The position numbers and the translations under genes were made by a program. A stretch of DNA of 64,000 nucleotides from Chloroflexota bacterium (GTDB lineage Bacteria; Chloroflexota; JAJPGV01). Positions 1 through 64,000 of this stretch are shown piece by piece. Numbering within the stretch: the stretch's first letter is position 1; the number at the start of each line of letters is the position of its first letter. The stretch covers positions 124,001-188,000 of the forward strand of contig JAJPGV010000016.1 in assembly GCA_021325635.1 (NCBI GenBank), in the 5' to 3' direction. Below the pieces are notes generated by a model. The model saw nothing but the letters and a program-made list of their open reading frames with translations. It did no database searches and was not told the origin of the DNA.

Positions 1-431
1 ACCAGCGGCGTGCTGTTGGCGTACTTGTTGCGCACGGCCTCCAGATCCACCTGCTCCTTCGTCGGTTTGAAGACCAGCGCCGACCGGCGCTGGCCGGTAA
101 TGCCCTCCAGGATGTCGGCCAGCAGGCGATAGTGCTGGGCCTCGTCGGCCAGCTCGTAGCACTCCGACTCGAACTCGCCCCGTTCGATCTCGACGTCGAG
201 CTTTTCATACAGCGCGATGACCTTGCGGGCGATTTCCGGGACGACGTGGATCTCCTTGTAAAGCTGCAGTTCCAGCCAGTCGATGAGCTGCTGGCGGTCG
301 CGCGGCTGGCCGAAGAACGTCTTGACCACCTCGTAGTGTCCGCCCCAGTACTGGTGGAAGACGTTTTCAACGGCGCTCGTGAATTCGGCGGAGCTCATGT
401 TCGAGGTCTTGTCCGGCGTACTAACGGCCAT
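1..431 (-). CDS. Ferritin-like helical protein, 3' part beyond window
   Basis: Reading the minus strand from ATG at 431 gives an open frame of about 143 codons that runs off the left edge without a stop, so the C-terminus is missing. The start is supported by AGGAGA eight bases upstream. The product is helical and acidic, with no signal peptide. It has EIH and an ExxH-type stretch (DEAQHYRLL, about residues 92-100), the spacing seen in ferritin-like or heme-oxygenase-like four-helix proteins. I cannot assign a function. It resembles in style the 178-residue ferritin-like protein at 49.2 kb, but I see no clear homology between them. Confidence 0.6.
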   Translation of the reverse strand, partial: MAVSTPDKTSNMSSAEFTSAVENVFHQYWGGHYEVVKTFFGQPRDRQQLIDWLELQLYKEIHVVPEIARKVIALYEKLDVEIERGEFESECYELADEAQHYRLLADILEGITGQRRSALVFKPTKEQVDLEAVRNKYANSTPL

Positions 432-498
432 GCGCTTGTCTCCTAATAACCAACTTCTAACTCTTTCTATAGGGTATACGGGTGCGGCTTCGCTGTGT

Positions 499-1431
499 CT
501 AGAGATCCTCGGCTACGACCGAGCAGCGAAGCAATCCGATCTTCTCGATCTCGGCTTCGATGACGTCTCCCGGAACGACCGGTCCCGCGCCGGCGGGCGT
601 GCCGGTGCTGATCATGTCGCCCGGCTGCAGGGTAATCGCTTCCGAGATGAACGACACCACTTCGGCCACCGTGAAGTCGAACTCGTTGGTCGAGCCATCC
701 TGCCGCGGCTGGCCGTTCACTCGCAGCTTGAGATTGAGGTTGTTGGGATTGCCCACATCCCGCAGGGGCACGATCCAGGGGCCAGTGGGGAAGAAGGTGT
801 CGAAGCTCTTCCAGCGGGCGTCACCGTCGGCGCCGAGGTGATCGCGGGCACTCATATCGAGGCCGACGGTGTAGCCCGCGATGTAGTCGTCGGCATGGTC
901 GACGGGAATGTGCCGGCCGGCCTTTCCCAGGACCACCACCAGCTCGACCTCATGCTGCACCTCCTTGGAGATGCGGGGAAACATGAGCTTGCCCTCATGG
1001 CCGATCACCGCCGTGGCCGGCTTGGTGTAGTAATACGGCCGCGCCGGCTTGTCGGTGTTGATCTTCATGCGCTTGGCGACTTCCAAGCGGTGCGAGCGGT
1101 AGTTCCCGCGCAGGATGTAAATGTTCTTCGGGTTGGGCACCACCGGCCCGAGCTTCGTTCCCTCGAGCGGGTACCACGGCACCTGTGTGCGAGGAAACGA
1201 ACGTGCGAAAGCCAGAGCCTTCTCAGCTTCGGCCCGCGCCGCTTCGCCGGCGTCCAGAAAGCGCATCATCTCGGCCGGCAGCTGCAGCTGCGCGCGCTCC
1301 AGCGCAGCATCCAGGAGAACGCCCTCGCTGGCGCTGCGCAGCACCGCCGCCCCCTGGAGATCGAGAAAACCATCGTGCTCCGCCGCCCCAACGCGCAGCC
1401 CGTAGGGCGTTTGAATCGTTGCCAACCGCAT
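499..1431 (-). CDS. Fumarylacetoacetate hydrolase (FAH) family protein
   Basis: 310 residues from the ATG that begins MRLATIQT. An upstream in-frame ATG at 1479 would add 16 poorly conserved residues. The FAH fold is recognisable from the metal-binding stretch EVQHEVELVVVLGKAG, then GYTVGLDMSARD, then a C-terminal DMISTGTPAGAGPV stretch typical of the family. These enzymes hydrolyse or hydrate acylpyruvates and 2-oxo-4-enoates using Mg or Mn, for example fumarylpyruvate hydrolase or 2-oxopent-4-enoate hydratase. Next to decarboxylase and oxygenase genes it would act late in a ring-cleavage pathway. The exact substrate cannot be given. A second, more distant FAH gene lies at 29.1 kb. Confidence 0.88.
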   Translation of the reverse strand: MRLATIQTPYGLRVGAAEHDGFLDLQGAAVLRSASEGVLLDAALERAQLQLPAEMMRFLDAGEAARAEAEKALAFARSFPRTQVPWYPLEGTKLGPVVPNPKNIYILRGNYRSHRLEVAKRMKINTDKPARPYYYTKPATAVIGHEGKLMFPRISKEVQHEVELVVVLGKAGRHIPVDHADDYIAGYTVGLDMSARDHLGADGDARWKSFDTFFPTGPWIVPLRDVGNPNNLNLKLRVNGQPRQDGSTNEFDFTVAEVVSFISEAITLQPGDMISTGTPAGAGPVVPGDVIEAEIEKIGLLRCSVVAEDL

Positions 1432-1570
1432 GTGGGGTACGTGTCCTTTCGGCCGCTCACCATCGCGGCGCGGCCCCATGTTGATAGCGTATGCATGTTA
1501 GCATCCCGCCATCGCGCGCAATCGAGCCGACCGACAGACGAGCACGTCGAGTTAGAGAGGGAACCACACC

Positions 1571-3046
1571 GTGAAAAACCTTCTGGACGCCTCACCATCC
1601 ACGACTTTGATCGACCAGCCCAGCCCTGACTTGAGGCAGTGGCTGCGGGAAGTCGAAGAGCTGGGGCAGCTCCAGGTGATCGACGGGGCCGACTGGCGGC
1701 TGGAGATTGGCGCGCTGGCCGAGATGCTGTGCCTCACGCCGCAGCCGCGCTGTCTGGTGTTCGACAACGTCAAGGACTACCCGGCCGGCTGGCGGGTGGT
1801 GAACAACCCCATTCCCAGTCCGCAGGCGGCGGCCAAGGCGTTGAGCCTCCCTCCGGCCGAAAGCCATCTGGCCCTGGTCAAGGCCTGGCGCGAGCGGTCC
1901 AGAAACCTGCGCCTGCTGCCGGCGGAAGTGGTGGCTGATGGACCGGTCTTTCAGAACAGGATGACCGGAGAGGCCGTGGACCTGATGCGCTTTCCAACTC
2001 CGGTGTGGCACGAGGACGATGGCGGTCGCTACATCGGCACAGGCGACATCGTGGTTACCCGCGACCCGGACAGCGGCAAGGTCAACGTGGGCACCTACCG
2101 CATGCAGATCCAGACCCGCAACCAGTTGGGCCTGTACATCGCACCCGCCCAGCATGGACGGCTGCATAGGGATAAGTACTTCGAGCGCGGAGAGCCGATG
2201 CCGGTCGTGGCGGCCTTCGGCATGCATCCCCTGCTGTTCGTCGCCAGCGGTCTCAAGCTGCCCCTCGGGGTCAACGAGCTCGAGTGGGTGGGCGCCGTGC
2301 AGGGCCGTCCGGTGCAGGTGATCGAAGGGCCTGTGACGGGCCTGCCGTTCCCGGCCAACGCGGAGATCGTGATAGAGGGCTTCGTCCATCCGGACAGCAC
2401 CATCGAAGAGGGACCGTTCGGAGAGTTCACCGGTTACTACGCCAGCGCCATGCGGAAAGAGACCTACGTCCGAGTCGAAGCGGTCTATTACCGCGACGAT
2501 CCAATCATCCTCGGATCGCAGGTGACCCGCCCGCCCGGCGAGTCTCATCACGCCCGCCGCGTGATCGTCGACGCGCTGACCTGGGAGGGCCTGGAAACAG
2601 CCGGCGTCCCCGACGTCCGCGGCGTGGCCACCCTGCCCTCGGCCGTGAACGGCTTCATTGTGATTGCCATTCGCCAGCGGTACTCAGGACACGCCAAGCA
2701 GGCCGGCATGATCGCCGCCCAGACCCTTGGAGCGCAGCTCGGGCGCTACGTGGTCGTGGTCGACGACGACATCGATCCCAGCAACGTCGACGAAGTGCTG
2801 TGGGCGCTGTGGACGAGATCGGAGCCCGCCGAGTCGGCCGACGTGGTGCGCGGCTGCCGCAGCCAGCCCCTGGACCCGCGGGTACCGCCCGAGAAGCGCA
2901 GCATCGGGGACTACGCCATGTCGCGCATGGTCATCGACGCGACCCGGCCATTCCACTGGCGCGAGCAGTTCCCCAAAGTCGTGGGCACGAGTCCCGAGCT
3001 CCAGGCCAAGATGCGCAGCAAGTGGGGGCAGGACTTCTTCAGGTAG
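1571..3046 (+). CDS. UbiD family decarboxylase
   Basis: 491 residues, starting at GTG with AGAGAGGG about ten bases upstream. It matches UbiD-type (de)carboxylases, which use prenylated FMN to decarboxylate aromatic or alpha,beta-unsaturated acids. Visible family features are a central block with YRMQIQTRNQLGLYI, HPLLFVASG, and the motif EEGPFGEFTGYY at about residues 279-290, where the conserved glutamate sits. The C-terminal third carries the second family domain, with VVVDDDIDPSN and FPKVVGTSPELQ. The length is typical. No UbiX-type prenyltransferase is in the window, so the cofactor must be made elsewhere. A paralogue lies at 14.0 kb. Confidence 0.9.
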   Translation: MKNLLDASPSTTLIDQPSPDLRQWLREVEELGQLQVIDGADWRLEIGALAEMLCLTPQPRCLVFDNVKDYPAGWRVVNNPIPSPQAAAKALSLPPAESHLALVKAWRERSRNLRLLPAEVVADGPVFQNRMTGEAVDLMRFPTPVWHEDDGGRYIGTGDIVVTRDPDSGKVNVGTYRMQIQTRNQLGLYIAPAQHGRLHRDKYFERGEPMPVVAAFGMHPLLFVASGLKLPLGVNELEWVGAVQGRPVQVIEGPVTGLPFPANAEIVIEGFVHPDSTIEEGPFGEFTGYYASAMRKETYVRVEAVYYRDDPIILGSQVTRPPGESHHARRVIVDALTWEGLETAGVPDVRGVATLPSAVNGFIVIAIRQRYSGHAKQAGMIAAQTLGAQLGRYVVVVDDDIDPSNVDEVLWALWTRSEPAESADVVRGCRSQPLDPRVPPEKRSIGDYAMSRMVIDATRPFHWREQFPKVVGTSPELQAKMRSKWGQDFFR

Positions 3047-3124
3047 CGCGGCGGGCGGCTGAAGGCCGGCTGATCGGTATGATGGGTCGCAGACTAGACA
3101 CTTCGGAGCACAGGAGACCCAGGC

Positions 3125-3802
3125 ATGACCCCAACCTTGACGCCAATCTCGGCCCGCGACCTCATCAAACGGATCATCGCCGGCGAGCGTGACTTCTCGT
3201 CCACAAAGCTGACCTCGGACGGCACAACAGCGGCCGAGCAGGACGTGGCCGAGCTGAACGGCTACCTGCAGGGGCAGGACATCCGCGAGAACCCAATCCT
3301 GGCCACGAACGCCGACTGGAGCGGGCTGCAGGCGCCGGGGATCTTCCTGCAGGGCATCCGTCTGGCCGGCGCCGATCTCAGCCGCGCGGACCTGCGCAAT
3401 GCCGATTTCCGCCGCTCCGACCTGTCCGGCATCGCCTTTCGCGGCGCCAACGTCAGCGGCACGGTATTCGTCGGTGCCAAGCTGATGAACAGCGACTTCA
3501 GCGGCGCGACGATGCGCGGCGCCGATCTGTACGAAGCCAATTTGAGCGGCAGCCAGCTGGTCGACGCCGACCTCGCCCGCGCCTACATGCTGCGGCTGAA
3601 TCTGACCGGGGCCGATCTCAGCGGCGCGCAGCTGACCGGCGTCCTGTTCTACCGAGCCGACCTGCGCAAGACGATTGGACTCGACCGAACGCGGGACCTG
3701 GCCAGCTGCCAGTTCAAGCACACCATCGTCACCGCCGCGGAGCGCAACGCCATCGAAGCCGCCATCCAGTCCGAGCCAAGGTTCGACCTCCGCGACGAAT
3801 AG
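3125..3802 (+). CDS. Pentapeptide-repeat protein
   Basis: 225 residues, ATG preceded by AGGAG. From about residue 60 to 190 the chain is a run of A(D/N)Lxx-type pentapeptides (ADLSR, ADLRN, ADFRR, SDLSG, ANLSG, ADLAR, ADLSG), which fold as a right-handed quadrilateral beta-helix. The first 55 residues are non-repetitive and may form a helical cap. No signal peptide or membrane segment is visible. Such proteins have varied scaffold or binding roles, and some protect DNA gyrase; nothing here indicates a specific partner. It lies between the UbiD gene and a solute-binding lipoprotein gene on the same strand. Confidence 0.85.
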   Translation: MTPTLTPISARDLIKRIIAGERDFSSTKLTSDGTTAAEQDVAELNGYLQGQDIRENPILATNADWSGLQAPGIFLQGIRLAGADLSRADLRNADFRRSDLSGIAFRGANVSGTVFVGAKLMNSDFSGATMRGADLYEANLSGSQLVDADLARAYMLRLNLTGADLSGAQLTGVLFYRADLRKTIGLDRTRDLASCQFKHTIVTAAERNAIEAAIQSEPRFDLRDE

Positions 3803-3891
3803 GCCGGGCATGGCACAATCCTGAGCCAAGGCTGGGCGGGCCTTTCGGCGCCCGCCCAACACCGCTCAAACAGGACGCCCAGGAGAAGACA

Positions 3892-5094
3892 ATGCCAGCC
3901 AGCACCGGCCCTTCCGATCCGCACCCCCACCGATCCAGCCGGCGATCGTTCCTCCTGGGCTTGATGGCCTGCGGCGCCGCCGCGGCGCTGGCGGGCTGTC
4001 AAACGGGCCTGCCGGCAGGCCCCGCGAGCCCCAGGGCATCCGGGGCGAGCGCCGCGGCCAAGCCGGCGGGCTGGGACGGCCTCGTCCAGGCGGCGGTAAA
4101 AGAAGGCTCGGTCAACGTGTACGGGGGCATCGCCGGCGGGCAAGAAGCCCTGACCGGCCCCTTCGAGCAGGCCTTCCCCGGCATCAAGGTCAACGGCACG
4201 TTCCTGCCGGCCGGCGACCTCGTTTCGCGCCTGCTGGCCGAGCGCACGGCCAAGAAATTCATCGCCGACGTGACCGTGGGCTTATCCGGCGAATCCGTCA
4301 CCACCCTCAAACCCGCGGGCGCGCTCTCCCCGCTCGAACCAGCGCTGCTGCTGCCCGAGGTCACCGACCTCTCAGCCTGGCTGGACAAACAGCTGTGGTG
4401 GATGGATGCCAACACCCCGAACAGCACGCTCCAGTTTCACGGCTACGTGGCCACCTCCGTGGCCTACAACAGCAAGCTCGTCGACCCGGCCCAGTTCCAC
4501 ACCTACCGAGACCTCCTCGACCCCAAGTGGAAGGGCAAGATCGTGGCCTACGATATCCGCCGCCGAGGCGGAGGGGGCGGCCAGACCCGCTTCATCTACA
4601 ACCATCCCGATCTCGGCCCGACCTTCATGCAGCAGCTGTTCTCCGGCATTACCCTCAGCGCCGACCAGCGGCAGATGGTGGACTGGCTGGGCCAGGGGCG
4701 CTACCTGATCGGTCTGTGGATCGGCGGCACGGAGATGAACGCCGGCGTCAAGCAGGGCCTGCCCGTGGCGCAGGTGCCGGGCGACCAATTCAAAGAGGGC
4801 TCGCCCCTCAGTGCGGGAGGCGGCACTGTGAGCCTCGTGGACTCCGCGCCCCATCCCAACGCCGCGCGCGTGCTCATCAACTGGCTGCTGTCACGGGAGG
4901 GCCAGACAACATGGCAGCGTAAGGTGCTGCTGCCATCACTGCGAGTCGACGTCAGCCGCGAGGGCCTGGACCCGACCGTCGTCCCGACCGACGGGAAGAC
5001 GTACGTCGATTCCGACACCGAGGAATACATCAGACGGACACCACCAGACGTGATATCCAACCTGATCACCAAAGCGATCGAGACTCAGGGCTGA
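3892..5094 (+). CDS. Extracellular solute-binding lipoprotein (Fe3+-type fold)
   Basis: 400 residues. The N-terminus has a twin-arginine-like SRRSFLLG stretch, a hydrophobic core and a lipobox ending LAGC at about residue 35, so it is probably exported and lipid-anchored. The mature part looks like the type-2 periplasmic binding proteins of the ferric-iron/spermidine group: VNVYGGIAGGQEALTGPFE, YPGIKVNGT-like and DPKWKGKIV segments. SD AGGAG precedes the ATG. The flavin oxidoreductase gene starts seven bases after its stop, suggesting co-transcription. No permease or ATPase lies nearby. Two paralogues (6113-7315 and 11299-12519) share long blocks with it. The ligand could be organic rather than iron. 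Confidence 0.85.
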   Translation: MPASTGPSDPHPHRSSRRSFLLGLMACGAAAALAGCQTGLPAGPASPRASGASAAAKPAGWDGLVQAAVKEGSVNVYGGIAGGQEALTGPFEQAFPGIKVNGTFLPAGDLVSRLLAERTAKKFIADVTVGLSGESVTTLKPAGALSPLEPALLLPEVTDLSAWLDKQLWWMDANTPNSTLQFHGYVATSVAYNSKLVDPAQFHTYRDLLDPKWKGKIVAYDIRRRGGGGGQTRFIYNHPDLGPTFMQQLFSGITLSADQRQMVDWLGQGRYLIGLWIGGTEMNAGVKQGLPVAQVPGDQFKEGSPLSAGGGTVSLVDSAPHPNAARVLINWLLSREGQTTWQRKVLLPSLRVDVSREGLDPTVVPTDGKTYVDSDTEEYIRRTPPDVISNLITKAIETQG

Positions 5095-5101
5095 GGGCGG
5101 C

Positions 5102-6109
5102 ATGAAGTTCGGATTGCTGTTCCTGCCGTCGGGCTGGAAGGGCACCACCGATCACGCGATCTATCACCAGCTCCTCGAGCAGGCCTGTTTAGCCGAAGAG
5201 CTGGGCTACGACTCTGTCTGGCTCACCGAGCATCGCTTCACACAATACGGACGTCCCGCCGTTTCTCCCCTGGCCGCGGCCATCGCCGCGCGGACCAGCC
5301 GGATCCGCATTGGGAGCTCGGTCTACGTGCTGCCAATCCACCATCCCATCGAGGTTGCCGAAGACGCCGCGGTGGTCGACATCCTGAGCAACGGGCGGCT
5401 GGAGTTCGGCGTGGGACGGGGCTATCAGCCCGAAGAGCTGGAGGCGTTCGAGGTTGACTTCGACAGCTGCCGCGAGCGGCACAACGAAGCTCTGCAGGTG
5501 ATCGTTCAAGCCTGGACCACAGGCTACGTGGAGCACCAGGGCAAGTACTGGCGCATTCCGCGGCGAGAGTTCCGGCCGCTGCCCGTCCAAAAGCCTCATC
5601 CTCCAATCTGGCAGCCGATCGTGAGTCCGGGCACGTTCGAGGAATCGGTCTCGCTCGGAAAGAACGCCATCATGGGCTCGTACATGAGTCCGCTCAGCCG
5701 TGTGGAGCAGGCCTTCAAGACGTGGTTCGAGACGCTGGAGCGGCATGGCCTGCGCCGAGACGCCCTGCACACTGCCAGCCCCATCGTCGTGCACGTGGGC
5801 CAGTCCGACGCCCACGTGCGGAGGGCCTGCGAAGACTCCTACGTCTGGAACGCACGCACCTTCGGGAGCCTGCTGGAATCCGGCCGGCCGGAGCTGAAGC
5901 GCTACTATGCCGAGCTGACGTACGAGAGCATCGTCGATGGCTGCACGCTTAGCGGCACACCGGAGCGCGTGCGCGAGCAGGTGGCATGGCTGCAGTCATT
6001 CGGTATGGAGGAGCTCGTCTGCCTGATGAACCTGGCCGACATGGACCACCAGGCAGTCATGGACTCGATGCGGCTCTTCGCCACAGACGTGATGCCCTAT
6101 TTCAGGTAA
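5102..6109 (+). CDS. LLM-class flavin-dependent oxidoreductase
   Basis: 335 residues of the bacterial luciferase-like monooxygenase fold (TIM barrel). Typical features are the N-terminal MKFGLLFLP, WLTEHRF at about residues 40-46, IRIGSSVYVLPIHHPIEVAEDAAVVDILS split across two strands, and GRLEFGVGRGY. These enzymes use FMNH2 or F420 to oxidise or monooxygenate organic substrates, and a separate reductase is normally needed. It sits seven bases behind a solute-binding lipoprotein gene and is probably in its operon, fitting uptake followed by oxidation of one compound. The substrate is unknown. GAGGGCGG precedes the ATG. Confidence 0.9.
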   Translation: MKFGLLFLPSGWKGTTDHAIYHQLLEQACLAEELGYDSVWLTEHRFTQYGRPAVSPLAAAIAARTSRIRIGSSVYVLPIHHPIEVAEDAAVVDILSNGRLEFGVGRGYQPEELEAFEVDFDSCRERHNEALQVIVQAWTTGYVEHQGKYWRIPRREFRPLPVQKPHPPIWQPIVSPGTFEESVSLGKNAIMGSYMSPLSRVEQAFKTWFETLERHGLRRDALHTASPIVVHVGQSDAHVRRACEDSYVWNARTFGSLLESGRPELKRYYAELTYESIVDGCTLSGTPERVREQVAWLQSFGMEELVCLMNLADMDHQAVMDSMRLFATDVMPYFR

Positions 6110-6112
6110 GAC

Positions 6113-7315
6113 CTACGAGCCTTTTGGAGCTTCATCCAACGCCTTCGTAATCAATGGCTTCACGTCGGTATCCATGAGCTTGGAGAAGTTCTCGACGCTG
6201 CTCGCGACGTAGTCCACTCCGGGGGTCGGAACGTCCTCCAGGCCGTCTTTGGGAACGTCCATGCGCAGCGACGGGATATTGGTAACCCGCTGCCAGGCCG
6301 TCTGCCCGTCCTTTGAGAGCAGCCAGTTGAGGTACACCTTCGCAGCGTTGGGATGCGGCGGCTGCGTCGGCGCGGAGACGATGCCGCCGCCGTTGCTCAG
6401 GTCGGCCCCCTCCTTCAATTGCGACGTCGGGATGAAGCCCACCGGCAGGCCCTGTGCCGCGGCGTCCCGAAGCTCGCGGCTGTTGATCGCCACGCCCAGC
6501 AGGAAGCGTCCCTGGGCGAGCCAGTCGATCATCTGCCGGGCATCCAGGCTGAGCGTGATGTTGGTCTCGCTGAACAGCCGTTCCACGTACTTGGGCCCCA
6601 GGTCCGGGCGGCGGTACAGGTAGATGATCTGGGGGCCGCCGGGACCAGGCACGCGTACGTCCCGGGCCACGATCTTGCCCTTCCACTTGGGATCCAGCAG
6701 GTTCATGTATGAGGTGATCTGCTTGGGATCAACGAGGTTCTTGTTGTAAGAGATCACCGGCTGCACCTGACCTTGGAAGGCCAGCGTGGTCATCGGCTCG
6801 GCGGCGTCCATCCACCACAGGTGACCGTTCAGCCAGTTGCCGCCGCCGGCTACCTCGGGCAGGACCAGCCACGGCTCCAGGGCGGACAGTCCTCCGGACG
6901 CCTTGAACGCCGTGATGGCCGACGTTCCGGGCCCGACGAACACGTCCGGAATGAGCTTCCCGGCCTGACGTTCCGCCGCGACGCGGGCGATCAGGTCGGT
7001 GTTGGTGGTGAAGTTCGCCTGCAGCTTGATGTCGGGATAGGCTTTCTCGAAGGGCTCGACCAGCGCCGCCCTCCCCTGGTCCCCCGTCGTCGCGGAATAC
7101 AGGGTGACCGTGCCCTCCTTCTTGGCGGCGGCAAGGATCTGCTGCCAGGCCGCGCTGGCCGGCGCTGCCCCAGAACCAGCCACAGAACCCGCCGAACTCG
7201 AGCTGGGCCGCGCCTGAGACTGAGCGCAGGCTGCGAGGGACACCGTCACGACCATGGCAATCAGCGCCTGCCACGCACGGCTGAATCGTCCGCCAACACG
7301 CATTCGATGAGCCAT
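6113..7315 (-). CDS. Extracellular solute-binding lipoprotein (Fe3+-type fold)
   Basis: 400 residues, ATG with AAGGAG nine bases upstream. A basic N-terminus, hydrophobic core and lipobox SLAAC at about residues 26-30 mark a lipoprotein; unlike its two paralogues it lacks a twin arginine. The mature domain shares the blocks VTLYSATTGDQG, LWWMDAAEPMTTLAFQG, LDPKWKGKIVARD and PHPNAAKVYLNWLLS with the proteins at 3.9 and 11.3 kb. It is convergent with the flavin oxidoreductase gene, with only three bases between the stops. No ABC partners are adjacent. The MFS gene follows upstream on the same strand. Confidence 0.85.
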   Translation of the reverse strand: MAHRMRVGGRFSRAWQALIAMVVTVSLAACAQSQARPSSSSAGSVAGSGAAPASAAWQQILAAAKKEGTVTLYSATTGDQGRAALVEPFEKAYPDIKLQANFTTNTDLIARVAAERQAGKLIPDVFVGPGTSAITAFKASGGLSALEPWLVLPEVAGGGNWLNGHLWWMDAAEPMTTLAFQGQVQPVISYNKNLVDPKQITSYMNLLDPKWKGKIVARDVRVPGPGGPQIIYLYRRPDLGPKYVERLFSETNITLSLDARQMIDWLAQGRFLLGVAINSRELRDAAAQGLPVGFIPTSQLKEGADLSNGGGIVSAPTQPPHPNAAKVYLNWLLSKDGQTAWQRVTNIPSLRMDVPKDGLEDVPTPGVDYVASSVENFSKLMDTDVKPLITKALDEAPKGS

Positions 7316-7433
7316 GGCTCAGATCTCCTTCCGTTACCTTCGGGTTGAAGCCGTTGCCTGAGAAGTGCGCTGCTCGGTTGGGCCCCGCCGGACCCAGCGT
7401 TGGGGCGATTCTGGGCCAGGCCGTCGGGCCCTG

Positions 7434-8828
7434 TCAAGCAGCTTCTTGCGTTTCCATCCTTGGCTGCCCAAACGTGGCCGGCCACAGCGCCAGCACGGTA
7501 GCCAGCAGGAAAATGGCCACGATCGACAGTCGCAGCATATCGCCCGCGGCGCCCAGAAGGTGCAGCAGAGCGCCCATCAGCGCGCCGCCCAGCGCGCCGC
7601 CCAGGGTCCGCAAAGTCTGCACCGCGCCGGTAACGGACCCATACTGCTCGCGAGGCGAAGACGCGATGGCCTGGTCCAGCAGCGTGATATAGGCCATGCC
7701 GATGCCAAAGCCGCCAACCGCCCAGCTCACCCCTACCAGGATCACGGGCCACCGGCCGCTGACCACCTGCAGGGCGATGGTGGCGCAGGCGGCGGCCACG
7801 AGCAGGGCGCCCGCGATCACCATCCGCTTGGACCAGCGTCCGCGGCTCCAACCGGCGAGGAAATTGCCACCGGTCCAGGCCAGGCCGCCGGCCGTCAGCA
7901 CCAGCCCGGCGGCTGCGGCCGACTGTCCGCGCAGGGCCTGGAGGAACAGCGGAACGAACACCGCCGCCCCCAGGAAGCTCATGGAGAACAGCAAATTGGC
8001 CTGAAGAATCGACCCCAAACGACCCCGTCCGAGCCAGGCCTGGAGCGGAACCACGGGGACACGCGCCGCCTGCTCCTGCCGCAGGTACAGCGCACCGAGC
8101 ACCAGCCCGGCCAGCAGCAGCGCCAGGCCAGTCGCCCCGGCCGATGGCGCCGCCACCAGCGAGCCGGTGGCCAGCGCCAGCAGCAGCGAGCGGACCACCG
8201 GCACGGCCCTGGTCTTGTCGCCCGGCACCGAGCCGGCGAACCCGAACCAGGCCAGTAAGGCGACCAGCAGGCATACCGGCACGTTGGGAATAAACACCCA
8301 GCGCCAGCCCGCCACTTCGGTGATGCTGCCACCGAGGATAGGACCAACCAGGCTGGCCGAAGCCCAGGCAACGGACAGCAGCGAATACATGCGCAGCCTC
8401 AATCCCTCCGGATAGCCGGCCGCGGCGGAAAAGCACACCACCACTAGCCCACCACCTCCCAGGCCCTGCAGACCGCGCGCGAGGACCACCAGTGGCATGG
8501 AAGGCGCCATCGCGCAGGCCAGCGAACCGCCGGCGAACACCACCAGCGCGATGAGGAACGGCGCGCGCAGCCCTAACCTGTCGCGACCGGCACCGCCCAG
8601 CGACAATCCCACGATCGTGGCCAGCTGAAAGGCCGACGTGATCCAAGCGTAGAACTCAGGCTGGCCGAGCTCCCGGAGGACACTTGGCATCGCCGTGGCC
8701 ACGATGTAGGTATCGAAGGCGCCGACGATGATCCCGGTGAAGGCAGTGATGGACGTCCACGCGTAACCGCCCTGGAACAGGGCCGTCCAGCGGACGTTCG
8801 GCCGATCGGCGAGGCTAACGGCGGTCAA
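7434..8828 (-). CDS. MFS transporter, 14-TMS drug:H+ antiporter-like
   Basis: 464 residues starting at TTG with GAGGA upstream. The chain is almost entirely hydrophobic helices, with about 12-14 membrane segments. The opening ITAFTGIIVGAFDTYIVATA and the loop after helix 2 (GGAGRDRLGLRAP) match the DHA2/EmrB-like branch, and LARGLQGLGGGGLVVV is the usual motif C region. It would move small organic molecules by proton antiport across the inner membrane. In this context it may export or import the substrate or intermediates of the neighbouring catabolic enzymes, but no specificity can be read. It is divergent from the first Rieske oxygenase gene. Confidence 0.88.
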   Translation of the reverse strand: MTAVSLADRPNVRWTALFQGGYAWTSITAFTGIIVGAFDTYIVATAMPSVLRELGQPEFYAWITSAFQLATIVGLSLGGAGRDRLGLRAPFLIALVVFAGGSLACAMAPSMPLVVLARGLQGLGGGGLVVVCFSAAAGYPEGLRLRMYSLLSVAWASASLVGPILGGSITEVAGWRWVFIPNVPVCLLVALLAWFGFAGSVPGDKTRAVPVVRSLLLALATGSLVAAPSAGATGLALLLAGLVLGALYLRQEQAARVPVVPLQAWLGRGRLGSILQANLLFSMSFLGAAVFVPLFLQALRGQSAAAAGLVLTAGGLAWTGGNFLAGWSRGRWSKRMVIAGALLVAAACATIALQVVSGRWPVILVGVSWAVGGFGIGMAYITLLDQAIASSPREQYGSVTGAVQTLRTLGGALGGALMGALLHLLGAAGDMLRLSIVAIFLLATVLALWPATFGQPRMETQEAA

Positions 8829-8991
8829 GCAGGCGTGAGTCCTCCGACGATGGCTTTGCCCTGGACATTCGGCGAGCAGTCTAGCGCACTACGAGCCGCG
8901 ATAGCCGAGGAGGTTTCGGACGAATTTGTATCATCGCTTCGGCTATGGAGCTCAAACCGCGATGGCGGCTGAGCAGCCTGAGGAGTTTGAG

Positions 8992-10272
8992 ATGGGCGCT
9001 TGGAATCGCAGCTACGAACAGCGTGTCGAGCGAGAGCTCGTCGCCGGAAAATCACGCGGCGTGCCGGAGGCTCCTGCCGGCGGCACGCAGGGGCACGACT
9101 CGGGCGGCGGGGCGGGCGGCCGGGACCTCCGTCCGCAGATCCCTCCACTCGGCCTGCGGGAGTACTGGTACGTGGCCCTGCCAGCGTCGAAACTCGGCAA
9201 GAAGCCGCTGTACTGGAAGATGCTCGGCGACGAGATGGTCTTCTTCCGCGACGAGTCCGGAGAGGTCGTAGCCCTGAGCGACGTGTGTCCGCATCGCGGA
9301 GCCAGCCTCAGCGGCGGCAGCTGCTTCTATCGCGGCTTCCTGTCGTGCGCCTATCACGGCGCCACGTTCAATGGTGAGGGAGAGTGCGTGGCCTTCATCT
9401 GCGAGGGGCCGGACTCCAAGGCGGCCGGCCAGCTTCGAGCGCGCACCTACCCCACAAAGACGATTCGCGGCTGGGTGTTCGTGTGGATGGGCCAGGGCGA
9501 GCCCGCGCCGATCGAGGAGGATGTGCCGCCCGAGTTCTTCGAGCAGGACCTCCAGATCCACGGCTCATACACCTACTGGCCCATGAACTGGATGCTGGCC
9601 ATCGAAAATCACAGCGACTCCCACAACGCCTTCTACGTTCATCGCAATTCCATCCAGCAGCTGACTTCCAACAGGGCCGGCCGGAACCGGACTCCGCTGG
9701 CTCCGCATGGCAAGATCGTGAACGGGCGAGGCCTCATCGCCATGCACTCCAACCAGGACTACTACGCCAAGGACGGCAAGGTGCCGTACCAGATGTATTA
9801 CCCGGGAGTGAAGGGCGTCTGGCCGCTGCACCGCTGGCGGCTGCTCTGGATCTGGTTCTTCGACCTCTTTCGCAGAGGCGGCTATGCGCACTTCAAGAAG
9901 TACGAGGAGTGGGGCCTGGGCCATCACCTGCCGTGCATCGTGCGAGCCGGCGGCGGCAGTACGCGCTACGCCGTTCCCGTAGAGGCCAACAAATGCCGCA
10001 TCTTCTACTTCTACACCTCCAGCGCGCGAAGCTGGCTCGGACGCCTGTACGCCAGGATCCGCTTCCGCCTCGTGCGCGAGCCGATGGTCTACCACTTCAG
10101 CGGGCAGGACAACGATGCTGCCACGCCCTGCCGCTACTGGTCGCCGGAATACCTGCTGCCAACCGACGCCCAGGTGGTGCTGCTGCGCAAGCTGGTGGTG
10201 GAGCAGTCTCGTGACGCCCTCCGAAACCGTGAGGTGGACGTCGATACGGTCCGTTTTCGGACGGCAGGATAG
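8992..10272 (+). CDS. Rieske oxygenase alpha subunit
   Basis: 426 residues from the ATG that follows GAGGAG by about seven bases. A longer frame opens at 8926 but lacks a ribosome site. The Rieske [2Fe-2S] motif CPHRG...CAYHG lies at about residues 100-125, and the catalytic mononuclear iron site reads DSHNAFYVH (Asp, His, His). It would hydroxylate an aromatic ring with O2 and electrons from a reductase. There is no beta subunit, ferredoxin or reductase gene nearby, as in the homotrimeric single-component group. The SDR gene 13 bases downstream resembles cis-dihydrodiol dehydrogenases, which suggests dioxygenation. Confidence 0.92.
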   Translation: MGAWNRSYEQRVERELVAGKSRGVPEAPAGGTQGHDSGGGAGGRDLRPQIPPLGLREYWYVALPASKLGKKPLYWKMLGDEMVFFRDESGEVVALSDVCPHRGASLSGGSCFYRGFLSCAYHGATFNGEGECVAFICEGPDSKAAGQLRARTYPTKTIRGWVFVWMGQGEPAPIEEDVPPEFFEQDLQIHGSYTYWPMNWMLAIENHSDSHNAFYVHRNSIQQLTSNRAGRNRTPLAPHGKIVNGRGLIAMHSNQDYYAKDGKVPYQMYYPGVKGVWPLHRWRLLWIWFFDLFRRGGYAHFKKYEEWGLGHHLPCIVRAGGGSTRYAVPVEANKCRIFYFYTSSARSWLGRLYARIRFRLVREPMVYHFSGQDNDAATPCRYWSPEYLLPTDAQVVLLRKLVVEQSRDALRNREVDVDTVRFRTAG

Positions 10273-10285
10273 AGAGGAGCACGCA

Positions 10286-11092
10286 ATGGGCTGGCTGGAC
10301 GGCAAGGTCGCACTCATCACCGGGGGCGGGTCCGGTATCGGCCGCGGCACGGTCGGGGCGTTCGTCAACGAGGGAGCGCGGGTGGCCGTGCTGGAATTCT
10401 CGCCCGCGAAGGCGGCCGGGCTGCGGTCCGAGCTCGGCGCAGCCGTCCACGTCGTCGAGGGCGACGCCACGCTGCTGGCGGACAACGAGCGCGCCGTCGA
10501 GGAGACGGTCGGCGCCTTCGGCAAGCTCGACGCGCTGATCACGTTCCCCGGCATCTTCGATGGCCAGATTCCGCTGCTCAATATGCCCGGCGACAAGCTG
10601 AGCGACGCCTTCGATGAGCTCTTCGCGGTGAACGTCAAAAGCGACGTGCTGAGCGCCAAGGCCGCTCTGCCCCATCTGCTGGAGAGCGGCGGGAACATCA
10701 TCTTCACGGTGTCCAACGCAGGCTTCTATCCCGACGGCGGAGGCTGCCTGTACACCGCGTCCAAGTTCGCCGTGCGTGGGCTGGTCACGCAGCTGGCCTA
10801 CGAGCTTGCGCCCAAGGTGCGGGTCAACGGGGTCTCGCCCGGAGGCACGCGGACGGAGATCCGAGGCGTGCGCAGCTTTGGCCTCGATGAGCCGATCTAC
10901 GCCCGCATGCCGCCCGACGTCCGCCTTGGCCAGTCCAACCCGCTGCAGCTCGAAGGCAAGCCCGAGGATCACGCCTGGGCCTACGTCTACCTGGCGTCCA
11001 ACGAACGTGCCCGCCTCGTCACCGGAACCATCTTGCCCACCGACGGCGGCCTCGGCGTGCGCGGCATGCGCAAGCCCGGAGGCCTGCTCTGA
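10286..11092 (+). CDS. SDR oxidoreductase, cis-dihydrodiol dehydrogenase-like
   Basis: 268 residues, ATG with AGAGAGGAG six bases upstream; the open frame extends further 5' inside the Rieske gene but that part is not coding. It has the NAD-binding TGGGSGIGRG, NAGFYPDGGGCLYTASK carrying the Tyr-x3-Lys catalytic pair, and a C-terminal DGGLGVRG. NAGFYP-GGG-LYTA and GGLGVRG are hallmarks I associate with the BphB/HcaB/NahB cis-dihydrodiol dehydrogenases, which rearomatise the product of Rieske dioxygenases to catechols. Its place directly behind a Rieske gene supports this. A generic SDR role is the alternative. Confidence 0.85.
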   Translation: MGWLDGKVALITGGGSGIGRGTVGAFVNEGARVAVLEFSPAKAAGLRSELGAAVHVVEGDATLLADNERAVEETVGAFGKLDALITFPGIFDGQIPLLNMPGDKLSDAFDELFAVNVKSDVLSAKAALPHLLESGGNIIFTVSNAGFYPDGGGCLYTASKFAVRGLVTQLAYELAPKVRVNGVSPGGTRTEIRGVRSFGLDEPIYARMPPDVRLGQSNPLQLEGKPEDHAWAYVYLASNERARLVTGTILPTDGGLGVRGMRKPGGLL

Positions 11093-11145
11093 GGGCACCC
11101 GGTCGGGTCTCCTGACTTCGAGACCCTGAGCCTTCAAGCTCCCCC

Positions 11146-11187
11146 GGCATCCTGGGAGCGCCGGGTTGCCGGCGCTCCCAGGATGCC
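11146..11187 (+). terminator. Perfect 19-bp hairpin after the SDR gene
   Basis: GGCATCCTGGGAGCGCCGG is followed by a four-base loop (GTTG) and its exact reverse complement. The outer flanks AGCCTTCAAG and CTTGGAAGGCT can extend the stem with one bulge. There is no U-tract, so it may be a factor-independent end, a processing site or an RNA-stability element rather than a classic terminator. It lies 54 bases after the SDR stop and about 110 bases before the next lipoprotein gene. Confidence 0.7.
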
Positions 11188-11298
11188 GCCCTTGGAAGGC
11201 TTCGACAACGACGCCCCCGCGGTTGCAAGTGGGCGGCGGGTGGAGTACCATGTGCGCCACTTCCCTGGTACTTCGCCAGCCGAGGAGGAAGCGGCACG

Positions 11299-12519
11299 AT
11301 GAGTCAGGTACCGGCTGAATCAGGCGTCGCGGCGGCGCGGAATCCGAGCCGCCGGCTGTTCCTCAAGAGCATCTCGTGGTGCGCGGGCGCGGTGCTGCTG
11401 TCGGCCTGCGCTCCCCGGCTCGCGGGCGGCAGTGCCGGCACTGCCAGGCCATCGGGCTCCGCGGCCGGCGGAGCTGCATGGAGCGCCGTCGTCGACGCGG
11501 CCCGGCAAGAAGGCGCTGTCAACGTGTACGGCGCGTTGGGCGCGGGCATGAGCAAGGACCTCCCTAACGCCTTCGAAAGCGCCTACCCCGGCATCAAGGT
11601 CAACGGCACCTATGCCCCCGCAGGCGACCTCATCTCCCGCATTCTGGCCGAGCGCAACGCCGGCAAGTTCCTGGTAGACGCGATCACCGGCCCCGCCACA
11701 CAGTCAGTCACATCGTTGAAGCCGGTCGGGGCCGTAGCCCCGCTCGAGCCGGCGCTGCTGCTGCCCGAAGTCACCGATCTGTCGGCCTGGTTGGACAAGC
11801 ACTGGTGGTGGATCGACAGCAGCGAGCCCAATACCACGCTGGCCTACCAGGGGTACGTGGGCACGACGGTATCCGGCAACACCAAGATGGTCGATCTCAG
11901 TCAATTCACCTCTTACTGGGACATCCTCGATCCCAAGTGGCACGGCAAGATCGTGTCGTACGACGTGCGCCGGCCGGGCCAGGGCGGGGTCCAGATGCGC
12001 TTCATCTATCGCAGCCCTGAGCTGGGCTCGCGATTCGTCGACCGGCTCTTTCGTGAGACGGGGATCGTGCTCTCGACCGATCATCGTCAGATGGTGGATT
12101 GGCTGGCCCAGGGCCGTTACCAGATCGGGCTGTGGGTCAGCTCGACCTATATCAAGGCGGCCAGCGACCAGGGACTGCCGGTCGCCGAGGTCCCAGGAGA
12201 CCAGCTCAAAGAGGGAGCGCCGCTGAGCGTGGGCGGCGGCACCATCAACCTGGCGGATTCTCCTCCGCACCCCAACGCCGCCCGCGTCTTCATCAACTGG
12301 CTGCTGACCAGGGAAGGCCAGACGCTGTGGCAGAAGGCCATCCAGCAGCCGTCCCTGCGGCTCGACGTTGCGCGGGAGGGGCTGGACCCAAACTCCGTCC
12401 CAAAGCCGGACAGGAAATATGTCTTCGGCGGCAGCGAGGACTTCATGCGCACCTCCACCGACGACATCGTCAACATCATCAACCGGGCACTCAAGGGAGA
12501 GCCAGCCGGAACCGGCTGA
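11299..12519 (+). CDS. Extracellular solute-binding lipoprotein (Fe3+-type fold)
   Basis: 406 residues; ATG with GAGGAGG upstream. The leader RRLFLKSISWCAGAVLL ends in the lipobox LSAC, so a Tat-like lipoprotein is predicted. The mature domain is the closest in-window relative of the protein at 3.9 kb: both share LPEVTDLSAWLDK, DPKW-GKIV, DxRQMVDWL-QGRYxIGLW and VPGDQ-KEG-PLS-GGGT. No transport partners are adjacent. A perfect hairpin overlaps its stop codon and precedes a tiny zinc-ribbon gene. The three paralogues probably recognise related ligands taken up by an unlinked ABC system, or act as sensors. Confidence 0.85.
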   Translation: MSQVPAESGVAAARNPSRRLFLKSISWCAGAVLLSACAPRLAGGSAGTARPSGSAAGGAAWSAVVDAARQEGAVNVYGALGAGMSKDLPNAFESAYPGIKVNGTYAPAGDLISRILAERNAGKFLVDAITGPATQSVTSLKPVGAVAPLEPALLLPEVTDLSAWLDKHWWWIDSSEPNTTLAYQGYVGTTVSGNTKMVDLSQFTSYWDILDPKWHGKIVSYDVRRPGQGGVQMRFIYRSPELGSRFVDRLFRETGIVLSTDHRQMVDWLAQGRYQIGLWVSSTYIKAASDQGLPVAEVPGDQLKEGAPLSVGGGTINLADSPPHPNAARVFINWLLTREGQTLWQKAIQQPSLRLDVAREGLDPNSVPKPDRKYVFGGSEDFMRTSTDDIVNIINRALKGEPAGTG

Positions 12520-12548
12520 TTGGTTTCCAAGGAAACCAATCAGCCGGT
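12511..12548 (+). terminator. Perfect 18-bp hairpin spanning the lipoprotein stop codon
   Basis: ACCGGCTGATTGGTTTCC, a two-base loop (AA), then its exact reverse complement. The stop codon of the solute-binding protein lies inside the left arm. There is no U-run. It sits 25 bases before the next start codon and could uncouple expression of the abundant lipoprotein from the downstream genes. Confidence 0.7.
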
Positions 12549-12573
12549 GAAGTTAGTCGAGGAGCAGCACCCG

Positions 12574-12738
12574 ATGGCCGATTTCGCGTACGTCCCCTGC
12601 CCCAACTGCAGGCGCGAGTTCATGGTAGGCGAAGAGTTTTTCCGCATCGCGGAGGCCTACTGCCAGTGTCCGTACTGCGCCTTCGAGTTCCGTGTGGGGG
12701 CAGCCGCGGAACAGCGCCCGCCGGTCAAGCCCGCCTGA
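12574..12738 (+). CDS. 54-residue zinc-ribbon protein
   Basis: The ATG follows GAGGAG by about nine bases. The frame is open further upstream through the hairpin, but that part is unlikely to be translated. The product has CPNC near residue 9 and CQCPYC near residue 34, two cysteine knuckles that should bind one zinc as a minimal rubredoxin-like ribbon. The flanks are acidic or basic without membrane segments. Such small ribbons can act in protein or RNA binding. It lies in line between the lipoprotein gene and the bicupin/UbiD pair. I do not recognise a named family. Confidence 0.7.
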   Translation: MADFAYVPCPNCRREFMVGEEFFRIAEAYCQCPYCAFEFRVGAAAEQRPPVKPA

Positions 12739-12825
12739 TGTACACTGGCGCGCAGCGCCTGCGCCCGGCCCCATTGAGGGCTTCGCCGGACGGCGCCAGG
12801 CCAGCCACGGATTAGGAGACGAACC

Positions 12826-13995
12826 TTGGCAACACCAAATGGCGATGGCCAGCAGTTTCAACGAGCGCTCACCCCGTACGAGACGTGGGTACGCAGCCAG
12901 GGCATCCCGATCGTCCGGGGCCACGGCGTTACCGACCTGGCAGAGCCCGAATTCGGACGGTGGGATCGCCTGGGCTGCGACGCCTATTTCATCCTGCTCG
13001 AGGGCATGACCGGGTTCACTGGTATGTACGTCGCCCAGATCGACCCCGGAGCAGCCACCAACCAGCAGCGCCACCTGTACGAGAAGACCATATACGTCCT
13101 GCAGGGAAGCGGCATTACGACGCTGGAGGATCCGCGCGGCAAAACGCACCAGTTCGAGTGGCAGGAGGGCAGCCTGTTCGCCATTCCGCTGAACACGCCC
13201 TACCGCCTGTTCGCCTCCGGCAGCCGCGTCCGCTACGTGGCGGTCACCACCGCGCCGGTCATCATCGATCTGTTCCACAACGACGAGTTCATCCACAACT
13301 GCCCCTTCAGCTTCACCGACCGCTTCAACGGCGAGCCCGATTTCTGGAGCAAGGACGTGCGCTACGAAGGCAGCGGCAACACCCTGCTGGGGCAGTTCAG
13401 CCGCCGCGGCTGGGAGACCAACTTCGTACCCGACGCCCGCTCCGTGCTGCCGGACAAAGTCGATCCCGAGAAGAAGAGCCTGCGCTTCATCCAATACGAG
13501 CTCACCGGCAACAGCCTGATCACCCACGAGTCCAAGTACCCTTCCGGCTCCTACATGCGGGCCCACTACCACAGCGGCGGCGCGATCCTGCTCATCCTCA
13601 GGTCGGAGGGCTACAGCATGATGTGGGACAAGGAGCTGGGAGACCGGCCTTTCGAAAGCGGCCATGGCGGCGACGTGGTCAAGATCGATTGGAAGCCGGG
13701 CAGCGTGTTCAGTCCTCCCACGGGCTGGTTCCACCAGCATTTCAACGTCGGGGCGGAGGACGCGCTGCAGCTGGCCTTTCGCTATGGCAGCCGAAGATTT
13801 CCATTCGGCATCTGGCACGCCGTGGGCGCCAGAGACGTTGACGGTGAGGTCGGCACCATGCGCATGCGCGGCGACGGCGGCGCGGTCATCGACTACTCGC
13901 AGGAGGATCCCCACATTCGGCAGCTGTTCAATGAGCGGCTGCGACAGAACGGTATACACGCCTGGACCGGCAGTCCGGCGCTGTCCGGGCGTTGA
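12826..13995 (+). CDS. Bicupin protein, possible ring-cleaving dioxygenase
   Basis: 389 residues starting at TTG with AGGAGA upstream. Two cupin barrels are visible. The first (about residues 60-150) has KTIYVLQGSG and GSLFAIPLNTPYRLF but no HxH pair. The second (about 240-330) has RAHYHSGGAILLIL and PTGWFHQHFN, so the histidines needed to bind one metal lie in the C-terminal domain. The two-barrel layout resembles gentisate or 1-hydroxy-2-naphthoate dioxygenases, but the substrate is inference. The next UbiD gene overlaps its stop by three bases, so the two are translationally coupled. A paralogue lies at 24.3-25.5 kb. Confidence 0.82.
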   Translation: MATPNGDGQQFQRALTPYETWVRSQGIPIVRGHGVTDLAEPEFGRWDRLGCDAYFILLEGMTGFTGMYVAQIDPGAATNQQRHLYEKTIYVLQGSGITTLEDPRGKTHQFEWQEGSLFAIPLNTPYRLFASGSRVRYVAVTTAPVIIDLFHNDEFIHNCPFSFTDRFNGEPDFWSKDVRYEGSGNTLLGQFSRRGWETNFVPDARSVLPDKVDPEKKSLRFIQYELTGNSLITHESKYPSGSYMRAHYHSGGAILLILRSEGYSMMWDKELGDRPFESGHGGDVVKIDWKPGSVFSPPTGWFHQHFNVGAEDALQLAFRYGSRRFPFGIWHAVGARDVDGEVGTMRMRGDGGAVIDYSQEDPHIRQLFNERLRQNGIHAWTGSPALSGR

Positions 13996-15425
13996 TCGAC
14001 ACCGCGGGAGCGAGCGCCGGCCTTCGAGATTTCCTCGACCACTACGAGCGCGACTACCCAGCCGAGGTCATCCACGTCGAGCGGCCCCTGGAGGTCGACA
14101 GCTACGAGCTGACTGCGCTCATCACCAAACTGGAGGCTGCCAAGCAGTTCCCCGTGCTGCTCTTCCACAACCCGCTCGTCCATGGACAGCCGGCCGAGAT
14201 GCCCCTCATGACCTTCCTGTTCGCCAGCCGTCTGCGGCTGGCTCGGGCGCTGGGCAGCGACGTCCGCCGGGCAGGCATCGCCTGCTTCGAGCGAACTGAG
14301 CAGCGTTTGAAGCCAGTCGTCGTCGAACGCTCGCAGGCGCCTGTCAAGCAGCTGGTGACCCGCGGGCAGCAGGTCGACCTCCGCTGGCTGCCGGCGCCGA
14401 GACATCACCAGCAGGATCCCGGACGGTATATCACCGCCGGGTTCCTCCTGACGATGAACCGCGACACCCGCCTGGACAACTGTGCCATCCAACGCGGCTG
14501 GATCTCCGGCCGCGACGAGATCCGCGTCTTCATCGGCCGCAAGACTCACAACTGGTCGAACATGTGCCAGTACGAAGCAGCGGGCGAGGATACACCGGCG
14601 GCGTTCTGGGTGGGGCATCACCCACTGGCCGTGCTGGGCTGCCAGTCGCACGTCGGGCCCGAGGAAAGCCACTACGAGACCGGCGGCGGCGGCCTTGGCA
14701 GCCCGCTGCGGCTCGTGGCCTCCGAAACGTTCGGCGATAAGCTCCTGGTACCGGCGGACGCCGAGATCGTGATCGAAGGTTACCTGCCCCGCGGCCAGCG
14801 CAAGCCCGAGGGCCCGTTCGGCGAATACACCAGGTACGTCGGGCCGCAGCGCTTCAACCCGCTGTTGAAGGTCACGGCCGTGACGCGCCGGCGAGATGCC
14901 CTATGGGACGACTGCATGGTGGGCCACACGCACTGGATCAGCTCGCTGACCAGCGAGGGCGCCACCTTCCGCGCGCTGCACAAAGCCCTTCCGCAGGTCA
15001 CCGCCGTGTACCTGCCCCAATCGGGCTGCAACGCCAACCTGTACGTGCAGATCCGCAAGGCCCACGACGACGACGGCCGGATTGCGCTGGAAACTGCCAT
15101 GAAATCCCGGTTCGGCATCAAGCACATCTTCGTCTTCGATGAGGACGTGGACATCTTCGACGAGCGCGAGGTGCTGCGCGCCTTTGCCTGGCGCTTTCAA
15201 GCCGACAAGCAGGCGACTATCCTGTCGGGACTGCGCGGCTCGCCGCTGGATCCCACGTCCCCGGACGGCACCACGTCGAAGATGGGCTTCGACTGCACGA
15301 AGCCGCTGTCGATGCCCTTCCCGGAACGATTGTCCGTGCCGCCGGAAGTCCTGGAACAGACCGACCCCGCGGCCATGCTCGGCAGCGAGCGGCTGTCCGC
15401 CATCCCGGTCGAGCCCTGGGGTTGA
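13992..15425 (+). CDS. UbiD family decarboxylase
   Basis: 477 residues beginning at a TTG that overlaps the bicupin stop (TTGA). Family blocks are PVLLFHNPLVHG near residue 53, RDTRLDNCAIQRGWI, HPLAVLGCQS and PEGPFGEYTRYVGP at about 271-284, which holds the conserved glutamate. VFDEDVDIFDEREV is the C-terminal counterpart of the VDDDID stretch in the first UbiD protein. It would decarboxylate an aromatic acid using prenylated FMN. Coupling to the bicupin suggests that a decarboxylation product is then opened by the bicupin, or the reverse order. Sequence drift from the 1.6 kb paralogue is large, so the substrates probably differ. Confidence 0.9.
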   Translation: MIDTAGASAGLRDFLDHYERDYPAEVIHVERPLEVDSYELTALITKLEAAKQFPVLLFHNPLVHGQPAEMPLMTFLFASRLRLARALGSDVRRAGIACFERTEQRLKPVVVERSQAPVKQLVTRGQQVDLRWLPAPRHHQQDPGRYITAGFLLTMNRDTRLDNCAIQRGWISGRDEIRVFIGRKTHNWSNMCQYEAAGEDTPAAFWVGHHPLAVLGCQSHVGPEESHYETGGGGLGSPLRLVASETFGDKLLVPADAEIVIEGYLPRGQRKPEGPFGEYTRYVGPQRFNPLLKVTAVTRRRDALWDDCMVGHTHWISSLTSEGATFRALHKALPQVTAVYLPQSGCNANLYVQIRKAHDDDGRIALETAMKSRFGIKHIFVFDEDVDIFDEREVLRAFAWRFQADKQATILSGLRGSPLDPTSPDGTTSKMGFDCTKPLSMPFPERLSVPPEVLEQTDPAAMLGSERLSAIPVEPWG

Positions 15426-15437
15426 GCCCCAGAGCTC
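15411..15437. terminator. Hairpin between convergent UbiD and M24 genes
   Basis: CTGGGG, loop TTGAG, CCCCAG, extended by GAGC/GCTC across one mismatch. It covers the end of the UbiD gene and lies before the converging M24 gene end at 15450, so it could serve both directions. No U-run is present. Confidence 0.5.
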
Positions 15438-15449
15438 GGCCGCGATGAT

Positions 15450-16613
15450 TCAGCCGATGAAGCGCTCGTCGAAGGGGACGGCGGGGCTCAGACGCTCCGG
15501 CGCACCCTCACGAACGATGACGTCCTCCTCCAGCTTCACGGCCAGAGGGCTGCCTTCTTCTCCGAAGTAGCATTCGACCGCCACGATCTGGTTCTTCTCC
15601 AGCACGTCGTCCTCCGGCTTTCGCGGCTTGTCCACCTTGGGATGGCCGGAATGATTCATACCGATGCCGTGGATGATGCTGTAGTGGTAGAGTTGGGTCT
15701 GATACTTCTCGGGCGCTAGCGGCGACAGCTGCCGAACCTCCTCCAACGGACGGCCCGCCCGGACGACGTCTATCGACGCGAACAGGTAATCGTAGGCCTG
15801 CTTGTACAGGTCGCGCTGCTCCTGGGTAGGCCGATCCCCGACGAAGAACGTGCGCGACATATCGCCACGCAGTCCATGAATTCCCCGCCCGTGCAGGTCG
15901 ATGCCAACGAACTCGCCATCCACCACCGGGCGCTGGCTCGGCCAGCGGCGCCAGGGATTCATGTTCTCGCCGGCGCAAACGTTGAGCTGGGCGATGTCCT
16001 CGCCGCCGGCGTCGTACCAGGCAGAGACGACCACCGACGCCAGCTGATTCTCGGTGACACCGGGCCGCAGCGCCTGCCGAAAGGCAGTCATGGTGTGCGC
16101 GTACTGCTCGCCAATCGATCGGTAGATAGCCACCTCGTCGTCCGTCTTCACCGAGCGCGCACGCTCCAGGATCGTCTGAGCGTTCGTGATGCGAATGCCG
16201 GCGCCGGCCAGCGCAAGCACGGCCATGGGGTCGAGATGGTCTACCGCCATGAGCTGGCTCGCAGCGCCGTGCTCCGCCAGCAGCGCGTTGACCTTGCCGG
16301 CGAAGGTCGTCAGCGTCTCCTGGACGTCGCCCCGCTCGAGGTCGCCGGTGTTGTAATAGGCGCGCCGGCTGTTGGCGTGCTTCAGCTGCACGTAGCCGAG
16401 ATCCCGCGGGCGCACGAGGCCGATAGCCTCGCCCTGACCGGGGACGAACACGGCTCCGCCGGGAACGTAGGTGCCCAGGACGTACCTCACGTTTATGCCG
16501 TCGTACAGGTACATTGCGCCAATGTCCTGTCGCCGCATCTCCGCTTGGAGCCTTTCCAGGCGCTGGCTCTTGAGGCGTTGGTCGTCCCAGGTTTTCGGCA
16601 GTTCGGCAGGCAT
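15450..16613 (-). CDS. M24 family metallopeptidase (prolidase/creatinase fold)
   Basis: 387 residues from the ATG with GAGGAG nine bases upstream. The N-terminal creatinase-like domain (about 1-150) is followed by the pita-bread domain. The five expected metal ligands are visible: Asp in VGIDLHG, Asp in LRGDMSRTF, His in IIHGIGMNHSGH, Glu in VAVECYFGEEG and Glu in VKLEEDV. These enzymes cleave Xaa-Pro peptides or C-N bonds, as in creatinase or DMSP lyase-type relatives. Its place among aromatic-catabolism genes, and the presence of a second copy beside the other bicupin, suggest hydrolysis of a small amide or ureide rather than peptides; this is inference. Confidence 0.88.
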   Translation of the reverse strand: MPAELPKTWDDQRLKSQRLERLQAEMRRQDIGAMYLYDGINVRYVLGTYVPGGAVFVPGQGEAIGLVRPRDLGYVQLKHANSRRAYYNTGDLERGDVQETLTTFAGKVNALLAEHGAASQLMAVDHLDPMAVLALAGAGIRITNAQTILERARSVKTDDEVAIYRSIGEQYAHTMTAFRQALRPGVTENQLASVVVSAWYDAGGEDIAQLNVCAGENMNPWRRWPSQRPVVDGEFVGIDLHGRGIHGLRGDMSRTFFVGDRPTQEQRDLYKQAYDYLFASIDVVRAGRPLEEVRQLSPLAPEKYQTQLYHYSIIHGIGMNHSGHPKVDKPRKPEDDVLEKNQIVAVECYFGEEGSPLAVKLEEDVIVREGAPERLSPAVPFDERFIG

Positions 16614-16833
16614 GTTGCTACTCCTCGGTTGAGATTCGGCGCACAGCACGACGCAGCGCGTCCATGCCGCTCGGCCCCATCAGTGTAAACCGACTAAGCA
16701 GAACGCCGCCGCCGGATAGTGCCGCAAGCCGTCGCGATGATAGACTTCCTCAACATTTCAGCACGGCTGGCGCACCACGCCTTTGCAGCCCAGACGTGGT
16801 CTATGCCAAGCGCCCGCGGAGAGGGAAGCACCA

Positions 16834-18033
16834 TTGGCGACGGTAGACCTCAACGACATCATCCGAACCGGCCCCGGCACGCTGGCGGGCCGCTACCTGC
16901 GGCTCTTCTGGCAGCCCATCTATCGCAGCCGCGACCTGGCCCCCGGCCACGCCGTGGCCGTCCGGCTGATGGGCGAGGACTTCACCCTCTATCGCGGCGA
17001 GAGCGGGCAGGCGCAGCTGCTCGCCAGCCGCTGCGCCCACCGCGGCACGCTGCTATCCACCGGCTGGGTCGAGGGCGACTGCCTGCGCTGCTTCTATCAC
17101 GGTTGGCAGTACGACGCCGATGGCCAGTGCGTGGACCAGCCAGGCGAGGACCGGGGATTCGCCGCTAAGGTGCGGATCGCGAGCTATCCCACGCGTGAGT
17201 ACCTGGGACTCATCTTCGTGTACCTCGGCGAAGGCGACCCCCCGGAATTTCGGCGCTTTCCAGACTTCGAGGGACCGGGCGTGCTGGAGGCGGGCGAGCC
17301 CGAATACTGGCCCTGCAACTACTTCAACCGTCTGGACAATGCGCGGGACGGCGCGCACGTTCCCTGGACGCACAGCGAATCGCTGCGCCGCACGGGCGCC
17401 AGCCGGCCGGTTGGCGCCGCCTCTTCGCACGCCGAGGAAACCGAGTACGGTATCCGCTCCTGGAGCGAGCGCCAGGGCAAGCCATCCTATTACACCCATT
17501 TCCACATGCCGAACATCAATCAGAATCGCTCGTTCGCACGGGTGGAGGGTTCGCTCGAAGACGCGGCCACGCTATGGGTCGATCGCCTCTTCTGGCGCGT
17601 CCCGATCGACGACGAGAGCTGCGTCAGCTTCGTCGTGGACCTGGTGCCCCTGACCGGGGATGAGGGCGAGGCCTACCGCCAGCGCCGGCGGCAGACCGAG
17701 GAGTCGCAGCGGCTGCCGCTGCGCCAGATTGGCGACGACATCCTGGCGGGCAAGATGCGCATCAGCGACATCGGAGAGGACATCAGCATCTACAAGCTGT
17801 TCTGGATCGAAGACTACGTGGTCCAGGTCGGACAGGGCTCGGTGGCCGATCGCTCCCGCGAGCGCCTGGGGCGGGTGGACACCGGCGTGCTGCTGCTGCG
17901 CAAGCTGTGGCTGCGCGAGCTGAAGGCCTTGGCCGAAGACGAGCCGGTGAAGCAATGGCAAAGCGTTTCGGGCCGGGCCGACTCGGCCGCCACGCCGGCC
18001 GCGCGGGCAAGCGCCGCCGCGATGCCGTCCTAA
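16834..18033 (+). CDS. Rieske oxygenase alpha subunit
   Basis: 399 residues if started at TTG 16834, eight bases after GGAGAGGGA; an ATG at 16783 lacks a ribosome site. The Rieske motif CAHRG...CFYHGW lies at about residues 65-90, and the iron site appears as DGAHVPWTH (Asp, His, His). It is a clear paralogue of the oxygenase at 30.2 kb: FTLYRGESG, LSTGWVEGDCLRCFYHGW and YLGL-F-YLGEG are shared. The C-terminal half ends with KLWLRELKALAEDEPVKQW. It is probably a monooxygenase or demethylase of the single-component type. The promoter region is shared divergently with the M24 gene. Confidence 0.92.
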   Translation: MATVDLNDIIRTGPGTLAGRYLRLFWQPIYRSRDLAPGHAVAVRLMGEDFTLYRGESGQAQLLASRCAHRGTLLSTGWVEGDCLRCFYHGWQYDADGQCVDQPGEDRGFAAKVRIASYPTREYLGLIFVYLGEGDPPEFRRFPDFEGPGVLEAGEPEYWPCNYFNRLDNARDGAHVPWTHSESLRRTGASRPVGAASSHAEETEYGIRSWSERQGKPSYYTHFHMPNINQNRSFARVEGSLEDAATLWVDRLFWRVPIDDESCVSFVVDLVPLTGDEGEAYRQRRRQTEESQRLPLRQIGDDILAGKMRISDIGEDISIYKLFWIEDYVVQVGQGSVADRSRERLGRVDTGVLLLRKLWLRELKALAEDEPVKQWQSVSGRADSAATPAARASAAAMPS

Positions 18034-18045
18034 GAGCAGCTGTCC

Positions 18046-18879
18046 TCAGGCGCCTTCGGCGTTGCGCGGGCCGGCGAGCACGTTGGGCACCAGCTGCTGG
18101 AACAGCGCCGTGCCCGGCACCGATACCCCCAGCTGGTGGGCCAGCGAGATCGCCGGTATCAGTCCCTTGTAAAAGCCCTCGATGCCCTTGGCGGTGCCGC
18201 CCTGGCCGAACTGCCGCAGCCAGTGGTCCGCCATGTAGCTCTGTCCGGCGCTCACCCGCAGCAGCTGCTCGAACACCTCCAGGTCCAGGCCGGCGGCGCG
18301 GGCCAGATTCATGCCTTCTGACACAGCCAGCATGGTCACCGTGGTGATGACCTGCTGCGCCAGCTTGGCCGCGGCGCCCGAGCCCAACGGGCCCATGTGG
18401 AAGATCTTGTCCCCGGACGTGGCAAACACCGGCCGGCAGCGCTCCAGCAGCGCCTCGTCCCCGCCCACCATGTAGCACAACCGCCTGCCGCGCGCTCCGG
18501 CCGCTCCACCACTCACCTGAGCGTCGATGATCTCGACGCCGCGTGCGCGGGTGATTGGCGCCAGCTTGCGAACGGTGTCCGGGTGGATCGTGCTGTGCAC
18601 GGCGACGATCGTCCCCGGCTTGGCGCCGGCCAGAATGCCGTTGTCGCCCAGTACGATCTCCTCCACCTGCGCGTCGTCGACCACCGACGTCTCGACGACG
18701 TCGGCGAAATGAGCCACCTCGCGAGGCGACTTGGCCACCTGCGCTCCCAACGACGCCAGGGCCTTGACCGGCTCCTCACGAAGGTCGGCCACGATGAGCT
18801 CGAAGCCTCCCTGCAGGACGTTCGTTGCGATCGGCTGGCCCATGGAGCCCAGACCGATGTAGCCGACCTTCAGTGCCAT
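18046..18879 (-). CDS. NAD(P)-dependent beta-hydroxyacid dehydrogenase
   Basis: 277 residues; ATG preceded by AGGAGAAGAGGA. The Rossmann motif GYIGLGSMG is at residues 6-14. DAQVSGGAAGA matches the substrate-binding signature of 3-hydroxyisobutyrate dehydrogenase and tartronate semialdehyde reductase, and the catalytic lysine is in GSGAAAKLAQQ. The length is slightly below the usual 290-300. It would oxidise a beta-hydroxyacid, or reduce the matching semialdehyde, arising from ring or side-chain degradation. It is convergent with the Rieske gene at 16.8 kb (12 bases apart) and divergent from the next binding-protein gene. Confidence 0.88.
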   Translation of the reverse strand: MALKVGYIGLGSMGQPIATNVLQGGFELIVADLREEPVKALASLGAQVAKSPREVAHFADVVETSVVDDAQVEEIVLGDNGILAGAKPGTIVAVHSTIHPDTVRKLAPITRARGVEIIDAQVSGGAAGARGRRLCYMVGGDEALLERCRPVFATSGDKIFHMGPLGSGAAAKLAQQVITTVTMLAVSEGMNLARAAGLDLEVFEQLLRVSAGQSYMADHWLRQFGQGGTAKGIEGFYKGLIPAISLAHQLGVSVPGTALFQQLVPNVLAGPRNAEGA

Positions 18880-19039
18880 TCCTCTTCTCCTGCGGCAGGC
18901 TGAAACCCGCCCGTTGTGGCCGCGGCTGAGCGGCGCACCATCTTAACATCGGCATTGCGGCGCGTTCGTATAATGGGCCCTGCGCCGGCCGCCTAGCAGG
19001 TATCTGAGCGGCGTGCGACATCATGGCCAGGAGCCTCCG

Positions 19040-20050
19040 ATGGTCAACCGGCAGGTCAAGCTGCTGTGCAGCAGCATCTCGCATATGCCCCTCCACTTCA
19101 CCTGGGCGCACTCCGGCATTACCGAAAAGTACGGCTTCGAGCTCATCACCGACATCACCAACGTCAGCGCCGGGGGACGCCCGGCGGTCACCTTCCGCGG
19201 CCGAGCCGAAAAGCTTCTCGACGGCACGTACGACTTCATCAGCGGCCTCCATCACGAGACGTACGTCTATCGGGCCAAGGGCGACAAGCGCTTCGTCTAC
19301 CTCGCCCAGACCCAGAATGACTGGGACGATCGCATCATCGCCGCGCCGGACATCAGCTCGCCTCTGGACCTCGAAGGCAAGAGCTTCTACGTCACGACGA
19401 CGGCGCCCTGCGTATTCGGCAACCTCAAGCATTCGCTGCGCTTGGCCGGCGTCGACGTGGACCGCATCCAGTTCGTTGGCTTTCGGGGTGAGGCGACGGC
19501 GGTCAGCCGCCGCGACATCCTCGGCTCCGTGCTCAACGGCGAGGTCGCCGCGGCCAGCATCGACCTCCCGTACGATTACATCGGCGAGAAGCTGGGCCTG
19601 CATCGCCTGGACACGCCCTCCGTCCCGGTGATCCATAACACCACGCTGTGCGCCAACCAGGAGTGGGTTGCGCGCAACGAAGAGACGACGATGGCCGTCC
19701 TGAAGTCGCTGATCGAGACGATCCACTACTTCAAGACGCAGAAGTCGGAAGTGTGCGCCATCCTGGAGCGCCACCTCGCGCCGCTGATAGACCTTCGCGG
19801 GGACGATGAGATCGAGCACCTGCATGCCGGCTGGGCCGGCCTGCTGAGCCCCAAGCCCTACCCGCATCCGCTGGCCGTATGGAACGTCTACAACCTGGAC
19901 GTGGCCCACGACCCGGCCGTGAACTTCATCGGCCCATTCGAGATCTGGGATACCAGCATGCTGCGCGACATCGACGACTCGGGCTTCATCGACCAGCTCT
20001 ACCAGGGAGCGCAGAACGCCGCCAATCCCGCCGTCAACGTGGCTATCTGA
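19040..20050 (+). CDS. Periplasmic-binding-fold protein without signal peptide
   Basis: 336 residues from the ATG with AGGAG upstream. The fold resembles NMT1/THI5-like or taurine-type binding proteins (LDLEGKSFYVTTTAP, FGNLKHSLRLAGVDVDRIQFV, ATMAVLKSLIETIHYF-like C-terminal segments). Residues 1-30 contain no hydrophobic leader or lipobox, so the product appears cytoplasmic. Enzymes such as 4,5-dihydroxyphthalate decarboxylase use this same fold in the cytoplasm, and that is a plausible alternative here beside oxygenases. The Rieske gene follows after seven bases, which supports a shared operon and pathway. Confidence 0.7.
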   Translation: MVNRQVKLLCSSISHMPLHFTWAHSGITEKYGFELITDITNVSAGGRPAVTFRGRAEKLLDGTYDFISGLHHETYVYRAKGDKRFVYLAQTQNDWDDRIIAAPDISSPLDLEGKSFYVTTTAPCVFGNLKHSLRLAGVDVDRIQFVGFRGEATAVSRRDILGSVLNGEVAAASIDLPYDYIGEKLGLHRLDTPSVPVIHNTTLCANQEWVARNEETTMAVLKSLIETIHYFKTQKSEVCAILERHLAPLIDLRGDDEIEHLHAGWAGLLSPKPYPHPLAVWNVYNLDVAHDPAVNFIGPFEIWDTSMLRDIDDSGFIDQLYQGAQNAANPAVNVAI

Positions 20051-20057
20051 GCGTCAC

Positions 20058-21413
20058 ATGGCTGTTGAGGACGGCCGCGCGGCCCCTTCCCCACACGCCG
20101 CAGCCGGCGAACACGTGGATGCACCGGTCGATCCTGTCCGGGGCGTCGTAAGCGCCGGCATCTTCAACGATCCGCGCATCCACGAGCTGGAGCTGGAGCG
20201 CATCTTCGGCAGGAGCTGGCTGTTCGTCGCCCACGAGTCGGAAATCCCTGAGCCGGGCAACTTCGTCACCCGCCGCATGGGCGAAGACCCGGTCATCGTC
20301 GTACGGACAGATGAGGGCCGCGTGGCCGTGCTGCTGAACGTGTGCCGGCACCGCGGCCGCAGGGTGTGCCTGGAAGACTGCGGCACCGCCCGCCGCTTCA
20401 TCTGCGGCTACCACGGATGGACCTACTCCGAGTCCGGCGAGCTCACCGGCGTGCCCTTCTTCGACGCCTACCAAGGCAGGCTGAACAAGTCCGAGCTCGG
20501 ACTGCTCGCGGCGCCCCACGTGGACAGCTACAAGGGATTGATCTTTGCCACCTGGGATCCGAATGCCGGCACGCTGCTGGACTACCTGGGGCCCGCGGCC
20601 TGGAGCCTGGACCTGCTGTTCGGCCGGTCGGATGCCGTGGAAGTCGTGGGCCCGCCCGTCCGCTGGGAGGCAAAGGCCAATTGGAAGCTGGGGGCGGCCA
20701 ACTTCGTGGGCGACGGACAGCACATCTTCACGACCCACGGCTTTTCCACCGCCATGGGCCTGCACAAGTTCCAGCTCAAGGGCGGTCCGCCGCTCAGCTA
20801 CCTGGCCACGGCCGGCAACGGACACGCCATCAGCTACGCCTGTTGGCCGCCGGCCGCCGACGCCGAACCGTACTTCGGCCTTCCCCAGGAGCTCCACGCC
20901 GAATTCGAGCGCCACCTCAGCCCCGAGCAGCTCGAGGCCATGCGGCCGCTGTTCACCATGGCCGGTAACGTCTTTCCCAACCTCAGCTTCCTGCAGCCCG
21001 CCGGGCACACCGTTGAGGAGTGGGGAGGGCAGCCCGGCGAGGAGTCGATGACCTTCCTCACCCTCAGGCAGTGGCAGCCGCGGGGGCCGGGGCGCATGGA
21101 GGCGTGGTCCTGGCTGCTGATGGACCGCAACGCTCCGGAGCAGTGGCAGCGCGCCTCACGCGAGTGCTATCGCCGCACCTTCGGACCCGCCGGGACCTTC
21201 GAGCAGGACGATCTGGCCAACTGGAGCGCTATCACCGAGGCGCTGTCCAGCCCCAAAGCGAAGGAGCTGTGGCTGCACTACGAGATGGGACTGGGCACGC
21301 CAACCTGGGAGGGCTGGCTCGGCCCCGGCTCGGCCTACCAGCAGCGCCCGTTCATGGACATGGGTGAGCGTCTCTTCTACGGCGCCTGGCAGGAGAAGGT
21401 GTTCGCTCGCTGA
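20058..21413 (+). CDS. Rieske oxygenase alpha subunit (dioxygenase-type)
   Basis: 451 residues. The layout is that of classical ring-hydroxylating dioxygenase large subunits: ELERIFGRSWLFVAHESEIPEPG leads into the Rieske motif CRHRG...CGYHGW at about residues 95-120, then the catalytic iron ligands in GDGQHIFTTH. The long C-terminal domain includes NVFPNLSFLQP, typical of phthalate/benzoate/naphthalene-type alpha subunits. No beta-subunit gene follows, unlike the usual alpha3beta3 enzymes; the next gene is convergent. It is probably co-transcribed with the binding-fold protein seven bases upstream. The substrate is unknown. Confidence 0.92.
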   Translation: MAVEDGRAAPSPHAAAGEHVDAPVDPVRGVVSAGIFNDPRIHELELERIFGRSWLFVAHESEIPEPGNFVTRRMGEDPVIVVRTDEGRVAVLLNVCRHRGRRVCLEDCGTARRFICGYHGWTYSESGELTGVPFFDAYQGRLNKSELGLLAAPHVDSYKGLIFATWDPNAGTLLDYLGPAAWSLDLLFGRSDAVEVVGPPVRWEAKANWKLGAANFVGDGQHIFTTHGFSTAMGLHKFQLKGGPPLSYLATAGNGHAISYACWPPAADAEPYFGLPQELHAEFERHLSPEQLEAMRPLFTMAGNVFPNLSFLQPAGHTVEEWGGQPGEESMTFLTLRQWQPRGPGRMEAWSWLLMDRNAPEQWQRASRECYRRTFGPAGTFEQDDLANWSAITEALSSPKAKELWLHYEMGLGTPTWEGWLGPGSAYQQRPFMDMGERLFYGAWQEKVFAR

Positions 21414-21448
21414 CTCGCGATTCGCAGCGCCCGGCCGGCCTGGATCGC

Positions 21449-23065
21449 TCAGGCGGTCTCGGCCAGGCCCGTTTCCAGGATCTCTCCGTGCTGAGCGCTC
21501 AGGGCGGGAAAGACCAACGACTTGACTACCACCGGCACCGCCTGAGCCGGCTGCAGCACCTGGCCGATGTCGACGTAGTCGAACTCCTGCAGCTCGACGC
21601 TGTCGATGGAGATGAGATCGCTGCCAACGCCAAGCTCTTCCCGCAGGATGCGGCCAATCGTCTTGCCCAGATCGGCGTTGAACACCAGCACCAGCGGGTG
21701 CCCAGCTCGCAGGCTGGCCTCCAGGCCTTGGACGATGCCCTGGGCCAGGTTGTGCAGCGATTGGTGCCACGGCGTTCCGCTCCAGTCGAGCGCCAGCGCC
21801 ACCGGCTGCGCGCCCGGCTCGAGGTCCAGGCGCTGGTGTGCCCTGCGGATGGCTTTGGCGACCACCTCCGACTGCACCAGCTCAGCCGCTGCCAACCGCG
21901 GATGAATCACCGGCAGGTTGTGCAGCGGCAGCACCTCTTGCTGGGATACCGCGATGGTGTTGCCACTCACCTGAACGGTGAACTGCGACGCCCCAATCGC
22001 GGTAGCGCGGATGCGCTCGCCCGATGCCTGGATGGGCGGCAGCGCTGGCTGGCTGGCGAGACAGCGCCGCACAGCCAGCGCGAGCGGCCGGCCCAGATCC
22101 CCGAAATCTCGCTGCTCGCGCTCGTACAGGTACTCGGACACGCCGCCCGAGAAGGTGAGGGCGTCGACGTCACCATGCGCGTGCAGCGCGGGCGTGAGCA
22201 TCAGCTCGTGGGTCAGCGGCGACAGCGCCGGACCATGCTCGTGCGCCTCATGGCCGGCGTGATGGTGGAGATGGGCATGGCCTGCAAGTGACAGCCGAAC
22301 GACCTCCAGCAGCACCTCGGCCAAACGGGCGGAGATGCGCTCCAGCGCATCGTCCGGCACCCCTGCCCCCAGCTCCAGCTCCAGGCCCAGGTCCTCGGCC
22401 ACTCGCCGAGCGGCCGGCTCGATACGGATCAGCCGGCCGCTGCCGTCGAGCGCCACCAGGCGGCCTCCGACGTTGACGGCGGCGGTTCCCAGGATCTCTC
22501 CGTTGCGCACCAGCGCCAGCTTCGTCGTTCCACCGCCGATGTCGACGTTCAAGAACGTTTGCTGCTGCTGATAGGACTGCGCGACTGCGCCCGAACCGTG
22601 GGCCGAGAGCACGGCCTCCAGGTTGTGCCCGGCGGTGGCGCACACGAAGCGCCCGGACTCTCCGGCCAGCCCCTCGGCAATGGCTCGCGCATTCTCACGC
22701 TTCAACGCCTCGCCGGTGAGGATGATCGCTCCGCTGTCGACCTCGCCGGGGTCGATGCCGGCCTCGCGATAGGCCTCGCGAACGAACTCACCCAGCTTGC
22801 GCGCGTCGATGGCGTTGTCTGGCGTGTACGGAGTGAGCAGCACCGGGGAGCGGTGCAGCACTTCACGCTGAACCACCACGTAGCGGCTCGAGAGCGCCTC
22901 GCCCTGGCGCAGCAGGAGCAGGCCAGAGAACATCAGGTGTGAGGTCGACGAGCCAACGTCGATGCCGACCGTCAGCAGCCGCACGAGGTCGCCCATAGCC
23001 AGGGCCAGCTCGGTCGAATCGGTCCGTTCGTAGTAGTGCTCGTGCTCGAGATCGTCGTCGTGCAT
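21449..23065 (-). CDS. eutA: Ethanolamine ammonia-lyase reactivating factor EutA
   Basis: 538 residues from the ATG; a GTG one codon earlier is also possible. It matches EutA along its length: LLTVGIDVGSSTSHLMFSG near residue 30, VDSGAIILTGEALKRENAR, FVCATAGHNLEAVLSAHGSGA, LNVDIGGGTTKLALV and NVGGRLV, all part of the actin-like ATPase fold. EutA removes damaged cobalamin from the B12-dependent lyase EutBC. No eutB or eutC is in the window. Oddities are an acidic, histidine-rich N-terminus and an internal insert with HAHLHHHAGHEAHEHG that could bind metal. The neighbours are a Rieske gene (convergent) and an M24 gene upstream on the same strand. Confidence 0.88.
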   Translation of the reverse strand: MHDDDLEHEHYYERTDSTELALAMGDLVRLLTVGIDVGSSTSHLMFSGLLLLRQGEALSSRYVVVQREVLHRSPVLLTPYTPDNAIDARKLGEFVREAYREAGIDPGEVDSGAIILTGEALKRENARAIAEGLAGESGRFVCATAGHNLEAVLSAHGSGAVAQSYQQQQTFLNVDIGGGTTKLALVRNGEILGTAAVNVGGRLVALDGSGRLIRIEPAARRVAEDLGLELELGAGVPDDALERISARLAEVLLEVVRLSLAGHAHLHHHAGHEAHEHGPALSPLTHELMLTPALHAHGDVDALTFSGGVSEYLYEREQRDFGDLGRPLALAVRRCLASQPALPPIQASGERIRATAIGASQFTVQVSGNTIAVSQQEVLPLHNLPVIHPRLAAAELVQSEVVAKAIRRAHQRLDLEPGAQPVALALDWSGTPWHQSLHNLAQGIVQGLEASLRAGHPLVLVFNADLGKTIGRILREELGVGSDLISIDSVELQEFDYVDIGQVLQPAQAVPVVVKSLVFPALSAQHGEILETGLAETA

Positions 23066-23101
23066 CACACCACCTGCCGCCGCAAGGTCAGCACAGCAGC
23101 G

Positions 23102-24268
23102 TCACGCCGCCAGCAAGCGTTCGTCGTAGGGCATGTCGGCCATCTTCAGCGCACCCTGCGCGGTGATGACGACCAACTCTTCGAGCTTGACCGCTTCGTG
23201 ATAGCCCTGTTCGCCAAAGTAGCAGTCCAACGACAGCACCTGATTCTCCTTGAATGTGTCATCGACCGGCGGGCGCTGCTTCACCACGTTTGGATACTCA
23301 CCCGGAGTGAGCCCGTTTGAATGGAAGATGTGGAAGGTGTAGGCGGCTTCCTGGAATTTCTCTGGCACCGTGGGCATGCGCTCCACGAACTCGGGGATGG
23401 CCAGGCCAGGCTTGAGCAGATCGATGCAGGCGTTGTTGTAGTCGACAGCGCGGCGGTACAGCTCCTTCTGCTTGGCGCTCGGCGCGGCGCCGCACAGATA
23501 GGTGCGTGAAGCGTCGAAGATGTAGCCGCCGGGGCCGGCAACGTGGAGATCCATGCCCACCAGATCGCCATGCTCGAACCGGCGATCTGTGGCCCAACGA
23601 CGCCAGGGCCACGTGTTCTCGGCGCCGCAGACGTTGATCTGCCGCAGCGTCTCGCCACCCAGGCGAGCCACGTGCGAACGAACCCGTCCAACCATCTCGC
23701 GCTCGCTCATGCCCGGTTCCAGCTCCTGCTGGAACAGCCGCATGATGGCGCCGTAGAGCTTGCCCATCTCCCAGTAGATGAGCACTTCGTCCTGCGTCTT
23801 CACCGAGGCGGCGCGCTGCAGGATTCGCTTGGCGTTGGTGAGCTTGAGACCGCGCTCGACCAGCGCGATGACGCTCTCCGGCTCCATGGCGTCGGTAGCC
23901 AGCGCTTGACCTGCGATGCCATACTCCTTCATCAGCTCGGCGATGCCGTTCGCCCAGCGTTGCAAGCGAGAGCCGCCGGGATCCGATGGGTTGTGCTCGT
24001 AGCCATAGGGACGGGTTTGGATGCTGGCCTTCTCGACGTAGCCGGCGTCCATGGGGCGGACGAAGTAGATCGGCTCTCCTTCGATTGGCACGAATGCCTC
24101 GCCCTGGGGCACCCGTACGCCCAGCGCGTAGCGCCCGCTCACCCAATCGCTCAGGAGCAGCGCCGCGACGTTCCGCTCCCGCATCACCTGCCGCAATCGC
24201 TCCAGGCGCTCGCGCGTCAAGCGCTGCTCGTCCCAGGTCAGCTGCATCAGTTGCTCGTTTTCAGCCAT
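23102..24268 (-). CDS. M24 family metallopeptidase (prolidase/creatinase fold)
   Basis: 388 residues from ATG with AAAGGAG upstream. It is a paralogue of the protein at 15.5 kb, sharing WDEQR-xxERLERL, the N-terminal domain and the pita-bread core. Metal ligands are Asp in GMDLHV and Asp in IFDASRT, His in FHIFHSNG and Glu in KLEELVV. The position of the first conserved Glu reads LSLDCYFGE, so Asp replaces Glu in one ligand. The enzyme may therefore have altered metal use or a different reaction. It sits between EutA and the second bicupin on the same strand, probably as one operon. Confidence 0.86.
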   Translation of the reverse strand: MAENEQLMQLTWDEQRLTRERLERLRQVMRERNVAALLLSDWVSGRYALGVRVPQGEAFVPIEGEPIYFVRPMDAGYVEKASIQTRPYGYEHNPSDPGGSRLQRWANGIAELMKEYGIAGQALATDAMEPESVIALVERGLKLTNAKRILQRAASVKTQDEVLIYWEMGKLYGAIMRLFQQELEPGMSEREMVGRVRSHVARLGGETLRQINVCGAENTWPWRRWATDRRFEHGDLVGMDLHVAGPGGYIFDASRTYLCGAAPSAKQKELYRRAVDYNNACIDLLKPGLAIPEFVERMPTVPEKFQEAAYTFHIFHSNGLTPGEYPNVVKQRPPVDDTFKENQVLSLDCYFGEQGYHEAVKLEELVVITAQGALKMADMPYDERLLAA

Positions 24269-24330
24269 GTTCCCGCTCCTTTGGTCGCACCGGATCGCAC
24301 CCGTCATCATGCCGCGCCCCCAACAAGGGG

Positions 24331-25461
24331 TCAGCGCATCTCGCAGCGGATCCCCTTCCTTCGAAGATCTGCCTCGAAATCGTCGCGGACACGCGGATCT
24401 TCGTCCTCATATTCGATCAACGTGCCGCCCTGCTGCAAGCTGACCATACCCTTCCATTCGCGCTCGGTTCGCAGCCCGTGCACGCCCAGCGGCAGCAGCT
24501 CGCCATACACGGCCACGTGCCGCGCCGGTCCAGCCCCGCTGTTGAAGTGCTGGTGGAACCAGCCATTGGGCGGGCTGTAGATGCTGTTGCGGCCCCAATT
24601 CACCTTCACCACCGCGTGCTCGTGGCCGTCGCGATACGGCTGCGTGCCCAGCGTCGAGTCCCAGGCCAGCACGTAACCTTCACCGTCCAGCCCCAGCAGA
24701 ACCGCGCCTGGCTCGTGATAGTGCGCTTTGTGATACCGCCCGGATGACCATTCGGAGATGTGCCCGTGGGGGAACCGCTTGCCCATGCGGTAGCCTGTGA
24801 GCTGGCCGCCGGCGACCTTGCGCTCGAGGTCGTCCAGACGGATGGCCCTGGTGTCGGGAATGAAGTTGGAGTGGAGGATGACCTGGTCGTACCAGCCCTC
24901 GGTCGTCCTGGTATCCGGCGTCTGAAAGTAGCTCGTTCTCCGGGCGTAGAGGTCCACGGGGCAGCGCTCGCTCTCGAAGACAAGCGTCAGATCGTCCAGG
25001 GCGTTGATGATCCTGGGAGCGGTCGTGACCGCCATGAACAGGGCCGGCACGGGCCCGCTGTTGAACAGCTGGTGCCAGGTGTTGGGCGGAAGAGCAAACA
25101 GGCTGCCCTCACCCCATTCGAAGGTGATCCGGTCCCCCGCACCCTGCCACACTTGGGCCACGCCACTGCCCTGCAGCACCACAATGGCTTCTTCGTACAG
25201 GTGCTTTTCCGGCGCGAGCGCCGCGCCGCCCGGGATTTCGGCCACGTACAGGCCGCGCTCCGACTGAAAGGTCCCGTCGAGCTCGATGAAGACGCCCCTC
25301 CCACCGCAGCGCGCCCAATCGGCCCGCGGCAGCGAGGTGACGTCATCCACGCCGACTACTGCCCGATGGACGGGGATGCCTTCCCGCTCCATGAAGAAGT
25401 CATACGGGAACTGATTGGGCCGCGCCGCGCGTACGACCGCCTGCTCATCCGATACCGCCAT
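24331..25461 (-). CDS. Bicupin protein, possible dioxygenase
   Basis: 376 residues if started at the inner ATG, which has AGGGAGTAGG just before it; an outer ATG lies at 25476. Like its paralogue at 12.8 kb it has a first cupin without HxH (YEEAIVVLQGSG, WGEGSLFALPPNTWHQLF) and a second with KAHYHEPGAVLLGL and PPNGWFHQHFNSG carrying the likely metal histidines. The histidine in NTWHQLF is absent from the paralogue. The gene order bicupin, M24, EutA on the minus strand suggests co-transcription. Ring cleavage or isomerisation of an oxygenated acid is possible but unproven. Confidence 0.82.
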   Translation of the reverse strand: MAVSDEQAVVRAARPNQFPYDFFMEREGIPVHRAVVGVDDVTSLPRADWARCGGRGVFIELDGTFQSERGLYVAEIPGGAALAPEKHLYEEAIVVLQGSGVAQVWQGAGDRITFEWGEGSLFALPPNTWHQLFNSGPVPALFMAVTTAPRIINALDDLTLVFESERCPVDLYARRTSYFQTPDTRTTEGWYDQVILHSNFIPDTRAIRLDDLERKVAGGQLTGYRMGKRFPHGHISEWSSGRYHKAHYHEPGAVLLGLDGEGYVLAWDSTLGTQPYRDGHEHAVVKVNWGRNSIYSPPNGWFHQHFNSGAGPARHVAVYGELLPLGVHGLRTEREWKGMVSLQQGGTLIEYEDEDPRVRDDFEADLRRKGIRCEMR

Positions 25462-25640
25462 ACCTACTCCCTGCATCGTTGCCGGCGCAGGCCAGGCCAG
25501 TGCGCCGGCTGCTCAGCTGGGACTGTTCGGCCTTTGCGGAAACACCAGGCAACCCGCCCGCGCTGTGCTCGGATAAGCGTAGCTTATGGCAAGCTTCTCG
25601 GCGCCGGGAACGACCCAGCGCCGTTCGCCGAACCTGTGTC

Positions 25641-26810
25641 CTAGCGCGCGACCCGAACGCGCTGGGTGGAACTGCCGAGCATGTCCGGGCGCTCCGCGAG
25701 GAGGCGCTCCAAGCGGAACCTCAGAAAGGCTGTCATGCTCGGCCGGCTTTCCAGGACCGCCGGGTTCTCCGCCAACTCCCGCAGCGCATTCAGCGCCTGA
25801 ATCACGACAGCCGGCGCATCCTGAGCCTCATCGGCCAGCTCGTCGACCAGCGCTATGGCCTCTTCCGGCTGGCAGCCGCCGTAGAACAGCGCCTCCTGGG
25901 CCAGCCGCCGCTCGGACTCGGTTGCCCGGCCCACCCATCCCGCAACGTCCGGTCCTTGAAGAGCCTGGCTCGTCTGAACGGCCTGCGGCAGGCTGGCCGG
26001 CACCAGCTCCCAGCGCTGGCGCACGGCGCTCGATTTGCGCTGCGGGTCGAACGACTGTCTGGGGGCATTCGCCGGGCGGTTGTCGATGTCCTCGGCGGCG
26101 GCCTCGATGCGCTCCCGAATCTGCGTGTAGGCAAACTCCGGGCTCGAGGTATCCACGTCCGCGCTCTCGTCGGCCGGCTGCTTGCCCAGCCCTAACCGGC
26201 GCTCAACGTCCGTGCGCGTCAACCCCTTCTCGACGATCTCGCGGCAGAACTGGACCTGCTGGAGATGCGGCAGCGTGCGGAGCAGCCAGGCGACCCGAGG
26301 CGCAATGTCGCCCGAGCGAATAGCCTGCTGAACCACAGGGTGCAGGTCGACGAGACCGAGGTGCAGCTTGACCCAGAACTTGCCTCGCCCGATGCCCCGC
26401 TCCGCCAGCACGTCCACGATGCCGGCGATGGACAGCTCCTCGGTATCGCGTAGGCGCTGCAGCGCGAGGGCGGTGTCCATGGCGTTGAGCCCACCCTGCA
26501 GCAGGTTCTCACCCAGCTGATCGAGGATCTTCTCGCCGCGCGACGCCGGCGGCTCCACGATCCGCACCTGAAGCTCGTCGACGATGCCACGAGCTGCCAT
26601 GACCCGGCAATTCCCGTGCTTCACCCGATACTGGTCGGCTCCCACTGGGTAGACCACGGGCGGGTTGATGTACTGTTCACGATTCACCAGCGAGGAGCGC
26701 AGCGCAGCGCGAAGGTGCTCGACGGATTCCTGATCGTAGAACGTGCGTACGTTTTCAGGATCGAGCTCAATCTTCGACAGCGGGATCGTTGCGATTCTGT
26801 GTTCTAGCAT
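25641..26810 (-). CDS. ParB/Spo0J-family N-terminal domain protein
   Basis: 389 residues from the ATG preceded by GGAGGAACG; the frame is open 38 codons further. The opening IPLSKIELDPENVRTFYDQESVEHLRAAL is a ParB N-terminal motif, and VKHGNCRVMAARG corresponds to the CTP-binding GERRxRA block in altered form. A helix-turn-helix follows (LSIAGIVDVLAERGIGRGKFWVKLHLGL). The C-terminal half (about 220-389) is less recognisable and rich in Glu, Ala and Gln. No parA or parS cluster is visible, so a transcription-regulator role is as likely as chromosome partitioning. It may regulate the adjacent catabolic genes. Confidence 0.82.
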   Translation of the reverse strand: MLEHRIATIPLSKIELDPENVRTFYDQESVEHLRAALRSSLVNREQYINPPVVYPVGADQYRVKHGNCRVMAARGIVDELQVRIVEPPASRGEKILDQLGENLLQGGLNAMDTALALQRLRDTEELSIAGIVDVLAERGIGRGKFWVKLHLGLVDLHPVVQQAIRSGDIAPRVAWLLRTLPHLQQVQFCREIVEKGLTRTDVERRLGLGKQPADESADVDTSSPEFAYTQIRERIEAAAEDIDNRPANAPRQSFDPQRKSSAVRQRWELVPASLPQAVQTSQALQGPDVAGWVGRATESERRLAQEALFYGGCQPEEAIALVDELADEAQDAPAVVIQALNALRELAENPAVLESRPSMTAFLRFRLERLLAERPDMLGSSTQRVRVAR

Positions 26811-26880
26811 CGTTCCTCCACCATACCGTACTCGGCGACGTTGCTTTCGTCGCAATCGAGGCAAATACCGTTCGCCAGCA

Positions 26881-28170
26881 TCAGTAGCCCGCCGACCGCA
26901 GCGCGGCCATGAACGAGGAGTCAATCACCGTGTCGCTGTCGATCGCATCGAAGCGGCTGGGATCGGCCGACTGCAAGGCCCTCAGGATGGTCTCTGCTTC
27001 CTCCCGCTCGGGGAAGGGATCGCTGCTGATCCGCGCTCGCAGCGAATGATACGTGCGTGCAACTTGGGGGTCGGTTTCAGCCAGGCCGAGGTGCTGTGCC
27101 AGGATCGCCAGGCACTCCTGGTAATGGCTGGAGTCAGAGAAGAACCGGATTCCCTCGATCAGCCCGCGCAAGCACGCCAGGACCGTGCTTGGACATGCCC
27201 GGGCAAATTCGGACGTGACGATGAGCCCACCGGCGAGGTAGGGCAGCCGCGCCTCCGCCAGGTTCACAATCACCCGCAGGCCTTCGCCAACTGCCGGGAC
27301 AATGTAGGCGCCCTGCTCGACGATGGCCGCGGCCACCTCTCCATGAATGAGCGCCGCCAGCCGAGCCGGCGAGTTGCCGACCTCGACGAGCTGCACGTCA
27401 TGATCCACCCTCAGACCGTAGGGGTTGAGGCCGAGCCGCAGCGAAACCTCCGAGGTGTCGCCGCGTTTGGCGATGGCCACGGTTTTTCCCCTGAGGTCGT
27501 GGGGATCGCGAATGCTGGGCAGGCCCACGATGGCATACGGATTGGTCTTATAGAAGGAAGCGATGACCTTGACCGGCAGTCCCTGAGCGATCTCCTGGAT
27601 AGCGTCGGCGCCGCTGCTGAAGTCCAGGTCAGCCGCTCCGGAGCTCAACGCTTCGATGCCCGTTACCGTCTGGGCATAGCCTTCTTCGATCTCGAGTCCG
27701 TAGCGCTGGAAGAATCCTCGCTCGGCGGCAATGCGCAGGAAAATACTGCCGCCGCTGTTGGTGCCGTAGAGCGCTCGGATGCGGCTCAGCTCGGGACGGA
27801 CCGGGTAGTTGGGATCGAATTGGAACGGCCCCACGGCGGCCGGCCAGGCAATGCCCGAATCCGCCAGCCACTCGTCACCGGCCAGGTCCTCGATGGCGTT
27901 GATCAGCACTTCGGCCGCCAGCGACCGATCCGCCGTCCGCTCGACCAGCTTAGCCAGCTCCCCCTGCAGCGAACGCAGCTCCTCGCGAGTAATGGCGATG
28001 TCCGGGACCGCGTGCAGCTGGCTGCAGTACCGTCCCCGCCGGCTCGGCTTCCTGGGACCCATGAGGCTCAGCGGCCTGCCACCGCCAACGACGCTCGATT
28101 GTTCGAACGGCGAGGTGTCGTGATTGGACGGTGGTTCATTTGAGTTGGTAGTGTACCTCCCGCCGCCCAA
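26881..28170 (-). CDS. NMT1/SsuA-like binding-fold protein with N-terminal extension
   Basis: Up to 429 residues; the start is uncertain (TTG at 28170, or ATG at 28062 giving 393). From about residue 125 it is a type-2 binding protein of the NMT1/taurine group: SGGSIFLRIAAERGFFQRYGL, LPVKVIASFYKTNPYAIVGLPS and RDPHDLRGKTVAIAKRGD. Before this lies a charged helical segment (TREELRSLQGELAKLVERTA) instead of a signal peptide or lipobox, so export is doubtful. A cytoplasmic sensor or enzyme role is possible. It precedes the ParB-like gene by 70 bases on the same strand. Confidence 0.72.
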   Translation of the reverse strand: MGGGRYTTNSNEPPSNHDTSPFEQSSVVGGGRPLSLMGPRKPSRRGRYCSQLHAVPDIAITREELRSLQGELAKLVERTADRSLAAEVLINAIEDLAGDEWLADSGIAWPAAVGPFQFDPNYPVRPELSRIRALYGTNSGGSIFLRIAAERGFFQRYGLEIEEGYAQTVTGIEALSSGAADLDFSSGADAIQEIAQGLPVKVIASFYKTNPYAIVGLPSIRDPHDLRGKTVAIAKRGDTSEVSLRLGLNPYGLRVDHDVQLVEVGNSPARLAALIHGEVAAAIVEQGAYIVPAVGEGLRVIVNLAEARLPYLAGGLIVTSEFARACPSTVLACLRGLIEGIRFFSDSSHYQECLAILAQHLGLAETDPQVARTYHSLRARISSDPFPEREEAETILRALQSADPSRFDAIDSDTVIDSSFMAALRSAGY

Positions 28171-28265
28171 TCGCTTGCAAACCCAGAGCCTCAGCTTTGG
28201 CCGGGACTGGTATCCTCGCGCGTGTTACATGACCGTCAACGCAATCTCGAGGAGCTGACAGACCG

Positions 28266-29099
28266 GTGGTAGAGAACACGAACCCCAATCTCATCCTCGA
28301 ATGCAAGGACCAGGTGGCGACGATCCGACAGCGCACGCGTGACGAGATGACGCCCGAGCAGATTGCGCAGGCGGGACGCTCGCCCGCGCCGATGCCGGCG
28401 CTCGCCCAGCTCCTCGAAGCGATCAGAGCCGACGACGGCATCCGAGTTGTCGTGCTCCACCGCGGAGGCGGCAAACAGGCCGGCATCCCCGGCGCGACCT
28501 ATGAGAGCAAGGAGTGGCAGGCGCATCACAATGACCCTGCCACTCTGTGGAAGACGTTCAACGGCATCATCCGGCTGCACGAGGTCATGGCCTCGATGGA
28601 AAAGCCGATCGTGGCTCAGGTCAACGGCGACGTCATCGGCGCCGGCTGCAACATCGTGTTCGCCTCGGACCTCATCGTGGCTCGCGAAGATGCCCGTTTC
28701 ATCGACCATCACCTCGGCATGGGACAGGCAAATCCTATTGGGCCGCCGTTCGGCTTGGTGCCGGGAGATGGCGGCATGGCGCTGGCGCCGCTGTACTTCA
28801 GCCCTCCTCTAGCCAAGGAATTCCTGATGCTGGCCAAGGAGTACACCGCCAGGGAGCTGGCGGACAGGTTGATCATCAACTACGCTGTCCCCGCCGATCA
28901 GCTGGACACGCTGGTTAGCGACCTGGTGAAAAGGCTGCTGGAGCGCCCGGCCTACCCCTTGGCCTGGGCCAAGCGCGTGGCTAACCGCCATGTCATCGAG
29001 CAGCTCAACCGCACGCTGGACGCCAGCGCCGGCTACGAGATGGCTGGCCTGATGCAGCTCGAGCGGAACGGCTGGGCCGACAAGAAGACGCTGGACTGA
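28266..29099 (+). CDS. Enoyl-CoA hydratase/isomerase (crotonase) family
   Basis: 277 residues starting at GTG with GAGGAG about eleven bases upstream. Crotonase features are IRVVVLHRGGGKQAGIPGA (the oxyanion-hole strand, normally ...FSAGAD), EKPIVAQVNGDVIGAGCNIVFASDL and the helix FIDHHLGMGQANPIGPPFG. The A-x-G-A-D loop is replaced here, so hydratase activity on CoA thioesters is not certain. Ring-opening, dehalogenase and decarboxylase members share this fold. The FAH-family gene starts 13 bases downstream, consistent with a shared late-pathway operon. Confidence 0.85.
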   Translation: MVENTNPNLILECKDQVATIRQRTRDEMTPEQIAQAGRSPAPMPALAQLLEAIRADDGIRVVVLHRGGGKQAGIPGATYESKEWQAHHNDPATLWKTFNGIIRLHEVMASMEKPIVAQVNGDVIGAGCNIVFASDLIVAREDARFIDHHLGMGQANPIGPPFGLVPGDGGMALAPLYFSPPLAKEFLMLAKEYTARELADRLIINYAVPADQLDTLVSDLVKRLLERPAYPLAWAKRVANRHVIEQLNRTLDASAGYEMAGLMQLERNGWADKKTLD

Positions 29100-29112
29100 G
29101 GGCAGAAACGAC

Positions 29113-30183
29113 ATGAAGCTGGTTACGTTCGAGGTGCCCACTCCGTTGGGTCCCCAACGGCGCCTGGGAGCGCTGGCCGACGGCACAACGGAAGGTCGAA
29201 TTGTTGATCTGACGCTGACCTACGCCGCCTATCTCCGCGCAGAGACCGATGAGCCCACTCCTGAAGGGCTGGCTCAGCTCAGGAACCCGCCCGACATGAT
29301 CGGCTGGCTGCGTGGCCGGCACAAGTCGCGCGAGGCAGCCGAGCAAGCGCTGCGATACGTGTCGGCCAGGATCTCCCGGGGCGACCCGTGCACCGGCGAC
29401 GGCGGGCAGCGCCTGGTCTTCGAGCGCTCCGAGGTCCGGCTGCTGGCTCCTCTTCCGCGTCCGAACACCTTTCGGGATTTCTCGATCTTCGAAGAGCATG
29501 GCAGCCGAAGGGACGGCGACGATCCGGCGGCGCGCCGAGCCAAGCCGCCGGCGTGGTACCGCTGGCCGCCGTATTACAAGGCCAGTCCTGAATCGATCTT
29601 CGGACCCGAGGACCCCATCCCCTACCCGTACTACACCAAGCGCCTGGATCTCGAGCCCGAGATCGGCATCGTCATCGGCAAGCAGGGCCGCAACCTCTCC
29701 TTCGAGCAGGCCAAAGAAGCCATCGCCGGCTACACCATCATCATTGACTGCAGCGAGCGAGGCGCCCTCACGCGCGACACGCTCGGTCCGGCAAAGTCCA
29801 AGGACTTCGCGACCATGGTCGGCCCCTGCCTGGTAACGGCCGACGAGATCGACGAGCGCGACCTCCGCATGCGCGTGGTCGTGGATGGTGAGGTGTGGTT
29901 CGAAGGACACACCGGCGCGCCGCGCAGCTTCCTGGCGCATCAGCTGGTAGCCTACGCCTCCGACAACGAGACCCTCTACCCCGGGGATCTGCTGGGCACC
30001 GGAACCATCGGGGCCGGCTGCTCGCTGGATCTGCACCGCTGGGTGCAGGTTGGACAGACCGTGACCATTGAATTCGAGGGGCTGGGCCGAATGGAGCACA
30101 AGATCGTACCGGGTGAGCACGTGGTCGACTACGTCGGCTCGGGCATGGACGGCCTGCTGCAGCCGCCGTCGCCTGCGAGCTAA
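29113..30183 (+). CDS. Fumarylacetoacetate hydrolase family protein
   Basis: 356 residues, longer than the 310-residue FAH protein at 0.5 kb because of an N-terminal domain of about 110 residues. The active-site region reads RLDLEPEIGIVIGKQGRN (Glu-x-Glu metal ligands), then GYTIIIDCSERGAL and a C-terminal GDLLGTGTIGAGCSLDL. The longer form resembles true fumarylacetoacetases or 2-hydroxyhepta-2,4-diene-1,7-dioate isomerase types. It is flanked by the crotonase upstream and a Rieske gene ten bases downstream, all on the plus strand, so a three-gene operon is likely. Confidence 0.88.
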   Translation: MKLVTFEVPTPLGPQRRLGALADGTTEGRIVDLTLTYAAYLRAETDEPTPEGLAQLRNPPDMIGWLRGRHKSREAAEQALRYVSARISRGDPCTGDGGQRLVFERSEVRLLAPLPRPNTFRDFSIFEEHGSRRDGDDPAARRAKPPAWYRWPPYYKASPESIFGPEDPIPYPYYTKRLDLEPEIGIVIGKQGRNLSFEQAKEAIAGYTIIIDCSERGALTRDTLGPAKSKDFATMVGPCLVTADEIDERDLRMRVVVDGEVWFEGHTGAPRSFLAHQLVAYASDNETLYPGDLLGTGTIGAGCSLDLHRWVQVGQTVTIEFEGLGRMEHKIVPGEHVVDYVGSGMDGLLQPPSPAS

Positions 30184-30193
30184 GAGGGGTTTT

Positions 30194-31372
30194 ATGTCAA
30201 TGCCAACGACACACCTGGCACACGGCGCCGAGGCGCAGCGAACGACACCTCCACAGCGGGATTTCGCGCACACCGGCCCTGGGACCCCGGCCGGGCGCTT
30301 CATGCGCACCTTCTGGCAGCCAGTGTATGTGGCCCGCGAGCTGGACCCGGGACGCGCCGTGCTAGTGCGAGTCATGGGCGCAGACTTCACCCTGTACCGC
30401 GGGGAGAGCGGGAGCTGGCATCTGCTGGGCCCCAACTGCGCGCATCGCGGCACGCAGCTCTCAACCGGCTGGGTAGAGGGTGACTGTCTGCGCTGCTTCT
30501 ATCACGGCTGGAAATACGACGCCGCCGGGCAGTGCGTGGAACAGCCCGCTGAGGACGCCAGCTTCGCCCGCAAGGTGCACGTTCCAAGCTATCCCGTGCA
30601 GGAGTACCTTGGCCTCGTGTTCGCCTACCTGGGCGAGGGGGAGCCACCTCCCCTGCCGCGCTACCCGCACGTCGAGGGCCGCAACGGCGTGGTCGACGCT
30701 GGCCGGGGAGTCCTGCCCTACAACTTCTTCAATCAGGTCGAGAACAGTGTGGACGAGCTCCACGTGTTCTTCGTGCACAGGGACTCGCAGTTCGAAGCGG
30801 CCGGACTGACCGGCCTGCCCGCACTCGAGGCGGAGGAGACCGAATACGGCCTGCGGGTGCGCGACATCATGCCCACCGGCTCCGTCCGGGTCGTGCATTT
30901 GATCATGCCCACCATCCTGTACGTGCAGGTTTACCCGCACGACCAGGAGAGCGGCTGGCGCGACTTCCTGCTGTGGCGAGTGCCTGTCGACGACCACGCC
31001 TTCCAGACGTTCTTTCTGCTGTGCGCCAACGTCACCGGTGAGGCCGCTGAACGCTACCTGGCGCAGGCCGACCGCTACCTGAACTTCACTCACGATCCGA
31101 GGATCGCTGAGCTGGGCGAGGCCGTGCTCAGCGGCCAGCTGCGCATCGAAGATATTCAGGATCGACGCCGCATCGTAGCCCTGCAGGACTACATCTCGCA
31201 GAAGGGCCAGGGAGTCATACCCGATCGGGAGCACGAGCACCTGGGACGCTCGGATGTGGGAGTGATCCTGCTGCGCCGGATCTGGGAGCGAGAGCTCCTG
31301 GCCCTGCTGGAAGGGCGCCCGCTCAAGCAATGGCGCATCCCCGACACGCTGACGGCTACCAGCGGCGTCTGA
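30194..31372 (+). CDS. Rieske oxygenase alpha subunit
   Basis: 392 residues from the ATG with AGAGGGG just upstream; the frame is open into the FAH gene but that part is not coding. The Rieske motif CAHRG...CFYHGW lies at about residues 78-103, and the iron site reads DELHVFFVH. It is a paralogue of the 16.8 kb oxygenase, sharing FWQPVY, FTLYRGESG and LSTGWVEGDCLRCFYHGW. The C-terminus ends with ERELLALLEGRPLKQW. It probably hydroxylates or demethylates a small aromatic or heterocyclic compound with a reductase coded elsewhere. It is the last gene of the catabolic island. Confidence 0.92.
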   Translation: MSMPTTHLAHGAEAQRTTPPQRDFAHTGPGTPAGRFMRTFWQPVYVARELDPGRAVLVRVMGADFTLYRGESGSWHLLGPNCAHRGTQLSTGWVEGDCLRCFYHGWKYDAAGQCVEQPAEDASFARKVHVPSYPVQEYLGLVFAYLGEGEPPPLPRYPHVEGRNGVVDAGRGVLPYNFFNQVENSVDELHVFFVHRDSQFEAAGLTGLPALEAEETEYGLRVRDIMPTGSVRVVHLIMPTILYVQVYPHDQESGWRDFLLWRVPVDDHAFQTFFLLCANVTGEAAERYLAQADRYLNFTHDPRIAELGEAVLSGQLRIEDIQDRRRIVALQDYISQKGQGVIPDREHEHLGRSDVGVILLRRIWERELLALLEGRPLKQWRIPDTLTATSGV

Positions 31373-31391
31373 GCCCCATTCGGTATCAGAG

Positions 31392-32600
31392 TCAGCCGGT
31401 AGCGACCGGCAGCACGGAGGCAGCTTCAGCCGCGGGCTGTTGGTCCCGGCTCGGCTGGTGTTGCGCCTCATCGTCGGCCGGCGGAAGCTCATCGGGCAGC
31501 AGCAGGCTGGCGACGCCGATGCGGACGTCCCCGATCCCGTAGTACACGTCGAGCCGCCTGGGGCAGCCGATGTCCGTTCGGCAGTCCACGCCCGTGGGAA
31601 AGACGATCCCCTCATGGGAGTTGGGCGGCACGAGAATGGGGTGTCTGGTTCGGAAGCAGACCCGTTCGGGCGCCTGCGCGTCCAGGATGGCAACCCCTGC
31701 CGAGTAGCGCAGCCAGCCGAACGGCCGCTCGCGTCCGTGCACCCCGTGGTAAATCACCAGCCAGCCCAGGTCGGTGAGCAGCGGTGGCGCGCCACCCCCA
31801 ACCTTTACACGTTCCCAATAGCTGCGGGGCGACATCAGCCGGCGGTGCGAGTGAAAGTGCAGGGCGCGCGGACTAGACGATGGGTCGGCATACGAGATCC
31901 AGATGCTCTGGTGGTTCAGCCGCTCGTGCAGTCGAGCGGCCTCTCGATCAGCCAAAGGCTCGGACGGTGGCTCAGCCGTATCCGAGGGTGGGCGCCGGGC
32001 GGCGCGGGAATGGCCACGGACGAGCGGGCGATGAATCAGCGCCATGGACATGACGCCATCGCGTGGATCCGGAACCAACTGCGGGAATAGCAGGGCATCC
32101 TTGTTGTCGGCCCTGCTGAAATCCATCGTCCCCCTCCCCTCGAAGGTCACCAGCCCCAATCGATCCCAGCGCCGCAGATCATGGGACGCCGCCATAGCAA
32201 TCCTGGGCCCGGCCTCGGAGAAGGCGGTGTAGGTCATGACGTAGCAGCCCCAGGCGGCCACGAACGTGATCCGAGGATCCTCACAGCCGCCGCCCGAATA
32301 GGGGTTCCTCTCATACGTCTCTCGAGGCTCGAGAGCGACGCCAAGCCGCTCCACGCCTGTGGGGTCGCCCTGTTTGTCGAACAGCACTCGAGCGATGCCA
32401 ATGCGTGAGAAGTTGCCTCGCGACACCAACCGCGGAAACAGGTACAGCTCTCCGTCCGGCCCGCGAGCCGTGGCCGGATTGAGGACGCCCTCGACTTCCA
32501 TCGGGTCCAGCGGGTTGCCCTCCATGACGATTCCCAGCGGGTGGGCCGTGAATGGATCGGCCAGCATCTCGGGAACGGCGGGCCGTTTGAGAGCAGCCAT
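31392..32600 (-). CDS. Glycoside hydrolase family 130-type protein
   Basis: 402 residues. A five-bladed beta-propeller of the GH130 type is suggested by NPLDPMEVEGVLNPATA, LYLFPRLVSRGNFSRIGIA, GGGCEDPRI (the catalytic Asp region of beta-mannoside phosphorylases), RADNKDALLFP and LLTDLGWLVIYHGV. These enzymes phosphorolyse or hydrolyse beta-mannosyl linkages; storage or cell-wall oligosaccharide turnover is a reasonable role. A Pro/Ser/Glu-rich linker (RRPPSDTAEPPSEPL) interrupts the propeller. It follows the GNAT gene by four bases and so probably belongs to the operon led by the Usp-HEAT gene. Confidence 0.82.
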   Translation of the reverse strand: MAALKRPAVPEMLADPFTAHPLGIVMEGNPLDPMEVEGVLNPATARGPDGELYLFPRLVSRGNFSRIGIARVLFDKQGDPTGVERLGVALEPRETYERNPYSGGGCEDPRITFVAAWGCYVMTYTAFSEAGPRIAMAASHDLRRWDRLGLVTFEGRGTMDFSRADNKDALLFPQLVPDPRDGVMSMALIHRPLVRGHSRAARRPPSDTAEPPSEPLADREAARLHERLNHQSIWISYADPSSSPRALHFHSHRRLMSPRSYWERVKVGGGAPPLLTDLGWLVIYHGVHGRERPFGWLRYSAGVAILDAQAPERVCFRTRHPILVPPNSHEGIVFPTGVDCRTDIGCPRRLDVYYGIGDVRIGVASLLLPDELPPADDEAQHQPSRDQQPAAEAASVLPVATG

Positions 32601-32604
32601 CCGT

Positions 32605-33102
32605 TCAGCGCCGGATGACAGGCTCGGCTACGCGCCGATCAGCTTCATCCGCGGCCGCCTTCATCAGGGCCACGAGATCGAGCTCCACGTAGTGCCCATC
32701 CTCGATGGCGTGGGCGCGCAGAGGAATGCCTGCGCGATCCAGCATGTGCCACAAGCGCTGGTCGTCAGCCTCCACGAACAGGCCCATGTTGCGGATGCCA
32801 TCGCCGAGGGCAATCCGCGCCAACTCGCGCAGCAAGCTGCTGCCGAGCCCGGCCCGTCTGGCATTGGGATGCACACCCACCCAGGCGTACGCGTCCTCAG
32901 GTGGGAACCCGCGATAGTATTCCGCGGCCCCTACCACGCGGCCCGTCGCGCTCTCTCGCGCGACCAGACAGACACGCGGGCGGGAGACGCCGTACGGCGC
33001 CGCGCCGCACACGCGCCACAACTCCGCTATTGCCTCCTCGTCTCCGGGTTGAACCGGCTCAATCAGGACAGGGTTGGCATGGACGTCGGCAATCGCACGC
33101 AT
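32605..33102 (-). CDS. GNAT family N-acetyltransferase
   Basis: 165 residues; ATG with GAGGAG eight bases upstream. The acetyl-CoA-binding motif A is VHPNARRAGLGSSLLREL at about residues 77-94 (R/Q-x2-G-x-G/A type). Preceding strands carry GRVVGAAEYYRGFPPEDAYAWVGV split over two strands. The acceptor substrate is unknown. It lies between the Usp-HEAT gene (17 bases upstream) and GH130 (four bases downstream), so it is expected to share the upstream 11-bp-phased promoter element. Confidence 0.85.
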   Translation of the reverse strand: MRAIADVHANPVLIEPVQPGDEEAIAELWRVCGAAPYGVSRPRVCLVARESATGRVVGAAEYYRGFPPEDAYAWVGVHPNARRAGLGSSLLRELARIALGDGIRNMGLFVEADDQRLWHMLDRAGIPLRAHAIEDGHYVELDLVALMKAAADEADRRVAEPVIRR

Positions 33103-33119
33103 AAAGCTTCTCCTCGGAC

Positions 33120-34082
33120 CTACCTGGTCAGCGCCGCTGCCTCCTGCATCTTGGCCAGCGCTTTGGACGCCGCGATGGGCGCGGTGTAGTGGTGCTCGGC
33201 GGCCCGCAGCGAACGGATGACGGGACGCAGCATTGGAATCAGTTCCGTCGGGGCCCGATCGAGGACGTGCAGCAGGACTAGGTTCCGTCGCTCGTCGAGC
33301 GGCTCGTGGGCGATCAGCCGCAAGACAGCGCTGATGCCTGCCTCGCGATATTTCACGATCGCCTCCGCGGCTTCCCAGCGGACCTCGAACGTGTCGTGCG
33401 ATAGGTGATCCACGAGCAACCCGAGGCTCCTCGGGTCGTGGAGCTGTCCTAGCGTCCTCGCGGCGTAGCGGCGAACAATCGTACTCCCACTTGCCAGAGC
33501 ATCAATCAGGTCCGGGACGACTTCGGACCCGCGGTCAATCAGCGCATCCACAGCTTCCAGAGACAGGACGTCTTCGCGCTTGAACAGCTCGATCAAGCTT
33601 CTGGCCGGCGCATCGTGGCCAGGCCATGCGCTCGTCTCGGCCGCCGATGGATGGACGCACACCGCCAGCACGGGTATCGGCGACTCCCGGATAACCCGAT
33701 CGGTCACGCTGCCGATGAATGCCCGCGCCAGGCCCGAACGACCGTGCGTTGCCATGCAGATGTAGTCGAAGCGCTGGCTGGCGGCTCGCTCCAAGATTTC
33801 CCTGGCGGCCGATCCGACCTCTACTACCGAGGTCACGGCACAGTGCTTCCCCGCAACTGTCGCGGCCTGGAGCGCCAGATAGTCTTTGGCCCACTCCAGC
33901 GCACGGTCCAGGTACCCAGGCGCAACCGCGATGCCGGGCCCGACTTCGCTCAACGTGCTCGGGTCCAACACGTACAGCAGCTCGACGTCGGCCTGCCCCG
34001 CGAGCTCGGCGAAGCGCTTGGCGGCAGGCAACGCCTGCTCTGATAGAGCTGACCCATCCAGCGGCACGAGCAAACGAATCAC
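33120..34082 (-). CDS. Universal stress protein fused to HEAT repeats
   Basis: 320 residues if started at the GTG following GGAGGTGAGGAGC; a GTG three codons earlier overlaps that ribosome site. Residues 1-145 form one Usp domain (IRLLVPLDGSALSEQALP, then ATHGRSGLARAFIGS, the ATP-binding loop). Residues about 165-320 are alpha-helical HEAT/Armadillo-like repeats (VVPDLIDALASGSTIVRRYAARTLGQL, EVRWEAAEAIVKY, split as helices), usually protein-binding. Usp domains bind ATP or sense stress, so the HEAT tail may recruit a partner. It heads an operon with GNAT and GH130 genes, behind phased hexamers at 34130-34168. Confidence 0.85.
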   Translation of the reverse strand: MIRLLVPLDGSALSEQALPAAKRFAELAGQADVELLYVLDPSTLSEVGPGIAVAPGYLDRALEWAKDYLALQAATVAGKHCAVTSVVEVGSAAREILERAASQRFDYICMATHGRSGLARAFIGSVTDRVIRESPIPVLAVCVHPSAAETSAWPGHDAPARSLIELFKREDVLSLEAVDALIDRGSEVVPDLIDALASGSTIVRRYAARTLGQLHDPRSLGLLVDHLSHDTFEVRWEAAEAIVKYREAGISAVLRLIAHEPLDERRNLVLLHVLDRAPTELIPMLRPVIRSLRAAEHHYTAPIAASKALAKMQEAAALTR

Positions 34083-34129
34083 GCTCCTCACCTCCAGCAG
34101 ATGTCCATGTCAACAGTCGCTCGCGAGTG

Positions 34130-34168
34130 CTAAATCTGGCCCCAAGCCAATCACAACAGGCTGTAAAA
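34130..34168 (-). promoter_or_regulatory. Phased hexamer array before Usp-HEAT
   Basis: On the minus strand: TTTTAC, GTTGTG, CTTGGG, ATTTAG, each separated by exactly five bases (11-bp pitch). It lies 47 bases before the Usp-HEAT start and runs divergently from the array for the DksA-type gene. It is the weakest match to GTTYAY, but the phase is exact. Confidence 0.5.
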
Positions 34169-34237
34169 AGGCTTGCGTCCAGTGCAGGTCGGGCCACGAA
34201 GGCAGTCCCGCCGCTGCCAGCTAACGATTTGTGCGAA

Positions 34238-34265
34238 GTTCATGGCCCGTTTATGTCCCATTCAC
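34238..34265 (+). promoter_or_regulatory. Phased hexamer array before dksA/traR-type gene
   Basis: GTTCAT, GTTTAT, ATTCAC with five-base spacers, 51 bases before the start codon. The first two hexamers form a near copy of the (T/G)GTTTA-N5-(T/G)GTTTA box known for PhoP. Confidence 0.7.
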
Positions 34266-34316
34266 CCCAGGGGCAGCATCCTGTAGCAACGAAGAACGGG
34301 GGTGGAGGCAACCACA

Positions 34317-34724
34317 ATGACACACATCGGACCAGCGTTGCTGAAGAAGCTGCGAAGTGAGCTCATGGCCGAGGAAGAACGGCTGCTCGCGGAGATCGCA
34401 TTCGAGAACGAACAGCAGCGGGCCAACGCCACGAACGCAAGCGAGGAGCGCTACTCCAGCCCCGACGACACTGGATCAGAGCTAGCCGAGCACGAGAAAA
34501 TCCTGGCCCTCGAAGGAACGGTCGAGGAGATGCTTCGCGAGGTGCGGCACGCGCTGCACAAGATGGATGCCGGCACGTACGGCAGCTGCGATTCGTGCGG
34601 CAACCCAATCTCGGTCGAACGGCTCGAAGCACGTCCCCAGGCGTCGCTGTGCATCAACTGCCGAGCCGAGCACGAGCGCGCTCACCGGGCAGCCCACTAC
34701 GCGCTCATCGCCGGACGGCGCTAA
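34317..34724 (+). CDS. TraR/DksA-type zinc-finger protein
   Basis: 135 residues from the ATG with GGAGG eight bases upstream. An N-terminal helical part (KKLRSELMAEEERLLAEI, acidic stretch DDTGSELAEHEK) is followed by a coiled-coil hairpin and the C4 zinc finger CDSCGNPI...CINC at about residues 88-112. The GSCDSCGNPISVERLEARP region is typical. DksA-type proteins enter the RNA polymerase secondary channel and shift transcription under starvation with ppGpp; shorter homologues such as this may bind without ppGpp. It has its own phased hexamer promoter and a following terminator, so it is monocistronic. Confidence 0.9.
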   Translation: MTHIGPALLKKLRSELMAEEERLLAEIAFENEQQRANATNASEERYSSPDDTGSELAEHEKILALEGTVEEMLREVRHALHKMDAGTYGSCDSCGNPISVERLEARPQASLCINCRAEHERAHRAAHYALIAGRR

Positions 34725-34743
34725 ACTCCAGCCCGCTTCAGCT

Positions 34744-34793
34744 GAGCCCGGGGCGCCCCAACGATGCGGCTGCGCCGGGCTCTTCTCTTGTCT
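34744..34793 (+). terminator. Terminator after the DksA-type gene
   Basis: GAGCCCGG ... CCGGGCTC with additional internal pairing, followed by TTCTCTTGTCT. It lies 20 bases after the stop and before the converging kinase gene. Confidence 0.75.
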
Positions 34794-34811
34794 CGCCCTG
34801 CATGGTGCAGG

Positions 34812-36446
34812 TCACGCGATTCGTCGACGGGCGCCACCGTCATGGCTGGCGTGGAGCCGCTGCCGCAGCCCGGCAATCGCCAGGTCTGCCGTCCGCATCA
34901 AGCCCCCGGACGCATCGAGCTCCAGGAGCTCACTCGGGGCCCAGCCCTGAGGCGACTCGAAGCGCGTGCGTACAGCCTCGAAAACCTCCGGCCCCGCGTC
35001 TGACTCGGACTCCCGCGTGGCTGCGCGCGCCGCTAGCCGCTCGTAAATGACACTCTCGGGCGCACGCAGGTGTACGAGAACGATCGCTGCTCCCGCCTCG
35101 CGCGCGATGTTCGCTGCCGCCTGCCGATCGCGCTCGCTGCCGAAGCTCCCGTCGAGGACCACGCTCTGCCCGGAGCGCAGGAGCCGAGCCGCCCGCTCGA
35201 AGCACTCCTCGTACGTCGCTTGCCGCATCTCCGGCGAGTACAAGCCCTGGTCCACGGGGCCCGCCATCCGCTGTCGCGAGGGGACGGAAATGAGCTCCTT
35301 TCGAACTCGATCGGTGGAGACGACCGCGAAGCCCAACAGGCTGCCCAACCCGCGGGCAAGCGCAGTCTTGCCCGAGCCGACCTGTCCGCACATCAGCACC
35401 AGCGATGGTGTGAAGCGGTACGTGTAGGTCTCGGCCAGGTCAAAGTGCTCGTGAGCGGCGCGCCGGTGGCGGAACGCGTCTTCCACGGCGGCGATGGAAG
35501 TCGACTCGAAGCTCTCGACTTTGCCGCGAACGAAGGCGCGGTAGCATTTGTAGAAGGGCAGCAGGCTGCGCAGATCGGCGTCGCCCGACGCTTCCACGTA
35601 GGCGTCAACCCAGGTCCAGGCGAGATCGGGACGACCTCGCCAGTCGAGGTCCATAGCCATGAAGGCCACCTCCGAGGCCACGTCGCAGTAGCGAAAACGC
35701 TCGTTGAACTCGATGCAGTCGAACACCTGGAAGCTCCCGGTCTCGTCCATGCACACCGAGTCGCAGCGCAGATCGCCGTGACAGTCTCGAATCCGGCCTT
35801 CCCGGCGTCGGGCATCGAATACTCCCTTCAGCGCATGCAGCTGCGATGCCACAAAGCCGTAGCACTGCCTGAACTGGCTGAGCGTAATGGTCTTGCCTAC
35901 TAACGAGCGGGTCTGATCGAAGTTCTCTCGCCAGTTCAAGGCGATAACGTCTCGACTGCCAAAGCGCTCCAGCTCGGCCCCGCTTTCGGCCCTAGCATGG
36001 AAGTCGGCGATGTGGCGCGCTAGGCGCTCCACGTCGAACTCTCCCACGCGCTCCCGCTCCAGCAGATGATCGAACAGGCGATCGTCGGGCAGGCGGCGCA
36101 TCTTGACCGCATAGTCGAGGATTGTTCCGGCACCCTCTACACGGGTCGCCCCACCCCACACCGTAATCGGGGCCACTCCCAGGTACACGTCCGGGGCCAA
36201 GCGCCTGTTCAGGCGCACCTCCTCCTCGCAGAAGTGCTTTCGACGCTCGAGCGTGGAGTAATCGAGGAAGCCGTAGTCAACCGGCTTCTTGACCTTGTAC
36301 GCAAACGGGCCCGCCAGGAAGATCCAGGAGATGTGCGTCTCAGCGACCGTGACGCTGCGTACTGGGAAGGGATATGCCGCGGGGTCACGCAGCGCCGCCG
36401 GCAGGTCCAGCGGCGTGTCGCCTTGGTGCTGGAAGCTAGCTGCCAC
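34812..36446 (-). CDS. APH-like/AAA bifunctional kinase protein
   Basis: 544 residues from GTG with GAGGAGAGGC upstream. Residues about 1-340 form an aminoglycoside-phosphotransferase-like domain (YKVKKPVDYGFLDYST, CHGDLRCDSVCMDE with the HGD catalytic region, FDCIEFNE). Residues about 350-544 are a P-loop kinase/AAA domain with Walker A GQVGSGKTALARGL, VVSTDRVRKEL and VVLDGSFGSERDR. This two-domain arrangement is known in mycobacterial Rv2004c, a member of the DosR regulon; the substrate is unknown there too. It starts ten bases after the hydrogenase protease gene and so ends the Hox operon. Confidence 0.87.
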   Translation of the reverse strand: MAASFQHQGDTPLDLPAALRDPAAYPFPVRSVTVAETHISWIFLAGPFAYKVKKPVDYGFLDYSTLERRKHFCEEEVRLNRRLAPDVYLGVAPITVWGGATRVEGAGTILDYAVKMRRLPDDRLFDHLLERERVGEFDVERLARHIADFHARAESGAELERFGSRDVIALNWRENFDQTRSLVGKTITLSQFRQCYGFVASQLHALKGVFDARRREGRIRDCHGDLRCDSVCMDETGSFQVFDCIEFNERFRYCDVASEVAFMAMDLDWRGRPDLAWTWVDAYVEASGDADLRSLLPFYKCYRAFVRGKVESFESTSIAAVEDAFRHRRAAHEHFDLAETYTYRFTPSLVLMCGQVGSGKTALARGLGSLLGFAVVSTDRVRKELISVPSRQRMAGPVDQGLYSPEMRQATYEECFERAARLLRSGQSVVLDGSFGSERDRQAAANIAREAGAAIVLVHLRAPESVIYERLAARAATRESESDAGPEVFEAVRTRFESPQGWAPSELLELDASGGLMRTADLAIAGLRQRLHASHDGGARRRIA

Positions 36447-36456
36447 ACGCCTCTCC

Positions 36457-37041
36457 TCAGTACAGTGTGGCGCGGCCTTCCCGCTCTGCTCGTATCCGGC
36501 GCCGGGCGGCCGGCCCGGTGAGCCGATCCCATGCGCCCAACTCTGGCCGGCGCAGCAAGACCTGCAAGAGCTCTTCTGCGCCGCTGAGATTGGCGAAAGC
36601 CCGTTCGCTCAACACCGTGCCGGGTGCGAACCGATAACCGCGGATCGACAGCAGGAACAGCGGCGGCGGCAGCTCAGCAGTGAGCTGGCCGAACAGGTAC
36701 AAGAGGCCCGCAGGACTGAGAGCGTGGGTCGTGTAGGAGAGATCCTTGCGCGGGTGCACTCGCTCGAAGCGGTAAGGCCCTCGGCCGCTGGCAGCGGCAT
36801 CGAGAACGAGCACCAGGTCAGCGTTCACTAGGTCGAGGACGCATTCGATCTGCAGCTGATCGGTCTCGTCGGTATCGATATGCACGCCCTGGACGGGGCT
36901 CAGCAGGATCAGCCGCTGCACGCAGCCCAAGGCCGCCGAGCCCAAGCCATCATCTCCGCGGCCAGTGTTGCCGCAGCTGATAACCAGCAGGCGCCCCACA
37001 GCCTGCGGCCGATCCTGAAGCCTAACGGTCGACAATGCCAT
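36457..37041 (-). CDS. hoxW: Hydrogenase maturation protease (HoxW-type)
   Basis: 194 residues from the second ATG, seven bases after AGGA; an ATG two codons earlier overlaps the ribosome site. The family motif reads VISCGNTGRGDDGLG near residues 20-34, with the nickel-sensing Asp/Glu position, then IDTDETDQLQIE and VLVLDAAASG. It would cut the C-terminal tail of HoxH after nickel insertion. It overlaps the end of hoxH by 20 bases, which implies translational coupling. The basic tail AARRRIRAEREGRATLY is longer than needed for the fold. Confidence 0.85.
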   Translation of the reverse strand: MALSTVRLQDRPQAVGRLLVISCGNTGRGDDGLGSAALGCVQRLILLSPVQGVHIDTDETDQLQIECVLDLVNADLVLVLDAAASGRGPYRFERVHPRKDLSYTTHALSPAGLLYLFGQLTAELPPPLFLLSIRGYRFAPGTVLSERAFANLSGAEELLQVLLRRPELGAWDRLTGPAARRRIRAEREGRATLY

Positions 37042-38479
37042 CGGCATTCCTGCTCAGGCGGTCGATCAATTGGCCGTTGGCGTTCTTCAGCTCGAGCTGC
37101 AGCGGCATCTTGCCAACGGCATGCGTCGCGCACGACAGGCAGGGATCGTAAGCCCGCAGCGCCACCTCGACGTGGTTCAGCAGCCCTTCCGTCAGCTCGC
37201 GGCCGTCGAGCTCGTCCGCGGCGACCCGCCGGATAGCCCGGCCCATGGCCTCGTTGTTGTGCGTGGTTGCGACAATCAGGTTGGCTCCCTCCACCAGATC
37301 GTCGGCCCCCACACGGTAGTGGTGGATGAGCGTCCCGCGCGGCGCCTCGATGATGCCGAATCCCTCCGCCGAGCGCTGCCCGGAAGCCATCAGCTCACCT
37401 TCCGTCAGGTCCTCATCCGCGAGCAGCCCGCGGATACCCTCGGCGCAGTGCAGAAGCTCGATCATGCGTGCCCAGTGATAGGCCAGCGAGCCGCCGACAG
37501 GCCCACCCGGCTCGACCGCCCGGAATTCCAGGCGCGCCGACTCAGCTTGCGGCGTGTCGATGAACGAGCAGACGTTGATCCGGGCCAGCGGCCCCACTCT
37601 GTACCAGCCAAGATCCGGCCCCAGCTGGGCGAGATACGGAAACTTCATGTACGTCCAGGGCCGTGACTCCTCACGGATGATGCTCCGGTAGGCGCTGGGC
37701 GCCAGGTGGTCGAAGATCTCGCGGCCATCGGCGTCATGAGCTCGCAGACCTCCGTCGTACAGCTCCAGCGCACCATCCTGGCGGACGAGCGACAGGAAGT
37801 TCGAGCGCATGGCGCCGAACGTGCGCGAGCGGGGCACGTCGGAAACGAACAGCTCTCGGGCCAGGCCCACGGCGCGGGCCGCGGACGCGACGACGCCGTC
37901 GACCTCCAGCAGGAATGCATCCCGATCCTTCGGGTCGAGATGCTTGTTCATGCCGCCGGGCAGAGCCACGGCCCCATGAATCCGCTTTCCGGCGATGGAT
38001 TCCACCACCCGCTGGCCAAACTTGCGCAGCGCGATGCCTTGGAGAGCCACGTTTCGACGTTCCTCGAGGAGGCCCATGATACTGCGCCGCTCCGGGTCGG
38101 CGTCGAAGCCGAAGAGGATGTCGGGCGCGGCAAGATAGAAGAAGTGCAGCGCGTGCGACTGCAGGATCTGTCCGAGATGGAGGAGGCGCCGCAGCTTTTC
38201 GGCGCTCGGCGTGAGCCGAGCTCCCACCACCTGGTCCATGGCCTTGGCCGCAGCCAGGTGATGACTTACGGGGCAGATACCACACAGTCGCTGCACGAGC
38301 ACCGGCACCTCCCAGAAGGGCCGGCCCTGCACGAACTTCTCGAAGCCGCGGAACTCGGTGATGTGCAAGCGCGCCTGGGTGATCCGCCCCGCCTCGTCCA
38401 CCATGAGCGTGACCTTGCCGTGCCCTTCAACGCGAGTCACGGGGTCGATGGCGATGCGCCTGAGCGCCGGCTCAGTCAT
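37022..38479 (-). CDS. hoxH: NAD-linked [NiFe]-hydrogenase large subunit HoxH
   Basis: 485 residues from the ATG overlapping the hoxY stop. The nickel ligands are in the L1 motif RLCGICPVSHHLAA and the C-terminal DPCLSCATH. The 32-residue tail starting AVGKMPLQ is the peptide removed by the protease. RIAIDPVTRVEGHGKVTL opens the protein as in group 3 and group 1 enzymes; the L1 form with GICP fits the bidirectional NAD-coupled group 3d type. It catalyses reversible H2 oxidation in the cytoplasm, passing electrons through HoxY, HoxU and HoxEF to NAD. Confidence 0.93.
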   Translation of the reverse strand: MTEPALRRIAIDPVTRVEGHGKVTLMVDEAGRITQARLHITEFRGFEKFVQGRPFWEVPVLVQRLCGICPVSHHLAAAKAMDQVVGARLTPSAEKLRRLLHLGQILQSHALHFFYLAAPDILFGFDADPERRSIMGLLEERRNVALQGIALRKFGQRVVESIAGKRIHGAVALPGGMNKHLDPKDRDAFLLEVDGVVASAARAVGLARELFVSDVPRSRTFGAMRSNFLSLVRQDGALELYDGGLRAHDADGREIFDHLAPSAYRSIIREESRPWTYMKFPYLAQLGPDLGWYRVGPLARINVCSFIDTPQAESARLEFRAVEPGGPVGGSLAYHWARMIELLHCAEGIRGLLADEDLTEGELMASGQRSAEGFGIIEAPRGTLIHHYRVGADDLVEGANLIVATTHNNEAMGRAIRRVAADELDGRELTEGLLNHVEVALRAYDPCLSCATHAVGKMPLQLELKNANGQLIDRLSRNADGIVDR

Positions 38480-38999
38480 AGCGCAGCAGATCGGCTGAGA
38501 TGGCGGGCTTCTCGCCGCGGGCAATGCAGCTCAGCGTCTCCCAGAAAGCCCGAGGCGGCGGCGGGCAGCCAGGAATCGAGAAATCAACTCGAACGAATTC
38601 ATGGATGGGACGCACCTTGTCCAGCAGCTGGGGCAGCTCAGGATCATCGGGCACGCGCGGGCTCATCTCGTCATGGAACGCCTCTTCCAGACAGGCTGCC
38701 ACCGAGAAACCATTTCGCAGCGCGGGCACACCTCCATTGAGCGCACAGGCGCCCACAGCGATGAGCAGCTTGGACCTGATGCGCAAGTCGCGCAGCACCT
38801 CGAGGTTGTCGGTGTTGCACACTCCACCTTCCACCAGGCAGACGTCGAAGGCCGCCTCGCGGCGATCGACAAGGGGACTCCGAACCACATCGACGACGTC
38901 GGCCAGCCTCGCCAGCTCTTCGTCCAGGTCCAGCAGCGACATATGGCACCCGAAGCAGCCGGCAAGTGAGGCGGTGGCCAGCCTGAGCCTGTCAGCCAT
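38472..38999 (-). CDS. hoxY: NAD-linked [NiFe]-hydrogenase small subunit HoxY
   Basis: 175 residues from the ATG that overlaps the hoxU stop; an ATG four codons earlier is also possible. It has the short HoxY form with one proximal [4Fe-4S] cluster: AGCFGCHMSLLD (C-x2-C), VGACALNGG and IPGCPPPP supply the four cysteines. No Tat signal is present, so the enzyme is cytoplasmic. It is complete for the expected ligands, in contrast to the small subunit of the membrane-bound hydrogenase at 50 kb. Confidence 0.92.
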   Translation of the reverse strand: MADRLRLATASLAGCFGCHMSLLDLDEELARLADVVDVVRSPLVDRREAAFDVCLVEGGVCNTDNLEVLRDLRIRSKLLIAVGACALNGGVPALRNGFSVAACLEEAFHDEMSPRVPDDPELPQLLDKVRPIHEFVRVDFSIPGCPPPPRAFWETLSCIARGEKPAISADLLRYD

Positions 39000-39714
39000 G
39001 GCGTGAGCCATTGCCGGCCGGTGGCCTAGGCCGGCCGTCGACCGTTTGCCGGTCGTACGTACGCTGGCCGATGGGCACGCCGAAGCCACGCCGTTTGACG
39101 AGCAGCGCGCCAACCGGGCAGATGGCCACCGCCCGATCCGTGACCGCCAGGCTCGAGTCGCCCAAGCTTCCGCTGGCCGAGTTCACGATCAGCCGTGACG
39201 ACACGCCGCGGCCTCCGACGTCAAACACACCCTTCCCATCCAGCTCACGACTGGCGCGCACGCACAGCTGACACAGGATGCAGCGATCGCGGTCGAGCAG
39301 CACGTCGGGATGGCTGGCATCGACCTCGTGCTGGGGACGCAGCTGCGGGAACACGAAGTCCCTCACCTCCAGGTAATAGGCCAGCGCCTGGAGCTTGCAG
39401 TCGCCGCTCTTTTCGCACGACGGGCAGATGTGATTGCCCTCAACGAACAGCAGGCGAATCAGCGTCCTGCGCAGCTCGCGCAGCTCGGCCGTATCGTTTT
39501 CGACGTGCTGGCCAGGCGCCGCTGCGGAAGTGCAGGCAGCCATCAGATGTCCGTTCACACGAACGGTGCACAGCCGGCAGTTGCCGCTTGCCGGCACGGC
39601 TGCGTCGTGGCAGAGATGCGGAATGTACACTCCGGCGGCCAGCGCTGCGTCCATGATCGATTGGCCGTCTTCGAGCTCCACGGGGCGGCCATCCAGAGTC
39701 AGCATCTCGCTCAT
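38992..39714 (-). CDS. hoxU: Hydrogenase diaphorase small subunit HoxU
   Basis: 240 residues; ATG overlaps the HoxEF stop (ATGA). The N-terminal plant-ferredoxin-like [2Fe-2S] domain has HLCHDAAV, GNCRLCTV and AACTSAA. Next comes the His-Cys3 type HICPSCEKSGDCKLQ, then one further cluster motif CILCQLCVRASRE before the C-terminal AICPVGALLVKRRGFG. This matches HoxU and the N-terminus of NuoG, and it carries electrons between HoxY and the flavin subunit. The length is normal for HoxU. Confidence 0.92.
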   Translation of the reverse strand: MSEMLTLDGRPVELEDGQSIMDAALAAGVYIPHLCHDAAVPASGNCRLCTVRVNGHLMAACTSAAAPGQHVENDTAELRELRRTLIRLLFVEGNHICPSCEKSGDCKLQALAYYLEVRDFVFPQLRPQHEVDASHPDVLLDRDRCILCQLCVRASRELDGKGVFDVGGRGVSSRLIVNSASGSLGDSSLAVTDRAVAICPVGALLVKRRGFGVPIGQRTYDRQTVDGRPRPPAGNGSRHG

Positions 39715-41438
39715 GCGGCCTGCCTCGGCGGTTCTTTGAGATGCTCGCCATCCGAAATGCGCTCCCGGTACGCTTCGGGAAACCGGCGCACCAGGTCGAG
39801 CACAGCGTTGGCCGCGGTCAGGCCGAGGCCGCACTGGCTCGAGGCCTTCATTGCGGCGCCAAGCGCCTGCACGCGCTGGAGGTCGACTTCCGAAGCTTCG
39901 CCGGAGCTGAGCCTCTCCATGATCGTGTCCAGCTGCGCGGTGCCGACGCGGCAGGGCGCGCAGAAACCGCAGCTCTCATGAGCAAAGAAGCGGGCGAAGC
40001 TGCGCACTATCTCGACCAGCCTGCGCTGCCGGCCAAAGACCATCAGTGCGCCCCCGGTCGAGACGTCCTCGAACGCCACCTCGCGGTCGAAGTCGCTCGC
40101 AGGCAGCAGGCTGCCTGAGGGACCGCCGGCTTGAACGGCCTGAGCATCGTTCGCGCCGCAATCGGCCAACACCTGGCGCAGGCTGGCACCCATCGGGTAC
40201 TCGTACACGCCCGGCCTCGCACAGTCGCCGGCAATGCTCAGCAGCTTGGAGCCGGTGGACAGCGGGGTGCCGATCGAGCCGAACCAGTCGGAGCCGTGAA
40301 AAACGATGGCGGCCGCCGCGGCGAGCGTCTCGACGTTGTTGACCACAGTCGGCTCGCCCTCATACCCCCGAGTCACCGGAAAGGGCGGGCGAGCCCGAGG
40401 GATGCCCCGTTTCCCTTCCAGGGACTCGAGCAGCGCCGATTCTTCCCCGCACACGTAGGAGCCTGCTCCCATGCGAATCTCGACGTCGAAACAGAAGTCA
40501 CGCTGGCCCAGGATGCAATCGCCCAGCAACCCCGCTTCGCGGCGTAGCGCCAGGGTACGCTTCAGCTCCCCAAGCAGATAGCGATATTCCCCACGCAGGT
40601 AGATGAAGCCCTGCCGAGCGCCGAGAACGTAGGCGCAGATCGTCATGCCCTCAACCACCCGATCGGCGTGACTGTGCAGCAGGACCCTGTCCTTGAACGT
40701 GCCCGGCTCTCCCTCATCGGCGTTGCACACGACCACATGCTGGCCGCCGGCGGCCCGACACAGGCTCCATTTGGTGGCGGTCGCGAAACCGGCGCCGCCG
40801 CGCCCTCGAAGATGGGATCGATCGACGATCGCCAGGGTCTCCTCGGTTCCCGCTTCCAGGGCTCGACGCAGCGCTTCGCCCGGGACGAAGGCGGTGGACA
40901 GCAGCGGGCCCGCGCGACGCACGTTGTCTTCGACCTCGAACAGCTCCGCAGGCCACGAGCCGACCGGCTCGTCGGCCTCGATCAAACCGGCAATCGCCTG
41001 CACGCGCTCGCTGCTGAGCTTGGTCAGCGGACGTCCGTTGGCCAGCGCGGCCGGGCCCTGGTCACACATCCCGTTGCAGGACGTGGCTGATACGGTCACG
41101 CGTCGGTCATCTCGCAGCTGGCCGAAGCCAACGCCAAGGCGCGCGCACAACTCGCTCGCAAGCGATCGTGACCCCTGCATCTCGTCGATCACACAGCTGC
41201 TGAACCGAATGTCGAAACGGCCGCGCGGCTCGGGAGACAGGAAATCGTAAAAGTCAATCGCTCCCCGGACGCGGGCCGGCGGAACGCCGAGCATCTCGGC
41301 GATGGCCATAGTCGATTCGGGCGGAACACAGCCGAACGTCAGCTGGGCAGCAGTGAGATGCTCGACCAGCCGGGACGGATCGGGTGCATGGCCGTGTGCC
41401 GGCGCTCTGCCGGACAGCGCAGCTCGGTGCGGCGTCAA
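39711..41438 (-). CDS. hoxF: HoxE-HoxF fused diaphorase subunit
   Basis: 575 residues from a TTG start whose ribosome site (GGAG) is rather distant. Residues 1-150 are NuoE/HoxE-like and about 170-575 NuoF/HoxF-like, with the FMN site RGRGGAGFATATKWSL, the NADH/FMN motif NADEGEPGTFKDR and the [4Fe-4S] ligands ESCGFCAPCRVG...QCGLG. It would reduce NAD with electrons from H2. In the HoxE part the first C-x4-C pair reads CVIDEM (Cys82, Met87) while Cys121 and Cys125 are kept, so the N1a-type [2Fe-2S] cluster has probably lost one ligand. Confidence 0.9.
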   Translation of the reverse strand: MTPHRAALSGRAPAHGHAPDPSRLVEHLTAAQLTFGCVPPESTMAIAEMLGVPPARVRGAIDFYDFLSPEPRGRFDIRFSSCVIDEMQGSRSLASELCARLGVGFGQLRDDRRVTVSATSCNGMCDQGPAALANGRPLTKLSSERVQAIAGLIEADEPVGSWPAELFEVEDNVRRAGPLLSTAFVPGEALRRALEAGTEETLAIVDRSHLRGRGGAGFATATKWSLCRAAGGQHVVVCNADEGEPGTFKDRVLLHSHADRVVEGMTICAYVLGARQGFIYLRGEYRYLLGELKRTLALRREAGLLGDCILGQRDFCFDVEIRMGAGSYVCGEESALLESLEGKRGIPRARPPFPVTRGYEGEPTVVNNVETLAAAAAIVFHGSDWFGSIGTPLSTGSKLLSIAGDCARPGVYEYPMGASLRQVLADCGANDAQAVQAGGPSGSLLPASDFDREVAFEDVSTGGALMVFGRQRRLVEIVRSFARFFAHESCGFCAPCRVGTAQLDTIMERLSSGEASEVDLQRVQALGAAMKASSQCGLGLTAANAVLDLVRRFPEAYRERISDGEHLKEPPRQAA

Positions 41439-41465
41439 AGGACCCAGCTGACTCCGGACGATCGA

Positions 41466-41660
41466 TCAGGCTGCCCGGCGCCGAGCGGCCTCACGCGCCG
41501 CAGCTGAAGCTGCCCGCTGCTGCCAGTACTCCAGCCGCTGCTCGCAGTAAACAGGCAGCGGTGTCAAATGCAGACGCTTACCCGCGAGCATCTCCGCGCA
41601 TTCGGCAATCAGGTCCGTGGCTCCAGCCAGGCGTTCCCACCTATCAACTCTCTTGTTCAT
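41466..41660 (-). CDS. 64-residue protein leading the Hox operon
   Basis: ATG with GGAAGGAGC about nine bases upstream; the frame is open further but that part is probably promoter. The product is basic and helical (MNKRVDRWERLAGATDLI, then YCEQRLEYWQQRA and an Ala/Arg tail) with two cysteines. I know no family for it. It begins 76 bases after a two-hexamer promoter element and ends 27 bases before hoxEF, so it is the first cistron of the hydrogenase operon. It could be a small accessory or a leader that sets translation of hoxEF. Confidence 0.6.
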   Translation of the reverse strand: MNKRVDRWERLAGATDLIAECAEMLAGKRLHLTPLPVYCEQRLEYWQQRAASAAAREAARRRAA

Positions 41661-41736
41661 TGCCTGCTGGCTCCTTCCCCTCAACCTGGTGAACTCGAGG
41701 TCTTTGTGCCTCTTGGACCAAGGTACCGAAGGATGG

Positions 41737-41753
41737 GTAAACACGACGTGAAC
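41737..41753 (-). promoter_or_regulatory. Phased hexamer pair before the Hox operon
   Basis: On the minus strand GTTCAC-N5-GTTTAC, close to the ideal box. Weaker in-phase hexamers flank it on both sides (ATTCCG and CTTCGG). It lies 76 bases before the 64-residue protein that leads the operon. Confidence 0.7.
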
Positions 41754-41797
41754 GTGCACGGAATGCCAAGGAAATGTGCGGGTTGGAGGGAACCGGC

Positions 41798-43546
41798 CTA
41801 GCCGGCGCCACCGACGCAGGCCGGCTGTTGAGGGGCGGAGGCGGCAGTCTCGCTGCCGGCAGGCGTTGACGGCTCTCCTACGGTGACCGGCTGGCCGTCC
41901 GCGAGCTGTGCGCCACCAGGCAGCAGCACGACGTCCCCCTCGTGGATGCCGTCCGTGATCTGTACGTTGGTCCCATCGCTAACGCCCGTTCGTACGTCGG
42001 TCATCTTCGCTTTACCGTCCGCGGCCTCGAACACCACCTGGCGCCCACCACGCGATTGAACGGCGATCGCCGGAATGAGGACTGCCCGCTCGACGCGCGC
42101 GGTTTCGATGCGCACGGTGACGGTCATTCCGGCCCGCAGCGGAGCGGCCGCCGCGGCGGGTTGGACCTTAACGGGGAACGTGCGCGTCTGGGCATCCGCG
42201 GCTGGCGCGACACTCGCCACCTGGCCGGGCGTGAGGGCGCAGCCGGCAAGGATAGACGCTGGCTGGCCCTCGCGGAGCTGGCTCACCTGGTCCTGGGCCA
42301 CGCCCGAGGCTACCTCCAAGTCCGTCGAGATCTCGGTAGCGAGGGTAACGCCGGGCCCGGCCAATGAGCCGGCCGCCGCCGGCACGCTGCTGATGAGGCC
42401 CGTCGCGGGGGCGGTGATCGTGGCGTTGGAGAGGGCGGTGCGAGCCGATTGTGAGGCCGCGGCCGCCGACTGCATGGCCGCCCTGGCGACGTCCACCGCC
42501 GCGCGCGCCTGCTCGACGTCCTGGTCGGTGTAGGGATGAGCGGCTTTCGCCGCCTGCGCCTGCTGGGCAGCAGCAAGCTGCTGCGCCTGCGCGATCGCCG
42601 CCGCGCTGCCAGGCTGCCGGGCCTGGGCCAGCCCAGCCTGGGCCTGCTCAACGGCGGCTTCGAGCTGGGCGATGTCTGCTTGGGTATTCGGCTGGCGCGC
42701 GACCGCGAGCGCTTGAGCATCAGCTTCGACGGCAGCCCTGGCCGTGGCCACGTCCTCCGGCCGGGGCGGCGCCAGCAGCTTATCCAGCGCGGTGTTGGCC
42801 TGGTCGATAGCCACCTGGTCGGCGTCGAGGACTGCCTGGCGCTGCTCTTTGCTGGCGAGTCCCGAGCCGACCTGCCGATCGTACGCCGTCTGGTCGGCAA
42901 AGAGGTGGTCCTTGGCGGCCTCGACGGCAAGCCTAGCGTTGACCACGTCCTGCTGCACGGGACCGGCCAGCAGCTTGTTCAGCGTCGCGGTGTCGCCGTC
43001 GAGCTTCGCCTGCGCTTGGGCCACGACCTCGTCGCGCCCACCTGCCTGACTTTGGGCGAGCTTCTGCTTGGCAGCCGCCAGGCTGGCCTCGGCCTGAGCC
43101 ACAGCTTCGGGCCGGCCCTGCGCCAGATTGTCCACGGCGGATTGGGCCGCCGCGGCGCTCGCTCGCGCAGCGGCCACATCTTCTACACGGGGACCAGCCA
43201 GGACGGAATCCAGCTTGGCCTGAGCCGAGGCGAGGCCAGCTTGGGCGGAGGCCACGTCCGCTTCCGCTCGCGCAACCGCATCCTGCAGATCGCGCTTGTC
43301 CAGCTCGGCAATGACGTCGCCCTGATGTACCGCCTGGCCCTGCTTCACGCCAACGCTGACGACCCTGCCGGGAGTATCGGAAGCGATGTCGACCGTCCAT
43401 CGCGGAGCCACGTCGCCGGTGTAGACGAGCGTCGTGGCGATAGTGCCCACACCCGCACGGGCGGCGCCCATCGCCGGCGGGCGTCCGCAGCCGGCCAGGA
43501 TTACGACCGCAGCCAGAAGCACGGGAGCCGCAGTTCGACGAGCCAT
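41798..43546 (-). CDS. Periplasmic adaptor (HlyD/MacA-like) lipoprotein
   Basis: 582 residues; ATG six bases after AGAGGAGGC. The leader VLLAAVVILAGC gives a lipoprotein anchor at about residue 20. VDIASDTPGRVVSVGVKQGQAV, with a matching C-terminal half, forms the biotinyl-lipoyl-like domain. The region from about residue 90 to 370 is an unusually long Ala/Gln-rich coiled coil with repeated AQA and DVxxARAAVEAA units. It would link an inner-membrane ABC exporter to the envelope. It follows the permease gene by 32 bases and closes a five-gene operon led by the MarR-type gene. Confidence 0.88.
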   Translation of the reverse strand: MARRTAAPVLLAAVVILAGCGRPPAMGAARAGVGTIATTLVYTGDVAPRWTVDIASDTPGRVVSVGVKQGQAVHQGDVIAELDKRDLQDAVARAEADVASAQAGLASAQAKLDSVLAGPRVEDVAAARASAAAAQSAVDNLAQGRPEAVAQAEASLAAAKQKLAQSQAGGRDEVVAQAQAKLDGDTATLNKLLAGPVQQDVVNARLAVEAAKDHLFADQTAYDRQVGSGLASKEQRQAVLDADQVAIDQANTALDKLLAPPRPEDVATARAAVEADAQALAVARQPNTQADIAQLEAAVEQAQAGLAQARQPGSAAAIAQAQQLAAAQQAQAAKAAHPYTDQDVEQARAAVDVARAAMQSAAAASQSARTALSNATITAPATGLISSVPAAAGSLAGPGVTLATEISTDLEVASGVAQDQVSQLREGQPASILAGCALTPGQVASVAPAADAQTRTFPVKVQPAAAAAPLRAGMTVTVRIETARVERAVLIPAIAVQSRGGRQVVFEAADGKAKMTDVRTGVSDGTNVQITDGIHEGDVVLLPGGAQLADGQPVTVGEPSTPAGSETAASAPQQPACVGGAG

Positions 43547-43578
43547 TTGCAAGCCTCCTCTGTTTGAACCGAGCATGG

Positions 43579-45222
43579 CTAGGCGTACTCCAGGTCTCGC
43601 ACCACGAAGGTGGCTGCGCCAACGCCGGCAGCGGCAGCGCCCAGCGCGATGATCGCGGCGGCCGAGCCCCAGTCCGGCTGGGCGGCGGGCGCCAGGGCGA
43701 TATGCGCGAACAGCGAGGAATCACGCAGCCAGCTGGCGCCCTTGGACAGCGATCCGACGAGCTCGGCCAGGAACGACCAGGAGACAATGCCGTAGGCGGC
43801 CACGGCCGCGAATCTCGGAAGCAGCCCGTACACCAGGAGCCCGGCGCCCAGCACGAAGATTCCCGGCGCAAGCGTATTCAACCCCGCCTCGAGCAGCTTC
43901 GACAGCGCAACTCCGCTGTGCTGGCTGGCCGCGCCCACCCAGCTGAACACGCCTGAGACAACTCCGGCCAGGACCACCAGCAGCAGCGACAGCCCGGCTC
44001 GCCCGGCCAGCCAGGTGATGCGGCGAACGGGCCGCGCCAGAAGGTTGTCGAGCCGCCCACTCGCCTCCTCGTCTCGAATAGCGGCCACCTGGCTGGCGGC
44101 CACCACCCCGACGAGCACCGAGTACATCAGGAACATGGCGCCCAGAAAGCTTTCGGATGCCCTATGCGCGCCGAAGCGGGCCAGAGCAGCGGCGATCTGA
44201 GGGGAGCTGGCGAGCAGCGTAGCCGAGGAGCGGGTCAAGAGCCCGTAGACCCCCGACATCACAGCCAGCCCGCCAAGCCAGCCGAGCACCGCTGCCCGCG
44301 ACAACCGCATGGCCAGACCAGTGGGGCCCGCCGGCCAAATGCCCCGGCCGGCCCGTCCTCCGTTCTCACGCAGCATGCCAGCTTGCAGGTCCCGCCGGCC
44401 AGCCAGGAGCAGCGACAGCACGACGCAGAGCACCACCGTGGCTACGATCGGCACCAGCGCCAGCGGCTGGGTCCCGCGCAGGGGGCGAAGATTCTCAATC
44501 CAGCCGACGGGACTGAGCCAGCGCAGCCAGCCGAGATCGGTTCGGGAATCGGCCACGAGCCGCACCAGGAATGAGACGATGAGGACGGCCACGGCAAGCG
44601 AGCTGGCCTGCCCCCGCGTCGCGCTCAGCTGGCTGGTCAGCGATCCGATGGCCAGGAACATCACGGCGCCTGTTACCAGGGCAGCGGCAAACAGCAGGGA
44701 CGGGCCGGTACCGAAATGGGCTCCGGGCAGCGTGCCCGCGGCCAGCGTCAGCACCGCCGTCACGGCAAACAGCTCGGCCGCCGCCAGGGCCAGGCCCAGC
44801 AGCGCCTCGCCCGCCGCGCCGCGCTTGGTCTTGGGCCCGGCCAGCAGCAGCTCCCACTGTCCCAGGTCCTCCTGTCCGCGCAGCAGCCCGGTGCTGGTGC
44901 GCAGCCCCCAGATCGCGCCGATGATCGTGATGACCGTCAGCACGCGCCAGCTCGTGAAGCCGGCCACGGTCTCGGCGTGGTACGGCGGGCCAAGCAGCGC
45001 GGAGAATGCTTGCAGCGAGCTCGTCAGCTTGAGCCGAGAGGTGACGGTGGGATAGAGCGTCACGAACGATCGAACCGTGGCCAGGACAAATAGCCCGAAT
45101 ACCAGCCCCCACACGAACGCGAAAAGCCGAGCGCTCCGTTCCACGTGCCTGGCGACCATGAGCCGAGACTGCGCTTGCTTGCTCGCCGGGGCCAGGGGCA
45201 GATCCGCCGCCACGACGCTCAC
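43579..45222 (-). CDS. ABC-2 type exporter permease, duplicated
   Basis: 547 residues from a GTG that overlaps the ATPase stop (GTGA). The frame is open 124 codons further, inside the ATPase gene, but that part is antisense-like and rejected. About twelve hydrophobic helices are seen in two halves, each opening with a similar amphipathic helix and SG-LLRGQEDLGQWELL-type or GRLDNLLARPV stretches, consistent with two fused ABC-2 half-permeases. It would export a lipid, drug or polymer with the adjacent ATPase and adaptor. Confidence 0.86.
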   Translation of the reverse strand: MSVVAADLPLAPASKQAQSRLMVARHVERSARLFAFVWGLVFGLFVLATVRSFVTLYPTVTSRLKLTSSLQAFSALLGPPYHAETVAGFTSWRVLTVITIIGAIWGLRTSTGLLRGQEDLGQWELLLAGPKTKRGAAGEALLGLALAAAELFAVTAVLTLAAGTLPGAHFGTGPSLLFAAALVTGAVMFLAIGSLTSQLSATRGQASSLAVAVLIVSFLVRLVADSRTDLGWLRWLSPVGWIENLRPLRGTQPLALVPIVATVVLCVVLSLLLAGRRDLQAGMLRENGGRAGRGIWPAGPTGLAMRLSRAAVLGWLGGLAVMSGVYGLLTRSSATLLASSPQIAAALARFGAHRASESFLGAMFLMYSVLVGVVAASQVAAIRDEEASGRLDNLLARPVRRITWLAGRAGLSLLLVVLAGVVSGVFSWVGAASQHSGVALSKLLEAGLNTLAPGIFVLGAGLLVYGLLPRFAAVAAYGIVSWSFLAELVGSLSKGASWLRDSSLFAHIALAPAAQPDWGSAAAIIALGAAAAGVGAATFVVRDLEYA

Positions 45223-46106
45223 TGCGCGGCGCTCGCGTAGTGCGAGAGGAACAGGTCCTCGAGCGACGGCTTGGTGCTGAGCAGCTCCCGCACGTCCGAC
45301 TGCGCCAGGACCCGCAGCAGCGGGCCGATCGGTCCGCTGACCTCGCAGCGGAGCCGCCCGCCTTCCACCTGAAAGCCCGTCACACCTGGCACAGCGCTCA
45401 CGTCCGGAGGCTCGCCGCCAAAGGTGGCGTCGACGGACACCGCCGAGAGATGCCGCAGATCCGCCAGGGTCCCGATCTCCAGCAGCTCGCCAAGACGCAG
45501 GATCGCCACGCGGTCGCACAGGGCCTCGACCTCGCTGAGGATGTGCGATGACAGGAACACCGTCTGGCCTCGCTGCTTGGCCTCGCGCACACACTCGCGA
45601 AAGGTCTGCTCCATGAGCGGGTCGAGCCCGGCGGTGGGCTCATCCAACACCAGCAGGTCCGCGCGTGTGGCCAGCGCGGCGATGAGACACACCTTCTGGC
45701 GATTGCCTTTCGAATAGGAGCGGACCTTCTTGGACGGATCGAAGTCGAAACGCTGGATGAGCTGGTCACGGTAACCCGCGTCCACGCGGCCGTGGATGCG
45801 CCCCAGCAGCGCCAGCGTCTCGCGGCCTGTCAGCGAAGGCCACAGGTTGGCTTCGCCCGGCACATAAGCCAGCCGCCGGTGGATGGCCGCCGCCTGGCGC
45901 TGGGCGTCGAGGCCGAAGACGGACGCGCCACCCGAGGTGGGCTCGATGAGTCCCAGCAAGAGCCGAATGGTGGTGGTTTTGCCTGAGCCGTTCGGGCCCA
46001 GGTAACCGAGGACTTCGCCCTCGACTACCTCGAGGTCGAGGGCTTTGAGGGCGAACTGCCGTCCATATCGCTTCGACAGTCGGCGCGTCTCGATTACAGC
46101 GGCCAT
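45219..46106 (-). CDS. ABC transporter ATP-binding protein
   Basis: 295 residues; ATG follows GGGAGTGGAGCC. Walker A GPNGSGKTTTIRLLLG, signature region SYSKGNRQKVCLIAAL, Walker B LLVLDEPTAGLDP and the H-loop SSHILSEVEALCD are all intact. The C-terminal 70 residues form the extra domain typical of drug/ABC-2 exporters such as DrrA or CcmA relatives. It pairs with the overlapping permease gene. The signature KGNRQK (rather than LSGGQ) is common in this subfamily. Confidence 0.92.
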   Translation of the reverse strand: MAAVIETRRLSKRYGRQFALKALDLEVVEGEVLGYLGPNGSGKTTTIRLLLGLIEPTSGGASVFGLDAQRQAAAIHRRLAYVPGEANLWPSLTGRETLALLGRIHGRVDAGYRDQLIQRFDFDPSKKVRSYSKGNRQKVCLIAALATRADLLVLDEPTAGLDPLMEQTFRECVREAKQRGQTVFLSSHILSEVEALCDRVAILRLGELLEIGTLADLRHLSAVSVDATFGGEPPDVSAVPGVTGFQVEGGRLRCEVSGPIGPLLRVLAQSDVRELLSTKPSLEDLFLSHYASAAQ

Positions 46107-46119
46107 GGCTCCACTCCCG

Positions 46120-46611
46120 TCAGCCCGCCGCCGGCAGCGCCACGATCGTGTCGGTATCCGTCTGCCTGAAGATGAGCGCGACCGGCCGCACCCCCGCCGG
46201 TACGTCGAACACGACGAAGCCAGACAGGACGTCCGCCTTGCGCAGCGTGATCACGGGCAGCGGCAGCACCCCGTTCATTCCCAGCTGGCCGGCCGAGGCG
46301 CGAACCTGAGCAGCGTCGGCGGTCGTGGCCGCGGGATTGGCCGGGTAGATGCGGCTGCTTGCGTCGCGCGCCGCGAACTCACTGGGATCGATGGCCAGAT
46401 CGTCCGGGGAGTTGTCCCTGATCGTGACGATAACCGCGACCCGCTCCAGGGACGAGCCAACGTTCGACGGATAGGCGAAGGGCGCCGAAGCATTCAACAC
46501 GACGTCCGGAGTGCCCCCGCAGGCGGTCGCCAGGAGGGCAGGCAGCAGCAGCACCAGCAGCGCCCGGCGCAGCGATCGTGTGCGCAGGCGAGTTGCCGAG
46601 GGCGCGGTCAT
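46120..46611 (-). CDS. Predicted lipoprotein, immunoglobulin-like
   Basis: 163 residues; the ATG overlaps the MarR-type stop (ATGA). RRALLVLLLPALLATAC is a lipoprotein leader ending at about residue 31. The rest is beta-rich: VAVIVTIRDNSPDDLAIDPSEF, VLSGFVVFDVPAGVRPVALIF and a final TIVAL, as in DUF4352-type extracytoplasmic domains (my comparison, not certain). It is likely to sit outside the membrane and assist the exporter coded downstream, or bind a ligand. Confidence 0.75.
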   Translation of the reverse strand: MTAPSATRLRTRSLRRALLVLLLPALLATACGGTPDVVLNASAPFAYPSNVGSSLERVAVIVTIRDNSPDDLAIDPSEFAARDASSRIYPANPAATTADAAQVRASAGQLGMNGVLPLPVITLRKADVLSGFVVFDVPAGVRPVALIFRQTDTDTIVALPAAG

Positions 46612-47111
46612 TGGCGCTGCCCGATGCGGGCCGCGCGCTTCGCCCGCCAGCGCGCCATGAGGCCCTCGCTTTCTCCGAGCCAGAACTCGTGCAGCGCCTT
46701 CATGCTGCGCAGCCGGGCCTTCGCCCGCCCTCGCGCCAGCGCGCTGTCGGCTCGTCGCAGAATAGCCAGCTGCTGCCGAATACGATCGAACTGCGCCTCG
46801 AAAATGGGCTCGAAGTTGTCGCTCGCCTCATAGGTGATGCGACGGGAGCCGTGCAGGCGATTACGGCGCACAACACCCAGCCGCTCCAGGTCCCGAGCAG
46901 CGACGCTGACCCCGCTCTTGCTGGCAGTCAGCTGCAACGCCATGTCGTCCAGGCTCAGGGCCACGTCACTCATGAGCAGCAGGCCAAATACCCGGCCGAC
47001 GGTGAGGCTGACACCATAACGCTCGAACAGCTGGCCGAAATCTTCGATGCAGCGGAGCCGCTCCTGGTGCTCGCTGGCCGCGGTCTCGGCCAATCCTGCG
47101 CTGGTGCTCAT
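46608..47111 (-). CDS. MarR/GbsR-type transcriptional regulator
   Basis: 167 residues from the ATG at 47111; longer frames run through the operator. The winged-helix core reads SLTVGRVFGLLLMSDVALSLDDMALQLTASKSGVSVAARDLERLGVV in pieces, matching GbsR-type MarR regulators. No clear ribosome site precedes the ATG, so the transcript may be nearly leaderless. A 14-bp inverted repeat starts at the start codon, suggesting autorepression of the operon of regulator, lipoprotein, ATPase, permease and adaptor. Confidence 0.85.
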   Translation of the reverse strand: MSTSAGLAETAASEHQERLRCIEDFGQLFERYGVSLTVGRVFGLLLMSDVALSLDDMALQLTASKSGVSVAARDLERLGVVRRNRLHGSRRITYEASDNFEPIFEAQFDRIRQQLAILRRADSALARGRAKARLRSMKALHEFWLGESEGLMARWRAKRAARIGQRQ

Positions 47112-47148
47112 GTTCAGTGTATTCAGCTTATATCGAATATACAGAACA
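47111..47148 (-). promoter_or_regulatory. Inverted-repeat operator at the MarR-type gene start
   Basis: TGTTCAGTGTATTC, a ten-base spacer, then GAATATACAGAACA: arms matching at 12 of 14 positions, with an inner TATAT-CGA-ATATA dyad. It is AT-rich in a GC-rich setting and overlaps the start codon. It is probably both the promoter -10 region and the repressor site. Confidence 0.65.
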
Positions 47149-47184
47149 GCTGCTGCCCTGTCACTGTGGTTCCGATGGACAGTA

Positions 47185-47901
47185 TCAGCCGGCGGCGACG
47201 GGCGCAGCCGACGGCGTGAAACGGTAGCCGACACCCGGCTCGGTGCGGAGATACCTCGGATTCGCCGGATCCGGCTCGAGCTTGTGCCGCAAACGGCCCA
47301 TGTACACCCGTAGATATTCCGTATCGTCGCGGTATTCGGCCCCCCACACGTTGGTCAACAGCTGGCGGTGGGTCACAACCACGTCAGGCCGCGTCAACAG
47401 CTCTTCCAGCAGCGAGTACTCGGTTGGTGTCAGCTTCAGCTCAACTCCCTGCCGCGTCACACGACGGTGCTGGAAGTCGACCCTGAAATCTCCCGTATCG
47501 ACCACCTCATGGCGGACCTGCGCCTCGGCCGAGCGCTGTGCTCGGCGCATCACCGCTCTCACCCGAGCCATCAGCTCGCCGATGGCAAACGGCTTGGTCA
47601 GATAGTCGTCCGCGCCGAGGTCCAGCGCTCGGATCTTGTCGCCTTCGTTGCCGCTCGCGGTGAGCATGATGATCGACGTGTCCGAGAAGCTGCGAACGTA
47701 GCTGCACACCTCGAACCCATCCATGCCCGGCAGTCCGATGTCCAGGATGAGCAGGTCCGGCTTGTAGGAGCGCACCAGCTCAACGCCCTCCAATCCGTTT
47801 GAGGCGTCGGCCACGTCGTAGCCCCGAGCCCGAAGGTTCTGTGAAACGAACTTAACGAGGTTCGGCTCGTCGTCAACGATGACCACTTTTGCTATTGACA
47901 T
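47185..47901 (-). CDS. OmpR/PhoB-family response regulator, orphan
   Basis: 238 residues. The receiver domain has the acidic pair Asp10-Asp11, phospho-acceptor Asp54 in LLILDIGLPGMDGFE, the conserved Thr in IIMLTASG and Lys in DYLTKPFAIGEL. The C-terminal winged helix (about 130-232) has TPTEYSLLEELLTRPDVVVT and YLRVYMGRLRHKLEPDP, close to KdpE/PhoB types. No histidine kinase gene is nearby. The upstream region carries the same 11-bp-phased hexamers found before stress and hydrogenase genes, so autoregulation and control of these genes is inferred. Confidence 0.9.
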   Translation of the reverse strand: MSIAKVVIVDDEPNLVKFVSQNLRARGYDVADASNGLEGVELVRSYKPDLLILDIGLPGMDGFEVCSYVRSFSDTSIIMLTASGNEGDKIRALDLGADDYLTKPFAIGELMARVRAVMRRAQRSAEAQVRHEVVDTGDFRVDFQHRRVTRQGVELKLTPTEYSLLEELLTRPDVVVTHRQLLTNVWGAEYRDDTEYLRVYMGRLRHKLEPDPANPRYLRTEPGVGYRFTPSAAPVAAG

Positions 47902-47962
47902 GACTTCTCCGTTCGTGCACGGCTCACATCGACAACGATGCCCTGTCCCACGTTACAAGCCT

Positions 47963-47990
47963 GGGAACTGCGTATAAACATCGGCTAAAG
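47963..47990 (-). promoter_or_regulatory. Phased hexamer array before the response regulator
   Basis: On the minus strand CTTTAG, GTTTAT, GTTCCC with five-base spacers, 61 bases before the response-regulator start. It lies back to back with the array for the tandem Usp gene. Confidence 0.65.
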
Positions 47991-48011
47991 GAAAGCGCCG
48001 GCTGTCCGCGC

Positions 48012-48039
48012 GTTTTCGAGAAGTTCACACGGCGTTGAT
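48012..48039 (+). promoter_or_regulatory. Phased hexamer array before tandem Usp
   Basis: GTTTTC, GTTCAC, GTTGAT with five-base spacers. The array ends 91 bases before the Usp start, the longest distance of the set. Confidence 0.68.
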
Positions 48040-48130
48040 AGCCGCGTGAGCCCAGCGGGCCTACCGTGGATGGGGGAAAGGCAGTTCGGCCGTCTCGCCC
48101 GATTTTGGCCAGCAGTTGGAGGTCCCGGCG

Positions 48131-49060
48131 ATGTTCCAGAGAATCTTGGTTCCGCTCGACGGCTCGGCCCTCGCGGAAAAGGCGCTGCCTTACGCGGTCG
48201 AGCTGGCAAAGGCGAGCTCGGGAAGGCTGATGCTGCTCCAGGCGACGGAGATTCACGGCGTTGCCGGGACGATCCCGTCCCTCGCGCAGCAGCAGGCCGT
48301 GGAGCAAGCCGAACGCAACATGGGAGCGGTCGCCGACCGGCTGAGCGACGGCGGCCTGAAGGTCGAGCCGTACGCCTTCCTCGGAGAAGCTGCCGAGGCT
48401 ATCGCCGAGGAGGCGGCGCTTCGCCGTGCAGACGCGATCGTGATGTCCACTCACGGGCGCAGCGGTATTGGCCGCTGGATCTACGGCAGCGTAGCCCAGG
48501 GCGTGCTGCAGCGCTCCAGCGTCCCGGTTCTGCTGGTTCCGGCGTCGTGCCAGACCGCGTGGCTGGGAGAGCAGGAGCGCAGCGTTGTCGTGGCATTGGA
48601 CGGCTCCGACCTGGCCGAACAGGCTCTGCCCGCCGCGACCGAGCTGGCCGGACGGCTCGGGGCAAGCCTGCTGCTGGTGCAGGTGGTGGTTCCCCCCACT
48701 CCATCGGCCTACGGCGGAACGGAGCTCTACCTCGAGGTGGGCCCGGACGAGCTGCTGCAATACGCCCGCGAATACCTGGCGACGGTCGAGCGGCAGCTGC
48801 AGGACAAGGGCCTGCGCATCGACAGCGAAGCCCGGCTCGGCGCGCCGTCCATCACCATTGCTCGGATAGCGTTCGAGCGCAACGCCTGGGCCATCGCCAT
48901 GGCATCGCACGGACGTGGGGGGATCGCGCGCGCCGTCATGGGCAGCGTGGCAAACGGCGTGGTGCACTACTCGCCGGTCCCTGTCCTCGTGACCCGGCCT
49001 CAACAGGCGACTGCGAAGGTGCGTGCCAAGGCGCACCGCCGAGCGCTCGCTTCAATCTGA
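48131..49060 (+). CDS. Tandem universal stress protein
   Basis: 309 residues; ATG eight bases after GGAGG. It contains two Usp domains (about 1-145 and 155-300), each opening with a VxLDGS strand (ILVPLDGSALAEKALP; VVVALDGSDLAEQALP) and each with the ATP-loop pattern STHGRSGIGRWIYGS or ASHGRGGIARAVMGS. Tandem Usps that bind ATP are known in mycobacterial dormancy (Rv2623). It is monocistronic and preceded by phased hexamers. The basic tail KVRAKAHRRALASI is unique among the three Usps here. Confidence 0.92.
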   Translation: MFQRILVPLDGSALAEKALPYAVELAKASSGRLMLLQATEIHGVAGTIPSLAQQQAVEQAERNMGAVADRLSDGGLKVEPYAFLGEAAEAIAEEAALRRADAIVMSTHGRSGIGRWIYGSVAQGVLQRSSVPVLLVPASCQTAWLGEQERSVVVALDGSDLAEQALPAATELAGRLGASLLLVQVVVPPTPSAYGGTELYLEVGPDELLQYAREYLATVERQLQDKGLRIDSEARLGAPSITIARIAFERNAWAIAMASHGRGGIARAVMGSVANGVVHYSPVPVLVTRPQQATAKVRAKAHRRALASI

Positions 49061-49091
49061 GCTTAGGCAAGGGATCGATGTTTGCGCCTCC

Positions 49092-49119
49092 GTTCACAGG
49101 CCGTTTAGGCCATGTTTAC
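49092..49119 (+). promoter_or_regulatory. Phased hexamer array before the ferritin-like gene
   Basis: GTTCAC, GTTTAG, GTTTAC with exact five-base spacers, 45 bases before the start codon. One of the clearest arrays. It may also drive the downstream membrane-bound hydrogenase genes. Confidence 0.75.
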
Positions 49120-49164
49120 CCGCCGGAGGGCAGCATGGCAGCAGAAACGTAAGGAGGCAAACCG

Positions 49165-49701
49165 ATGGCAACGACGACAGACTCCAGTCCTGTGTTCCTG
49201 GATGCCCTGCTGGCGACGGGAATGCCGACCGAGCTCACAACCAGTGAGCGCAAGTCGGAGATCGAGCAGCTGCTGGACCAGCTGGAGGCGCAGGAAGCCG
49301 AAGAGCGGGAGCTGCTCAAGGAGTACGAACGCGCGGCGGAGACCACCCCGGATAAGGGCGTGCGCTTCTTGATGGGGCTGGTGCTCGAAGACGAGCAGCG
49401 GCATCGCCGGCTGATGGAGCTCATGACCAACGACGTTCGGCAGTCGGTGCTGTGGCTGCACGACCGGCCAGCGCTGCCCTCCGTGGAGGGCTCGGACGAG
49501 CGCCGCGCCGCGCTGCTGGAGCAGACCGAGAAATTCCTGGCAGTCGAGCGCCAGAGCCTGGCCGAGCTGGCCAACCTGCAGCACCGAGTCAGCAAGATCC
49601 ACTCGGGTCTGCTGGAAATCTTGGTGAGCTCGATGGCCGCCGACAACCGCAAGCACGTCGAGATCCTGGAGTACGTCAAGCGACAGCTTTCTAAGTCGTA
49701 A
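49165..49701 (+). CDS. Ferritin-like helical protein
   Basis: 178 residues; ATG eight bases after AAGGAGG. All-helical and charged, with ExxH in LEDEQRHRRLMEL near residues 75-87 and a later DNRKHVEILEYVKRQL. Helix pairs with Glu/His at such spacing suggest a diiron or ferritin-like fold, as in rubrerythrin relatives, but the ligand set is not complete by eye. It has its own phased hexamer array, lies just upstream of the uptake hydrogenase genes, and its last codons are part of a tandem duplication. A role in iron or oxygen protection of the hydrogenase is speculation. Confidence 0.7.
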   Translation: MATTTDSSPVFLDALLATGMPTELTTSERKSEIEQLLDQLEAQEAEERELLKEYERAAETTPDKGVRFLMGLVLEDEQRHRRLMELMTNDVRQSVLWLHDRPALPSVEGSDERRAALLEQTEKFLAVERQSLAELANLQHRVSKIHSGLLEILVSSMAADNRKHVEILEYVKRQLSKS

Positions 49702-49892
49702 GGCGTTAGTCGCTGGTCGCTGGATGTCGTGGGGTGCTAACACGAGGTATCGAAGGAGGGCCCTCTGCCCTCCTCCCCATTACACGCACGCTTTCTAAGT
49801 CGTAAGGCGTTAGTCGCTGGTCGCTGGATGTCGTGGGGTGCTAACACGAGGTATCGAAGGAGGCCCTCTGCCCTCCTCCCCATTACACGCAC
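49686..49892 (+). repeat. Tandem duplication, 104-bp unit, two copies
   Basis: Copy 1 (49686-49789) begins in the last codons of the ferritin-like gene. Copy 2 (49790-49892) differs by one deleted G. Each copy holds TCGCTGGTCGCTGG and a hairpin AGGAGGG/CCCTCCT. The near identity implies recent duplication or active conservation. Confidence 0.9.
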
Positions 49893-49899
49893 GTTCTCC

Positions 49900-49976
49900 A
49901 GCGACCCGCGACCAGCGCCTAGCGACCAGCGCCCAGCGCCCAGCGCCTAGCGACCCGCGCCTAGCGCCTAGCGCCC
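49900..49976 (+). repeat. Eleven tandem heptamers in the hydrogenase leader
   Basis: Eleven consecutive units of (A/C)GCG(A/C)C(C/T), mainly AGCGACC, AGCGCCC and AGCGCCT. The array ends four bases before AAGGAG of the hydrogenase small-subunit gene. Nine to eleven bases (AGCGACCAGCG) are complementary to the CGCTGGTCGCT in both 104-bp copies, allowing alternative RNA folding. Period seven excludes coding. Confidence 0.9.
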
Positions 49977-49992
49977 CCGTAAGGAGTAGATG

Positions 49993-51144
49993 ATGTTCCA
50001 ATTCGATTCCGATCTCCCGTCCGCGCTGGAGCGGCGAGGCATCTCGCGGCGGACCTTCCTGGGCTTTTGCGCCGCGATGACCGCCACGCTGGCCCTACCG
50101 CCGCGGTTCATTCCCCGGGTGCAGGCAGCGCTGGAGGGGGCGGATCGGCCCATCCTCATCTGGCGCGAGTTCCAGGACTGCGCGGGTAACACCGAGTCGC
50201 TGCTGCGCTCCAGCCATCCAGCCATTGCCGACATCGTGCTCGAGCTGTTCTCACTCGAGTACCACGAAACCGTCATGGCAGGGGCTGGCAAGCAGGCCGA
50301 GGCAGCCATGGAGAAGGTCATACAGGAGCAAAAGGGCAAGTACCTGGCAGTGATCGAGGGAGCCATCCCTATGGGCCAGGGTGGCGTCTTCTGCACCGTG
50401 GGCGGACGAACGGCGCTGGACATCGCTCGCCAGGTGTGCTCCAACGCCGCGGCGACGATCGCTGTCGGCGCCTGCGCCTGGGATGGCGGCCTGGTTCGCG
50501 GAGCGCCCAATCCAACGGAGGCGGTGGGCGTTCAGGAGGCCGTGCCAGGCATCAAGGTGGTGAACCTGGGCGGCTGTCCTCACAACGCGGCCAACACCGT
50601 GGCAGTGCTGGTGCACTACCTGACCTTCAAGGAGCTGCCGGCGCTCGATCAGTACGGGCGGCCACTGTTCGCCTACGGCAACATCATCCACGACCAATGC
50701 GAGCGCCGGGCGCACTACGACGCCGGGCGCTTCGTCGAGGAATGGGGGGACGAAGGGCACCGCAAGGGCTGGTGCCTGTACAAGATGGGCTGCAAGGGCC
50801 CGCAGACCAACTACAACTGCCCGCGCGTGGGTTGGAACGACGGCACCAGCTGGCCAGTGAAGTCGGGCCACGGCTGCATCGGCTGTGCCGGACCGCGCTT
50901 CTGGGACACGATGGACCCCTTCTACAACCGTCTGCCCAACGTGCCCGGCTTCGGCGCCGACGTGACGGCGGGCCAGGTTGGGCTCGGCATCACCGCGGCC
51001 ACGGCGCTGGCCTTTGGGGCTCATGGCGTCGCTTCCGCGGTGCGTGCCCAGGTGCGACCCAAAGAGGCCGTAGAGAAGCCCGACGCGAATAAGCTGCCGG
51101 CCGAGACGCCGGCCATCCAGGCCACCGAGGAGAAGCCCGAATGA
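49993..51144 (+). CDS. hyaA: Membrane-bound [NiFe]-hydrogenase small subunit
   Basis: 383 residues from the second of two adjacent ATGs, six bases after AAGGAG. The Tat leader SRRTFLGF is at about residues 18-25, and a C-terminal membrane helix follows (VGLGITAATALAFGAHGVASAV). The distal and medial cluster ligands are present (DQCERRAHYD, GWCLYKMGCKGP, YNCPRV, SGHGCIGCAG), and the overall match is to HyaA/HupS of group 1. The proximal site reads QDCAGNTES: Cys63 is kept but the next cysteine (C-x2-C) is Asn66. GACAWDGG and GGCPHN supply the other two. The product is exported with the large subunit. Confidence 0.93.
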   Translation: MFQFDSDLPSALERRGISRRTFLGFCAAMTATLALPPRFIPRVQAALEGADRPILIWREFQDCAGNTESLLRSSHPAIADIVLELFSLEYHETVMAGAGKQAEAAMEKVIQEQKGKYLAVIEGAIPMGQGGVFCTVGGRTALDIARQVCSNAAATIAVGACAWDGGLVRGAPNPTEAVGVQEAVPGIKVVNLGGCPHNAANTVAVLVHYLTFKELPALDQYGRPLFAYGNIIHDQCERRAHYDAGRFVEEWGDEGHRKGWCLYKMGCKGPQTNYNCPRVGWNDGTSWPVKSGHGCIGCAGPRFWDTMDPFYNRLPNVPGFGADVTAGQVGLGITAATALAFGAHGVASAVRAQVRPKEAVEKPDANKLPAETPAIQATEEKPE

Positions 51145-52853
51145 CCCGCATCGCCATCGACCCGGTCACACGCATCGAGGGCCACCTACGCATCGAGGCG
51201 GAGGTCGACGGCGGAGCCGTAACCGACGCATGGTCCTCGGGAACGATGTTCCGAGGCATCGAGCTCATCCTGCGGCACCGCGATCCACGAGAAGCGTGGA
51301 TCTGGGCGCAGCGTATCTGCGGCGTCTGCACCACGGTCCATGCGCTCGCCTCAGTGCGAGCAGTGGAGAGCGCGCTGGGCATCGAGGTTCCGGACAACGC
51401 CCGCCTGGTGCGCAACCTGATCGGCGGCATCCAGAACGTGCAGGACCACGTGATCCACTTCTACCATCTGCATGCGCTCGACTGGGTCGACGTGACCGGC
51501 GCGTTGAAGGCCGACCCGGCCAAGACCGCGCAGCTGGCTCAGTCGATCTCCGACTGGCCGAGCTCCAGTCCGGCCCACTTCAAGACGGTGCAGGACCGCG
51601 TGAAGGCGCTGGTGGACAGCGGCCAGCTCAGCCTGTTCAGCAGCGGCTACTGGGGCCACCCCGCCTACAAGCTGCCGCCCGAAGCGGACCTCATGGCCGT
51701 GGCGCACTACATCGAGGCGCTGGACTGGCAGCGTGACGTCATCCGCGTGCACGCTATGCTAGGAGGCAAGAATCCTCACCCTCAGACCTACCTGGTGGGC
51801 GGCATGGCCACGTCGATGGACCCCAACGAGCCCGACGCCACCATCAACCTGGAGCGCCTCAGCTTCATCGCCGAGCGCTTCAAGATCGCCAAGGCCTTCG
51901 TCGAGCAGGTGTACGTGCCGGACGTGCTGGCCGTGGCGAGCTTCTACCCGGAATGGTTTGGGCTGGGCGAAGGGCTGGGCAACTTCATGGCCTATGGCGA
52001 CTTCCCCGGGGGAGCCGTGCGCGACGCCAGCAAATACTTCTTCCCCCAGGGCATCGTGCTGAACCGCGACCTGAGCCGGGTGAACCCCTTCGCTCCGGAC
52101 AATGTGAGCGAGTACGTCACCCACTCCTGGTACGACTACGGAACGGGCGACCAGTCCGGCAAGAATCCTTTCCTCGGGGAGACCAACCCCAGGTACAGCG
52201 GACCCAACCCGCCGTTCGAGTTCCTGAACACCGATCAGAAATACTCCTGGCTCAAGGCGCCGCGCTACCAGGATCAGCCGATGGAAGTTGGGCCGCTGGC
52301 GCGTACGCTGGTGGCCTACGCCTCGGGCGTTCCCGCGGTGAAGCAGACGGTGGACGCCGTTCTGGCCCAGCTCAAGGCCCCACCAGCGGCCCTGTTCTCC
52401 ACGCTGGGTCGAGTGGCGGCACGCGCCATCGAGGCCAAGCTGATGGTCAACCAGCTGCAGAGCTGGCTGAACGAGCTTACCGACAACCTGGGTCACGGCA
52501 AGCTGCAGGTGCACGACGGGCGGCTGTGGGATCCGGCCAGCTGGCCCAAGCAGGCCCAGGGCTTCGGCTGGCACGAAGCGCCGCGCGGATCGCTGGGACA
52601 CTGGGTGAAGATCGAGGACCAGAAGATCGACAACTACCAGGCCGTGGTCCCAAGCACCTGGAACGCCGGGCCCCGCGACGCCAAGGGCCAGCGCGGCGCA
52701 TACGAGGCCTCATTGCTGAAGACGCCCATCGCCGACCCCGAACGTCCTCTCGAGATCCTGCGAACGGTGCACTCGTTCGACCCCTGCCTGGCCTGCGCCG
52801 TGCACGTGGTCGACCCACGCAAACGGTCCATCGCCGAAGTGCAGGTGCTGTAG
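51141..52853 (+). CDS. hyaB: Membrane-bound [NiFe]-hydrogenase large subunit
   Basis: 570 residues; ATG overlaps the small-subunit stop (ATGA). L1 motif RICGVCTTVHALASVRA at about residue 54 and L2 FDPCLACAVH at the C-terminus hold the four nickel cysteines; the 15-residue tail VVDPRKRSIAEVQVL is removed by the protease. Long stretches such as HFYHLHALDWVDV, LAQSISDWPSSSP and GYWGHPAYKLPPEA match respiratory uptake enzymes of the Hya/Hup kind. It oxidises H2 at the outer face of the membrane and feeds electrons to the cytochrome b subunit. Confidence 0.94.
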   Translation: MTRIAIDPVTRIEGHLRIEAEVDGGAVTDAWSSGTMFRGIELILRHRDPREAWIWAQRICGVCTTVHALASVRAVESALGIEVPDNARLVRNLIGGIQNVQDHVIHFYHLHALDWVDVTGALKADPAKTAQLAQSISDWPSSSPAHFKTVQDRVKALVDSGQLSLFSSGYWGHPAYKLPPEADLMAVAHYIEALDWQRDVIRVHAMLGGKNPHPQTYLVGGMATSMDPNEPDATINLERLSFIAERFKIAKAFVEQVYVPDVLAVASFYPEWFGLGEGLGNFMAYGDFPGGAVRDASKYFFPQGIVLNRDLSRVNPFAPDNVSEYVTHSWYDYGTGDQSGKNPFLGETNPRYSGPNPPFEFLNTDQKYSWLKAPRYQDQPMEVGPLARTLVAYASGVPAVKQTVDAVLAQLKAPPAALFSTLGRVAARAIEAKLMVNQLQSWLNELTDNLGHGKLQVHDGRLWDPASWPKQAQGFGWHEAPRGSLGHWVKIEDQKIDNYQAVVPSTWNAGPRDAKGQRGAYEASLLKTPIADPERPLEILRTVHSFDPCLACAVHVVDPRKRSIAEVQVL

Positions 52854-52855
52854 CC

Positions 52856-53632
52856 GTGGCTGCCACCATCCGACCGCTGGGGCTGTCGGCCGAGCAGCCC
52901 GCCGAAGATCGGCCGAAGCGTGACGAGCTGGTGCGGGTGTACGTATGGGAGCTTCCCGTGCGCGCCGTGCACTGGCTGATCTTCTTCTCGATGATCGTGC
53001 TCTCGGTCACCGGCTACTACCTGCACAACCCCTTCTTCATCGTGCGAGGCCAGGCCGCCTTCACGCTGGCGACGATGCGCTTCATCCACGAGGTGACCGC
53101 GTTCGTGTTCAGCATGGCCTTCGTGGTCCGCATCTACTGGTTCTTCGTCGGCAACGTCTACGCGCGCTGGAAGGCCTTCGTACCCGTGACCAGGCGACAG
53201 CGCCGGGGCCTGCGCGAGATGCTGAAGTACTACCTGTTCCTGCGCTGGGTGGCGCCGCAGGAGGTCGGACACAACCCGCTGGCGGCAGGCATGTACCTGC
53301 TGGTGTACCTGCTGTTCCTGGTGCAGATCCTGACCGGCTTTGCGCTGTACGAATGGGTGCTGGGAACTGAGCCGCTGCGAACGATGTTCGGCTGGCTGCC
53401 GCGGCTCATCAACATCCAGTACCTGCGCGAAACGCACTACTTCCTGATGTTCATCTCCTTCGCCTTCACCATTCATCACGTGTACAGCGCGCTGCTGGTC
53501 GCGATCGAAGAGGCGAACGGCCTGATGGGCAGCATTTTCAGCGGCCACAAGTTCGTGCCGGCGAAGGTCGTCGAACAGGATGCCGCTGAGATCGAGCAGG
53601 ATGCCGCACCCAACGGAGAGCCCGCAAAGTGA
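52856..53632 (+). CDS. hyaC: Hydrogenase cytochrome b subunit
   Basis: 258 residues from GTG two bases after the large-subunit stop; the frame is open far upstream but only as a shadow. Four to five membrane helices, with heme-ligand histidines in RAVHWLIFF, RFIHEVTAF, ETHYFLMF and TIHHVYSAL, match HyaC/HupC b-type cytochromes, which pass electrons from H2 to quinone. A charged N-terminal tail (about 30 residues) and an acidic C-terminal tail (VEQDAAEIEQDAAPNGEPAK) flank the core. Protease gene hyaD overlaps its stop (GTGA). Confidence 0.92.
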   Translation: MAATIRPLGLSAEQPAEDRPKRDELVRVYVWELPVRAVHWLIFFSMIVLSVTGYYLHNPFFIVRGQAAFTLATMRFIHEVTAFVFSMAFVVRIYWFFVGNVYARWKAFVPVTRRQRRGLREMLKYYLFLRWVAPQEVGHNPLAAGMYLLVYLLFLVQILTGFALYEWVLGTEPLRTMFGWLPRLINIQYLRETHYFLMFISFAFTIHHVYSALLVAIEEANGLMGSIFSGHKFVPAKVVEQDAAEIEQDAAPNGEPAK

Positions 53633-54123
53633 CACGGCCGACGATCGTCCTGGGCCTGGGCAACGTGCTCATGTCCGACGAGGGGCTGGGCATCCACGCC
53701 CTACGCCGGCTGCTGGCCAGTGGCCGGCTCGACCCGGAGGCGCAGGCCATCGACGGTGGAACTATGGGCCTGGAGCTGCTGAGCCTGGCCGCGGGCGCAC
53801 GGCGGCTGCTGGTCATCGACGCCATCGACCTCGATGCGGCACCGGGAGAGCTGCTGCGGGTGGACGGCGAGGCGCTCGCCGCGATGCAGGGCGAGGGCAG
53901 CGCCCACAGCCTGGGTCTGGGCGACCTGCTGCTGGCCATGCGCATGCTGGGCGAGCAGCCCGAGGACGTGGTCGTGCTGGGACTGCAGCCGGATCGGGTC
54001 AGCTTGGGCACCGCAACGTCCGAAGCGGTGGAGCAGGCGCTTCCGATGCTGGTCGAAGCTGCGCTCGAGCAGCTCGATCGGTGGCAGGCAATCGATCGAA
54101 GAGCGGAGGTGCGCCATGCATGA
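53629..54123 (+). CDS. hyaD: Hydrogenase maturation protease HyaD/HupD
   Basis: 164 residues beginning at GTG that overlaps the cytochrome stop. VLGLGNVLMSDEGLGIHAL carries the metal-binding Glu, AIDGGTMGLELLSL the Asp, and later residues the His region (AHSLGLGDLL). This is the classic HupD/HyaD arrangement, which removes the C-terminal peptide from the large subunit after nickel loading. It is a different type from the HoxW-like protease at 36.5 kb, as expected with two hydrogenases. hypA overlaps its end by eight bases. Confidence 0.92.
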   Translation: MTRPTIVLGLGNVLMSDEGLGIHALRRLLASGRLDPEAQAIDGGTMGLELLSLAAGARRLLVIDAIDLDAAPGELLRVDGEALAAMQGEGSAHSLGLGDLLLAMRMLGEQPEDVVVLGLQPDRVSLGTATSEAVEQALPMLVEAALEQLDRWQAIDRRAEVRHA

Positions 54124-54460
54124 GGTCGGCCTGGTGCAGCAGGCTATCGACTCCGCCGTCCGAGCGGCGAAAGACGCCGGAGCCGGCAGCATCGAGCAAC
54201 TCACCTTCGCTATCACGCCGGGCGGCCACGTCACCCCCGAGGTGGTCGAGACCCTGTTCGCGGCACTGAGCGCCGGCACGCCGGCAGCCGGCGCGGCGCT
54301 GGCCTTCGAGCAGCAGCCGGGCACCGTCCGCTGCTGGAGCTGCGGCGAGACGTTCGAGCTATCCGAGGCGGGCTCCGAAGCCTGCCCTTCGTGCGGCAGC
54401 GAATCGCACGATCACCCGCAAGGGCCAGAGCTGGTACTCAGGTACGTGGACGTAGCCTAG
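54116..54460 (+). CDS. hypA: Hydrogenase nickel chaperone HypA
   Basis: 114 residues from the ATG giving MHE, the conserved nickel-binding His2-Glu3 start. The zinc site is made by CWSC (about residue 73) and CPSC (about residue 91). ITPGGHVTPEVVETLF matches the family core. HypA delivers nickel to the large subunit together with HypB. HypB, D, E and F are not in the window, so maturation depends on genes elsewhere. It overlaps hyaD and ends the uptake-hydrogenase operon. Confidence 0.93.
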   Translation: MHEVGLVQQAIDSAVRAAKDAGAGSIEQLTFAITPGGHVTPEVVETLFAALSAGTPAAGAALAFEQQPGTVRCWSCGETFELSEAGSEACPSCGSESHDHPQGPELVLRYVDVA

Positions 54461-54530
54461 ACGCCGGAGGCTGGTCGAAGGCTGGTCGCCGAAGGCCTCG
54501 AGAACAGGCCCCGGTGAGTATCATGCAGCG

Positions 54531-54845
54531 GTGGTGCTAGAAGTCGCGATCCTGAACGTCAAGCCCGACCAAGGGGACAACTTCGAGAGGGCGTTCCGAG
54601 AGGCAAGCGCGATCGTCAGCACGGCTGGCGGCTATGTCTCTCACGAACTCGGACGTTGTCTGGAACAGCCCGACAAGTACGTTCTCCTCGTCCGCTGGCA
54701 GAGCGTGGAAGCGCACACCATGGGGTTCAGACAGTCCAGGGCGTACGAGGAGTGGAAGCGACTGCTCCATCACTTCTACGATCCCTTTCCCACCGTCGAG
54801 CACTACCTGCAATGCGCGGGAGGGGACCCGTCGGCGGCCACGTAG
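54531..54845 (+). CDS. Antibiotic biosynthesis monooxygenase (ABM) domain protein
   Basis: 104 residues starting at GTG; no strong ribosome site is visible. The single ferredoxin-like fold is recognisable in VLEVAILNVKPDQGDNFERAF, GGYVSHELGRCLEQPDKYVLLVRW split over strands and a C-terminal helix with FYDPFPTVEHYL. ABM proteins form dimers that oxygenate small aromatics, degrade heme or simply bind ligands. No cofactor residues can be named. It stands alone 70 bases after hypA and is probably separately transcribed. Confidence 0.82.
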   Translation: MVLEVAILNVKPDQGDNFERAFREASAIVSTAGGYVSHELGRCLEQPDKYVLLVRWQSVEAHTMGFRQSRAYEEWKRLLHHFYDPFPTVEHYLQCAGGDPSAAT

Positions 54846-54958
54846 GTCGTGGACGCGAAGCCAGCCGGCCATATCGATAGGGCGCCGGAAAGCACGGAGC
54901 GGCCCTCTAGCGCCATCCGAGGACTCCGGAGGAGCGGCGAGCCGACGATGCGACGCGC

Positions 54959-55174
54959 CTAGCGCGCCACGGCCTGCTGGCGGCGGCGAGGTCGCTCGGC
55001 GGCGCTGAGCTGGGCCAGCAGATCGCTCAGATGGCCGTCGTAGATCGACTGTCCGCCGGCCGCGGCCAGCGACTTGAGGGCCAGGTAGTGCATGGAGCAC
55101 AGGCGGACCGCTTTCAGGCTGATGGCGCTCGCGCTTGGGCAATTGCGCACGTGGCAGCGATCTTCGGTATTCAT
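54959..55174 (-). CDS. Small Cys/His protein of unknown function
   Basis: 71 residues from the ATG with GGGGAGG six bases upstream; an in-frame ATG at 55219 would give 86. Near the N-terminus RCHVRNCPS and then RLCSMHYLAL offer three cysteines and two histidines that could bind zinc. The remainder is helical and ends with a basic RPRRRQQAVAR. A TAGAAT -10-like hexamer (55220-55225, minus strand) lies 45 bases upstream. I do not recognise the family. It is antisense-oriented between hydrogenase operons and may be regulatory. Confidence 0.5.
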   Translation of the reverse strand: MNTEDRCHVRNCPSASAISLKAVRLCSMHYLALKSLAAAGGQSIYDGHLSDLLAQLSAAERPRRRQQAVAR

Positions 55175-55300
55175 GTTCGGCCTCCCCGGAACGCGCGTCC
55201 GGTTGTTTCTTTCAGACACATTCTAGCATCTCGTCCGGTCGCTTTTTAGGCAGGTCGCTTTCGGAGCCGGCCTGCCCGCGACGGCAGAGCCTGCGCCGGC

Positions 55301-55328
55301 GTTTATACAGCGTTGATTGCGCGTTCAT
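55301..55328 (+). promoter_or_regulatory. Phased hexamer array before hypC
   Basis: GTTTAT, GTTGAT, GTTCAT with exact five-base spacers, 59 bases before the hypC start. The best three-unit array in the window, in the shared region between the small Cys/His gene and hypC. Confidence 0.78.
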
Positions 55329-55387
55329 GGTGCAGCTAGCACACCGGTTTTACGCTCGACCGAGAAGCTGAGCTAGGGAGTGCGTTC

Positions 55388-55642
55388 ATGTGCCGAGGAG
55401 CCCCCGCGCGGATCGTGCGCATCGAAGGGGAGACGGCGTGGCTGGAAGACCGGACGGAACCGGTGTCCCTCCTTGGTATCCCGGACGCGGCCGTGGGACA
55501 GTACGTCTTCTACCATGCGGGGCTCGCACTGAGCCGGGTGGAGGCGGACGAAGCGCTGGCCATCCAGGCAGCCCTGGCCGAGCTCGACGCCCTGTACCAG
55601 CAGCAAGACCTCGTTGGGGACGTCGAGGAGCGGCGGCAGTGA
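55388..55642 (+). CDS. hypC: Hydrogenase assembly chaperone HypC
   Basis: 84 residues; ATG after TAGGGAG. It opens MCRGAPARIVRI, the conserved Met-Cys-x-Gly-x-Pro start in which Cys2 holds the Fe(CN)2CO precursor with HypD. VGQYVFYHAGLALSRV is the typical second half. One hypC is seen for two hydrogenases. The next gene overlaps its stop by four bases (GTGA). It is transcribed from its own phased hexamer array rather than with hypA, and leads into a NikABC-like transporter. Confidence 0.92.
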   Translation: MCRGAPARIVRIEGETAWLEDRTEPVSLLGIPDAAVGQYVFYHAGLALSRVEADEALAIQAALAELDALYQQQDLVGDVEERRQ

Positions 55643-56376
55643 GCACGCTGGTGGCGAATAGGGGACTGCTGCGGTTCGTGCACTACGCCTTCATGCCCAA
55701 TCAGCTGGGCTACTGCGGGGGCGACGATGCCCGGGCGCTGATGGACTACGCGGCGGCCGGCCAGACCGATGCGGGCCTGGAGCCGATGCTCCGAAAATTC
55801 AGCGGCGCGCTGCCCTACTTGAAGTTGATCGCGCGGACCAACGGGCTCGCGGATCCGTTCGACGAGCGGGTCGTCGAAGCCTACTGGATCGGCAACGAAT
55901 TGCTGGAGCGCGTGGAGATGCGCCAGCTGTACGACGACCTGGTCGCCCGGTTTGCCGGGCATCTGCCACCGCAGGCGCTCAAATGGGTGGCCGGCAAGGC
56001 CCCAGCGGGGGCCCGGCCGCATCACAACTTCCATGTGTTCGACGTCCACAGCCGGGCGGGTGACCGGAGCATGTCCCTGGCCACCATGGACGCCTGCCGC
56101 ATAAGCTGGGGAACCGTAGTCGCGGACCTGGGCGGTGAGGCGCTGGTAGAGCGGCAGCGGCTGGCCCTGGAGGACGGCCGGCTGGCGCTTTCAACGAGCA
56201 TCGTAGAGGCGGCGCGTTACCGACTGGATGGGCGAGGCTTCGCGGGACGGCTGGCCAAGGGCACGCCGGTGTCGCTGCACTGGGGCTGGATATGCGAGGT
56301 GCTGGACGCTGACGAGGTAAGCCGCCTACGCCGTTACACGGCCCAACACCTGGCCCTGGCGAATGAGACGTTATGA
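55639..56376 (+). CDS. Hydrogenase-linked conserved protein (possibly DUF6390)
   Basis: 245 residues from a GTG overlapping the hypC stop. No signal peptide or membrane helix. Distinctive motifs are NQLGYCGGDD near residue 22, KLIARTNGLADPFDERVVEAYWIGNELL in pieces, and PHHNFHVFDVHSR near residue 132, where clustered histidines could bind metal. The final part, GTPVSLHWGWICEVL, is also well ordered. Translational coupling to hypC and placement before a nickel-type transporter point to a hydrogenase maturation or nickel role. I believe it matches DUF6390 but cannot verify this. Confidence 0.68.
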   Translation: MSTLVANRGLLRFVHYAFMPNQLGYCGGDDARALMDYAAAGQTDAGLEPMLRKFSGALPYLKLIARTNGLADPFDERVVEAYWIGNELLERVEMRQLYDDLVARFAGHLPPQALKWVAGKAPAGARPHHNFHVFDVHSRAGDRSMSLATMDACRISWGTVVADLGGEALVERQRLALEDGRLALSTSIVEAARYRLDGRGFAGRLAKGTPVSLHWGWICEVLDADEVSRLRRYTAQHLALANETL

Positions 56377-57977
56377 AGGAACGAGGATTCAGGGGTCAGG
56401 GGTCAGGGGTCAGAGGCGCGGTTGGGCTGGCGCTGGCGTGCCTGCTGCTCGCGGGATGCGGGACGGGGACCGCGGAGGAAGCCGCCTCGGGCAGCATGGC
56501 GGATCACGTGGGCCACGTTCATGTGCCGCTGCTGCGGATCGCCTGGGCGGACGTTGGCGTACCGACGCCCTTCCGAGTATCGACCGCCGGACCAGGAGGA
56601 GCGGCGCTCCTGAGCCTGATGTACGACACGCTGACCTGGAAAGACAGCCATGGCATCATCCCCTGGCTGGCAACATCCTGGGACGTCTCGGCCGACGGCC
56701 GGACGTACACCTTCACACTGGCGCCGAGCGTGCGCTGGCAGGACGGGCAGCCGCTGACGAGCGCGGACGTGGCCTTCTCCTTCGCCTACTATGCCCAGCA
56801 CCCCTATCGCTGGATGAGCAGCAACGTGGTCGCGGCGGCACAGGCGCTGGATGGCACGCACGTGGCCGTACAGCTGCGGCAACCCTATGCGCCATTCCTC
56901 GAAGACGTGGCTGGATCCCTGCCGATCATCCCGGAGCACGTGTGGGCCTCGGTGTCCGACCCAAATACGTACGACGGGCCGGACGCGACGACCGGCAGCG
57001 GGCCCTTCAAGCTGGCGGAGTATCAGCCGGCCACCGGCAATTACCGCCTCGTGGCCAACCTGGACTACTTTCGCGGATCGGTCCACGCGAGCGAGATCCA
57101 GCAGCTGAACGTGCCCAATGAGACCAGGCTGCAGGCATTCCGCCAAGGCGACGTCGACCTGGTGCTGGCCACCGATGCCTCCGCGGAGAGCATGGTGGCG
57201 AATCAGCCGCGCTTGAAGAGCTATGAGACCGAGCCGCTATCAGTTGTTCGGCTGGCCATCAACACCGACAGCCCGCCGTTGAACCAGCTGGCTGTTCGCC
57301 AGGCCATCGCCTACGCGCTCGACCGACAGCGCATTGCCGAGCTGATGACTCGAGCGCCGGCCATCACCGGTGGCGCCGGGGCCATCCCGCCGGAATCGCC
57401 CTGGTTCAACACCAACCTGCCGAGCGTGCCGTTCGATCTCGCGAAGGCGCAGGAGGCGCTTGGCGGCCAGCAGATCAACCTGGAGCTGCTGGCGGATCCG
57501 AGCGCACGAGAGCCGGAGCTGATGCAGCCGATGCTCGAAGCTGCCGGCATTCATCTGACGGTGCGGCGCGCCGACGCCAAGACGCGCAGCGAGCTGCTGC
57601 GGGAGGGGAAATTCCAGCTTGCGCTGACCAGCCACATTGGCGTAGGCGGCGACCCGGACTTCCTGCGGCGCTGGTATTCCGGAGAGGAGACGAACGACTT
57701 CGCGCAGGGCTCCGTATTTCATGACCCTGCATTCGCCCAGCTGGGCGCCAGTGAAGCCACCACCTTGGACCAAGCGGCGAGAAAGACCATTGTCGACGAC
57801 ATGCAAGCGACAATCGCCGCACAGCTGCCGACCATCGTGCTGTACTACCGGCGCTTCTACTGGCTGTATGACAGCACACGGTTCACGCCCATGGATACCT
57901 GGGGCGGGTTGATGAATGGAATGCCGCTGCCGTACAACAAGATGACGTTCCTGCAGCTGCCCGGCAGTGCGCGATGA
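56373..57977 (+). CDS. Family 5 solute-binding lipoprotein (NikA/DppA-like)
   Basis: 534 residues; the ATG overlaps the preceding stop (ATGA). LALACLLLAGC is the lipoprotein leader, ending near residue 29. Family 5 signatures are LSLMYDTLTW, LATSWDVSADGRTYTFTL, WQDGQPLTSADVAFSF and AVRQAIAYALDRQRIAELM. These proteins bind peptides, nickel chelates or sugars. Coupling to hypC and the hydrogenase-linked gene makes a nickel complex the best guess. The N-terminal region before the leader is built on three AGGGGTC heptamers. Confidence 0.85.
   Translation: MKERGFRGQGSGVRGAVGLALACLLLAGCGTGTAEEAASGSMADHVGHVHVPLLRIAWADVGVPTPFRVSTAGPGGAALLSLMYDTLTWKDSHGIIPWLATSWDVSADGRTYTFTLAPSVRWQDGQPLTSADVAFSFAYYAQHPYRWMSSNVVAAAQALDGTHVAVQLRQPYAPFLEDVAGSLPIIPEHVWASVSDPNTYDGPDATTGSGPFKLAEYQPATGNYRLVANLDYFRGSVHASEIQQLNVPNETRLQAFRQGDVDLVLATDASAESMVANQPRLKSYETEPLSVVRLAINTDSPPLNQLAVRQAIAYALDRQRIAELMTRAPAITGGAGAIPPESPWFNTNLPSVPFDLAKAQEALGGQQINLELLADPSAREPELMQPMLEAAGIHLTVRRADAKTRSELLREGKFQLALTSHIGVGGDPDFLRRWYSGEETNDFAQGSVFHDPAFAQLGASEATTLDQAARKTIVDDMQATIAAQLPTIVLYYRRFYWLYDSTRFTPMDTWGGLMNGMPLPYNKMTFLQLPGSAR
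56391..56411 (+). repeat. Three AGGGGTC heptamers in the lipoprotein 5' end
   Basis: Three exact tandem copies, followed by a degenerate fourth. They encode the Gly/Arg/Gln-rich stretch before the signal sequence. Slippage here would shift the frame of the leader, since seven is not a multiple of three. Confidence 0.8.
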
Positions 57978-58001
57978 TCGGCGCCTCGAGGTAGACGGCC
58001 G

Positions 58002-58988
58002 GTGACTCGCGCGGTTCGCTATGCGGGGCTGCTGGCCGGGCTGGTGGTGTTGAACTTCGCGCTGCCGCGGGCGCTGCCGGGAGATCCACTGGATGGATCG
58101 GCGGCGGGAGGGATGAGCTCAGCCACGGCGACCTTGCCGGCGGCCGCGCAGGCGCAGCTCCGAGCCTACTACCACCTCGACCAGCCAATCCTCGGCCAGT
58201 TCACTGCCTATCTGTCGGACCTGGCCCACGGGAACCTGGGAGTCTCGATCAGCCGCGGAACGCCGGTGGCGCAGCTGATCGGGGAACGGCTGCCGTGGAC
58301 CGCGTCGCTGGTGCTGGCGGCCGTCGTCATCGCCGCCGTCGGCGGATCGTTGCTCGGCGGCCTGCTGGCCTGGAAGGGCGGCCGGCTGGATCGGGCCGCC
58401 GTGAGCGCAGCTGCCGCTGTGGCTGCGCTGCCGGAGCTGTTGATCGGTATCGGCCTGGCGCTCGTCTTCGCTGTTACGCTGCGCTGGTTCCCACTGCAGG
58501 GCGGACAGGCCTCATTCCCAGAATCGGGCGGCGTGAATGCGTTTGCCCTGCTGGCCGACCGGCTGCTGCACCTGGCGCTGCCGGGCCTCACCCTGACGCT
58601 GGCCGGCCTCGCAGCCTTTCTGCTGCTGGCGCGCGGCGCGGTAGCGCAGGTGCGAGGCGCGCCGTACATCCGGGTGGCTCGAGCGAAGGGTCTGCCGGAG
58701 ACGACGATAGCCATGAGACACGCCGCCCCCAACGCCGCGCTGCCGCTGCTGAGCTACAGCGCCACCCGTCTGGCGCAGGCCGTGGGTGGGGCGACGCTGG
58801 GAGGAGCCATCGTGGTCGAGCGGCTGTATTCCATCCCCGGCATCGGGCTGCTGGCGTTCCAGTCGATCCAGGCGCGTGACTATCCAGTGCTGCAGGCAGT
58901 ATTCCTACTGGCGAGCCTATCAATTCTGGTTGTGAACCTGTCTGCCGATGTGCTCTGTCAGGCCCTGGAGCGACGGCGTGCGGCCTAA
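58002..58988 (+). CDS. ABC transporter permease (NikB/DppB-like)
   Basis: 328 residues, GTG start. Six membrane helices; the periplasmic N-terminal loop (GDPLDGSAAGG..., HLDQPILGQFTAYLSDLAHGNLGVSIS in pieces) and the coupling motif RVARAKGLPETTIAMRHAAPNA (EAA loop) match the DppB/NikB family. It lies 24 bases after the binding-protein gene and overlaps the second permease gene by eleven bases. It would form the heteromeric channel for nickel-complex or peptide uptake. Confidence 0.9.
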   Translation: MTRAVRYAGLLAGLVVLNFALPRALPGDPLDGSAAGGMSSATATLPAAAQAQLRAYYHLDQPILGQFTAYLSDLAHGNLGVSISRGTPVAQLIGERLPWTASLVLAAVVIAAVGGSLLGGLLAWKGGRLDRAAVSAAAAVAALPELLIGIGLALVFAVTLRWFPLQGGQASFPESGGVNAFALLADRLLHLALPGLTLTLAGLAAFLLLARGAVAQVRGAPYIRVARAKGLPETTIAMRHAAPNAALPLLSYSATRLAQAVGGATLGGAIVVERLYSIPGIGLLAFQSIQARDYPVLQAVFLLASLSILVVNLSADVLCQALERRRAA

Positions 58989-59910
58989 TCGGGGGCTGGG
59001 CTTCTCTTCCCTGGCCGTAATTGGGGCGATAGCCCTGGCCTGCATCGTCGCCATGGCCATCCTGGCGCCATGGCTGGCGCCATACGATCCGCGGCTCTCT
59101 GCAGGGCCGGCGCTGCTGGGGCCCTCCGGGGACCATTGGCTGGGAACGAACGACCTGGGGCAGGACGTCCTGAGCGAATGGCTGTGGGCGGCGCGGGCCT
59201 CACTGCTCACGGCAGCGCTGGTCACGATCATCTCGACAGCCCTGGCCTGGCTGTTTGGGGTTGCCGCGGGGTTGAGCAGCAGGCTCGACGGCGCGGCGAT
59301 GGGCGTCTGCGACCTCCTGCTGGCGCTGCCGGCAGTCCCGCTATGCATGCTGGTGCTGTCCATCGCCGGATCGGGACGCCGCAACGTGATCCTGCTGCTG
59401 GCCTTGCTGTCGTGGCCGGTTTTCGCGCGAGTGGTCCGGGCCCAGGTCCGGCAGCTGGCCCACGAACCGTACGTTGAAGCGGCTCAGGCCATGGGCGCCG
59501 GCCGGCTGCACGTGGCCTGGCGCCACATCCTGCCGGGGACGCTGGCGCTCCTACCGGCCAAGCTGCTCACCACGGTGCGTTTCGCATTGTTCGGCGAAGC
59601 GACGCTGGCCTTCCTCGGCCTCGGGGACCCGGCGTCGAAGAGCTGGGGCACGATGCTCGGCTGGGCGTTCAACGATCCGCTGCTGTTCGCCAGCCAGGCC
59701 TGGCTCTGGCGAGTCCTCCCGCCGGCGGCCTCGATCGCCATCGTGGTCCTGGCCGTCACCTGGATTGGCACGGGACTGGAGCAGCCGCACGAGCACCCGG
59801 CGCAGCTGCGCCGGCCATCGGCTGCCGGCCGGAGGAACGCCAGCCGCCATCAGCCCGCGCGGCATGCCGCCCAGCCAGGCTACGGGCAGCGAGCGCCCGG
59901 CACCATTTGA
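58978..59910 (+). CDS. ABC transporter permease (NikC/DppC-like)
   Basis: 310 residues from a GTG that overlaps the first permease. SLAVIGAIALACIVAMAILAP begins the first helix, WLGTNDLGQDVLSEWLWAARASL is the DppC-type signature in part, and the EAA loop reads YVEAAQAMGAGRLHVAWRHILPG. The C-terminal 40 residues after the last helix are basic and Gln/His-rich, unlike typical family ends. No ATPase genes (NikD/E, DppD/F) follow; the next gene has its own promoter. The cognate ATPases must lie elsewhere. Confidence 0.9.
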   Translation: MRPNRGLGFSSLAVIGAIALACIVAMAILAPWLAPYDPRLSAGPALLGPSGDHWLGTNDLGQDVLSEWLWAARASLLTAALVTIISTALAWLFGVAAGLSSRLDGAAMGVCDLLLALPAVPLCMLVLSIAGSGRRNVILLLALLSWPVFARVVRAQVRQLAHEPYVEAAQAMGAGRLHVAWRHILPGTLALLPAKLLTTVRFALFGEATLAFLGLGDPASKSWGTMLGWAFNDPLLFASQAWLWRVLPPAASIAIVVLAVTWIGTGLEQPHEHPAQLRRPSAAGRRNASRHQPARHAAQPGYGQRAPGTI

Positions 59911-59944
59911 CACGGCATTTATGGCGCCCTGCTGCGCTGTTTAG
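59906..59944 (+). promoter_or_regulatory. Phased hexamer array before FMN protein 1
   Basis: TTTGAC, ATTTAT, an unmatched unit, then GTTTAG, all on the 11-bp phase (the last 22 bp after the second). It overlaps the end of the permease gene and ends 44 bases before the next start. Confidence 0.6.
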
Positions 59945-59988
59945 CGAAGCGCCGCCATGCTGAAGGCGAAAGGGGGAACGGAACCGCC

Positions 59989-60489
59989 ATGCTCGACCTG
60001 ACCCAAGAGGAAGCCATTCGCATCCTCGAGCGCAATCGCTATGGCCGGCTGGCCTGCTATTCACCCAGCCGGGAAGAAAGCTACGTGCTGCCCCTGTCGT
60101 ACCTGTACCACGACGGCTCCATCTACCTCGCCCTGGCGCCAGGCTTGAAGCTGGACATCCTGCGGGAACATCCGGCCGGCGTGTGCTTTGAGGTCGACGA
60201 GATCGACGACGAGCGGAACTGGTACAGCGTGATCGCCACGGGCTTCTTCAGCGAGCTCGAGGGAGAAGAGCAGGTGCGCGAGCGGCCCGCCGCGCTGGAC
60301 CGTGCGAGACATGGGCCGCTGCGCGAATCGCTCAACGGCTCCCGTACCCAGACGATCTCGTATGAGCTCGGCACGGCGCCATTGCCGTTCACGCTCGGGG
60401 CCGTGCGGGTTCACAGGTTGTCGGGCCGCAAGGACCGCTGGAGCTGGGAAGCCGACTTCCCGTTGATGATCGAGCGCGTTCGGGCCTGA
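59989..60489 (+). CDS. Pyridoxamine 5'-phosphate oxidase-like (NimA-type) FMN protein 1
   Basis: 166 residues. The split-barrel FMN fold is seen in NRYGRLACYSPSREESYVLPLSYLYHDGSIYL, in pieces, followed by HPAGVCFEVDEIDDERNWYSV and a C-terminal LSGRKDRWSWEADFP. It resembles NimA/PNPOx-type flavoproteins that reduce or bind small molecules, not true PdxH. Two paralogues (61736-62215, 62696-63172) share GRLGCYSPS and the WSW end. Each of the three has its own phased promoter element, suggesting distinct tuning within one stress regulon. Confidence 0.87.
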   Translation: MLDLTQEEAIRILERNRYGRLACYSPSREESYVLPLSYLYHDGSIYLALAPGLKLDILREHPAGVCFEVDEIDDERNWYSVIATGFFSELEGEEQVRERPAALDRARHGPLRESLNGSRTQTISYELGTAPLPFTLGAVRVHRLSGRKDRWSWEADFPLMIERVRA

Positions 60490-60537
60490 GGGCGTGCCGC
60501 CCCTGCCGGCGCAGGCCCGAGGCGGCAGTCGAGCGCG

Positions 60538-61605
60538 CTACGGCTCGCCGAGTGTGATCCCTATGTCGCGCGCGGTGCGCAGCAGCTGGCCGTCGAGCGG
60601 AACGTGCTTCAGCCTGGCCACAGCCGAAGCGATCGGCACGTCGACGATGCTCGACCGGCGAAGAGCAACCATACGGCCAAAGCCGCCGTGAGCGACCAGG
60701 TGGGCCGCCGCGCTGCCAAAGCGCGTCGCCAGCAGCCGATCGAATGACGATGGGCTGCCGCCGCGCTGCAGATGGCCCAGCACGATGGCGCGCACCTCGT
60801 GGCCGGTGAGTCGAGCTAGACTCGCGGCCACCGTCTCCCCCATGCCCCCCAGCCGCCGCGCGCCCTTGTCGACGTATTCCGCCGCCCCGCCGAGGGGCGC
60901 GGCGCCTTCGGAGACGACCACGATGCTGAACAGCTTGCCGGCGCGGTCACGCTCGTCGATCTTCTGCACCACAGGCAACAGGGAGAAGGGAATCTCGGGG
61001 ATCAGGATCGCGTCCGCCCCACCCGAAATGCCCGCGGCCAGGGCGATCCAACCCACGTCGCGGCCCATCACTTCGACGACCATCACGCGGTGATGGCTCT
61101 CGGCAGTGGTATGCAGCTTGTCGAGCGCCTCCTGCGCAGTCGTCACCGCCGAGTCGAAGCCGAAGGTGAGGTCGGTGTGTCCAATGTCGTTGTCGATCGT
61201 TTTCGGTACGCCGACCACCGGCAGCCCCTGGGCGTGCAGGTCGCGGGCCACCCGCAGCGAGCCGTCGCCGCCGACGACGATGACGCCATCCAGGCCCAGG
61301 CTGGCGACGTTGGCAAACAGCTCGGCCGATCGGTTCACAGCCTCCCCATCCGCCCCCCGACAGTGGTAGGGATCGGTGCGCGAAGTGCCGAGGATGGTGC
61401 CACCGAGCGGCAGCAAACCGCGCATGGCGCCGGGCTCGAGGCAACCTGCCATCACCGGCGTCAACAGTCCTTTGTAGCCATCGCGGATACCCACGATCTC
61501 GAGCCCCAGCTCGCCCGCTCCGGCTTTGAGCACGGCGCGCAGGACGGCGTTGAGGCCGGGGCAATCCCCACCGCTCACGAGAAGCCCCACCCGCCGAACG
61601 CTCAT
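60538..61605 (-). CDS. pfkA: 6-phosphofructokinase
   Basis: 355 residues; ATG with AAGGG just upstream. SGGDCPGLNAVLRA begins the fold, GGDGSLRVARDL is the phosphate-donor loop and PKTIDNDI contains the catalytic Asp. GGDGS (Gly) points to ATP as donor, whereas the Lys in PKTIDND (Gly in E. coli PfkA) is shared with PPi enzymes; actinobacterial ATP-PFKs show this same mix. It phosphorylates fructose 6-phosphate in glycolysis. It is divergent from FMN protein 2, and a phased hexamer array lies between them, oriented toward pfk. Confidence 0.93.
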   Translation of the reverse strand: MSVRRVGLLVSGGDCPGLNAVLRAVLKAGAGELGLEIVGIRDGYKGLLTPVMAGCLEPGAMRGLLPLGGTILGTSRTDPYHCRGADGEAVNRSAELFANVASLGLDGVIVVGGDGSLRVARDLHAQGLPVVGVPKTIDNDIGHTDLTFGFDSAVTTAQEALDKLHTTAESHHRVMVVEVMGRDVGWIALAAGISGGADAILIPEIPFSLLPVVQKIDERDRAGKLFSIVVVSEGAAPLGGAAEYVDKGARRLGGMGETVAASLARLTGHEVRAIVLGHLQRGGSPSSFDRLLATRFGSAAAHLVAHGGFGRMVALRRSSIVDVPIASAVARLKHVPLDGQLLRTARDIGITLGEP

Positions 61606-61646
61606 GTCCCTTGTCTTGACCTTAGGCAGCCGACCATGAAGCCACC

Positions 61647-61674
61647 CCTAACGGCGCACAAACGGCGTGTAAAC
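61647..61674 (-). promoter_or_regulatory. Phased hexamer array between pfk and FMN protein 2
   Basis: On the minus strand GTTTAC, GTTTGT, GTTAGG with five-base spacers, 41 bases before pfk. The same region read on the plus strand (GCACAA-N5-GTGTAA) is a weaker match, 63 bases before FMN protein 2, so control could be bidirectional. Confidence 0.65.
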
Positions 61675-61735
61675 CCTCTCGCGGCCGCGGGCGCATACGA
61701 TATGGTCAGCTGGAGAAGGATCGAGGGAGGGCAGC

Positions 61736-62215
61736 ATGGCGGAGCTGACACGGCGCCAGTGCGAGCAGGTTCTGGCTCGGGCCGGCCTGGGGAGGATCGG
61801 CTGCTTCTCTCCCAGCCGCGATGAGGTGTACGTCGTTCCGGTCGCGTTCACCTTCCACCCCGGCGCGCTCTACCTGGAGCTGGTGCCCGGCCAGAAGCTG
61901 GACTACCTGGAGGAGCACCCTCAAGGGGTGTGCCTGGAAGTGGAGCAGGTGGAGGCCGGCCAGACCTGGAGCACGGTCGTAGTGACGGGCGAATTCGAGC
62001 GCGTGCAGCCAGAAGGGCCGCCAGCTGCCGGGCGGCGAGGCCCACTCCGGACCACGTTCGAGATCGGACTGTCGCCCTATTCGCCCGAAAGCCTCGTGCT
62101 GTGCAAGCTGACGATTGGGAAGATGAGCGGCCGGCGGGACAGCTGGTCCTGGCAGGCCGACCTTCCGTCTATCGTCAGGAAGCGCCGAGCGCCCTCCAAG
62201 CCACCGGCCGGCTAA
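61736..62215 (+). CDS. Pyridoxamine 5'-phosphate oxidase-like FMN protein 2
   Basis: 159 residues; ATG after GAGGGAGGG. AGLGRIGCFSPSRDEVYVVPV, HPQGVCLEVEQVEAGQTWSTVVV and GRRDSWSWQADLPS, in pieces, match the split-barrel paralogues on both sides. It has the same FMN phosphate-binding region but a shorter middle loop. Function as a flavin reductase, or as a binder of F420 or FMN, is inferred from the family only. It is transcribed divergently from pfk. Confidence 0.86.
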   Translation: MAELTRRQCEQVLARAGLGRIGCFSPSRDEVYVVPVAFTFHPGALYLELVPGQKLDYLEEHPQGVCLEVEQVEAGQTWSTVVVTGEFERVQPEGPPAAGRRGPLRTTFEIGLSPYSPESLVLCKLTIGKMSGRRDSWSWQADLPSIVRKRRAPSKPPAG

Positions 62216-62272
62216 CCACAAGCGGTGGCCGGCGTAGCCGGCCAATCCGGAGGCGCGGCAGCACAGGCCCGG

Positions 62273-62290
62273 GGATAACAATTTGTTACC
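62273..62290. promoter_or_regulatory. Palindromic operator-like site
   Basis: GGATAACAA, one base, TTGTTACC: near-perfect dyad in an AT-rich island, directly upstream of the promoter-like stretch. It is unlike the phased hexamers, so a second regulator is implied. Confidence 0.5.
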
Positions 62291-62538
62291 GCCGTTTTTC
62301 TAAGTCTTTTACGATCGGCGCTCTACCCTCCAGCCATGAGGACAGTCCTGATGACGGGCAGGTGGATCCACAAGCCAAGCACCAGGGTGGAAGAAGTGCG
62401 GTGGCAGGTTGAGTTGTGAAGCCCTCCGTGGCGAGGGCACCCAGGCCGATCCAACCGCCCTTTTCCCTGGCAGGCTCCCGCAGAGCTCGGGAGCGCCAGT
62501 CTCGGTCTTGAGTCCGAGGACGGTTTGAGAGACGTCAA

Positions 62539-62571
62539 CAGGGGTGGTCCGGGTGTTCCGGGCCACCCCTG
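62539..62571 (+). terminator. Strong hairpin ending the putative small transcript
   Basis: CAGGGGTGG and CCACCCCTG arms with an inner CCGG pair around GTGTT, followed by CCGCTTTCC. It lies 34 bases before the next hexamer array. Confidence 0.65.
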
Positions 62572-62604
62572 CCGCTTTCCTCGAGAACGCTGCTCAGGGG
62601 CAAC

Positions 62605-62632
62605 CTTTAGCGGCCGTTCAGCCCGCATTTAC
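62605..62632 (+). promoter_or_regulatory. Phased hexamer array before FMN protein 3
   Basis: CTTTAG, GTTCAG, ATTTAC with five-base spacers; a weaker in-phase CGTTAG follows. It ends 63 bases before the start. Confidence 0.65.
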
Positions 62633-62695
62633 GAGTTCGTTAGCCGGCCCTGGATACCTTGAAGGCAACCCAACAAGAGGAGCGAGGTCAGCCGC

Positions 62696-63172
62696 GTGTA
62701 CGAGCTAAGCCGCAAGGGGTGCGAAGCGCTGCTGCAGCGGAACAGCTACGGCCGGCTGGGCTGTTACAGCCCGTCGGAGCAGCAGGTGTACGTCGTTCCC
62801 ATCTCCTACGATTTTCACGACGGGTCGATCTACTTCTCCTCAATCGAGGGCGACAAGATCGAGTATCTGCGCTCCCACCCGAATGGCATCTGTCTGGAAG
62901 TCGACGAGATCGATGACGGCCTCAACTGGATGAGCGTCATCGTGCGGGGCAACTTCGAGGAGCTGAGTGGCGGTGACCGGGCTGTCGAGCGAGCGGCAGC
63001 GCTGCGCCGGGCGGAGAAGGGACCGCTGCGCTATCTCTTCGACCCGGACGTAGCCGACCAGGCAAAGAACACGCTGGTTATCGGCGCCCTGCGCATCAAA
63101 CAGCTGTCCGGCCGGCGGCAGCGCTGGTCGTGGGATCGTTCCCGGTCCTTGCCGCTGTCGCTGCGCGCGTAG
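62696..63172 (+). CDS. Pyridoxamine 5'-phosphate oxidase-like FMN protein 3
   Basis: 158 residues from GTG with GAGGAG upstream. NSYGRLGCYSPSEQQVYVVPIS, HPNGICLEVDEIDDGLNWMSV and the closing GRRQRWSWDRS show the same split-barrel fold as the two proteins before it, with closest similarity to FMN protein 1 in the EVDEIDD and DGSIY segments. It is probably monocistronic, between its own hexamer array and the next Usp promoter. The substrate is unknown. Confidence 0.86.
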   Translation: MYELSRKGCEALLQRNSYGRLGCYSPSEQQVYVVPISYDFHDGSIYFSSIEGDKIEYLRSHPNGICLEVDEIDDGLNWMSVIVRGNFEELSGGDRAVERAAALRRAEKGPLRYLFDPDVADQAKNTLVIGALRIKQLSGRRQRWSWDRSRSLPLSLRA

Positions 63173-63201
63173 CCGAAGTCCTCCGTCGAACACCCCCCGG
63201 C

Positions 63202-63240
63202 GTTTCGGAAATGTTTTGGCGGCGTACTTGCTGCGTTGTT
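63202..63240 (+). promoter_or_regulatory. Phased hexamer array before Usp 3
   Basis: GTTTCG, GTTTTG, GTACTT, GTTGTT, four units at exact 11-bp pitch, ending 32 bases before the Usp start. The match to GTTYAY is looser but the phase is kept through all four. Confidence 0.58.
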
Positions 63241-63272
63241 GGGGTGAGGCCGACACTGAGGTTGAGGAAGAG

Positions 63273-64000
63273 ATGTACCGGCATATAGTCGTAGCGTTCG
63301 ATCGGTCACCGCTGGCACGCGAGGCGCTGTCAGCGGCCGCCTGGCTGGCATGGCGCTGCGACGGCGAGATCGACCTGCTGGAGGCGGTTCGTCCGCCCCT
63401 GCCGCTCCTCACTCCGAGGCCGCTGCCCGGCGTGGCGCAGGCCGAGACCGAGGCGCTGATGAACGACCTCGCCGAGCGCAAGACACAGCTTTCCCACGAA
63501 GCGCAGCGACTTCGCGAAAGTGGCATTCGCGCCAACGGGGTAGCTATCCCCGGCGCTCCCGCAGGCGCCATTCTGGAGTACACTCGGCGGTTCCGCGCGG
63601 ACCTCATCGCCATGGGCACGCACAGCCGCTCGCTCGCGGAGCGCTGGCTGCTGGGGAGTGTTGCCATGGAGGTGATCCACCACGCGCCCGTGCCGGTGCT
63701 GATCGTCCCACGACAGGCGCGCTTCCGGCATGAGGAGCAGCTGCGGGTGCTCGTAGCGCTCGACGGATCCGAACTGTCCGAGAAAGCCCTTGCCGGGGCG
63801 CTCATGCTGACCTACACCGTCCCCACGAGCCTGACGCTGTTTGAGGTCATGCCCGGGGAAGCGCCGGCGCCCGAGGAGAGGACGCCCGAGTGGTACGCGA
63901 CGCCCGTGATTGGCGCGGGCGATTATCTCGACAGCCTGTGCACCCATCTGGGCGGCCAGGGCCAAACGTGCGAGAGGGCGTTCTCAGCCGGCGATCCCGC
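63273..64000 (+). CDS. Universal stress protein, 3' end beyond window
   Basis: About 242 codons read without a stop to the window edge, so the gene is truncated by the window. ATG follows GAGGAAGAG. The first Usp domain (HIVVAFDRSPLAREAL to about residue 148) has the ATP loop as GTHSRSLAERWLLGS, with Ser replacing the usual Gly in HGRSG. A second domain begins at LRVLVALDGSELSEKAL near residue 158. It is therefore a tandem Usp like the one at 48.1 kb. It has its own four-unit hexamer array. Confidence 0.9.
   Translation, partial: MYRHIVVAFDRSPLAREALSAAAWLAWRCDGEIDLLEAVRPPLPLLTPRPLPGVAQAETEALMNDLAERKTQLSHEAQRLRESGIRANGVAIPGAPAGAILEYTRRFRADLIAMGTHSRSLAERWLLGSVAMEVIHHAPVPVLIVPRQARFRHEEQLRVLVALDGSELSEKALAGALMLTYTVPTSLTLFEVMPGEAPAPEERTPEWYATPVIGAGDYLDSLCTHLGGQGQTCERAFSAGDP

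Follow-up and report, generated by a model that had tools for sequence, protein, structure and literature searches.

Stress and redox genes of this Chloroflexota bacterium lie behind arrays of short direct repeats at an 11-bp pitch, and the locus considered here raises the question of which protein reads them. The window, the whole stretch of 64,000 nucleotides that was analysed, holds one candidate, an orphan and KdpE-like response regulator of the OmpR/PhoB family (47185-47901, minus strand; 238 amino acids), called RR below. The original prediction was that this protein probably regulates the repeat regulon. Our results speak for that prediction, at the level of sequence, through a KdpE-type recognition helix, arrays linked to homologues of RR, the linkage of one homologue to target genes (in genome G240), and a difference between the arrays of the Pho genes and all others. 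Taken as a whole, we consider it likely that RR, which resembles KdpE without being KdpE, activates a genome-wide regulon for anoxia and survival.

RR is a complete response regulator of the OmpR/PhoB family. Its receiver covers residues 6-115 and its winged helix residues 154-228, with the recognition helix TEYLRVYMGRLRHKLE, and both domains were above the Pfam cut-offs (Response_reg, 107.9 bits vs. 30.2; Trans_reg_C, 84.3 bits vs. 26.2). The residues required for phosphorylation (D10, D11, D54, T81, and K103), read from the translation, are all present, in line with the claim of a complete phospho-acceptor site. The Trans_reg_C search bore out that RR is the sole winged-helix response regulator of the window. 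The argument drawn from this uniqueness is nevertheless weak, because the genome encodes about 22 such regulators, and three more OmpR-family loci were found behind arrays: a regulator (L086_6942), a pair of regulators (L052), and a kinase gene followed by a regulator gene (L057). The L052 pair (6590-9108; C50:371.6-374.3 kb) comprises two adjacent winged-helix regulators behind an array, one of which is fused to a short-chain dehydrogenase; the receivers of the pair fell below the Pfam cut-off. Among the neighbours of RR that were read, a CudC/MarR-like regulator, a hypothetical protein, ABC genes, and a divergent gene for a universal stress protein (Usp), no kinase gene was found, which agrees with the earlier statement that no histidine kinase is adjacent.

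The promoter of RR carries the array that had been ascribed to it, CTTTAG-N5-GTTTAT-N5-GTTCCC (47990-47963, minus strand; 3 mismatches in the pattern scan). It is followed by a weak fourth unit, TGTAAC (47957-47952, minus strand), and by a suboptimal -10-like hexamer, CATCGT (47935-47940, minus strand), which is in register, 17 bp from the start of unit 4. That this array is among the weaker ones (score 21.3) and that its -10 element is poor both count against RR as the reader, although a score of 21 was reached by no more than one control site in about 784 kb. The divergent Usp gene, which encodes a tandem Usp of 309 amino acids (48131-49060, plus strand), indeed has an array of its own, GTTTTC/GTTCAC/GTTGAT (48012-48039, plus strand), with the -10 element TACCGT at 48062-48067.

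The strongest array of the window, GTTCAC/GTTTAG/GTTTAC (49092-49119, plus strand; -10 element CAGCAT at 49131-49136), drives a gene for a 178-aa protein without a Pfam match (49165-49701, plus strand), which lies directly before the [NiFe] hydrogenase genes (49990-54460). Together with L056 4882-5421 and L068 4365-4970 this gene forms a paralogous set of about 180-200 amino acids, and each member has its own array. The array GTTTAT/GTTGAT/GTTCAT (55301-55328, plus strand; -10 element TACGCT at 55351-55356) stands before the gene for a HypC/HupF hydrogenase chaperone (55388-55642, plus strand). Directly 3' of hypC, in the same array-driven unit and near the hydrogenase genes, there is a DUF6390 gene (55645-56376), which may have a role in hydrogenase maturation. 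A four-unit array, ATTTGT/GTTCAT/GTTTAT/ATTCAC (34227-34265, plus strand; -10 element CATCCT at 34277-34282), precedes a gene that is TraR/DksA-like by eye (34317-34724), with a Usp gene divergent from it. Other arrays were located before the phosphofructokinase gene 60538-61605 (array at 61642-61674, minus strand; -10 element TAAGGT at 61624-61619) and before the gene 62696-63172 (array at 62605-62637, plus strand; -10 element TACCTT at 62655-62660), the second gene of this kind, similar to the pyridoxamine-oxidase-like gene at 61736. The array at 41732-41764 (minus strand) has an in-register -10 element, TACCTT (41725-41720), yet no gene was called within 260 bp of it; it could act on a small RNA or on a small gene that escaped annotation. 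In all, three GTTYAY units with 5-bp spacers and no more than 3 mismatches were matched 9 times in the window, against 0.12 expected, and none of 100 shuffles reached 9. The in-register hexamer was present at all ten top-scoring array sites of the window, that of RR included.

The arrays are real. Genome-wide, 79 matches were obtained, compared with 6 for the pattern read backwards, and the numbers were 21 and 0 when no more than 2 mismatches were allowed. With a position weight matrix, 60 sites scored 19 bits or more in about 0.78 Mb of stretches picked around pattern hits and regulators, and the reversed control gave 4; the density of sites in these stretches is biased upward, and array counts are therefore quoted genome-wide. 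Although 88% of the scanned DNA was coding, 55 of the 60 strong arrays were intergenic. Most arrays lay 15-120 bp 5' of start codons, as set by a simple gene caller, and were oriented toward them. A hexamer of the form xAnnnT occurred at offset 39 (25 of 62 promoters) or 50 (31 of 62), while the other offsets had about 2 each; after removal of overlaps, one of these two registers was occupied in 51 of the 60 strong arrays. In the three-unit and the four-unit versions alike, the -10 element begins exactly 17 bp after the last unit does. Because the matrix ends at position 33, this register is an independent check on the arrays. The repeats stand where a -35 box would be expected, the class II activation geometry of OmpR/PhoB-family regulators, as at PhoB promoters. 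Considering that the -10 element sits at a fixed 17 bp from the last repeat, the arrays are probably activator sites in place of a -35 box. PhoP of Mycobacterium tuberculosis, a relative, binds three- and fourfold repeats more tightly than twofold ones (PMC4832192). Strong enrichment for the exact consensus on both strands was confined to this genome in phylum-wide counts; the genome G099 had 14 matches, on one strand only. Since this genome is the sole member of its class among those compared, the co-occurrence of regulator and arrays was followed across the phylum.

About 60 strong arrays in the genome mark the promoters of a putative regulon. Several Usps are among the array targets, as are Hsp20, a ribosome hibernation factor, a Lon-like protease, phosphofructokinase, a P-type cation ATPase, and an ADP-forming acyl-CoA synthetase fused to a GNAT domain. 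So are several 4Fe-4S proteins, ferredoxins, HypC, and 2-oxoacid:ferredoxin oxidoreductase; CO dehydrogenase belongs to the array-driven set, behind a ferredoxin gene, and the [NiFe] hydrogenase genes come after the array-driven gene 49165. A release-factor-like protein, pyridoxamine-oxidase-like proteins, and DoxX are further targets. By its content, we infer that the target set serves anoxia or energy limitation together with survival. A family of proteins of about 70 amino acids with a GFDVxxLxFYxWLV-like motif was also observed (L053 16974; L062 9544 and 10900; L086 9805), and at least two of its members are directly behind arrays.

The first line of evidence that points to RR, or to its close kin, as the reader of these sites is its likeness to KdpE, which was its best match in the PDB (4kny/4kfc). 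The helix of RR reads YLRVYMGRLRHKLE and that of KdpE YLRIYMGHLRQKLE, and the wings read RTEPGVGYRF and ITETGIGYRF, respectively. Judged by its residues, the recognition helix of RR is of the KdpE type. KdpE binds the half-sites TTTATA and TTTACA, which are separated by a 5-bp spacer, and its residues R193, R200, and T215 matter (PMC3264566). The DNA-contact residues Y191, R193, R200, and T215 of KdpE are kept in RR (Y, R, R, and T in the alignment), and at the equivalent of KdpE position 198 RR carries Arg rather than His, like PhoB (R201). The kdp promoters of some other genomes carry GTTTACAACGCGTTTAC and similar sequences. Pairs of (G/T)TTTAC at an 11-bp pitch, with no more than one mismatch, were found in the kdp promoters of Massilia, Paraburkholderia, an Oxalobacteraceae genome, and Oscillochloris, and they were not found at four other kdp loci.

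The possibility that RR is a canonical KdpE was rejected. It scored 218 bits with the NCBIfam KdpE model, whose cut-off is 325; no kdp gene is nearby; and in the tree RR and its paralogue form a pair that is separate from KdpE. The KdpE of this genome is C53:36302, in a kdpABC-kdpD-kdpE operon. In this operon (C53:30001-44000; L080) kdpD is apparently split into genes of 393 and 542 amino acids. The genome also has a third regulator with a KdpE-type helix, 64% identical (C17:101.3-102.2 kb; L054 16307-17205), which is apparently broken between the receiver and the output domain.

The second line of evidence comes from the homologues. The nearest homologues of RR among the 301 genomes of the phylum were 54-56% identical. 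Three of them (in G040, G075, and G058) have a kinase of their own, and each of their loci, 50 kb in all, carried one RTTTAY-type pair with an in-register -10 element, while the reversed control gave none. These arrays were found with a looser scorer on longer stretches. They lie beside the regulator-kinase operon in G040 and G075 and before an ABC operon adjoining that operon in G058. Their layout is RTTTAY-N5-RTTTAY-N15-RTTTAY-N5-TTTAY with ATCGGG, and the -10 elements (TACGCT, CATACT, and TAAATT) are at exactly +17. OmpR/PhoB-family regulators bind tandem direct repeats at a pitch of about 10-11 bp, and for RR these arrays point to such binding only indirectly. It counts against RR that these homologues come with their own kinase and control other neighbours and that the layout is 2+2 rather than three to four units. 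Some high-scoring hits in the homologue loci (e.g., L238:3482), which resemble ordinary sigma-70 promoters, were set aside. In G240, the genes for DoxX and a GNAT-acyl-CoA synthetase lie upstream of the RR homologue (55%), on the same strand, and both match array targets of our genome at 58% (L056_5619 and L062_4127, respectively). Directly upstream of these two genes lie the contig's two top-scoring array-like sites, whose scores exceed the shuffled maxima only slightly. In G099, the RR homologue (47%) adjoins DoxX and Usp genes, and a related PAS kinase lies further along the same cluster. The support of this locus for the link between RR and the regulon is weak, because the helix is not of the KdpE type and no clear array was seen there.

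Other readers of the arrays were considered. A 74% paralogue of RR (C32:10735-11430) differs from it very little in the recognition helix (TEYLRVYVGRLRRKIE) and in the wing, and by this resemblance it may bind the same sites. That it is the main reader, and RR a target or a modulator, seems rather improbable to us: its promoter is without an array (best score, -2.4), whereas RR has its own array and an array-bearing divergent Usp gene, and the paralogue gene comes after genes resembling a metal ABC transporter, away from the stress genes. The two proteins may divide the labour between them.

RR might also be a mere target of another array-driven two-component system acting as the master, either the dCache-PAS kinase of L057 with the regulator C57:75124 or the regulator of L086 with its kinase. 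Arrays do stand before both operons (scores 25.4 and 23.6), and both are complete kinase-regulator pairs. The helices of these regulators (ELLHTAVRRLRDKLE and NVLEAFVKQLRHKLE) are not of the KdpE type, however, both proteins fall outside the clade, and a shallow search has turned up no homologue-linked arrays for either of them, which makes this arrangement unlikely.

The Pho boxes of actinobacteria, too, consist of 11-bp repeats. A further candidate reader was the PhoB-type regulator C15:61854, for which the arrays would be Pho boxes and the stress genes part of a large Pho regulon. Related arrays exist on C15 near phoB-phoR-phoU, at phoD, a phosphoesterase gene, and a gene for a solute-binding protein. 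The linkage to phoR, phoU, and pst and the Pho-gene targets, which are absent for RR, fit the role of C15:61854. In these Pho-gene arrays position 4 was never C and position 6 was always C, in a small sample of 10 units. In contrast, position 4 was C in 52 of the 174 units of the stress arrays, and position 6 was not C in 81 of 174 (Fisher P = 0.003 for each comparison with Pho). PhoB is therefore not likely, on this difference in letters, to read the remaining arrays. Moreover, the target list is not of the phosphate-starvation kind, and the PhoB-type helix (RTVDVHVNWLRKKLE) is not of the KdpE type. That PhoB reads all the arrays is thus very unlikely in our judgment. Relatives that keep the arrays while lacking RR would speak against the original prediction, and one apparent case was encountered, G003. 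In this genome (L214-L220), GTTTACC arrays with 3-4 units and an identical -10 register stand before genes for a phosphoesterase and secreted proteins, one of them near pstSCAB-like genes, which lends the Pho explanation some support; they probably mark a Pho regulon whose promoters are built to the same geometry. We did not count it as a refuting case, because its arrays are Pho-type and on or near phosphate genes. Finally, there is hardly any likelihood that RR reads the arrays as a repressor, such as one that keeps polymerase out when oxygen is present: repression is possible for OmpR-family regulators and the arrays overlap the place of the -35 box, but whether a promoter has three units or four, the distance from the last repeat to the -10 element is fixed, in accord with class II activation as at PhoB promoters.

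We therefore return to RR as the activator. In the mechanism that we propose, at least one unlinked kinase would phosphorylate RR, and the phosphorylated protein would assemble head to tail on a row of half-sites, three or four copies of GTTYAY at an 11-bp pitch. Since the last half-site begins 17 bp upstream of the -10 element, RR would stand in for the -35 box and recruit the housekeeping polymerase by class II activation. It would also regulate its own gene and drive the divergent Usp gene. Binding of RR to the arrays, activation rather than repression, an oxygen or redox signal, and the pairing with kinases are all predicted from the sequences.

The likely kinases would be two multi-PAS histidine kinases that are not linked to RR and whose PAS domains resemble those of FixL and DosP. 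The first is an orphan (L059:4046-6343), with no regulator beside it in the region read; it gave several matches to PAS, and two arrays lie upstream of it. In the PDB, FixL (E = 2.7e-19) and DosP come nearest to its PAS2 domain, and the heme-ligand His is aligned. Leu takes the place of the distal Arg of FixL (GIGR), and for this reason the putative heme/O2 sensing by this PAS domain is a lead only. The second orphan PAS kinase (L062:11096-12625) lies beside the Usp/hibernation-factor cluster and matches DosP/FixL at about 3e-15. Both are leads, as candidate sensors for RR suggested by these matches. A more ambitious hypothesis is that a DosR-like dormancy/anoxia regulon of at least 60 promoters arose independently on a KdpE-type regulator, which would polymerise on three to four half-sites strictly phased with the -10 element, while heme-PAS kinases encoded elsewhere, one of which belongs to the regulon, would supply the signal; this we regard as possible and put forward tentatively.

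These results would connect a single regulator with an exact promoter code, in which 11-bp repeats keep a fixed register with the -10 element, and with a survival programme, in a probably uncultured lineage that is alone in its class among the genomes compared. The rule that joins array and -10 element can be used to predict regulons in other genomes, and two candidate oxygen-sensing kinases are named.

Among known systems, KdpE, the K+ regulator of kdpFABC in E. coli and others, shares with RR the fold and a near-identical helix, and its half-site, TTTAYA at an 11-bp pitch, is like the one predicted for RR. Unlike KdpE, RR is an orphan, is not linked to kdp or kdpD, and would act on three to four half-sites in a global stress regulon. 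The Pho boxes of PhoB, PhoP, and RegX3 are likewise 11-bp direct repeats in which the array replaces the -35 box, and PhoP binds cooperatively in tandem, as trimer and tetramer (PMC4832192). In those systems, though, the helix differs, the letters at positions 4 and 6 differ, and the targets are phosphate genes. The content of the regulon resembles that of DosR/DevR and of Streptomyces OsdR: Usps are numerous, heat-shock and redox proteins are present, and the response regulator is encoded near Usp genes. Those systems also have autoregulation and more than one sensor kinase, as is predicted for RR. Usps, small heat-shock proteins, redox proteins, and an array at the regulator's own promoter were all found here, as in a DosR-type dormancy regulon. 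DosR and OsdR are NarL-family regulators. In place of their NarL/LuxR-type output domain RR has Trans_reg_C, and whereas their sites are GC-rich dyads (in the OsdR table, AGGGCCGGTCGGCCCC), here a winged-helix regulator is predicted to read direct 11-bp repeats. The DosR regulon of M. tuberculosis comprises some 50 genes, with Usps, redox proteins, and heat-shock proteins among them (PMC5069765). Our results suggest that the dormancy programme of Usps, hydrogenase, and CO dehydrogenase, best known from mycobacterial DosR, has a counterpart under an unrelated regulator family. As for FixL/FixJ and DosP, the likeness lies in the two orphan kinases whose PAS domains are closest to FixL and DosP, with the ligand His aligned, one kinase being inside the regulon and the other beside a regulon cluster. 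Unlike in FixL/FixJ, the partner would be KdpE-like rather than FixJ, the distal Arg is not conserved, and heme binding is putative.
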